A DNA stretch of 30,278 bases from a virus. Under the pieces are notes generated by a model. That model made no database searches and was not told the DNA's origin. It was given only the letters and a program-made list of their open reading frames with translations. The stretch is taken from IMG/VR virus record IMGVR_UViG_3300021963_000461, positions 1 through 30,278 of that record. One strand, 5' to 3'. Below, in pieces: positions 1 through 30,278 of the stretch. Position 1 is the first letter of the stretch, and every line of letters begins with the position of its first letter. A program made the position numbers and the translations under genes.

Positions 1-24
1 TGGGTGTGGTGTGGGTGGGAAAGG

Positions 25-237
25 TTAGGCAGGCAGGAGGCCGAGGGCGATAGCCCGAGCTCGGCATTTGGCGCAGGAGATGGTCGAGAGGTCGAGCGAG
101 ATGGTGAAGGCTCGGTGAACCCGAACCCCCTTGCAAAACGCATCGGGGCGGGAGGTGGAAAGGGAGAGGTGCGTTTCTTTGCCGTGACCGATCTTTACGA
201 CAGAGGGCTGGGCGGGGGGCTGGTTGGTGGTGTGCAT
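25..237 (-). CDS. Small Cys-rich protein, putative zinc-binding, unknown function
   Basis: A 70-residue leftward protein starting MHTTNQ. A His near residue 23, a Cys near 35 and a CxxC pair (SCAKC, about 54-57) give an HCCC arrangement. This resembles small Cys-rich phage and host proteins with a 'HL...C...vtCxxC' layout, which probably bind zinc, but no activity is known to me. The start is supported by the leader: it is A/C-rich, nearly free of G and T, lacks a Shine-Dalgarno sequence, and resembles the leader of the next leftward gene. Both genes share the same first ten bases, ATGCACACCA. It lies 29 nt downstream of that gene, so the two are probably co-transcribed. Function is unassigned. 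Confidence 0.55.
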   Translation of the reverse strand: MHTTNQPPAQPSVVKIGHGKETHLSLSTSRPDAFCKGVRVHRAFTISLDLSTISCAKCRARAIALGLLPA

Positions 238-266
238 GGTGTGCGGTTGGTTGGTGGTGGGAAGGG

Positions 267-845
267 TTAGGCGTTGCGGGTGATGCGGTGGAGGTCGAGG
301 GCGATCTGCGAGGCGTGCCAGCGGATGGAGTCGAACCGCTCCTCGTGGTGCATGGCAGACCAGCCTCCGAGGTCGTGTTCGGCCTTGGGGTCGAGTTCCG
401 TCTGGATGGTGGCAAAGAGGGCATGGGTTGCCTTCTCGGCAAGGTCGTTCAACTGCTCGGAGGTGAGAGCGGGAGGAGTGGGAGGGGTGGGCGTGTTGTC
501 ATCGATCGCCTTGGTCAGCATCTCGTCTGCGTGTTCAAAGAACTTGCGGACGGCCTTCTCGTAACTCGTGAAGGTGGCAAGGAGGTGGTGCGTTTCCCAG
601 AACGAGGCGAGGAAGCCAGCCAGCGAGTCGATGCCATACCGGGTGATCTTGTTTCCGTCCGTGATGCAGGCGTGGTCGCTTGCGACATCGTGGGCGAGTT
701 CGGCGAGCCACTCCGAAATCACTACGGCATCGTAGTTGCTCGGGAGGTTGCCTTCCCGAACGCTGGCGAGTTCGGTGCGGTAGTCGGTGATCTCCTTGCG
801 AGCCTTGATGAGGGCGGGGAGGAGGGTTTCTTCGTTGGTGTGCAT
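267..845 (-). CDS. Hypothetical protein (192 aa), early leftward operon
   Basis: I do not recognise this protein. I chose the Met at 845 (MHTNEETLLP...) over the in-frame Met at 944, because the extra 33 residues are low-quality and the 845 start sits behind an A/C-rich leader like that of the gene at 25-237. The sequence is mainly helical and acidic, with a Trp/His-bearing middle (SLAGFLASFWETHHLL). A short Thr/Pro linker (NTPTPPTPPAL, about residue 121) separates two helical parts. No signal peptide, membrane segment or catalytic motif is visible. It is the first leftward gene after the divergent region at 846-1441, so it is probably expressed early. Confidence 0.6.
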   Translation of the reverse strand: MHTNEETLLPALIKARKEITDYRTELASVREGNLPSNYDAVVISEWLAELAHDVASDHACITDGNKITRYGIDSLAGFLASFWETHHLLATFTSYEKAVRKFFEHADEMLTKAIDDNTPTPPTPPALTSEQLNDLAEKATHALFATIQTELDPKAEHDLGGWSAMHHEERFDSIRWHASQIALDLHRITRNA

Positions 846-1086
846 TGTGGTGCGGTGTGGTGTTGGGTTGGGTTGGTTGTGCCGTGAGGCATCTCCGACA
901 GAATGGAGGGCGCAACGGATTGCAAGATCATTCTCACAGGTCACGCCAGCACCTCACAGGGTCGGCTCGTTCGGGGGTGTCGTGTGGGCGTGTGTCTGGG
1001 TGGCCTGCCTTGGCTCTGGGGAGGCGATGGCAACCCGACCCGAGGCGAGGCTGGGAGCGATCACCCCGAGGCCGTGCTGGGCAACC

Positions 1087-1140
1087 AGCGACCCGACCAC
1101 CCAGCGACCCAGCGACCCGACCAGCGACCCGACCCAGCGG
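1087..1140. repeat. Short direct repeats, iteron-like
   Basis: The 12-mer AGCGACCCGACC occurs at 1087-1098, 1111-1122 and 1123-1134. A shortened copy AGCGACCC lies at 1103-1110 and a partial copy begins at 1136. The last full copies are immediately adjacent. Such repeats in a gene-free region can be initiator- or repressor-binding iterons, but could also be slippage products in GC-rich DNA. Confidence 0.6.
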
Positions 1141-1154
1141 GAAGCCCCGCCCCG

Positions 1155-1179
1155 CTTGGGGTGTTACTGCCTCCCCAAG
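1155..1179. other. Hairpin in the divergent region
   Basis: CTTGGGG (1155-1161) pairs with CCCCAAG (1173-1179) around an 11-nt loop. No T-tract follows on either side, so it is a weak terminator candidate at best. Confidence 0.35.
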
Positions 1180-1376
1180 GCGATACCCCGAGCGACAGCC
1201 CCTGGCTCCCCCTAGAACCCCCTAGGTACACGCGCCTGGCCGTACGTCCGCGCCCGCCTGGCCGCCCGGGCGCAGCTGCGCGAGCGCCCCCGCCCACGCA
1301 CCCGCGACGCGCGCGATAAATACCTAATACCCTCTTCGGAAAAATCCGCGTAGCCAAAAAACTTTCTCCTACATTT

Positions 1377-1396
1377 TGCGGAGATTAATCTCCGCA
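1377..1396. promoter_or_regulatory. Perfect 20-bp palindrome, operator candidate
   Basis: TGCGGAGATT is followed directly by its exact reverse complement. It lies about 10 bp upstream of the candidate -35 of the tail-fibre promoter, where a dimeric regulator could act. The binding protein is unknown; the HTH-like protein at 27438 is one possibility. Confidence 0.5.
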
Positions 1397-1406
1397 TCGC
1401 CATCTC

Positions 1407-1433
1407 TTGCTTCTATGTCCGGATTGGTACACT
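1407..1433 (+). promoter_or_regulatory. Candidate sigma70-type promoter of the virion operon
   Basis: A TTGCTT (1407-1412) and a TACACT (1428-1433) are separated by 15 bp. The -10 is preceded by TGG, an extended -10 element that can compensate for the short spacer. Only 8 nt separate the -10 from the ATG at 1442, so the transcript would have a leader of about 0-2 nt. This resembles the arrangement at 4873, 7001 and 9173. Confidence 0.45.
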
Positions 1434-1441
1434 ATCCGCGT

Positions 1442-3253
1442 ATGAGTCAGCCTCCCGCTCCTTATGACCGCTCGCATTCCTTTACGGATTTCAGCCAGTC
1501 CAACCCCACCACCCCCCACCAGGGTCAGAAAATCGACCAGGAGCTGAACAATGTGCAGGCCGCACTCAACGCTACCATCTCCCGGCTGGGTGAAATCCAG
1601 ACGGATGACGGCAATGTGCGTACCACCGCTCTGAATCTGGCTGTCATCGCCGAGGAAGTCGAACCGTTGCTGACCGACGCTCCTGTTCAAGCCGTTGAGG
1701 CTGCCGGCGCGCAGCAAGTTGCGTTGGTAAATGACGCTGGTGACGCAAAAGTGGCTGAACTTGAGGCTGTTTTGACGTCCCAGAACGCTACCGACGCCAT
1801 TAATGCGCGAGATGCGGCCCAGTCTGCCGCTTATTCTGCCGACGCCTTCGCTGCTTCAGCCGAAAGCTCCGCTACTGCTGCAAATTCTTACGCAAACACC
1901 GCCCTTCAGTCAAAGAATTCGGCGGCTGTCTTCGCCCAGGTGGCGCAGGACGCGGCTGCGAGCATCCCTCTGATCGTTGGACCAGCTGGTCCTCAAGGTA
2001 CGCAGGGGATTCAAGGTGATGCCGGTCAGCCTGGTCAGCCCGGACAGGATGGTCAGCCTGGACCGCAGGGAATCCAAGGTCCGGCTGGCAATGCTTGGGT
2101 GTACCAAGGCGAATACAACAACGGCATCACCTATTCCCAGAACGACTACGTCACGCTCAACGGATCGAGTTACGTTTTGAAGAACTTTATCGGCGGTGCT
2201 GGTTACGATCCGATTGGCTACCCGGATAATTGGCAGCTTGTCGCCCAGAAGGGTGACACCGGAGCTAGTGGCGCGGACGGTGTAGATGGGGTTGGCGTTG
2301 TCAACTGGCGTGGCGAATGGAATGTCAGTCAATTTTACCCAAAGGGAGACGTAGTCAGCCGTTATGGTTCAAGCTATGTATCTAACCTTCAAGGGAGCGG
2401 ACTTGGAAACCAAGGATATCCTCCGGAATCATATCCGGACTACTGGACGCTCGTAGCACAGGCTGGAAGCCAAGGAGCAGAAGGACCGCAAGGTCCGGCA
2501 GGCCAGAACGGCCAGGACGGAGCAGTCGGACCTGCTGGTCCTTCCATTGCTGAATGGGATAGTGGCAACACCTATTACAACGGCAACGCCGTAACCTACA
2601 ACAACGGCATCTTCGTGTGCGTGTCTGGGGGGATCACCGGCGGAAGCTACCCTCCCGACAGCGGAAATTGGGTATTGGCTTCCGACAACTACTTCGCGCG
2701 AGCCTTCACCGTGTATGAAAAGGTAAATCGCAGCGGCGATACTTTCAACGGAAAGGTCAACTTCACGCCTGTCGGAGGTGTTGCTGGTCTGAACATCGGC
2801 ATCGGAGGTACCTCCTCAAACGCTACCGTTAACGGAGATATTTGGATTCCGACCGCAGGAACAAACCTTAACTTTAGGGACGGTAATGGCATCGCAAGGA
2901 TTTGCGCCTCTACCACGTCAGGGAATACCTTTAATCAGCCCCAGGCCGTCGATACAAGTAACGTCCTCCCGGCCCTGCGGGTTACACAACGCGGGACTGG
3001 AAACGCAATCCAAGTCGAAGACAGCACTTCCCCCGATGCAACCGCCTTTATTGTCGATCAGTTTGGAAAAGTAGGCATCGGCGTCGCACCGGATGCAACC
3101 GCCGCACTCAAGCTTGATGCCAATGGTATTTCATTCAACGGACTTTCTTTCAATCCCACCAGCACCGCCGCCCACAGCGGTGGTTCTGACACCCTGGACC
3201 TGCTCGTCACCATCGGTGGCGTGAACTACCGAATCGGTCTTCGACCCGCCTAA
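1442..3253 (+). CDS. Tail fibre / receptor-binding protein with collagen-like and carbohydrate-binding-like modules
   Basis: A 603-residue fibre. The N-terminus (SHSFTDFSQSNPTTPHQG..., to about residue 75) matches the conserved tail-attachment domain of podovirus fibres, which supports the 1442 start over in-frame TTG 1376 and ATG 1415. An Ala/Ser-rich helical shaft follows (about 95-175). Collagen-like Gly-X-Y stretches (about 180-217, 270-284, 342-368) then alternate with three Trp/Tyr-rich modules (about 218-268, 287-340, 369-415) of the form W-x-x-G-x-Y...G-x-x-V-x-Y...W-x-L, resembling carbohydrate-binding type 5/12 folds. The beta-rich C-terminus (about 420-603) probably trimerises and contacts the receptor. 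The stop overlaps the terminase start (TAATG). A fibre gene preceding TerL is a less common order. Confidence 0.85.
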   Translation: MSQPPAPYDRSHSFTDFSQSNPTTPHQGQKIDQELNNVQAALNATISRLGEIQTDDGNVRTTALNLAVIAEEVEPLLTDAPVQAVEAAGAQQVALVNDAGDAKVAELEAVLTSQNATDAINARDAAQSAAYSADAFAASAESSATAANSYANTALQSKNSAAVFAQVAQDAAASIPLIVGPAGPQGTQGIQGDAGQPGQPGQDGQPGPQGIQGPAGNAWVYQGEYNNGITYSQNDYVTLNGSSYVLKNFIGGAGYDPIGYPDNWQLVAQKGDTGASGADGVDGVGVVNWRGEWNVSQFYPKGDVVSRYGSSYVSNLQGSGLGNQGYPPESYPDYWTLVAQAGSQGAEGPQGPAGQNGQDGAVGPAGPSIAEWDSGNTYYNGNAVTYNNGIFVCVSGGITGGSYPPDSGNWVLASDNYFARAFTVYEKVNRSGDTFNGKVNFTPVGGVAGLNIGIGGTSSNATVNGDIWIPTAGTNLNFRDGNGIARICASTTSGNTFNQPQAVDTSNVLPALRVTQRGTGNAIQVEDSTSPDATAFIVDQFGKVGIGVAPDATAALKLDANGISFNGLSFNPTSTAAHSGGSDTLDLLVTIGGVNYRIGLRPA

Positions 3254-4857
3254 TGGCTCGTAAGGCACCCAACGCCGAAGAGAAAAGACGACAAGCAGAG
3301 ATGCTTGAACTGGAGCGGCAGATACTTGCCGCCCAGCGTCTTCTTCGAGTCAAGAAGGCAAAGGAGTCGCTCATTGATTTCACCTCGATGACGATGCCAG
3401 ATCCGGAAGACCCGGACAACCCGGACAAGTCCAGGTACGAACCTGTCAGACATCACCGCACTATCTGTGCGGCCTTGGAGGAAGTGGAGAAGGGAAACTA
3501 CCAGCGTCTCATCATTTCAATGCCTCCACGCCACGGCAAGTCGGAGCTGGCTTCCCGCCGCTTCCCTGCCTGGTTCTTGGGCAAAGACCCATACCGACAG
3601 GTATTGTTCGCGACTTACAACGCTGACTTGGCTATGGACTTCGGACGAGCCGTCCGAGAAATCATGCGTCAGCCATCCTTCCAACAAGTATTCCCAGGCT
3701 GCAAGTTGCGGACAGGCGAACAATCGTCAGACCGAATCAAGACGGAAGAGGGGGGTGTGGCTGGGTTCGTGGGCGTAGGCGGTGGTCTGACCGGCAAGGG
3801 CGCAGACCTTCTTATCATCGACGACCCTATCAAAGACCGAGAGGAAGCCGACTCCAAGCGTGAGCGTGACAAGCTTTGGGACTGGTTCACCCAGGTGGCT
3901 ATGACCCGACTGATGGACGGAGGCCGAGTGGTCATCATTATGACCCGATGGCACGAAGACGACCTGGTCGGACGGCTTACCGACCCTCGCAACCCTTGTT
4001 ATAACGACGAGGTAGCCCAGCAATGGCGTATCCTGTCGCTTCCTGCCATCGCAGATGACAACGATCCGATGGAACGCCAGAAAGGCGAGGCTCTTTGGCC
4101 GGAGCGTTATCCGCTTGGGTTCTTGAACGAAATCCGCCGCCTTAACCCCAAGGGGTTTTCAGCCTTGTACCAAGGCAAGCCGACACCAGACGATGGTGAC
4201 TTCTTCAAGCGTGACTGGCTGAAGGGGTATAACCCAGGCGATTTGCCGTCCAACCTACGCATTTACTGCGTCTCTGACCACGCCGTGTCCACGGCACAGA
4301 CTGCGGACAAGACCGTGCTGTTGCCGTTCGGGATAGACGAGAACGACAATGTCTGGATCTTGCCGGACGTATGGTGGCGAAGGGCAAGCACCGACCAAGT
4401 CGTAGATGGGATGATTGACCTAATGACACGGCATCGCCCTGCCAAATGGGGTGCTGAACGAGGCCATATCTCCCAGTCCATCGGACCATTCCTCCGCAAG
4501 GTGCAGCAGGAACGCGGTGTCTGGACTGTGGTCGAGGAGATTACCCCTGTCAAAGACAAGCAGACCCGCGCCCAGGCCATCCGTGGCCGTATGGCTATGG
4601 GTAAGGTCTTCTTTCCTAGGTTCTCCCCTTGGTGGGTGGATGCGGAGCAGGAAATCCTCAAGTTCCCATCGGCCAGACACGATGACTTTGTGGACGCCCT
4701 CGGCCTAGCCGGCCTTCTTCTCGCCACTATGCACGGAGCTTCAAGGACTTTCGAGAAGCCGTCCGAAATCCCCAAGACAGGCACTTTGGCCTGGGTTAAG
4801 ATGTCCTCCAAGTGGGACGAGGCCAGACGCAATCTCTTGCAGATGGGCGGCTTCTGA
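3253..4857 (+). CDS. terL: Terminase large subunit
   Basis: A 534-residue packaging motor: the N-terminal ATPase translocates DNA through the portal and the C-terminal RNase H-like nuclease cuts it. Walker A is visible as MPPRHGKSE (about 90-98), followed by motif-like FATYNADLA. Walker B is LLIIDDPIKDREEADS (from about 186), followed by MTRWHEDDL, typical of phage TerL. The nuclease domain starts near SDHAVSTAQTADKT (about 338), and the C-terminal acidic cluster HDDFVDALGLAG (about 476) supplies metal-binding carboxylates. The length is normal. The start is TAATG-coupled to the fibre gene with no Shine-Dalgarno. No small terminase gene is recognisable in the window. Confidence 0.95.
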   Translation: MARKAPNAEEKRRQAEMLELERQILAAQRLLRVKKAKESLIDFTSMTMPDPEDPDNPDKSRYEPVRHHRTICAALEEVEKGNYQRLIISMPPRHGKSELASRRFPAWFLGKDPYRQVLFATYNADLAMDFGRAVREIMRQPSFQQVFPGCKLRTGEQSSDRIKTEEGGVAGFVGVGGGLTGKGADLLIIDDPIKDREEADSKRERDKLWDWFTQVAMTRLMDGGRVVIIMTRWHEDDLVGRLTDPRNPCYNDEVAQQWRILSLPAIADDNDPMERQKGEALWPERYPLGFLNEIRRLNPKGFSALYQGKPTPDDGDFFKRDWLKGYNPGDLPSNLRIYCVSDHAVSTAQTADKTVLLPFGIDENDNVWILPDVWWRRASTDQVVDGMIDLMTRHRPAKWGAERGHISQSIGPFLRKVQQERGVWTVVEEITPVKDKQTRAQAIRGRMAMGKVFFPRFSPWWVDAEQEILKFPSARHDDFVDALGLAGLLLATMHGASRTFEKPSEIPKTGTLAWVKMSSKWDEARRNLLQMGGF

Positions 4858-4865
4858 ACATAAAT
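4837..4865 (+). promoter_or_regulatory. Candidate promoter upstream of the portal gene
   Basis: TTGCAG (4837-4842), a 17-bp spacer and ATAAAT (4860-4865) are followed by 7 nt and the ATG at 4873. Transcription would begin at or one base from the start codon. It lies at the end of terL. Confidence 0.35.
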
Positions 4866-4872
4866 ACTTTAA

Positions 4873-6969
4873 ATGGAAAACGAATACGAGAGCGAGGCCA
4901 TGCCTGTAGACCCGATGCAGCCGATTGAAAAGCCTGTGTCGGCCATCAAGCGTGACGCTGAAAAGCCTGGCCCTTCTCGCTCCGCCTTGGTCAAGTCGCT
5001 CACCGAGAAGATCGAGCGAGCCAAGAAGCATTGGAAGAAGTCCTTTGACCGCATGAAGGAGGACACGGACTTCTACATGGGCAAGCAATGGTCGTCCAAC
5101 GACAGCGATGACCGCTATGTAGCCAACATCGTCCAGCGTCATGTCGGCCAGCGAGTCTCCGCCCTCTACGCCAAGAATCCGAAGTTCGTCGCAAAGCGAC
5201 GCGAGACCTTGGACTTTTCCACTTGGGAGGGCGATATGTCCTCTTTCCAGTCGATTCAGACGTCGATGCAGAACTCGATGGCTACCGGACAGCCGATGGA
5301 TCCTGTGATGGTTCAGACGATTCAAGACGCCCAGCAGGGTTTCGAGCGTCGCCGTATGTTGGACAAGCTCGCCAAGACCCTTGAAATCGTAGCCCACTAT
5401 CAGCTTCAAGAACAGCAGCCGTCCTTCAAGGGACAGATGAAACAGCTTGTCCGCCGTACCTGTGTCAACGGCATCGGCTTCGTCAAGCTCGGCTACCAGC
5501 GCACGATGGAGAAGCGTCCGGAGGATGTCGAACGCATCACCGATATCACGGAGCAGATGACCACGCTTGAGCGTCTCGGTGCCGACAAGCAGGACGAAAA
5601 GTTCTCCGAAGAGCATGCCAAGATGGAGCAGCTCCGCTTGCTCCTTGCCAGTCTCCAGTCCAAGCAGGACGTCATCGTCAAGGAAGGTATCGTCTTCGAT
5701 TTCCCGATGTCCAACTCCATCATCATCGACCCGAAGTGCCGTCAGTTGTCGGGCTTCGTCGGTGCTGACTGGATCGCCCAGGAGTTCATCCTCGATGTCG
5801 AGGAAGTGAAGGAAATCTACAAGATCGACCTAGGCAAAGAGTTCACGGCCTACGAGGACAAGAACGAGAACGATGACTGTAAGAAGGCCACCATCTGGGA
5901 GATTTACTCCAAGAAGGACGGACTGGTCTATGTAGTTTGCGATGGTTACCACGACTTCCTCAAGGAGCCGGAATCCCCTACGCTGAACCTTGAACGCTTC
6001 TGGCCGTTCTTCCCGCTCATCTTCAACGAAGTCGATTCCGACAAGGACGTCTACCCGCCTTCCGATGTCCGTTTGCTGATGCCGGTGCAGAAGGAGTACA
6101 ACCGCGCACGACAGGCTCTCCGCGAGCATCGCTTCGCCAACCGCCCCTTGTATGCCACCTACGAAGGTGCGCTGTCCGAAAAGGACATCAACAACCTTCA
6201 GTCCCACCCAGCCAACGCGGTCATCAAGCTCCAGAACCTGTCCCCTGGCCAAGCCGTCAACTCGATCCTCCAGCCTGTCCAACACGCTCCTATTGATGCG
6301 AGCCTGTACGACACGTCCATGCTTCTGGACGATATGATGCGCGTGGTCGGCTCGCAGGAAGCCAACCTTGGCGGCACTTCAGCCTCTACGGCCACCGAAG
6401 TGTCCGTTGCCGAAGGCAGCCGTATGTCCAGCCTGTCGTCCAATGTTGACGACCTTGAGGACTTCCTTGGTGAACTAGCCCGAGCCACAGGCCAAGTCCT
6501 GCTCGTCCAGATGGATCAGCAGTCGGTGATGAAGATTGCCGGCCCAGGTGCCGTCTGGCCTCAACTGACCGCCGCTGAAGTAGCCCAGGAACTGATGCTT
6601 GAGGTCGAGGCTGGCTCCAATGGACGCCCGAACAAGGCCATCCAAATCCAGAACTTTGAGCGTATCGCCCCAATCCTGCTCCAGATCCCCGGCATGAATC
6701 CCGAATTCATGGCGAAGGAAGCCCTCAAGCGTATGGACGATGGCATGGACATCACGGACGCGATCCGTGCGGCCTTGCCGTCCATCGTAGCCATGAACGC
6801 CCAGAAGCAGCTCGCCCAAGGCGATCCTGCTTCCGACCCGAACATGCAGGGTGCCGCCGGTGCGACCAACGTCGCTCCCGCTCCCGGCGCGCCTGGTGCG
6901 GACGGGCCTACCGCTCCCGCGTCCCCTGCGGACATCCGCTCGCAGGGCGTCCAATACCCGAACGCTTGA
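4873..6969 (+). CDS. Portal protein (head-tail connector)
   Basis: A 698-residue portal, expected to form the dodecameric ring at the packaging vertex that binds terminase and the tail adaptor. The sequence carries typical podovirus-portal features: a basic N-terminal helix (KIERAKKHWKKSFDRMKEDTDFYMG), the RYVANIVQRHVGQRVSALYAKNPKFVAKR core, an acidic insertion, the LERFWPFFPLIFNEVD region, the VQKEYNRARQALREHR stem helix (about 397) and STATEVSVAEGSRM (about 503). The last 40 or so residues are Ala/Pro/Gly-rich and probably disordered. It follows terL and precedes the scaffold gene, as in other podoviruses. There is no Shine-Dalgarno; a possible leaderless promoter precedes the ATG. Confidence 0.92.
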   Translation: MENEYESEAMPVDPMQPIEKPVSAIKRDAEKPGPSRSALVKSLTEKIERAKKHWKKSFDRMKEDTDFYMGKQWSSNDSDDRYVANIVQRHVGQRVSALYAKNPKFVAKRRETLDFSTWEGDMSSFQSIQTSMQNSMATGQPMDPVMVQTIQDAQQGFERRRMLDKLAKTLEIVAHYQLQEQQPSFKGQMKQLVRRTCVNGIGFVKLGYQRTMEKRPEDVERITDITEQMTTLERLGADKQDEKFSEEHAKMEQLRLLLASLQSKQDVIVKEGIVFDFPMSNSIIIDPKCRQLSGFVGADWIAQEFILDVEEVKEIYKIDLGKEFTAYEDKNENDDCKKATIWEIYSKKDGLVYVVCDGYHDFLKEPESPTLNLERFWPFFPLIFNEVDSDKDVYPPSDVRLLMPVQKEYNRARQALREHRFANRPLYATYEGALSEKDINNLQSHPANAVIKLQNLSPGQAVNSILQPVQHAPIDASLYDTSMLLDDMMRVVGSQEANLGGTSASTATEVSVAEGSRMSSLSSNVDDLEDFLGELARATGQVLLVQMDQQSVMKIAGPGAVWPQLTAAEVAQELMLEVEAGSNGRPNKAIQIQNFERIAPILLQIPGMNPEFMAKEALKRMDDGMDITDAIRAALPSIVAMNAQKQLAQGDPASDPNMQGAAGATNVAPAPGAPGADGPTAPASPADIRSQGVQYPNA

Positions 6970-6994
6970 TTTAAGATAAATCGTAGCGTATAGT
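6966..6994 (+). promoter_or_regulatory. Strong sigma70-like promoter giving a leaderless scaffold mRNA
   Basis: TTGATT (6966-6971), exactly 17 bp, TATAGT (6989-6994), then 6 nt (ATCTTC) and ATG at 7001. With the usual distance between -10 and start site, the A of the ATG would be the first transcribed base. It is the best promoter match I found and lies in the 31-bp gap between portal and scaffold genes. Confidence 0.6.
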
Positions 6995-7000
6995 ATCTTC

Positions 7001-8023
7001 ATGCCCGATCCAACCGAGCCTACCGACAACATCGAAACGCAGGACAACGCTCCCGCGCCAGAACCCATTTCCACTCCGGAACAGGCAACTGCTCCGGTAG
7101 CGGCCGACGCTAAAGAAACCAGCCAGACTACCTCGTCGGAGTCGGGCGACCAGGACGCTAACAAGAAGCCTACCTCATTGCTCGATGCCGTAAAACGCGC
7201 CGCGCACAGGTCGGCTGACGAGTCTTCGTCCAACTCGGAAACCAACGGCAAATCCGCCTATGGAGAAGGAAACCCTACGCCCAGTCTGGACGACGCAGCG
7301 AAGGACAGGTCCTCTCCGGAAGCAGACAAGAAACTGCCGTTCCATAACCACCCTCGCTGGAAGGAGATGATCACGGAGCGTGATGCATACCGCGCCGAAT
7401 CGGATGAATTCCGAAAGGTCACTACCTTCATGTCGTCGAATGGGTTGTCCACCGAAGAAGTCGCAGAAGGGTTCCAGATAATGGCCCTGATGAAGACTAA
7501 TCCGGTTGAAGCCCACAAGAGGATCAGCGAATACAAGTCGCGGCTCGATGCGTTCGTCGGAGCCACCCTGCCTCCCGAGATCCAGAAAAAGGTCGAGGAA
7601 GGCTATGTGGACGAAGATAGCGCACGAGAGATGGCCAGGCTCCAAGCCCAGCACTCTCTCTATCAGCAGCAACAGGCGACTGCGATGAAGCAGCGGGAGC
7701 AAAACGCCCTCGCAAGCATCCATTCGTCGGTGGTTAACTGGGAACAGCAGATGAAGGTCAAGGATCCCGATTGGTCCGCCAAACAGGAAATGGTCACAGA
7801 CCAGGTCAAACTGATGTTGCAGGCAGAACAGCCGACGACTCCGGAGGAGGCTCTTGCGCTCGTTGAGCGCGCCCACTCCACTATCAAGGAGCGGCTTTCT
7901 CGTTTCGCACCCCAGCGTAGACCTGTCACTCATGTGTCCAGCTCCACGTCGTCCGCCAACGCAACGCCCCAGCCGCGCAGCCTCCTAGAGGCGGTTCGTC
8001 TCGGAGCAATGCAAACCCGCTAA
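7001..8023 (+). CDS. Capsid assembly (scaffolding) protein
   Basis: A 340-residue protein directly upstream of the major capsid gene, the usual place for the scaffold that templates procapsid assembly and later leaves. The N-terminal third (1-110) is acidic, Pro/Ser/Thr-rich and disordered. The segment LPFHNHPRWKEMITERDAYR (about 112-131) is a hallmark often seen in podovirus scaffolds. The rest is charged and helical (SLYQQQQATAMKQREQNA). The C-terminus is basic (LEAVRLGAMQTR), which fits capsid-binding helices. A near-repeat occurs within the protein: SLLDAVKRAA (about 59) and SLLEAVRLGA (about 327). No Shine-Dalgarno is present; a consensus-like promoter places the transcript start at the ATG. 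Confidence 0.85.
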   Translation: MPDPTEPTDNIETQDNAPAPEPISTPEQATAPVAADAKETSQTTSSESGDQDANKKPTSLLDAVKRAAHRSADESSSNSETNGKSAYGEGNPTPSLDDAAKDRSSPEADKKLPFHNHPRWKEMITERDAYRAESDEFRKVTTFMSSNGLSTEEVAEGFQIMALMKTNPVEAHKRISEYKSRLDAFVGATLPPEIQKKVEEGYVDEDSAREMARLQAQHSLYQQQQATAMKQREQNALASIHSSVVNWEQQMKVKDPDWSAKQEMVTDQVKLMLQAEQPTTPEEALALVERAHSTIKERLSRFAPQRRPVTHVSSSTSSANATPQPRSLLEAVRLGAMQTR

Positions 8024-8035
8024 CGCACAAAACCT

Positions 8036-9079
8036 ATGGCATTCACTAACGCCGAACTCGCTAACATCACCGCGTCGGCCCTCGACTACTACGTCAAGGG
8101 TCCGGCCTTCACCCAGAACATCCAGGAAAAGCCTCTGCTCAAGGCCATGACCAGCAAGCAGAAGACCTTCCCGGGTGGTAAGGGCAACATCAGCATCCCT
8201 GTCGTGTTTGACTACACGACCTCGATCGCTGGCTTCACCCACAACGACACCGTCTCGTACGCCAACCCGGCCAACACGAAGCGCGTCTCCTACCCCTGGA
8301 AGGAAATCCATGCTGGTATCTCGCTGACGCTCACCGAGCTGAAGCACGACGGTCTTTCCGTCGTCGATTCCACGACTGGTGCCTCCACGTCCAAGCACTC
8401 CGAGCGCGACCTCACGGTCCTCACCGGCCTGCTTGACGAAAAGCTCAAGGACATGTCCGAAGGCTGGGCGCGCTCGTTCAACGAGATGCTCTGGAAGGAC
8501 GGCTCGCAGGACTCCAAGGTCGTCCCCGGTCTCACCTCCCTCATCACGGACAACCCGCTCGTCGGTACTGTCGGTGGTATCGATCGTGCTACCAACCCGA
8601 AGTGGCGCAACCGCGCCGCCGTCGGCGCTAACGCGATCACCTACGTCTCCGGCCAGCAGAAGATCAGCGAGTTCCTCCGCAAGGAAGTCCGCCAGCTGAC
8701 CCGCTTCGGTGGCAAGCCCACGCTCGTCCTCTGTGGTTCTGGCTTCCTTGAGAAGCTCGACCTTGAGATCACCAGCAAGGGTACCTACACCCAGCAGGGC
8801 TTTGCCAAGGGCAACACCGACATCGGTCTGTCCGGCATCACCATGCAGGGTATCGGTGAGTTCCAGTACGACCCGACCCTCGATGACCTGGGTTACACGA
8901 ATCGTGCCTACTTCATCGACACCAACAACATCAACCTCATGGTGATGGATGGTGAAGACAAGAAGCAGCACAACCCGGCCCGTCCCCATGACCAGTACGT
9001 CCTGTACCGCGCCATGACCTGGACCGGTGGTCTGACCGCCAAGCACTTCACCGGCTCTGCCGTGTACGAAGTCGTCTAA
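8036..9079 (+). CDS. Major capsid protein
   Basis: A 347-residue protein placed after the scaffold gene and before the tail adaptor. The sequence is soluble and beta-rich, with motifs usual in podovirus coat proteins: FPGGKGNISIPVVFDYTTSIAGF, a helical spine (LLDEKLKDMSEGWARSFNEMLW, about 136) and a C-terminal strand region ending HFTGSAVYEVV. I assign it to an HK97-fold-type coat protein from context and appearance, not from a resolved motif. Codon use is strongly biased to C-ending codons compared with the internal protein genes, consistent with very high expression. A strong intrinsic terminator follows 23 bp after the stop. The leader ACGCACAAAACCT lacks a Shine-Dalgarno. Confidence 0.9.
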   Translation: MAFTNAELANITASALDYYVKGPAFTQNIQEKPLLKAMTSKQKTFPGGKGNISIPVVFDYTTSIAGFTHNDTVSYANPANTKRVSYPWKEIHAGISLTLTELKHDGLSVVDSTTGASTSKHSERDLTVLTGLLDEKLKDMSEGWARSFNEMLWKDGSQDSKVVPGLTSLITDNPLVGTVGGIDRATNPKWRNRAAVGANAITYVSGQQKISEFLRKEVRQLTRFGGKPTLVLCGSGFLEKLDLEITSKGTYTQQGFAKGNTDIGLSGITMQGIGEFQYDPTLDDLGYTNRAYFIDTNNINLMVMDGEDKKQHNPARPHDQYVLYRAMTWTGGLTAKHFTGSAVYEVV

Positions 9080-9102
9080 TCGGTAATCTGTAGACTCCCC
9101 TC

Positions 9103-9136
9103 GGGGGTGGTTTCCTAACGGAGGCCACCCCCTTTT
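9103..9136 (+). terminator. Strong rho-independent terminator after the major capsid gene
   Basis: GGGGGTGG (9103-9110) pairs with CCACCCCC (9125-9132). The stem continues inward as TTTCC/GGAGG with two G-U pairs and a TAAC loop, about 13 bp in all. TTTT follows at 9133-9136. It ends most transcription past the capsid gene. Confidence 0.85.
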
Positions 9137-9138
9137 GC

Positions 9139-9166
9139 TTGCAAGATCGTCAAGCCGTGGCACGAT
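9139..9166 (+). promoter_or_regulatory. Candidate promoter restarting transcription after the capsid terminator
   Basis: TTGCAA (9139-9144), 16 bp, CACGAT (9161-9166) preceded by TGG (extended -10), then 6 nt and ATG at 9173. It starts right behind the terminator T-tract, so genes downstream could be transcribed independently as another leaderless mRNA. The -10 is only a fair match. Confidence 0.4.
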
Positions 9167-9172
9167 GTAGGG

Positions 9173-9469
9173 ATGGAATACGCCAACATCGAAATCCGAC
9201 TCGCCGGTTCTCTTGAAAACACCGTTATCAAGGAAGCCTCCGCACCAGAAATCGCAGTCATCAAAGCCATCCACGGCCATGATGCTGTCGTCAACATCAA
9301 GAAGTCCCGCGTCGGCCAGGTCGAACAGGCCGTTGAGCGTGATCGCCTTGGTCGTTTCTACAAAGACGAAGTCATCGCCAAGCTTTTCCCTGGCGTGACC
9401 TCCAAGCTTCCTACCACCCTCGCCGAAGTCGGCGTCGAAGTGCCGGAAGAAACCTCCAAAAAGAAGTAA
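9173..9469 (+). CDS. Conserved small virion-region protein, unknown function
   Basis: A 98-residue protein between the capsid and the head-tail adaptor gene. It starts MEYANIEIRLAGSLENTVIKEASAPEIAVIKAIHGHDAVVNI. Comparable short proteins with an 'R-L-x-G-S-L...P-A-E-I...HG-x-DAVV-x-I' pattern sit at this position in many podoviruses; I know of no demonstrated role. The tail is basic (SKKK). There is no membrane segment and no catalytic motif. It ends 3 nt before the adaptor gene start, so coupling is likely. No Shine-Dalgarno is seen. Confidence 0.75.
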   Translation: MEYANIEIRLAGSLENTVIKEASAPEIAVIKAIHGHDAVVNIKKSRVGQVEQAVERDRLGRFYKDEVIAKLFPGVTSKLPTTLAEVGVEVPEETSKKK

Positions 9470-9472
9470 CCG

Positions 9473-10171
9473 ATGGCTCGCGGCACCCAGCTTTCCGCGC
9501 TGGTCGATGCCCTGCGGGCAGAGATCGGTGCTTCGACCAACGTGGCGATGGGAGTCAACTCCCTGCCGGCGTTGAAGCAGATCCTTAATCGCACCCAATC
9601 TTGGCTGTGGGAAAAGTTCGACTGGCCGTTCGCATATATCGAGCGAGACGAGCAAATGGTAAACGGCTCTCGCTACTACGGATTCGACCCCGAGATCGAC
9701 TTCGGTAGGATCACGGAAGCCCACGTCAAGTACTCGGACAGTTGGCGCAAGCTGGACTACGGCATCGGCACGGAGCAGTACAACTCATCCGACATCGCCG
9801 ACGGCGACAAGGAAGACCCTCCCACCCGCTGGCGTCATTACGAGGGCAACCAGTTTGAAGTCTGGCCCACCCCTTCCAGCAACGAGTGCGTTGTCCGGTT
9901 CAAGGCCATCAAGCGACTGCCGAAGATGGTCAACGACTCCGACGTTGCCTTGCTTGATGACAATCTGATCGTCCTGTTCGCGGCGGCTGAAATGCTTGCT
10001 CGGGCGAAGTCCGACGATGCCCAGGGGAAGATGAGTGCGGCCACCGAACTTTTCACCAAGCTCAAGGGTAGCGGCATCAAGAACGATGTCTTTGTGATGG
10101 GCGGCGGTCTTCCTGTCGAGACAGGCAGCTTCCTCAACGGAGCGCGTATCCTGCCCAGCAATCGGGTGTAA
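9473..10171 (+). CDS. Head-tail adaptor (tail tubular protein A, T7 gp11-like)
   Basis: A 232-residue protein expected to form the ring below the portal that joins head and tail nozzle. The opening MARGTQLSALVDALRAEIGASTN, followed by LPALKQILNRTQSWLWEKFDWPF, is typical of gp11-type adaptors. A beta region (SRYYGFDPEIDFGRITEAHVKYSDSWRKLDYG) and a C-terminal helix follow (LIVLFAAAEMLARAKSDDAQGKM). Size (T7 gp11 is about 200 residues) and position directly before the nozzle gene agree. The start lies 3 nt after the preceding stop. Confidence 0.85.
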   Translation: MARGTQLSALVDALRAEIGASTNVAMGVNSLPALKQILNRTQSWLWEKFDWPFAYIERDEQMVNGSRYYGFDPEIDFGRITEAHVKYSDSWRKLDYGIGTEQYNSSDIADGDKEDPPTRWRHYEGNQFEVWPTPSSNECVVRFKAIKRLPKMVNDSDVALLDDNLIVLFAAAEMLARAKSDDAQGKMSAATELFTKLKGSGIKNDVFVMGGGLPVETGSFLNGARILPSNRV

Positions 10172-10174
10172 TTT

Positions 10175-12835
10175 ATGGCATATATCGTCGTCGAGAACTT
10201 TTCAGCCGGCCTCGACACGCGGAGGCATCCCCTCACGGCTCGACCTGGTACGCTCCAGACTCTCAAGAACGCCCACGTCTCGCGTGGCGGTGAGATTGAG
10301 AAGCGAAAGGCTTTCGAGGCTATCAACTACGTCAACCCTAGTGTCTTTGTAAGGCCGTTCCACGGACTACAGGCTACGGCTGACAAGATCTACACTTTCA
10401 CGGACGGATGGAATCATCCGACCGAAGGTCGAGAGCTGCCTGTCGATGCAAACGGATTGTATGTGATGTTTCTCAAGCACCCAAGTTGGTCGCTTGGATT
10501 CACATATGGTCCTTACCCTACGCTAGAGGGAATCGTCTACAGCACCCTGTACGGCGGCAAGACGTTCGTGCTGGCGAAGTGGAGTACCGGAGAAGTCATT
10601 CCATATTACGACGGAGAGTTTCTTTCCGACTTCTATGTCGGCAAGACCCGCCAATGGATGACAACCCAGGCGAACGCTTGGGATGCTTTCTGCTCAAGCC
10701 TGGTGTGGAGCATCAAGGGAGGAACGTTCGGCACTACCACCACAGGCTGGGATGCCGAATCATCGAACATCCTTGCCGGCGGAAACAGCTTCGTGGATCT
10801 GATCGCCCCGGCAGACGTTGACTTCACGCCGTCTTTCACGGCTGACGAAGGCGTATCCGTATCGACTTCCACCATCACGGAATTCAAGGCCGGCGTCGCA
10901 GCCAAGAAGGCTTCCGGGGGCTTTTCCATCACTAGCGGTTCGCTAGGTACTCCTGCCTCCGCCACCCGCGCGCTTCAGTATGTCGGCGCGCTTGGTGCCG
11001 CGAAGATTATGAACATCTACTTCGATGAGCAGGAAGGCATCGACGAACCTGGAGGCTGGACCGGATTCGACGCTACAGGCTTTGCCAACACGTCCACCGG
11101 ATTGGTGGATCGAATCAATTACTACCTTACCAATTACAAGCGCAACCGAGACGGACTGGCAGACACCCCTGTCGGTGCTTCCGTCGCCACATACGCCTAC
11201 CCTCGCAGACAGCCGGCCATCGGATATATCAAACTGTTCGTGCCTAACACCAGCGGCACATACTTTGACGACCATGCCTCCAACAACGGCAAGGACATCG
11301 AGATTGAATTCGCCGCCGACCCTTCCTTGGTCCCGGGCATCAGTCAGCTGATCGACGTCAGCACCATCGCCCCAAGCGGTTTTGTCGCCGGCCGGTGGAC
11401 TGCGAAGTTCGCCTCTATGGCCGGAGGCGTCACCAATGCCGTCAGCCAGGTGCTGGTCGATGGCGTCGATGTGCTTGGTTCTCCGATGAAGTGGACCGGA
11501 TCGCACTCGATCACGATGACCAACATCGTGAACCAGATCAATACCTTCAATTCCTCCCCGGAATATACCGCGTCCTACGCCAACGACAAGGTGACGCTGA
11601 CTTCCGTCAACACAGGCGCAGACCAGAACGGACGAGTCATCGAACTGAAGGTCATCGGCAACATCGCTTCGGCCAACTACTCTTCCTTCACAGGCGGAGC
11701 TGACGCCGTCCCTGCCGTACGCAAGCGCGTACGCTACAGCATCGGTGGCGGAGCGACCTTCTACCCGGACAAGAGCGTCACGCTGATCGCAACCAAGGCT
11801 TTGGATTCTTCCAACCCTGTGTACTTCGGTGCGACCCGCGTAACGGATACCGTCCCTACTTCCGCCCTTACCTACAAGACCAAGGCTCACGTCGGAAGCG
11901 GTTCTAGCCTGTTCTTCTCCGGCGTGAACAACCCGAAGAAGTGGGGACAGGACGGCGTAGGCGCCGGCTTCATCAACATGTCCAATAGCTCCGGTGGCAA
12001 TGAAGTCATCACGGCTATCTCCCTATACCAGGGCAACCTGGCGGCCTTCAGCCGTCGCACGGTTCAGATCTGGAGCATCGATACCGATCCCGCGAACAAC
12101 CGCCAAGGCCAAGTTCTATCAAACACCGGGGCTTTCGGTCCACGAAGCGTTGTGTCCGTTGGAGACCTAGATGTCTTCTACCTTTCAGACTCTGGCGTAC
12201 GATCCCTACGCGCGCGAGACAGCTCCAATGCCGCCGTAGTCAACGATGTTGGTACGCCCATCGACAATCTCATCTTGGCTGAAATCAGCGGTATGACCTT
12301 CGACCAGAAGGCTTCCTGCCCTGCCGTCATCGAACCTATCGACGGACGCTACTGGGTCGCCATCGGAAACAAGATCTACGTCTACTCGTACTTCCCAAGC
12401 AGCCAAGTCGCCGCTTGGTCAACCTACGAACCTGGCCGTACCTTCACCGAATTCACCACCAAGGACGGCAAGGTGTACGCCAAGGAAGGCCAGTATGTCT
12501 ATGTCTACGGAGGTATGGACGGCAACAGCTACGACAGCGATGAAGTCGAAGTCATCCTTCCCTATCTAGACGGCGGCAAGCCGGCGCACATGAAGACCCT
12601 AATGGGTATGGATATGACTTGCGAAGGTGAGTGGTCTGTCGAAATCGGAATGGACCCCATCAGCCCGGAGGCTCGCGACCTAGTCGCCACGGTCAGCCAG
12701 CCCACCTTCACTCTTGGACGCATCCAGGCGTCCGGCATGGGGACGCACGTCGGCGTCCGTATGGTCAACCAGTCCTCCGGATACGCCCGGATTGCCAACC
12801 TCATCACCCACTTCGACTTCAATGAAAGTGACTGA
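10175..12835 (+). CDS. Tail nozzle (tail tubular protein B, T7 gp12-like)
   Basis: An 886-residue protein, slightly longer than T7 gp12, expected to form the hexameric nozzle through which DNA exits. The N-terminus VVENFSAGLDTRRHPLTARPGTLQTLKNAHVSRGGEIEKRKAF matches nozzle openings ('L-x-x-G-x-x...N-x-x...E-K-R'). The rest is beta-rich, with repeat-like turns (VYFGATRVTDT, VSVGDLDVFYLSDSGVRSLRARDSS, IDGRYWVAIGNKIYVYSYFPSSQ) of a beta-propeller-like platform. It follows the adaptor after 3 nt and overlaps the next gene by 14 nt. Assignment rests on N-terminal pattern, size and order. Confidence 0.82.
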   Translation: MAYIVVENFSAGLDTRRHPLTARPGTLQTLKNAHVSRGGEIEKRKAFEAINYVNPSVFVRPFHGLQATADKIYTFTDGWNHPTEGRELPVDANGLYVMFLKHPSWSLGFTYGPYPTLEGIVYSTLYGGKTFVLAKWSTGEVIPYYDGEFLSDFYVGKTRQWMTTQANAWDAFCSSLVWSIKGGTFGTTTTGWDAESSNILAGGNSFVDLIAPADVDFTPSFTADEGVSVSTSTITEFKAGVAAKKASGGFSITSGSLGTPASATRALQYVGALGAAKIMNIYFDEQEGIDEPGGWTGFDATGFANTSTGLVDRINYYLTNYKRNRDGLADTPVGASVATYAYPRRQPAIGYIKLFVPNTSGTYFDDHASNNGKDIEIEFAADPSLVPGISQLIDVSTIAPSGFVAGRWTAKFASMAGGVTNAVSQVLVDGVDVLGSPMKWTGSHSITMTNIVNQINTFNSSPEYTASYANDKVTLTSVNTGADQNGRVIELKVIGNIASANYSSFTGGADAVPAVRKRVRYSIGGGATFYPDKSVTLIATKALDSSNPVYFGATRVTDTVPTSALTYKTKAHVGSGSSLFFSGVNNPKKWGQDGVGAGFINMSNSSGGNEVITAISLYQGNLAAFSRRTVQIWSIDTDPANNRQGQVLSNTGAFGPRSVVSVGDLDVFYLSDSGVRSLRARDSSNAAVVNDVGTPIDNLILAEISGMTFDQKASCPAVIEPIDGRYWVAIGNKIYVYSYFPSSQVAAWSTYEPGRTFTEFTTKDGKVYAKEGQYVYVYGGMDGNSYDSDEVEVILPYLDGGKPAHMKTLMGMDMTCEGEWSVEIGMDPISPEARDLVATVSQPTFTLGRIQASGMGTHVGVRMVNQSSGYARIANLITHFDFNESD

Positions 12836-13307
12836 ACTGTATCCCGAAGGGGTGCAGCATGTGGTTCACAACATGAGGGCGAAGGACAAGGTGGAGGTGT
12901 ATGCCACCCAATGGTCGGACGATCCGTGGACTTTTGGCAACAGCATCCTACGAATCGGAGGGTGCGGGTATGTTCTTCACGCAGACGACGGAGAGCCTGT
13001 CGTGTGTTGCGGGGCTATGCCTATGTGGAACGGAGTATGGTCGATCTGGATGTTCGCCACCGACAGGTTTGATGAGATATCCCTATCCGTACACCGATTC
13101 GCAAGGAAGGTTTTCTTCCCCTGCCTAGACGAGACTGGGTGGCACAGACTTGAGTGCCGTAGCATTGCCAGCCACGATGTGGCACACCGATGGCTTGAGT
13201 TGCTAGGCGCTCGCAAGGAGTGTGAGGTTTCCAACTACGGCAAGGCCGGGGAGGCGTTCTACCTGTATTGCTGGACAAAGCCGCCGGCAGAGACACAATC
13301 GGTTTAG
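12822..13307 (+). CDS. T7 gp13-like internal virion protein A / acetyltransferase-like (DUF2833 type)
   Basis: A 161-residue protein beginning MKVTELYPEG, inside the end of the nozzle gene. An earlier in-frame ATG at 12714 would add an out-of-character Pro/Ser-rich leader. The pattern 'GEPVVCCGAMPMWNGVWSIWMFATDRFDEI...SVHRFARKVFFPCLDETGWHRLECRSIASHDVAHRWLELLGARKE' is that of the T7 gp13 / GNAT-like family found in podovirus virion operons. In T7, gp13 is needed for production of infectious virions; enzymatic activity is not established. Position between nozzle and internal proteins matches T7 order. Confidence 0.75.
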   Translation: MKVTELYPEGVQHVVHNMRAKDKVEVYATQWSDDPWTFGNSILRIGGCGYVLHADDGEPVVCCGAMPMWNGVWSIWMFATDRFDEISLSVHRFARKVFFPCLDETGWHRLECRSIASHDVAHRWLELLGARKECEVSNYGKAGEAFYLYCWTKPPAETQSV

Positions 13308-13311
13308 CAAG

Positions 13312-13608
13312 ATGTGTACCCCTGTAAACACCGGAGGCTTTAATGTGCTTGGCGATATGAGGCGAGAGGCTAATCGCGTCCGCGACGAATCGTATACGAA
13401 CGCATTTATGTCTCCCAGGGGAGACAACGGAATCCAGAAGCAGGCTCAACAGCCCACGCCTTCTCGCTTTCAAATCGGCACCCTTACTAACCCTATGGCA
13501 AACGCGATGCCTGGAATGGCCGTAGCTCGCGTGGCACCGCAGATCTTCGCCAACGGACCTATCAAAATGAACGCTTCTAACAAACAGACCGGGAGGGTCG
13601 TCTCCTAA
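13312..13608 (+). CDS. Small Met-Cys-starting virion-region protein, unknown
   Basis: A 98-residue protein starting MCTPVNTGG at 13312, 4 nt after the gp13-like stop. An in-frame ATG at 13222 would overlap that gene by 86 nt and lose the shared MCTP start. It is polar and Gln/Asn/Pro-rich (NGIQKQAQQPTPS, GTLTNPMANAMPGMAVARVAPQ) with no domain I recognise. Its first 14 bases, ATGTGTACCCCTGT, are identical to those of the gp14-like gene at 14586. It is translationally coupled to the next gene through a TAATG overlap. The context suggests a minor internal or tail protein. Confidence 0.65.
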   Translation: MCTPVNTGGFNVLGDMRREANRVRDESYTNAFMSPRGDNGIQKQAQQPTPSRFQIGTLTNPMANAMPGMAVARVAPQIFANGPIKMNASNKQTGRVVS

Positions 13609-14231
13609 TGTGCTTCGGCGGAGGAGGCGGTGACGGCGGTGCGGCCCAGGCTCGCGCCGATGAGATGGCTCGCCAGGCTCGCATCAAGCAGGGCGTTGGC
13701 CGGATCAACGAACAGTTTAACCAGTTCGACGACAGTTTCTACCAAGGTCGCAAAGACGCCTATCGGAACTTTGCCACCCCCCAGGTCAACGATGCCTATA
13801 AGCAAGTCAGCGATCAGCTGGCCTTCAGCCTAGCCCGAACCGGCCTTGACCAGTCAAGCGAATCCGCCCGACAGCAGGGTGTGCTGATGCGAGATAACGC
13901 CCTAGCTCGCCAGCAACTTGCCGAAGGTGCGACGACTGAAGCCACCAAGGCTCGCCAGGCCGTTGAAGACCAACGCAACGCCCTCATTCAACAGGTCAAT
14001 ATGACCAGCGATCCGGAGATGGCCGCGCAGAACGCTCTTCGTTCCGCTGGTATCCTTGAACAGCAACAGGCTTTCAACCCTGTAGCCAACCTGTTTGCCA
14101 ATACCACCGGGATGCTTGGCGCCGCCCAGCAGGGTGGATATTACTCCAAGAATGGCCGCGGCCTTGAACCTTTCCGCGAGTTCGTTGGTTTGGGTTCTAA
14201 CAAAGACAACCGAGTTGTTCAAAGCAGATAA
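13608..14231 (+). CDS. Conserved podovirus virion-region protein (207 aa)
   Basis: It begins MCFGGGGGDGGAAQARADEMARQARIKQGVGRINEQFNQFDDSFYQGRKDAYRNFATPQV. The pattern 'G-x-x-x-I-x-x-x-F-x-x-F-D-D-x-F-Y-x-G-R...Y...Y-A-T-P-Q' followed by helical LAFSLARTGLDQSS is shared by a protein found before gp14-like genes in many podoviruses. Its role is not established; an internal core or connector protein is likely. The body is helical, and the C-terminal part NPVANLFANTTGMLGAAQQGG is hydrophobic but short. The start overlaps the previous stop (TAATG). The Met-Cys start is shared with three neighbours. Confidence 0.8.
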   Translation: MCFGGGGGDGGAAQARADEMARQARIKQGVGRINEQFNQFDDSFYQGRKDAYRNFATPQVNDAYKQVSDQLAFSLARTGLDQSSESARQQGVLMRDNALARQQLAEGATTEATKARQAVEDQRNALIQQVNMTSDPEMAAQNALRSAGILEQQQAFNPVANLFANTTGMLGAAQQGGYYSKNGRGLEPFREFVGLGSNKDNRVVQSR

Positions 14232-14235
14232 CTTT

Positions 14236-14586
14236 ATGTGTACTCCTCAAATTCAACAGCTTGCCCAGTTTGTCGCAGAACAACGCGCTCTTGACGCCGG
14301 AATTCGCCCCGAAGACGCGGCGGCCAATGGAGGCCAGTATGGCGTACTTCCGCGTCAGCCTGGACAGAGCATTGCTGATGCGGTAGCCCAGGCCAGTCAG
14401 CCTGTTAATCAAGGTCCGCGTGTTCAGCATATGATGTATCAAAAGGCGGAACAGATGCCGCCTCGCGTTATGATGCAAGCCCTTCCTATTCCGTCACAGC
14501 CCCCAATGCAGCCTATTCAGCCTGTGCGTTCACCTACTGTTGGTGAGTTGCTTGGCATCCCCCCTGGCTCTACTCCTGGAATCTAA
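14236..14586 (+). CDS. Small Met-Cys-starting protein, Gln/Pro-rich, unknown
   Basis: A 116-residue protein starting MCTPQIQQLAQFVAEQRALDAG at 14236, 4 nt after the previous stop. The in-frame start at 14095 lies inside the previous gene and would remove the shared MCTP start. The second half is rich in Met, Pro and Gln (MMQALPIPSQPPMQPIQP) and ends PTVGELLGIPPGSTPGI, suggesting an extended linker. No known domain is visible. The stop overlaps the next start (TAATG). It probably belongs to the internal-protein set. Confidence 0.65.
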   Translation: MCTPQIQQLAQFVAEQRALDAGIRPEDAAANGGQYGVLPRQPGQSIADAVAQASQPVNQGPRVQHMMYQKAEQMPPRVMMQALPIPSQPPMQPIQPVRSPTVGELLGIPPGSTPGI

Positions 14587-15389
14587 TGTGTACCCCTGTT
14601 GCCATCGCCCTATCCCTAACGGCGGCAGGATCTGCCGCCCAAGCAGCTGGCGCTCGTCGAGCGGCCAAGGCTATGGAAGGTGCGCGGGTTGCTGAAAGCA
14701 TCCGCCAGAAGGGATTCCAAGACGAAGCAAACAAGGTCGTCGATGATTCTGTCGGTAAGTCCGGCAGGGCGTCTACTGACGCATCGATGAAGGCCGCAGC
14801 CGAAGCCAGAGCCGCTGATGCGGCCGCTGCTACCGCTGAAGTCCGAAAGCCTATCGAGGCGACTGGAGAAAACCTGGCTGGCGACACCGCTGGAAACAAG
14901 GTTATGGCTACCGAAAGCGATCTACAGGCCGCTCGTAACCTTGGTTATGCCGGACAGCAGGGAGCCGCAAAGGCTAACCTTCTGTCGTTCAACGACGTCA
15001 CGTTCCAGAACGCGATCAACAACATCCGCGCTGGACAGCAACTCAACACCGTCGGCAACTTTATGCGAGGTTCTGCCGGGGTTCTTCCTGTCGAGCTGGA
15101 AGCCGCGTCTCGCAAGGGCGACAACCTAAAGACTCTTGGTACTGTACTTTCTACGGCTGGATCTGTCGTGGGAATGGGTGCCGGTGCCGGTTGGTGGGAT
15201 AAGGCCGCCAATGCCCCTACCACCCTTGCCAGCATGCCTAGTGGTGCTTCTGTCACGAATCCCAACATTCTTAACCTTGGCAATACCCCTTCTTTCCAGC
15301 TTCAAGACGCATTGAACAACTGGAATATCGGTAAGTTCAAGAACCTTGTTCCTAGCGGACCTACAACCTTCCCTGGCTTTAAAATCTAA
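14586..15389 (+). CDS. Internal virion protein B (T7 gp14-like)
   Basis: A 267-residue protein that begins MCTPVAIALSLTAAGSAAQAAGARRAA. This is the Met-Cys then Ala-rich hydrophobic helix then long Ala/Lys helix layout characteristic of podovirus gp14-like internal core proteins (T7 gp14 also starts Met-Cys). T7 gp14 is ejected into the cell at infection and contributes to an outer-membrane channel. A second Gly/Ala-rich hydrophobic stretch (TLGTVLSTAGSVVGMGAGAGWW, about 179-200) may also interact with membrane. Its neighbours are the two large proteins in the gp15/gp16 positions. Start and stop are both TAATG overlaps. Confidence 0.75.
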   Translation: MCTPVAIALSLTAAGSAAQAAGARRAAKAMEGARVAESIRQKGFQDEANKVVDDSVGKSGRASTDASMKAAAEARAADAAAATAEVRKPIEATGENLAGDTAGNKVMATESDLQAARNLGYAGQQGAAKANLLSFNDVTFQNAINNIRAGQQLNTVGNFMRGSAGVLPVELEAASRKGDNLKTLGTVLSTAGSVVGMGAGAGWWDKAANAPTTLASMPSGASVTNPNILNLGNTPSFQLQDALNNWNIGKFKNLVPSGPTTFPGFKI

Positions 15390-16834
15390 TGAATCGCGTA
15401 AACGTCCAAGGCGACCCTTACTGGGCGCAAGCCACCCAGAACATCGCTGGCCTGTTCGACCCGAAGGCTCAAGCCCAGGGTGCCGCGTTGCTCGCTCAAA
15501 CCGATAACTACAAGGCACAGGCCGCGCACAACCAGGCCAAGGCAGATCTTATCGGTGATCGCCGGAAAGCCCTTACTACGGAAGCCTTGCTCAAGGCTGG
15601 TTACACCCCTCGCCAGATTGCGGCTTGGCAAGCAACGCAGACCGACAATATGGCTGATGCCTTCAAGGGTATTCAGACGGATGAAGGAACCCAGCTTATT
15701 CTTAAAGGCGAGCGTCCTATCGCTGGGTCTATCCTTCTAGGAGGAAACTCAAGCCAAGTCGCAGACGCGATTATCAAGAGTCGCTTGGCAGGACTTGGCC
15801 CAGACGACACCTTTAACGCTCCTATGGCCGCATCGTTGGCCGCAGACCCGAAGGGCATTGATGGAAACCTCGTGACTCTCACCCCGCAAGGCTGGACTAT
15901 TGGTGGTGTTACAGAAGCCGGAAGGGTCTTACAGAACAAGGTAATTACCGATACGAACGAATCGAAGGCTAAAGTTGACCTTACGAATACCAGGGCTGAT
16001 GCCGTCTCTGACCTTGCTGCCAAGAAGGGTGAAACGGAGGAAGCGCGTCGCCAGCGTATTATGAACCAACTTGCTATCGATGATGAAACAGCTGCCGCCG
16101 TCATCCGTAGCCACGATGCTCGTACGAATCGAACCAATGCCGCTACTGGAAACGACAAGGCCAAGGCTGACGCCGCCGTAAAGTCTACCGAAACCAGGAC
16201 TTCCGCCGCTGTTGAAGCCGGGAAGAAAGACCCAAAAGCAACGGCTCTTGATACGGCTAACAAGCAAGCCACCGCACGAAAGAACATCGAGCGTAGCTTT
16301 GACGCAACCTACGCCCAACGCACTAACGGAGGCAAGGATTGGGCGCTCGTAGATCCAGCAGAAAAGCGAAGCATCGTTGACTGGGCTACCCAGGCTCTTG
16401 AGGAGTACAATGGAGACATGGTGGCTGCTATGGATGCAGCCGAGAAGGCTCACAATCTGACTGGCGGATCAACCGAAGGTGAAACTGGATGGTTCTTCAA
16501 GGACAAGGACGGAGTCCTTCGCCTTAACGGCTTCAAACCCGCCAAGTACCAGAAGAAGTCTGGGTCTCCTGTGGCCGACGCGGTCAAGGCTGGAGCCGCC
16601 CCTGCCGCTGAAGCCCCTGTCCCGAAGATTAAGGCTAATGAAGCCAAACTCCCCGCTACTGGTGCTGAAGCTGGCACCGCCCAGCCTGTCCCTGCCACCG
16701 GAGCTGAAAAGGCTGCTGAAGCTACCGTCCCGGCTAATATCCCAAGGGTTACTACGGAAGAAGAGTACGCCAAGCTCCCGGTAGGTACTGTTTATGTTGC
16801 TCCAGACGGTAAGACCTATACAAAAGGTGAATGA
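15389..16834 (+). CDS. Putative internal virion protein C (gp15 position), helical
   Basis: A 481-residue, strongly helical and Ala/Lys-rich protein (AALLAQTDNYKAQAAHNQAKADLIGDRRKAL). A structured region around 330-400 contains DWALVDPAEKRSIVDWATQALEEYNGDMVAAMDAA. An Ala/Pro/Glu linker follows (about 400-450). The C-terminal motif TTEEEYAKLPVGTVYVAPDGKTYTKG (about 454-480) is a short domain seen at the ends of various phage proteins. T7 gp15 is larger (about 750 residues), so this is a positional, not sequence-level, assignment. The stop overlaps the ATG of the giant gene by four bases (ATGA). Confidence 0.65.
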   Translation: MNRVNVQGDPYWAQATQNIAGLFDPKAQAQGAALLAQTDNYKAQAAHNQAKADLIGDRRKALTTEALLKAGYTPRQIAAWQATQTDNMADAFKGIQTDEGTQLILKGERPIAGSILLGGNSSQVADAIIKSRLAGLGPDDTFNAPMAASLAADPKGIDGNLVTLTPQGWTIGGVTEAGRVLQNKVITDTNESKAKVDLTNTRADAVSDLAAKKGETEEARRQRIMNQLAIDDETAAAVIRSHDARTNRTNAATGNDKAKADAAVKSTETRTSAAVEAGKKDPKATALDTANKQATARKNIERSFDATYAQRTNGGKDWALVDPAEKRSIVDWATQALEEYNGDMVAAMDAAEKAHNLTGGSTEGETGWFFKDKDGVLRLNGFKPAKYQKKSGSPVADAVKAGAAPAAEAPVPKIKANEAKLPATGAEAGTAQPVPATGAEKAAEATVPANIPRVTTEEEYAKLPVGTVYVAPDGKTYTKGE

Positions 16835-19800
16835 GCAACTTCTGGGAAAAGGATAAACCTGTACAGGCGGATCAGCCCCCAGTTCAAAAAGTAAACTTCT
16901 GGGAAAAGGACAAGCCTGTCGAACAGGCTGTTCCTGCTCCTGTTGCGGAGGTCGCGCCTGTCGCACAGCCACAGGCAAAGAAGGCCAACCTGGCCGACCT
17001 TGTAGCCAACAACCCATTCTCAAGCCCTCCTGGAGAAAAGCCCATTCCTCCGCTGCTTGAGCGTCCAGAGTACAAGAACCTATGGCCGGAAACTTCTTAT
17101 TTGAGGACTCCAGAACCGGCTTACACGTTGGATATGCCGGACGGACAGGAAGTCCTCATCTCGCTTGATGGCAAGTCGATGACTGGTGCTGTCTACAACA
17201 AGAAGGACAACACCTTTGATTTTGAGTACGAAGAGAAACAAGATCCCGTAGTTCCGTCTGGCGTAAGTGCTGGTGGCCGAGGATTCTACGCTCCTCCCAC
17301 TAATGTAACCAAGATCAAGAAGGTTAGTCCTAATGAAGTGGTCGGTTACACCAACGCTGCTGATAAGCTTGAGTCTGCCAAGATTGCCTTTGGACGTAGC
17401 ATCATCCCTACTGCCTCTGGCTTTACTGGATTTGCTGGCGGAGCCGCCCTTGCAACTGCGATACTGGGCGCACCGGAGACGTTTGGTGCTTCTCTTATTC
17501 CGCTTCTGGCTGGTGCTGTTACTGGATTCGGAACTGGCATGGCTGGTCAGAGTTTCCAAGACCGGATGTTCCCCTTGGACAAGGCACAGCAACTTGCCTT
17601 GGATTCTAATCCGAAGATTGCCGGTGCTGCTGGTTTTGCTCCCGCTTTGATTGCCGCTCCTACCAGTCCTCGCACCTGGATGAACCTAGCAAGCAAGACT
17701 CCTGGCGTAGCCGCCAAGGCCGCGACTCAACTCGGTTCTAATGCCGTGATGATGGGCGCTCTTGGTACTGGCAATGACGTTGGAGCTAACTTGGTAGCCG
17801 GAAAGCCAGCCCTTCAAGGGGTCGGTCTAGGTAGCATTTTGCACCATACTGGTACTGGTCTTCTGCTCGGTCACCCGAACAAGATTGGTCGCGTAATGGA
17901 AGCACCTGGCCGCTTTACTGCGAACGCTGCCCTTATGCCATTCGGCAAGGGTGACTTTAGATCCCCTCTGCCTGGGAAAATTACTTCCCTTTCTGATCTA
18001 GAAACCGCAGCCGCCGAAGCCCAGGCCCAAGGCCAGCCTGCTGCCGCTCCTGCTCCTGCCGCTCCTGCTCCTGCCGCTCCTGCTCCTGCCGCTCCTGCTC
18101 CTGCCGCTCCTGCTCCTGCTCCTGCCGCAAGGCCAGCGGGATCAGTACCTCCTCGTCCTCGGTATGACGATTCCTACCGTGGAAGAGTCGCCGAATACAC
18201 GGCTGCTTGGCAAGCCTGGGATGCTCAATACGGACAAACGCATTGGTCTGACGGAACCCCAAAGACCGGATCTGCTGCTCCCGCGCCTGCTGCAAACGTA
18301 GAACCATACCCAGCTATGCCAGATCGTGCCACCAGCACACAGGCACAGATGGACGCTTATCTGCTTGCCGGACAGGAATGGACGAAGAAGTACGGCCAAA
18401 CGCACAACCTTGACGGAACTCCCAAGCCTCCCAAGCCGGTAAACCCAGCAGCTCAAGCCCCTGCGGCCCCCGCTGCTCCTGCTGCTCCTGCTGCTCCTGC
18501 TGTCGCTCCTGCGACTCCGAAGCCTGTTGCCGAAGCCCCGAAGCCTACTGGCAATGTCTTTGAACTTGGTGTGGCAGATCTCACCGAACGCATCCGATTC
18601 ATCAAGGGAGAACTTGGTCGTCGCCAGGCCGAGGTTAAGGCTGCTGCTGAAGAAGGTCGCGTTGACCCGGAAGGACAAGGTCGAATCGAGCGTCTTAACA
18701 AGTCTTTGGCTGAAGCCGAAGGTGCGCTTGAACGGCTCAAGGATCGTAACGCTCCTCGATCTGAACTTCCTCCTCCCGCCAAGGAGCCGACAACGGCTGA
18801 AGTTCTGGCACAGAAGAAGGCCGAGTTCGACAAGCTTACTCGCCAGCTTGAAGCCGCCCAGCGCAGCCAGCGTTCGATGAAGGGTGGCGACGAACAGATT
18901 GCCCTGCTAGAAGCCGAACATGAGGTTGCTTCTACCGCTTACGAAGAAGCCCTGGCCGCGCACGAACAGGCTCAACGCAACGGCGGTAATCCGCCTCCTG
19001 CCGCCCCTGCCCAAAAGCCTGTAGCACCAAAGCCTGTCACCCCGGTAGCCCCTGCTCCTGTTGCCCCTGCTCCGAAGCCTGTTACCCAGGCGCAGCCTCC
19101 TGCCCCAACGGCCAAGCCGAAGAAGGAACCGGCTGGAGTAACCTCCGCTCGCGAGCAACTCGCCAAGCTGGAAGCTGGCGGCAACGCCAACAGCCCCCAA
19201 GCCAAGGCTCGCCGCAAGTACATCCGCAAGTGGGAGAAGGACAACGGACTTCCGTACAGCGTTGAACTTGAGGCTCCGAAGGCTCCGACTGCCGAAGCCC
19301 CTGCTCCTGCCGTTGAGGCACCGAAGCCCAAGGCTCCTGTCGCTACGGAACCCCCTGTCGCCGATACCCCTGTTGAGCCTGTGGCTCTGGCTCCAAAGCC
19401 CAAAGCCACAAAGCCTGCGTTAGGCCCTCTACAATCCATCGTTAAGCCAGACGGAACGACCGTCACGGAGCCTGGCAACGGTCCGAAGAACCGAGGACGA
19501 GCCACCCACGCCGTGGTCGATGAGCGCGGCTCGGTCAGTTGGCTGACCAAGGAGAACACCGATGCCCTGGTGAAGGAGTACGGAGGCTACGAAGGCCAGT
19601 TCATCATCCACGACCTTGCCACCGGCAAGAAGATCGAGGTAGGCAAAACCACCCCTGTCGAAGACCCTGCCGACAACTATGACCCTGTCACGGAGCCGAA
19701 CCCTCGGGAGAACCCGAAGGACGTAGCAGATCGTGAAGCCCTAACTAGACAGGAAGCACCAGCAGACACCACGGAGCCTACGGCCAAGGAAGTCGAGACC

Positions 19801-22800
19801 CAGACCACAAAGAACATCATCAAGGGTCTGGAAGACCAGATCGCAAAAAGCGAGAAGGCCGGACGTGGCGACAGCAAACAGGTCAAGAAGCAGCGCGCCG
19901 CCCTTGAGGTTGCGAAGAAGAAGCTGGCCGAACTGGAAGGCAAGAACGATGAGCCTGTCTCCGAGCCTACGGATGAAGCCGAACCCTCTCCTTACGAGCG
20001 TGAGAAACGCCAGGCAGAGCAGCACCCTGTAGACGACCCCGCCAACGGATGGCGTCCGGAGACCACCCAGGAGGAAAGGGTGTGGCTGAACTCCGATATG
20101 ACTGCCAGCGGACGAGGCAACGAGTTCGCCGTAGGAGACTACCTTGGAGAAGCCCGCAAGGCTCTTGAGTCTGGCGACAGGGCTGGCGCTCTTGAGATGG
20201 CGAAGCAGGCAAAGGGCCTCGCTGAAACCCTACAGGGCTGGGCGCGCCGCAAGGCGAAAGGCTACCTCGACAATTTTGAAGCCAAGACTGGCATCAAGAT
20301 CGGAGAGTCCATCGCCGCAGAGGAGGTCGATTACTTTACGAAAAAGCCCATCAAGGGCGTCCCTTTCCCCGAGGAGGGAGCGGCCCCGAAGTCCGAGCCT
20401 GTAGAGGCTCCGAAGGAAGACAACGTCTCCGTGCCTTCCGACCCAGACGCCACCATCGGTGCGGTCGAACGCATCGCCGGCGTTAAGCTCTCGAAAGGTG
20501 CGAAGGCTGAACTAGGCATCCGATCCGAGGAAGGTCTCCAGCCGGACTTCATCGACGAAGGCGGTATCAAGTCCCTCAAAGATCACCTCAACGATGTTAA
20601 GGAGCGTCTTGAGACCTCCCTTGATGCGGCTCGCACGTCTGGCAGGGATGGAGCAACTCCGTCCGAACAGCGAAAGGCGGTCAAGGAAGCCAAGGAAGCC
20701 ATCAAGGCTGTCGATGACGCCATCGCCAAGCTCGAAGCAGAACAGACCGTTGCTCCGAAGGAAGCCCCCAAGTCTCCTGCCGTAGAAGCCGCAGAGAAAC
20801 AGGTCGAAACCATCAATGACAGGCTTGCTGAACTTGAGCGCACCAAGAAGGGTGACTCTCCAGAGGCTGATGCTCTACGCGCCCAGCGAGACAAGCTTCA
20901 GACCACCATCGACGCCCAGAAGCCGGACTCCCCAGACGTGCTGTCGAAGGCCGAGAAGTGGGCTGACGACACTATTAGGGAAATCAACAGGCAGGGTCGT
21001 CAGCGTTCTGGACTCGATCCAGAACTCCTGGCCGCATACGCAGTCAAGGGAGCGGTCAAGTTCGCTCGTTCGCTAAAGGACTTCAAAGAGTTCTCGCGAG
21101 AGATGGTGAACGAGTTCGGTAACGGCATCCGCCCTCACCTAAAGGCCATCTTCGACAAGGCTCAAGAGCCTGGCCTAGCCAGGGAGTATGCCGAACAGCA
21201 GCAAGCCAGAAACGCGGCTAACCGCCCCGAGCCGGATCTCGCTGGAGAGTCTGAAAAGATGGCTCAACTTCGCGCCGAAGAGCGTGACAATAACCGGGAA
21301 CTTGCCGAAGGGCGTAAGCCTGTGTTGTCGGCTGGTGGTCGAACCTGGAGGTCTGCCATAGACTCGCCTGTCGTCGCGTTCTTCAAGCACATCGGCATGC
21401 GCATGCGTACGATTGCTGACAACAACCCCCAGTCTGAAACGGCACAGAAGCTGGTAAATGATTTCTCTCTGATCCCAGGAACCAAAGAGACCGGTCCCGA
21501 CTTCAACAACGCTCACTCCAACGAGAGAACCAGGTTCTTAAACAAGTTCTCAATCGCACTTGGACCTGTGTTGAAGGACATGCGTAAGATGAGTGCCGCT
21601 GACTTGGTCAAGTTCAACGATTTGTTCATCCAAGCCTTGGAAGGTCGTATTAAGGTTGGAGGAGAAACAGGAGAGGCCGTTAAACGAGTTCAAGAAGTGA
21701 TGGATGAACTTCACGCATACGGCAAGGAAGCCGGTATCGATATGGGCAAGGTCACCGATTACTTCCCTCGCATGATCAACGCCGAAATGGTGATGGCTGA
21801 CAGGGCTGGGTTTGAAGAAGCAGCCGCTCGCGCTTACGAGCGTCAATGGGAACGCCTTCAGAAGGAAGCAAAAGACAACCAGTCTGAATTTGGTTTTGCC
21901 GAAGAAACCACCCAGCGTCCTAACTTCAAGGAGATGGCCCGCAAGTGGGCAGACGCAATCGAACTAAACCAAGAGGGTTTTGATTTTGAGCGTGGAATCT
22001 TTGACGAAGGCAACGCTGCTACGAAGGAGGACTTCCAGAAGAACAGAGAATTCACCAAGGAAGAAGCAGCAGAGTTTGACGCCTTCCGCCAGAAAGACTT
22101 TGAAACCATCTTGACTAATCATATCGGGGCTATGGCAAGACGAGCAGAGGTAGCCAGACGACTTGGTGCGGACGGAATGGAGTGGACGAAGATTGCGTCA
22201 AAACTTGCCGAAGAAGGCGTTTCTGCGAAAGATATCGCACAGCTCAAGAACGACATTCAGTCAAACCTTGGCATTGGCGAAACCCTGCTTTCAGAGGCTG
22301 GTCAGAATGCGCAAAACACTTACAACCTCGTATCAACCACGGCCTTCCTAAAGCTGACCGGTCTTCTCAACGTGGCCGAACCAGGCTCCATCGGTATCCG
22401 CGAGCGAGATCCTGTGCAGGGGGCGAAGGCGATGATCTCGAACTTGTTCCGCATTCGCAACGTCCTTACCAGAATGTCTCCCGGCGAGGCGAAGTCGGTC
22501 AAGACGGAGATTGAGCGAATCTACGGAAAGGGTCACGACCTTGCATCCGCCTTGGCTATCGAACTTGGAATCAACCACATCGACCACGGACTAGGATCGT
22601 TGAGTTCTGGCTTCCATCTTGATGCCGGAACGGACGGTGGAGGACAAATCCGACGCCTTAACGACAATGTGTACAGGTTGTATGGCATCCACGCCACCGA
22701 AGTCGCAAAGCGTGAGACTTCGATCAAGCACGGCATGCAGTTTATCGACAAGAGCATCCAGTTCTTTGAGGGCAACTCTAACCTTCAGCGCATCTTCCGT

Positions 22801-23763
22801 GCTATGGGCAAAAATGTTGACGCTCAAACCCTCGCCAAAGATCGCATTATGGAGCTTGGGATCAAGGAGGCTGACGTTCCTGCGTTTATGGACTTTGCCA
22901 AGACCCTTCGCGGAATGGACTCCAATCAGCAACTCAAAGCCATCATGTCTGACAGTCCGATGGCCGCTGAATACAGGAAGGCTCTTCAGATCTTCAACAA
23001 GCAGTCTTCGGTACAGGCTACCAGGTCTTCACGGCAGGAAATTGCCAACCAACTTCCTATCGGAAAGGCGCTATTCCAGTTCGCAACCTATACCAACGAA
23101 TGGGCATCCCAGCATGGGCGCTACATGCTTGAGACGGCCAAGAAGGTTCGCAACTCGGACGGTCGCTACAACGCATCCGAACGCCTCCTTGCCGCCGGCG
23201 TAGCCCCTGCGTTCGCAATGGCTACGGCTGGAATGTTTGGCATCCGCCACATCATCAACAAAATCACCGGATTCCAGTTTGAGGACTCTGAAGTGTTTGG
23301 AGTTAAAGTCCCGGCTTGGGTAAAGTCTATGGCCGACGCGGTGGTCTACACCGGCATCCTTGGCCCAGCTGAATTGGCTTACAAATGGATTGTCAGAGAT
23401 CAGCCGCCTGGTGGCTTGCTTTCAAGTTGGATCAACAGCTCGACCAAGGCTTTCGCCAGAGTCAAAGAAAACCCGGAATCCAACGCAGCGCAGAAGAACG
23501 TCGCAAAGATTGGCTACAGAAGCGGGTTCGTCCCTGCCGCCAATGCCGCTCTGGCTACCGCATCTGGAGCCGCTGACTTAATCCCTAGCCCTATCTTGAG
23601 GGGTGCGACAAAGCTGGGAGCCGCTGGCCTAGCCCAGGTGATTGCCAACAACCGAGTAGAAGACGCGACTGCAACGGCAATTGCAGGGGAGGATAAGAAG
23701 GGTACGAAGAACCCCCCGAAGCCTACCCCTCCCAGACCTCCGTCCCCGCCTACCCCTAGGTAA
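16831..23763 (+). CDS. Giant (2310 aa) internal/ejected virion protein with repeats and polyvalent-like C-terminus
   Basis: It occupies the gp16 position, but at 2310 residues is far longer than T7 gp16 (1318). In order: a duplicated NFWEKDKPV motif (about 3-11 and 23-31); a Gly/Ala-rich hydrophobic region (about 186-245) that could enter membranes; Pro/Ala linkers (about 404-435 and 545-575); two KYGQTH/DGTPK repeats (about 468 and 521); several ~40-residue charged helical hairpins separated by Pro/Ala linkers (about 580-645, 655-715, 770-805, 990-1035, 1320-1370); and an uninterrupted globular or helical part from about 1490 to 2285 containing YFPRMIN. This last part recalls large polyvalent-protein-associated regions of phages and mobile elements. 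No lysozyme or transglycosylase motif is evident. The C-terminus is Pro-rich. Probably ejected with the genome; this is inference. Confidence 0.7.
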   Translation: MSNFWEKDKPVQADQPPVQKVNFWEKDKPVEQAVPAPVAEVAPVAQPQAKKANLADLVANNPFSSPPGEKPIPPLLERPEYKNLWPETSYLRTPEPAYTLDMPDGQEVLISLDGKSMTGAVYNKKDNTFDFEYEEKQDPVVPSGVSAGGRGFYAPPTNVTKIKKVSPNEVVGYTNAADKLESAKIAFGRSIIPTASGFTGFAGGAALATAILGAPETFGASLIPLLAGAVTGFGTGMAGQSFQDRMFPLDKAQQLALDSNPKIAGAAGFAPALIAAPTSPRTWMNLASKTPGVAAKAATQLGSNAVMMGALGTGNDVGANLVAGKPALQGVGLGSILHHTGTGLLLGHPNKIGRVMEAPGRFTANAALMPFGKGDFRSPLPGKITSLSDLETAAAEAQAQGQPAAAPAPAAPAPAAPAPAAPAPAAPAPAPAARPAGSVPPRPRYDDSYRGRVAEYTAAWQAWDAQYGQTHWSDGTPKTGSAAPAPAANVEPYPAMPDRATSTQAQMDAYLLAGQEWTKKYGQTHNLDGTPKPPKPVNPAAQAPAAPAAPAAPAAPAVAPATPKPVAEAPKPTGNVFELGVADLTERIRFIKGELGRRQAEVKAAAEEGRVDPEGQGRIERLNKSLAEAEGALERLKDRNAPRSELPPPAKEPTTAEVLAQKKAEFDKLTRQLEAAQRSQRSMKGGDEQIALLEAEHEVASTAYEEALAAHEQAQRNGGNPPPAAPAQKPVAPKPVTPVAPAPVAPAPKPVTQAQPPAPTAKPKKEPAGVTSAREQLAKLEAGGNANSPQAKARRKYIRKWEKDNGLPYSVELEAPKAPTAEAPAPAVEAPKPKAPVATEPPVADTPVEPVALAPKPKATKPALGPLQSIVKPDGTTVTEPGNGPKNRGRATHAVVDERGSVSWLTKENTDALVKEYGGYEGQFIIHDLATGKKIEVGKTTPVEDPADNYDPVTEPNPRENPKDVADREALTRQEAPADTTEPTAKEVETQTTKNIIKGLEDQIAKSEKAGRGDSKQVKKQRAALEVAKKKLAELEGKNDEPVSEPTDEAEPSPYEREKRQAEQHPVDDPANGWRPETTQEERVWLNSDMTASGRGNEFAVGDYLGEARKALESGDRAGALEMAKQAKGLAETLQGWARRKAKGYLDNFEAKTGIKIGESIAAEEVDYFTKKPIKGVPFPEEGAAPKSEPVEAPKEDNVSVPSDPDATIGAVERIAGVKLSKGAKAELGIRSEEGLQPDFIDEGGIKSLKDHLNDVKERLETSLDAARTSGRDGATPSEQRKAVKEAKEAIKAVDDAIAKLEAEQTVAPKEAPKSPAVEAAEKQVETINDRLAELERTKKGDSPEADALRAQRDKLQTTIDAQKPDSPDVLSKAEKWADDTIREINRQGRQRSGLDPELLAAYAVKGAVKFARSLKDFKEFSREMVNEFGNGIRPHLKAIFDKAQEPGLAREYAEQQQARNAANRPEPDLAGESEKMAQLRAEERDNNRELAEGRKPVLSAGGRTWRSAIDSPVVAFFKHIGMRMRTIADNNPQSETAQKLVNDFSLIPGTKETGPDFNNAHSNERTRFLNKFSIALGPVLKDMRKMSAADLVKFNDLFIQALEGRIKVGGETGEAVKRVQEVMDELHAYGKEAGIDMGKVTDYFPRMINAEMVMADRAGFEEAAARAYERQWERLQKEAKDNQSEFGFAEETTQRPNFKEMARKWADAIELNQEGFDFERGIFDEGNAATKEDFQKNREFTKEEAAEFDAFRQKDFETILTNHIGAMARRAEVARRLGADGMEWTKIASKLAEEGVSAKDIAQLKNDIQSNLGIGETLLSEAGQNAQNTYNLVSTTAFLKLTGLLNVAEPGSIGIRERDPVQGAKAMISNLFRIRNVLTRMSPGEAKSVKTEIERIYGKGHDLASALAIELGINHIDHGLGSLSSGFHLDAGTDGGGQIRRLNDNVYRLYGIHATEVAKRETSIKHGMQFIDKSIQFFEGNSNLQRIFRAMGKNVDAQTLAKDRIMELGIKEADVPAFMDFAKTLRGMDSNQQLKAIMSDSPMAAEYRKALQIFNKQSSVQATRSSRQEIANQLPIGKALFQFATYTNEWASQHGRYMLETAKKVRNSDGRYNASERLLAAGVAPAFAMATAGMFGIRHIINKITGFQFEDSEVFGVKVPAWVKSMADAVVYTGILGPAELAYKWIVRDQPPGGLLSSWINSSTKAFARVKENPESNAAQKNVAKIGYRSGFVPAANAALATASGAADLIPSPILRGATKLGAAGLAQVIANNRVEDATATAIAGEDKKGTKNPPKPTPPRPPSPPTPR
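18046..18126 (+). repeat. 15-bp tandem repeat encoding Ala-Pro linker
   Basis: The unit GCTCCTGCTCCTGCC is repeated exactly four times (18046-18105), followed by a 21-bp variant. It encodes APAPA blocks inside the giant protein. A second low-complexity run with a GCTGCTCCT unit lies near 18470-18510. Such nearly perfect repeats are prone to length change. Confidence 0.9.
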
Positions 23764-23774
23764 CAAAGCGTTGA

Positions 23775-23805
23775 CTAGGATGGGGTTTTGTAAACCCTAT
23801 CCTAG
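23775..23805. promoter_or_regulatory. 14-bp hairpin immediately before the DUF1599-type gene
   Basis: CTAGGATGGGGTTT (23775-23788) pairs with AAACCCTATCCTAG (23792-23805), with a single G-U pair and a 3-nt loop. It begins 11 bp after the giant gene's stop and ends 2 bp before the ATG at 23808. No T-tract follows on the plus strand. It could be a terminator or processing site, a translation-blocking structure or an operator; TTGACT at 23771 overlaps its left arm. Confidence 0.6.
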
Positions 23806-23807
23806 CA

Positions 23808-24143
23808 ATGCCCAACATTAACACCGACGCCCTGGCCGACGAGCTGCACACGAACCTAGGTCTAAAGACCGAAATGGGGCGGGAATACCTCCGCGCCATC
23901 CTGCCTCTGGCGATCCTTATGGATAGCAAGCAGCAGGACTACGGAAGCAGCAACATCAGCCTCAACGGCGAACTGGGCGTGATGGTACGCACCCAGGACA
24001 AGGTCAGTCGCATCCGCAATCTCCTCACCAAGGAGATGAAGGGTGATGCTCCGGCTAACAACGAGTCAATCAACGACTCTTGGTCTGACCTCGCGAACTA
24101 TGGCGTCATCGGCTTGCTTCTTCGGAACGGCAAGTGGCGCTAA
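23808..24143 (+). CDS. DUF1599 / nucleotide-modification-associated domain 1 type protein
   Basis: A 111-residue protein with the DUF1599 (Nmad1) signature: K-x-x-DYGSSN...GVMVRTQDKVSRIRNLL (about 41-73) and NESINDSWSDLANYGVIGLLL (about 84-104). This all-alpha domain resembles MazG/dUTPase-like pyrophosphatases and is proposed, from genome context in phages, to be tied to nucleotide or DNA modification; a reaction has not been shown to my knowledge. The acidic residues of the D-L-A-N-Y and E-S-I-N-D stretch would be the metal-binding set. The N-terminal 35 residues form a helical extension. It is the first gene after the virion operon, with a 14-bp hairpin ending 2 bp before its ATG. Confidence 0.8.
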   Translation: MPNINTDALADELHTNLGLKTEMGREYLRAILPLAILMDSKQQDYGSSNISLNGELGVMVRTQDKVSRIRNLLTKEMKGDAPANNESINDSWSDLANYGVIGLLLRNGKWR

Positions 24144-24150
24144 CTAGGCT

Positions 24151-24528
24151 ACGGCACAGACTCCAAAGGAGCGTCTGGAGTGGGTCCAACGCTATCGCAA
24201 AGCGAATCCCGCTAGGGTACTGCTCGCTCTAGCCAGGCAGCGGTCAAGACAGACTGGTGTGGCGTTTGGAATAACGGAAAAAGACATCAAAATCCCCAAG
24301 CGTTGTCCGGCCTTGGGGGTGTTACTAAAACAGGGTACGGCAAGAAGGAGGATAGCCCAGTCCCCTACCCTAGACCGCATAAACCCAGCCCTAGGTTATG
24401 TGCCTGGGAACGTGATAGTCATATCCTACATGGCTAACACGATTAAGAGCAACGCAGACTACCGACAGATTGGTAGGGTCTACAGGTGGCTGAAACGGTT
24501 GACCCGCAAGAAGAAGCGTACACCCTAG
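24151..24528 (+). CDS. HNH-like phage endonuclease family protein (probable ACG start)
   Basis: A 125-residue basic protein of a small phage family with the pattern 'CPALGVLL...SPTLDRINPALGYVPGNVIVISYMANTIKSNA' (from about residue 52). The LDRI, GY-x-x-GN and AN-x-IK positions resemble an HNH/endonuclease VII-type metal finger, but no cleavage activity is proven for the family. The first standard start in frame is GTG 24259, which would cut off family-like sequence (AQTPKERLEWVQRYRKANPARVLLALARQRSRQTGVAF). The frame is open back to a TAG at 24145, and ACG at 24151 is followed by GCACAG, so I place an ACG start there, 7 nt after the previous stop. CTG 24175 is the alternative. The C-terminus is very basic (RKKKRTP). 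Confidence 0.65.
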   Translation, partial: TAQTPKERLEWVQRYRKANPARVLLALARQRSRQTGVAFGITEKDIKIPKRCPALGVLLKQGTARRRIAQSPTLDRINPALGYVPGNVIVISYMANTIKSNADYRQIGRVYRWLKRLTRKKKRTP

Positions 24529-24535
24529 TAAGGGT

Positions 24536-24664
24536 ATGATCCTCGCCCTAATCTCCCTCGCCCTCGGCTTCGCCGGTGGGTTCTACGCTGGCATCAAGAA
24601 TGCCAATTCTTCCAAGGTCTCCAAGGCCAAGGAACTCGCCGACATCTTCAAGTCCAAGGAGTGA
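24536..24664 (+). CDS. Tiny single-TM membrane protein (42 aa)
   Basis: MILALISLALGFAGGFYAGI gives one membrane segment right at the N-terminus. A basic, helical tail follows (KNANSSKVSKAKELADIFKSKE). The size and the small-residue helix (GFAGGFYAG) are usual for small phage membrane proteins near lysis genes. Its stop overlaps the next ATG (TGATG), so it is translationally coupled to the lipoprotein gene. There is no Shine-Dalgarno; the start is 7 nt after the HNH-like gene. A pinholin- or antiholin-like role is possible but unproven. Confidence 0.6.
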   Translation: MILALISLALGFAGGFYAGIKNANSSKVSKAKELADIFKSKE

Positions 24665-25368
24665 TGTGGCGTTTTCTGCCAGTCGTACTGATTGCGCTGG
24701 CAGGATGCTCATCCAAGCCGGAGCTGCCAGTTCAGCCCCCCGCTCCTACAAAGCCAGATGCCGTTCAGACCCTAGGCAAGGACTTGGACAAGACCGATCA
24801 TAGGGTAGGTGCAGCCTTGGTCGCAATCGAGCGTAACGCAGATAAGCCCAAGGTCGTAGTTGCCGAGTCTCGCCTAGCCCAGTCATACCTCCCCCCTCCC
24901 CCGCCTGCGGACGTCGAATTCGCATTGGCTCGCGCAGCCAAGGGTAGCGACGTGGACTACGCCAAGCAGATGGCCTTCGGCCGGCAGCTGGCTACGGCTG
25001 TCAATAAGGCGTGGGAAAGGCTTGAGGCCGACCAGGCTGAAGCCAAGCGGGTGTCAGACCTAAAGGACAAGAAGATTGCCGAGCTGACCGAGAAGATTGA
25101 GCAAGGGAAGAAGGACATATGGACTATGGCTGGCGTTGCATTGGCAGTTCTCGGCGGGGTGGTGACTGCTCTAGTAGGTCCACGCACCGGCATCCCCTTG
25201 CTGCTGTGCGGGGGTGCAATCGGGGCATTCCCCTTCGTGGTGGATAGTCCGTATTTTAACTATATCGCCGGAGGCTCCCTGGCCGCTGGGTGTGGACTGA
25301 TGCTATACCTACTGTGGGATTACGTCCGTGACAAAGCCAATGAAACCAAGACCAAAGATCAAGGTTGA
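24664..25368 (+). CDS. Lipoprotein with periplasmic coiled coil and C-terminal membrane segments (possible unimolecular spanin)
   Basis: A 234-residue protein; I chose ATG 24664 rather than GTG 24661 because of the TGATG overlap. It starts with a short lipoprotein signal: MWRFLPVVLIALAG followed by Cys15-Ser-Ser. After a Pro-rich segment (LPPPPPADVE, about 75) there is a charged coiled coil (about 113-151, ERLEADQAEAKRVSDLKDKKIAELTEK). Up to three hydrophobic segments follow (about 153-172, 176-195, 199-220) and a charged tail. An N-terminal lipid anchor plus C-terminal inner-membrane segments is the layout of unimolecular spanins, which fuse inner and outer membranes at lysis; known examples have one C-terminal TM, so three is atypical. 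It lies two genes from the holin. Confidence 0.6.
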   Translation: MWRFLPVVLIALAGCSSKPELPVQPPAPTKPDAVQTLGKDLDKTDHRVGAALVAIERNADKPKVVVAESRLAQSYLPPPPPADVEFALARAAKGSDVDYAKQMAFGRQLATAVNKAWERLEADQAEAKRVSDLKDKKIAELTEKIEQGKKDIWTMAGVALAVLGGVVTALVGPRTGIPLLLCGGAIGAFPFVVDSPYFNYIAGGSLAAGCGLMLYLLWDYVRDKANETKTKDQG

Positions 25369-25606
25369 GTTTAGGGGGCTGGGCGAACAACCGCCCACCA
25401 ACTCTAACAGCACGGACTTCGGCCAAGCCGACAAGGCTACCGGCGAGGTGACTCTGGATCCGCGACAGCCGGAGTCGGAGATGCTGGATTCGGCAGTACA
25501 CGAATTTCTTCACGTCGCCTGTCCATACATGGCTGAAAAGAATGTGGCTACAACGGCGACCATCGTAGCCGAAGCCCTCTGGAAGATGGGATACAGACGC
25601 CGATGA
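25340..25606 (+). CDS. Mini HExxH (zincin-like) protein
   Basis: An 88-residue protein with a clear zinc-metallopeptidase motif: H54-E55-F56-L57-H58 in SAVHEFLHVACPYMAEKNV. E65 or a nearby residue is a possible third ligand. It ends IVAEALWKMGYRR, an ending shared by a family of short phage proteins with 'D-x-x-x-HE-x-x-H...LW-x-x-GYR'. Substrate and activity are unknown to me. I chose ATG 25340 (MKPRPKIKVEF) rather than GTG 25328; it overlaps the end of the lipoprotein gene by 29 nt. The stop overlaps the holin start (ATGA), so it sits inside the lysis block, but a lysis role is only inference. Confidence 0.7.
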   Translation: MKPRPKIKVEFRGLGEQPPTNSNSTDFGQADKATGEVTLDPRQPESEMLDSAVHEFLHVACPYMAEKNVATTATIVAEALWKMGYRRR

Positions 25607-25968
25607 AGCCACCGGATGAAGCCCAGTCTGGTGCTGATCTCGTCGCGCACCTCAAACAAGGCGGCTTCACGGCGGCTCTTATTGGTATGGCCGGCATGGT
25701 GGCGAAGATCCTCCTTTCAAATGACGCGGAGATGACGGTGGGCAAAGCAGCTCGCCACGTCCTAGCCGCTGGTATCGTCGCCTGGCTGGTCGGCCAGGGG
25801 CTACAGGAAGTGGCTATGTCGCAGGGACTGAAGACAGCCTGCATCGGCGTAGCCGGAGCAGCCGCTACGCACATCGTTGATTATGCCATCGCCTGGGTTA
25901 AGGCGAAAGGGGAGGCGGAGGTTGCCAAGGTCAAGAAGGGAGGCAGCCGTGGTAAAAGGAAAAAGTAA
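25603..25968 (+). CDS. Holin (LydA / holin superfamily III-like)
   Basis: A 121-residue protein with the layout of LydA-type phage holins: an amphipathic N-terminus (GADLVAHLKQGGFTAALIGMAGMVAKILLSND), then two more hydrophobic helices (RHVLAAGIVAWLVGQGLQEVAM and LKTACIGVAGAAATHIVDYAIAWV). A highly basic tail (KVKKGGSRGKRKK) is typical of holins. It would form the inner-membrane lesion that triggers lysis. It is coupled to the HExxH gene by an ATGA overlap and followed 4 nt later by a two-TM protein. No endolysin is recognisable near it. Confidence 0.75.
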   Translation: MKPPDEAQSGADLVAHLKQGGFTAALIGMAGMVAKILLSNDAEMTVGKAARHVLAAGIVAWLVGQGLQEVAMSQGLKTACIGVAGAAATHIVDYAIAWVKAKGEAEVAKVKKGGSRGKRKK

Positions 25969-25972
25969 AGGC

Positions 25973-26263
25973 ATGCCGACTCTTGAGGTCGCTCTGGTCG
26001 GTACGCTGTTCATTGCGGATGCCGTTTGTGTACGGCTCTGGATGATAATGGAAGACATCCGTCTGGCTCTGACAGACCCGGGTGCGATGGCTATCATCGT
26101 CACCGAGGACTCGATCAAGAGTGATAGCGCGCGAGTAGAGAACCAACTGAACACAGCTCGCTCGGCCTTTGAGGATACCGAGCGAGCTACTGCGGTGTTC
26201 AGCGTATGTCTGGCTCTGATTACCCTAGCCCTGCTCTTGAGAATGGTCAGAGCCAAGCGTTGA
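25973..26263 (+). CDS. Small two-TM membrane protein, lysis block, unknown
   Basis: A 96-residue protein (MPTLEVALVGTLFIADAVCVRLW...) with an N-terminal membrane segment (about 5-25), a 45-residue polar middle (DSIKSDSARVENQLNTARSAFEDTERA) that may form a coiled coil, and a second segment near the C-terminus (AVFSVCLALITLALLLRMV). I take ATG 25973, 4 nt after the holin stop; GTG 25949 would overlap the holin gene. Two TMs around a helical middle could fit a holin partner or i-spanin-like protein, but I recognise no family. Its last 39 bases overlap the 3' end of the opposing integrase gene. Confidence 0.6.
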   Translation: MPTLEVALVGTLFIADAVCVRLWMIMEDIRLALTDPGAMAIIVTEDSIKSDSARVENQLNTARSAFEDTERATAVFSVCLALITLALLLRMVRAKR

Positions 26264-27310
26264 CCTTTGCAGGGTGCGCCAGTTCACCGCACCACGGAGG
26301 TGGTCTGGACAATGGTGGGCATATACTCTTACGACTGTAGCCAGCGTATCCCCAAGAACACCGGCTACCTCAAACAACGGAACTCCAGCCTGTGCTGCAA
26401 GGGTTGCCCAGGTGTGCCGCAGCGTGTGTGGAGTCACGTCTTCGTAGCCCTTTCCTGCCGCCATTATGAGGGCGTCGAAATGATGCTGAATTGAGTACGG
26501 AGTATCCATAACCCACTCGCATTCCGGAAGCCGTTCATCGTTAGCCCTAGCAAGCACCGAGTAGCAAAGGTCTGACATAGGTACGGCAACACGCCTTTTC
26601 TTGGTGCGCTTGTTTCCGTCGTTCTGGTAGTGGATCAACCTACGGCCTAGGTCTACTTGGCTCCACCGAAGAGACAGGACGCTGTTCTTACGAGCAGCCG
26701 TCTCTGATGCCACCACCACGAATCGGTAGAGTCTGGACAGACGCTCGCCTGGGTAAAGTTCAGAGGCTATACGGACAAATGTATCAAGCTGGCTTTCCGT
26801 CAGCCACAGATCCTTTGGAGGAGGGGCATCCGGAAGGATGATGGTCGGAGCATCCTTTGCGTCAACGCGCTTGAATGTGACTGCGTGGTTGATGGCCGCC
26901 ACAAGGCAGTTCAACTCACGACGGAGAGTGCCGTCTCCGACCTTCCTTCCGTTGACCTTGCCAGCCTTGCGATCATCCCTGTATTTCTTCATCACGCTCG
27001 GAGTGAGGGCGGACACTTCGTATGATCCAAGCCCTGCGGTAAGCACCTTGATGCAGTCTTCCTGCCTCTGCTTATCAGTCACGTTCTCATCGACATGCTC
27101 CTCCGAGTATGCCGACAAAACCTGGCCTACGGAGGCTTGCTTGGGCTTCGGTGCGGTCACCTTGAGGAGGTAAGTGGCGAGGGCTTTCTCTGCCTCACCC
27201 TTGTCCTTGGTGTTGCAAGAAACACGCTTGGTGACTCGGTCTTGAGTCCATCTGATTTCGTAGTTTCCTGCCGTATTTACGGCCAATTTCGGTGTGTTCG
27301 GAATTCTCAT
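26225..27310 (-). CDS. int: Tyrosine recombinase / phage integrase
   Basis: A 361-residue integrase from the Met at 27310 (MRIPNTPK); the upstream Met at 27340 would overlap the control region. It has an N-terminal arm-type beta domain (NYEIRWTQDRVTKRVSCNT), a helical core-binding domain (about 60-165) and a C-terminal catalytic domain. Visible catalytic residues: Arg207 (SETAARKNSVLSLRW), the basic beta-hairpin (NKRTKKRRVAVP, Lys about 234-238), His295 and Arg298 (HTLRHTWAT) and the nucleophile Tyr330 (VRVYAHH). The usual LGH motif reads LGD (Asp321), an unusual change at the second histidine/tryptophan position. It catalyses site-specific insertion and excision of phage DNA. Its 3' end overlaps the lysis-block gene. 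Confidence 0.92.
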   Translation of the reverse strand: MRIPNTPKLAVNTAGNYEIRWTQDRVTKRVSCNTKDKGEAEKALATYLLKVTAPKPKQASVGQVLSAYSEEHVDENVTDKQRQEDCIKVLTAGLGSYEVSALTPSVMKKYRDDRKAGKVNGRKVGDGTLRRELNCLVAAINHAVTFKRVDAKDAPTIILPDAPPPKDLWLTESQLDTFVRIASELYPGERLSRLYRFVVVASETAARKNSVLSLRWSQVDLGRRLIHYQNDGNKRTKKRRVAVPMSDLCYSVLARANDERLPECEWVMDTPYSIQHHFDALIMAAGKGYEDVTPHTLRHTWATLAAQAGVPLFEVAGVLGDTLATVVRVYAHHCPDHLRGAVNWRTLQRSTLGSDHSQEQG

Positions 27311-27437
27311 AGTTTTGTTGGGCAGTAACAGAAGTCCCACATAATGTAGGTGTCGTCAAGCATTGAAGATTTTTCACTTTGTGCGTTGACCTACGATCCG
27401 CGCTCCTCCAACTTGTACCACATCGGAACCCAACGCC
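27311..27437. promoter_or_regulatory. Integrase/regulator divergent control region
   Basis: 127 bp between the divergent integrase and HTH-like genes. It contains a rightward candidate promoter TTGGGC (27318-27323), 16 bp, CATAAT (27340-27345). A second possible -35, TTGACC, lies at 27386-27391, with only a weak -10 near 27409. A 15-bp palindrome overlaps the first -10. This is the expected place for lysogeny control signals. Confidence 0.5.
27336..27350. promoter_or_regulatory. Imperfect 15-bp palindrome overlapping a -10, operator candidate
   Basis: CCCACATAATGTAGG: the outer CC/GG and inner ACAT/ATGT arms are symmetric, with one mismatch. It covers the candidate -10 CATAAT (27340-27345), so bound protein would block rightward transcription. 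Confidence 0.45.
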
Positions 27438-27731
27438 GTGATTTCCACTCGCATCGACACTCGCAAACTTGTTGCCCGCTTTGGCGGACGCAGCGAACTG
27501 CATCGCAGACTCCAGGCTCGCGGTTACGAACTTTCGATCAAGACGATTGAGAAGTGGATGGAGCGTGACTCCGTCCCGACCTACCGGATTGTCCAGATGC
27601 TTGAACTCGCCCAGTACGAGAAGAAGCCTCTCAACTTGAACGACTACATCCAGCCGGCTCCCAACGCCGACAAGGAAATTTCCCCCCACCGACATGAAAA
27701 CCAGAAAAGCACAGTCCGCTCGGACGGCTAG
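27438..27731 (+). CDS. Small putative HTH DNA-binding regulator
   Basis: A 97-residue protein with GTG as the only standard start in frame after a TGA at 27387. Residues 8-57 (TRKLVARFGGRSELHRRLQARGYELSIKTIEKWMERDSVPTYRIVQMLELAQ) have the spacing of a compact Cro/YdaS-like helix-turn-helix: F-G-G...L...L-x-x-x-G-x-x-x-S-x-x-T-I-x-K-W...V-P-x-x-R. The C-terminus is polar and probably disordered. It is divergent from the integrase across a palindrome-bearing control region and heads the replication genes, so it is probably a lysogeny or early regulator. It overlaps the next gene by 38 nt in another frame. Confidence 0.65.
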   Translation: MISTRIDTRKLVARFGGRSELHRRLQARGYELSIKTIEKWMERDSVPTYRIVQMLELAQYEKKPLNLNDYIQPAPNADKEISPHRHENQKSTVRSDG

Positions 27732-28146
27732 TTCTCCGCAGAGCCTCACGCTCGAAGAGATCCGTTCCGCCATCACCACCCAAGAGTCCATCATCGACGC
27801 CGCCAAGGCGCAGATGGATATCCTCACCACGGAACTTCGTTCCCGCTTTGAGAGTCGCCTCAACCAGGCTCTCACCGAGCAGAATAAGAAGCACGGCCAG
27901 CACACCTTTGAGGTGGACGGCCACAAGCTGACCGCCGAGATCACCGCCCGCGTGAAGTGGGACTCCAGCAAACTGGAGAAGGTGGCATACTCGATGCCTT
28001 GGGCTGACGTTCAGCGCATCTTCAAGGTCGAGTTCTCCGTGCCGGAGAAGACCTTCTCCACCATCACCGATGCCAAGCTCCTCGACCAGTTGGTCGAAGC
28101 CCGCACCGTCAAGTACAGCGACCCCAAGGTCGTCTTTGCCGAATAA
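27694..28146 (+). CDS. Conserved phage protein in replication/recombination operon, unknown
   Basis: A 150-residue protein with a long helical first half (SLTLEEIRSAITTQESIIDAAKAQMDILTTELRSRFESRLNQAL) that may be a coiled coil. A beta-rich second half follows (HTFEVDGHKLTAEITARVKWDSSKLEKVAYSMPWADVQRIFKVEFSVPEKTFSTI) and ends ARTVKYSDPKVVFAE. Proteins with this 'V-x-W-D...L...F-K-V-x-x-S-V-x-E-K...ART-V' pattern commonly accompany phage RecA-like ATPases and exonucleases; no function is established to my knowledge. The leader is C/A-rich without a Shine-Dalgarno. It is followed after 20 nt by the ATPase. Confidence 0.7.
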   Translation: MKTRKAQSARTASSPQSLTLEEIRSAITTQESIIDAAKAQMDILTTELRSRFESRLNQALTEQNKKHGQHTFEVDGHKLTAEITARVKWDSSKLEKVAYSMPWADVQRIFKVEFSVPEKTFSTITDAKLLDQLVEARTVKYSDPKVVFAE

Positions 28147-28166
28147 TCTCCCAACCCAGAAATACC

Positions 28167-29012
28167 ATGCGTATCATCAAAGCCGACGACCGCCTCAAGG
28201 CAGTCCAGAAAATCAACATCGCACTCTTCGGCCCGTCCGGAGTGGGCAAGACCACCCTCGCTCGGACGCTCCCCGAGGAATCCACGCTCTTCGTGGATCT
28301 GGAGGCTGGCACTCTCGCCATCCAAGACTGGCGTGGCGATGTCATCGATGTCCGTGCCGCCGCCCAGGAGTACACCAAGTACCCTTGGGAAATCGCCCGC
28401 GCCCTCGCCCTGTACATCGGTGGTCACGACCCCAGCGATGCTGCCGGTCCCTACTCCAAGCCTGTCTACGATGCCGTAGCCAAGGCTTTCGAGGGCATCA
28501 ACCTCGACAAGTACGAGACCATCTTCGTGGACTCCATCACCGTCGCCTCCCGAGAGTGCTTCAAGTGGGCGAAGACCCAGCCCGAAGCCTTCTCCGAGAA
28601 GACCGGCAAGCCCGACAATCGTGGCGCATACGGCCTCCTCGGGCAGGAGATGATCCGCTGGCTGACCCACCTCCAGCACTCCAGCAAGTCGGTCATCACC
28701 GTCGGTATCCTCGATGCCGAAAAGGATGACCTCAATCGCATCACTTGGACTCCGCAGATTGAAGGGTCGAAGACTGGCAAGGAGCTTCCCGGCATCTTTG
28801 ACCAGGTCTGCACGATCCAGAACTTCAAGCAGGAGGACGGCTCTCTCTACCGAGGCATCTGTTGCCAGCAGCAGAACCCTTGGGGTTACCCTGCCAAAGA
28901 CCGCTCTGGTCGCCTTGAACTCATCGAGCCTCCGCACCTCGGCAAGCTGATGAAGAAAATCCGCGAAGGTAAGCGTATCGACACCAACATCGTCACCACG
29001 CTCCCCGCCTAA
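28167..29012 (+). CDS. RecA-like P-loop ATPase (AAA_24 / Sak4-type), recombination or replication
   Basis: A 281-residue protein with Walker A GPSGVGKTT (22-30), Walker B TIFVDS (to Ser123, with Asp122) and a QQQNPWGYP segment near 245 (about 28870-28900). This is the layout of phage 'nucleotide-binding' ATPases of the AAA_24/Sak4 group, short RecA/RadB relatives that promote single-strand annealing or strand exchange together with the phage SSB. The next gene is an SSB-like protein, the usual Sak4 partner. The start has a C/A-rich leader without a Shine-Dalgarno (CTCCCAACCCAGAAATACC). Family assignment is firm; exact activity is inferred. Confidence 0.87.
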   Translation: MRIIKADDRLKAVQKINIALFGPSGVGKTTLARTLPEESTLFVDLEAGTLAIQDWRGDVIDVRAAAQEYTKYPWEIARALALYIGGHDPSDAAGPYSKPVYDAVAKAFEGINLDKYETIFVDSITVASRECFKWAKTQPEAFSEKTGKPDNRGAYGLLGQEMIRWLTHLQHSSKSVITVGILDAEKDDLNRITWTPQIEGSKTGKELPGIFDQVCTIQNFKQEDGSLYRGICCQQQNPWGYPAKDRSGRLELIEPPHLGKLMKKIREGKRIDTNIVTTLPA

Positions 29013-29043
29013 TCTCCCCCCCAAAAACACACACAACACACAC

Positions 29044-29655
29044 ATGGACTACGAAAATCCGTTCTCCCCCACCTCCGGCGCTGGTTCGGCTCCGGAACTC
29101 ATCCCCACCGGGACGCTCGCCTGGGCCATCATCAAGGTGACGGCCAAGAAGAACACCAAGGACTCGGGTGGCGAGTACTACAACCTGGAGCTGACCGTTC
29201 ACGGCGGTGAGTACGAAGGCCGCAAGGTCTTCGAGATGATCCCGAACTTCCAAGACTCCCGCAACGGAGACAAGTGGCGTTCGATGGGCGTGACCAACGT
29301 CACCCGCATCTTGGAGGCCGCTGGCTTCTTCAAGCAGTCCGACCCCGAGTCGTACAACGCCTTCAAGGGCAAGCCGTTTGAGACGATGATGAACTTCATC
29401 GACGGCCAGCGTTGCGCCATCAAGGTCAAGGTCGAGAAGAACACCGATCCGGCCTATGCCGACAAGAACAAGGTAGGCGAATGGCTCTCCCCGAACACCA
29501 CCAACCGAAGCTTCGCTGACTACCAGCGTCTCATCGGTGGACAGGCTGTCGTGGACGCTGCTCGCTCCCAGGCGTTCGCCCCTTCTGGCTCCGCCCCGGG
29601 CTTCCAGAAGCCCAGCTTCATCAAGACCCCCGGAAACTCCAACGCCCCCTTCTAA
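29044..29655 (+). CDS. Phage single-stranded-DNA-binding protein-like (DUF669 type)
   Basis: A 203-residue protein. The N-terminal half is an OB-like strand pattern: PTGTLAWAIIKVTAKKNTKDSGGEYYNLELTVHGGEYEGRKVFEMIPN, where 'G-x-Y-x-x-L-E-L-x-V-x-G-G-x-Y-x-G-R-x-x-F' is typical of DUF669-type phage SSBs. A middle segment (GVTNVTRILEAAGFFKQSDPESYNAFKGKPF) and a second strand region (QRCAIKVKVEK) follow. The C-terminal 35 residues are Pro/Ser/Gly-rich and end NSNAPF, recalling the Pro-Phe tip of bacterial SSB tails that recruits partners, but lacking the acidic residues. It follows the Sak4-type ATPase. The leader is a G-free A/C run (ACACACACAACACACAC). Confidence 0.8.
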   Translation: MDYENPFSPTSGAGSAPELIPTGTLAWAIIKVTAKKNTKDSGGEYYNLELTVHGGEYEGRKVFEMIPNFQDSRNGDKWRSMGVTNVTRILEAAGFFKQSDPESYNAFKGKPFETMMNFIDGQRCAIKVKVEKNTDPAYADKNKVGEWLSPNTTNRSFADYQRLIGGQAVVDAARSQAFAPSGSAPGFQKPSFIKTPGNSNAPF

Positions 29656-29720
29656 AGGGGCGAAGGATCTAGGCATCACAGAACCTCACCCTCCTAACGC
29701 CTAGGCCACCTTGCGAATGT

Positions 29721-29749
29721 TGCTGACATTTCAAATGAAACAGTCAGCA
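29721..29749. repeat. Interrupted 29-bp inverted repeat
   Basis: TGCTGAC (29721-29727) and GTCAGCA (29743-29749) flank TTTCA (29729-29733) and TGAAA (29736-29740), which also pair. Two nested stems of 7 and 5 bp result, separated by 1 and 2 unpaired bases. It could be an operator or a hairpin origin signal. Confidence 0.6.
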
Positions 29750-29948
29750 TATTTCTCAAGGAGGCTTTGGCTGTGTATTCTGACACAAGGGTCGGGGTAC
29801 TCTGTTCTTTCTGAAACCAAGGGCGAGAGCGAGACGACAACCTGGCCGTCGGTCCAGACACTTCCGTCCACGCTCGTAGGGATGATGCAGATGTTGGGTC
29901 TGCCTCTCTCCCCGCCCCCCACTTTCCGCGTAAGCGGGAAACTACAAC

Positions 29949-29982
29949 GGCTCCCCTCCCTACCGAAAGGCACAGGGGAGTC
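29949..29982 (+). terminator. Hairpin upstream of the helicase gene, weak terminator or leader structure
   Basis: CTCCCCT (29951-29957) pairs with AGGGGAG (29974-29980), extended by a G-U and a G-C pair to 9 bp, and is followed by TTCCCTTT. The T-tract is poor. It ends about 60 bp before the helicase ATG. Confidence 0.4.
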
Positions 29983-30042
29983 TTCCCTTTCACCGCTCGG
30001 CCCTCTCAACGATGGTTTCTCTCGGGCGGTTCTTTTGTTCCG

Positions 30043-30278
30043 ATGAAACTCCGCCCAAGACAAGCGGACTTCGTCCACCGCCTGTGCTATGCTCTGGCCG
30101 AACGAGGCAATACCCTAGGGGTTGCCCCTACCGGGGCTGGCAAGACGGTTATGCTTTCCTCCGCCGTGAAGTACGCCAGCCGTGGCGATAACTTCCGCTC
30201 CCTCATCATCCAGCATCGTGACGAGCTGGTAGCCCAGAACCGAGCCACCTACAAGCGGGTCGATCCAGAGGCCGAGTC
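30043..30278 (+). CDS. SF2 DEAD/DEAH-box helicase, 5' part (cut by window end)
   Basis: The first 78 residues of a helicase continuing beyond the window. LRPRQADFVHRLCYAL (3-18) is a Q-motif-like start. APTGAGKT (28-35) is Walker A (motif I), and SLIIQHRDELVAQN (about 53-66) is motif Ia. This pattern is that of phage SF2 helicases that unwind DNA during replication or recombination. It follows the Sak4-type ATPase and SSB genes across a 387-bp gap. No Shine-Dalgarno is seen before the ATG (TTTTGTTCCG). The length and C-terminal domains cannot be seen. Confidence 0.85.
   Translation, partial: MKLRPRQADFVHRLCYALAERGNTLGVAPTGAGKTVMLSSAVKYASRGDNFRSLIIQHRDELVAQNRATYKRVDPEAE

Follow-up and report, generated by a model that had tools for sequence, protein, structure and literature searches.

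The window, a stretch of 30,278 nucleotides, carries a set of phage structural genes on the plus strand in the order TerL, portal, scaffold, major capsid protein (MCP), adaptor, nozzle, a 207-residue protein, a gp14-like protein, a 481-residue protein and a giant. The terminase large subunit (3253..4857; PHROG 38, E 9.2e-115), the portal protein (4873..6969; PHROG 12082, E 3.9e-12) and the MCP (8036..9079; PHROG 9953, E 1.6e-48) were assigned by profile matches, and a putative scaffold protein (7001..8023) by its position between portal and MCP and by syntenic homologs. The tail adaptor, or tubular-A-like protein (9473..10171), was assigned by PHROG 10775 and synteny, and the 886-residue tail nozzle, or tubular-B-like protein (10175..12835), is a homolog of the "packaged DNA stabilization protein" of Microcystis phage Mae-Yong1326-1. 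The small 207-residue cassette protein (13608..14231) has syntenic homologs in Mae-Yong1326-1 and RHph_N65. A 267-residue protein with an MC- N-terminus (14586..15389) resembles T7 gp14, with an hhalign E of 1.2e-4 and a probability of 56% against the gp14 family (0.5 for the reversed control). The 481-residue protein (15389..16834) sits in the T7 gp15 position, and a gene of ~350-670 codons is conserved before the giants of relatives. Comparison of this protein with gp15 by hhalign found no homology, its AF2 model was poor (pTM 0.31), and a fold search with that model was uninformative. A tyrosine integrase gene lies on the minus strand (26225..27340; PF00589, E 4.8e-15), and the phage is therefore probably temperate.

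The giant gene (16831..23763, plus strand) begins with an ATG that overlaps the stop codon of the upstream 481-residue gene (ATGA, 16831-16834) and encodes 2,310 residues. The frame takes up 22.9% of the window, in line with the "almost a quarter" of a preliminary description of this DNA, and it is real: the chance probability of 2,310 open codons at the window's base composition is ~1e-38, and relatives hold homologous stop-free frames. Encoded together with the structural genes, it is, as judged from gene content, the last member of a podovirus head/tail/ejection operon. Among 64 relatives, collected via the capsid protein, nearly all contigs that reach the same slot encode a homologous giant of 1,741-3,656 residues. 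The short proteins found in this slot (708 residues in RHph_N65, 769 in a Rhizobiales prophage and 1,000 in contig L144) do not have the conserved C-terminal body described below, and no N-terminal homology was found for them.

The C-terminal ~790 residues of the giant (residues 1495-2286; 21313..23688) form an all-helical domain, present in every one of the 27 giants, complete or fragmentary, whose sequence extends to the C-terminus. Aligned by hhalign to a profile of T7 gp16 plus five relatives, this domain matched T7 residues 528-1206 over 579 columns with a probability of 96.9 and an E of 1.4e-10; the reversed control gave a probability of 0.2 and an E of 0.3. An AF2 model of the body (pLDDT 63.6, pTM 0.63) was compared with BFVD using Foldseek. 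It retrieved internal virion proteins of Vibrio phage VP2, LKA1, RSB3, LIMElight and PSTRCR_120 at E 1e-7 to 1e-6, as well as the Pseudomonas phage KPP25 protein at E 1e-11. With VIA, the top four PDB chains were podophage core proteins from T7 (two chains), PhiM1 and E1004, at Z scores of 11.1-13.5 (best match 9jyy_I, Z 13.5), and the next chain scored 5.4. That these four chains are the gp16-type subunit was concluded from their length and residue range and from the associated papers. Helical models can reach Z scores of up to 13 by chance, so the fold match counts jointly with the hhalign result. Searching PDB sequences with the profile of the body returned chance matches only, and plain Foldseek against the PDB returned nothing at E<0.001; VIA alignment and profile-profile comparison were needed to reveal the relationship. 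The profile search and structure prediction that the preliminary description had proposed as checks thus matched the body segment to gp16. Its view of the giant as a much larger relative of T7 gp16 (2,310 against 1,318 residues) agrees with the profile-profile homology, the fold comparison and the gene order. It had also likened the ~800-residue C-terminal part to regions of polyvalent proteins. The domain is real and conserved, but by its profile and modelled fold it is the T7 gp16 body itself and not a polyvalent-protein domain.

Residues ~128-400 and ~2098-2272 of the giant form two hydrophobic stretches rich in Gly and Ala. Hydropathy across the giants delimits a first region at residues 154-363 (17290..17919) and a second at residues 2098-2272 (23122..23646), the positional counterparts of T7 gp16 TMH I (243-410) and TMH II (1119-1290; PMC8954989). 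Most giants show the first hydrophobic region, then the insertion, the body and the second hydrophobic region, an order that matches the T7 placement. Homologs of region I were found only in relatives L116, L117 and L118, and homology to T7 TMH I was not detectable. The membrane-entering region suggested earlier is upheld only in part: the two stretches are hydrophobic, but no classical transmembrane helix is predicted, since no run of 21 residues in the giant exceeds a KD value of 1.47.

An insertion of ~1,100 residues (residues 364-1494; 17920..21312) separates the first hydrophobic region from the body. It is made of Pro/Ala linkers and shuffled modules, and its segments match different siblings. 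Several 70-residue bins within residues 351-770 are 44-50% Pro plus Ala, which confirms the long linkers noted before. A module with a YGQTH..DGTPK motif (residues 437-535; 18139..18435) occurs in three or more copies in siblings, and another (residues 1040-1190; 19948..20400) is common to L116 and L118 (phmmer 1e-36). The modules at residues 437-535, 925-1035, 1040-1190 and 1190-1300 are all conserved, each nearest to different siblings. As for the repeated helical hairpins of the preliminary description, self-BLAST of the giant gave no significant internal repeat, though several charged helical segments were seen by eye and residues 437-535 match the module that recurs in siblings. On these sequence comparisons, the gene is a recombination hotspot, recognised here for the first time; its pace of recombination and diversification far exceeds that of the capsid genes.

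At the same site, the insertions of siblings hold zincin, RadC, LPD1, GNAT-like or ART-like domains. An SNase domain is also among the domains that siblings carry, and LPD1, RadC and SNase each occur paired with a zincin. An HExxH motif was found in 8 of the 28 giant sequences or fragments searched. The window copy has neither this motif nor a recognisable enzyme domain, with no Pfam (E<=1) or PHROG match. A search for LPD38 also gave no match, but its control was silent too, making that result uninformative. The earlier suggestion of effector functions carried into the host hence has a basis in the domains of siblings, but not in any enzymatic domain of this copy. The earlier reading that no lytic transglycosylase motif is apparent also stands: Pfam gave no match at E<=1, and no SLT match was found in the whole record, with a positive control.

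Comparison with known proteins places the giant more closely. T7 gp16 (internal virion protein D of Autographiviridae) has the homologous all-helical body (T7 ~528-1206), is likewise the last gene of its ejection cassette, and has hydrophobic regions ahead of the body and close to the body's end. It differs in having an N-terminal lytic transglycosylase, in place of which the giant has a tandem FWEKDKP tag and a flexible segment, and in lacking the insertion before the body. The transglycosylase is not universal in the class. For ICP3 and other proteins annotated as "internal virion protein D", the alignment starts no earlier than T7 residue ~144-218, and because these accepted members have no match to that region, we judge it non-defining. 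ORF088 of KPP25 (2,009 residues, annotated "structural protein") and a giant of Aeromonas phage phiA008 (2,050 residues) share the body (hub HMM E 5e-57 and 5e-27, respectively) and come from phages whose terminases are related as well. Unlike the window giant, both are without the tandem tag, and the phiA008 protein carries an N-terminal SNase domain and a HELGH zincin. ORF38 of Mae-Yong1326-1 (2,441 residues) occupies the same slot among syntenic structural genes and has a homologous body and a tandem tag (DPWAVV twice), whereas its insertion holds two HExxH zincin-like sites and an LPD1 domain that the window copy does not have. The annotation of ORF38 as a "peptidoglycan transglycosylase" had no Pfam support. 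According to PMC12633501, the N4-type virion RNA polymerase is a giant virion protein that is ejected and serves both in the ejectosome and as an enzyme; no polymerase domain was found in the window giant.

The N-terminus of the giant bears the sequence NFWEKDKPV twice, at residues 3-11 (16837..16863) and 22-30 (16894..16920). This tandem duplication has a shuffle p of 0.002, and the motif was found nowhere else in six frames. A tandem-duplicated tag of 7-11 residues opens most giants of the family, which is a new observation. Tandem NPFDxFD tags of the same kind begin many otherwise unrelated large phage proteins. Searched against gp16/hub profiles, NPFDAFD-tagged proteins of other phages gave no match except for one family member. 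A partner for the tag was sought by covariation of tag class with other genes across contigs. Tag class tracked the portal (AUC 0.80) and the 481-residue gene (0.77) more than the body (0.62) or the MCP (0.53), in few contigs and confounded by phylogeny. The T7 core shows a 4:8 mismatch between four gp16 chains and the eight-fold ring below. It is a speculative and rather improbable idea that the tags act as a docking signal, not described so far, by which giant ejection proteins resolve this mismatch, with the tag and not the body as the virion-loading address and the giants as a natural modular delivery platform. Two tags per chain would let four gp16-like chains each take up two of the ring's eight equivalent sites. 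As a candidate virion-loading signal, the tandem tag is both simple and open to test.

We consider it quite likely that the gene encodes the gp16-class ejection protein of a podovirus that is probably temperate; the insertion would be a delivery platform whose cargo is swapped. Other readings of the protein were weighed. One takes the giant for the tape measure protein of a phage with a long tail, and it draws on Mae-Yong1326-1, reported with a flexible tail of ~340 nm (PMC9503304), about what a ruler of ~2,400 residues would be expected to give. However, KPP25-like phages, with their 2,009-residue homolog, have a 20-nm tail (PMC13340246), podovirus-type adaptor and nozzle genes are present in the window, no gene for a tail tube or a tail terminator was recognised, and related phages spread from 1,741 to 3,656 residues in this protein. 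On account of the short tail of a genus bearing the homolog and of the podovirus tail genes, we reject this reading as very improbable. Polyvalent proteins (Iyer et al. 2017; PMC5512222) offer a parallel, being giant, modular, probably injected and encoded in late structural operons, and sharing LPD1, RadC, ART-like and zincin domains with the siblings. They carry two or more distinct effector or LPD domains per chain, of which Pfam detected none in the window copy, and the zincin metallopeptidase common though not universal among them was not found there either. A virion-packaged polyvalent effector outside the ejection channel is unlikely, as the sole universally conserved part of the giants has its homolog in the body of T7 gp16, and the gene follows a gp14-like gene and sits where gp16 would be expected.

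A more serious possibility, though we do not favor it, is that the insertion is structural only, its long linkers and helices filling the capsid or lengthening the channel and delivering no host-directed function. The low-complexity Pro/Ala composition fits this, as does the window copy itself, in which no Pfam or PHROG match and no HExxH was found. The conserved modules nearest to different siblings argue against it, as do the enzyme domains at the same place in siblings. From those same-site zincin, RadC, LPD1, GNAT-like and ART-like domains we infer the delivery platform. A virion location, ejection, cytoplasmic delivery and an effector role for this copy's insertion are likewise inferences. 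By analogy with T7, the giant would lie inside the core, above the portal, leave the capsid ahead of the DNA, cross the envelope and insert near the inner membrane, with the body projecting into the cytoplasm. The insertion precedes the gp16 body, the part that in T7 comes to lie on the cytoplasmic side.

The gp16 homology places a previously unnamed group of phage proteins of 1,700-3,700 residues in the T7 gp16 class, and the insertion site would be the place where their cargo is exchanged. As infection begins, the giant may assist the entry of phage proteins into the host. If ejection holds true, what these phages deliver along with the channel protein would include exchangeable protein modules, which would unite the concepts of "ejection protein" and "polyvalent effector."

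The open frame at 16831–23763 (plus strand) of this 30,278-base virus record encodes 2,310 residues, as the preliminary description had observed, and the probability of so long a frame arising by chance is about 1e-38. Upstream lie genes for TerL, portal, putative scaffold, MCP, adaptor, nozzle, and proteins of 207, 267, and 481 aa. The start ATG of the giant overlaps the stop codon of the preceding gene (ATGA), suggesting translational coupling. The presence of a tyrosine integrase gene (26225–27340, minus strand) indicates that the phage is probably temperate. The 111-aa protein encoded directly downstream of the giant (23808–24143) matches PF07659 (nucleotide modification associated domain 1) with an E value of 1.6e-6. 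Relative to phage RHph_N65, the nozzle protein (10175–12835) has a ~245-residue insertion at about residues 160–405. The 207- and 267-aa proteins (13608–15389) both begin with Met-Cys, a start shared by T7 gp14 and by most relatives; the second-position Cys seems conserved.

The nearest annotated phages are Microcystis phage Mae-Yong1326-1 (MCP 46%) and Rhizobium phage RHph_N65 (40%), and an MCP query found 64 IMG/VR contigs. Where a contig covers the slot, a gene of ~350–670 aa is followed nearly always by a very large one, with complete frames of 1,741 to 3,656 aa. In a few relatives the slot holds a short protein that lacks the C-terminal domain: 708 aa before a lysin gene in RHph_N65, 769 aa before a lysozyme-like gene in a Rhizobiales prophage, and 1,000 aa in contig L144. 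A separate peptidoglycan-hydrolase-like gene adjoins the giant’s slot in some relatives (L003:10883–11569, L134:20102–21004, and L135 at about 16920–18437); none was found in the window’s cassette.

The window giant had no significant match in PHROGs, in Pfam, or, by tblastn, among 50,697 phage records. Of 26 records searched with a profile built from six C-termini, 18 gave a hit, the Microcystis phage among them (1.8e-8); some of those unmatched are contigs truncated before the end of the gene. After iteration, the alignment over this domain (window residues ~1495–2286) took in every one of the 27 giants or giant fragments that extend to the C-terminus. Within it, family members match PHROG 30152 and further groups labelled virion structural protein. 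A tblastn search with the giant of relative L126 identified Pseudomonas phages KPP25, phiR18, CRPAP1904, and YMC17/07/R4900a, as well as Aeromonas phage phiA008. KPP25 ORF088 (2,009 aa) is annotated “structural protein,” and CRPAP1904, of the same genus, has a 20-nm tail (PMC13340246). For Mae-Yong1326-1 a 340-nm tail was reported, yet its genome (OP028995.1; 72% GC) encodes podovirus tail proteins and a giant of gp16 type; the particle that was imaged may not be that of the sequenced genome.

Residues 1480–2290 give an all-helical AF2 model of moderate confidence (pLDDT 63.6, pTM 0.63). The top Foldseek hits among viral models are uncultured-phage giants and KPP25, followed by proteins of T7-like phages that carry the name internal virion protein (1e-7 to 1e-4). 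The best VIA-align match is the T7 core-protein chain 9jyy_I (Z 13.5, 292 residues), followed by 8vb2_A (PhiM1, 13.3), 7eyb_I (T7, 12.1), and 9vvp_L (E1004, 11.1) before a drop to 5.4. Because helical models can reach a Z of up to 13 by chance, the fold alone would not settle identity. Compared profile to profile with a set of T7 gp16 plus five relatives, the domain gave an E value of 1.4e-10 over 579 columns (T7 528–1206), against 0.3 for the reversed control. Together, the two matches identify the domain as a gp16-class body, and the initial reading of a gp16-like virion protein is well supported by homology.

The window giant carries NFWEKDKPV twice within its first 30 residues. Among 25 giants that have both the hub (body) domain and an N-terminus, 17 show such a duplicated N-terminal motif (shuffle p<=0.008, uncorrected for the number of tests and with related giants not independent), which takes at least eight distinct forms (FWEKDKP, NPFDAFD, LEPLD, DPWAVV, GLFDDLIPG, LSDAELF, WWEQD, and ANDF). 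A DNA scan of IMG/VR for NPFDAFD returned 42 stretches, 33 with the motif inside a frame at least 180 aa long; 29 of these place it within the first 45 residues, and 25 have a second similar motif. About 8 of the 25 doubled proteins belong to the giant family. The rest are otherwise unrelated large proteins, several of which come after a ~400–500-aa gene. Tandem NPFDxFD-type motifs begin many large, otherwise unrelated phage proteins (IMG/VR contigs L148–L189). Our literature search found no mention of the tag strings in a phage context, and this type of start is seemingly undescribed there. A covariation search identified no partner for the tag.

Compared with contigs 3300043469_000382 and 3300042384_001249, the portal (94–95% identity), MCP (88–92%), nozzle (90–91%), 207-aa protein (94–95%), and 267-aa protein (85–88%) are conserved, whereas identity falls to only 32–35% in the 481-aa protein and 24% in the gp16 body; the N-terminal tag stands at 67–86%. 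Closest relatives also differ among successive segments of the window giant: L005/L120 for the tag, L117 for the hydrophobic region, L116 for residues 395–535, L120 for 565–830, L117 and L128 for 925–1035, L116/L118 for 1040–1190, L008 for 1190–1300, and L116 for the body. The last two genes are therefore a hotspot of recombination behind an otherwise conserved virion.

T7 gp16 has a transglycosylase in residues 1–156 and TMH I and II at 243–410 and 1119–1290, and its C-terminal part gets to the cytoplasm and may clamp DNA (PMC8954989; PMC11784390). Two Gly/Ala hydrophobic regions are seen in most giants, one close to the N-terminus and the other late in the C-terminal domain; by the same measure, L129 and KPP25 are without the first, and L122 and L123 without the second. 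In the window copy, an insertion of ~1,100 residues separates the first hydrophobic region from the body. Sibling insertions contain RadC and HExxH (L124), a GNAT-like domain at or below the Pfam cut-off (L116, L117, and L121), DUF7178 (L121 and L108), a below-cut-off ART-PolyVal-like domain (L005), LPD1 with two HExxH motifs (Mae-Yong1326-1), LPD1 (a Devosia prophage), and HExxH (L116, L117, L119, L122, L123, and L125). The phiA008 giant has an SNase at its extreme N-terminus, plus HELGH. The earlier suggestion that the protein carries effector functions into the host is thus supported for the family, but not for the window copy, in which no enzyme was found. Judging from the siblings’ domains, the insertion would be a cargo region carried into the host together with the channel protein.
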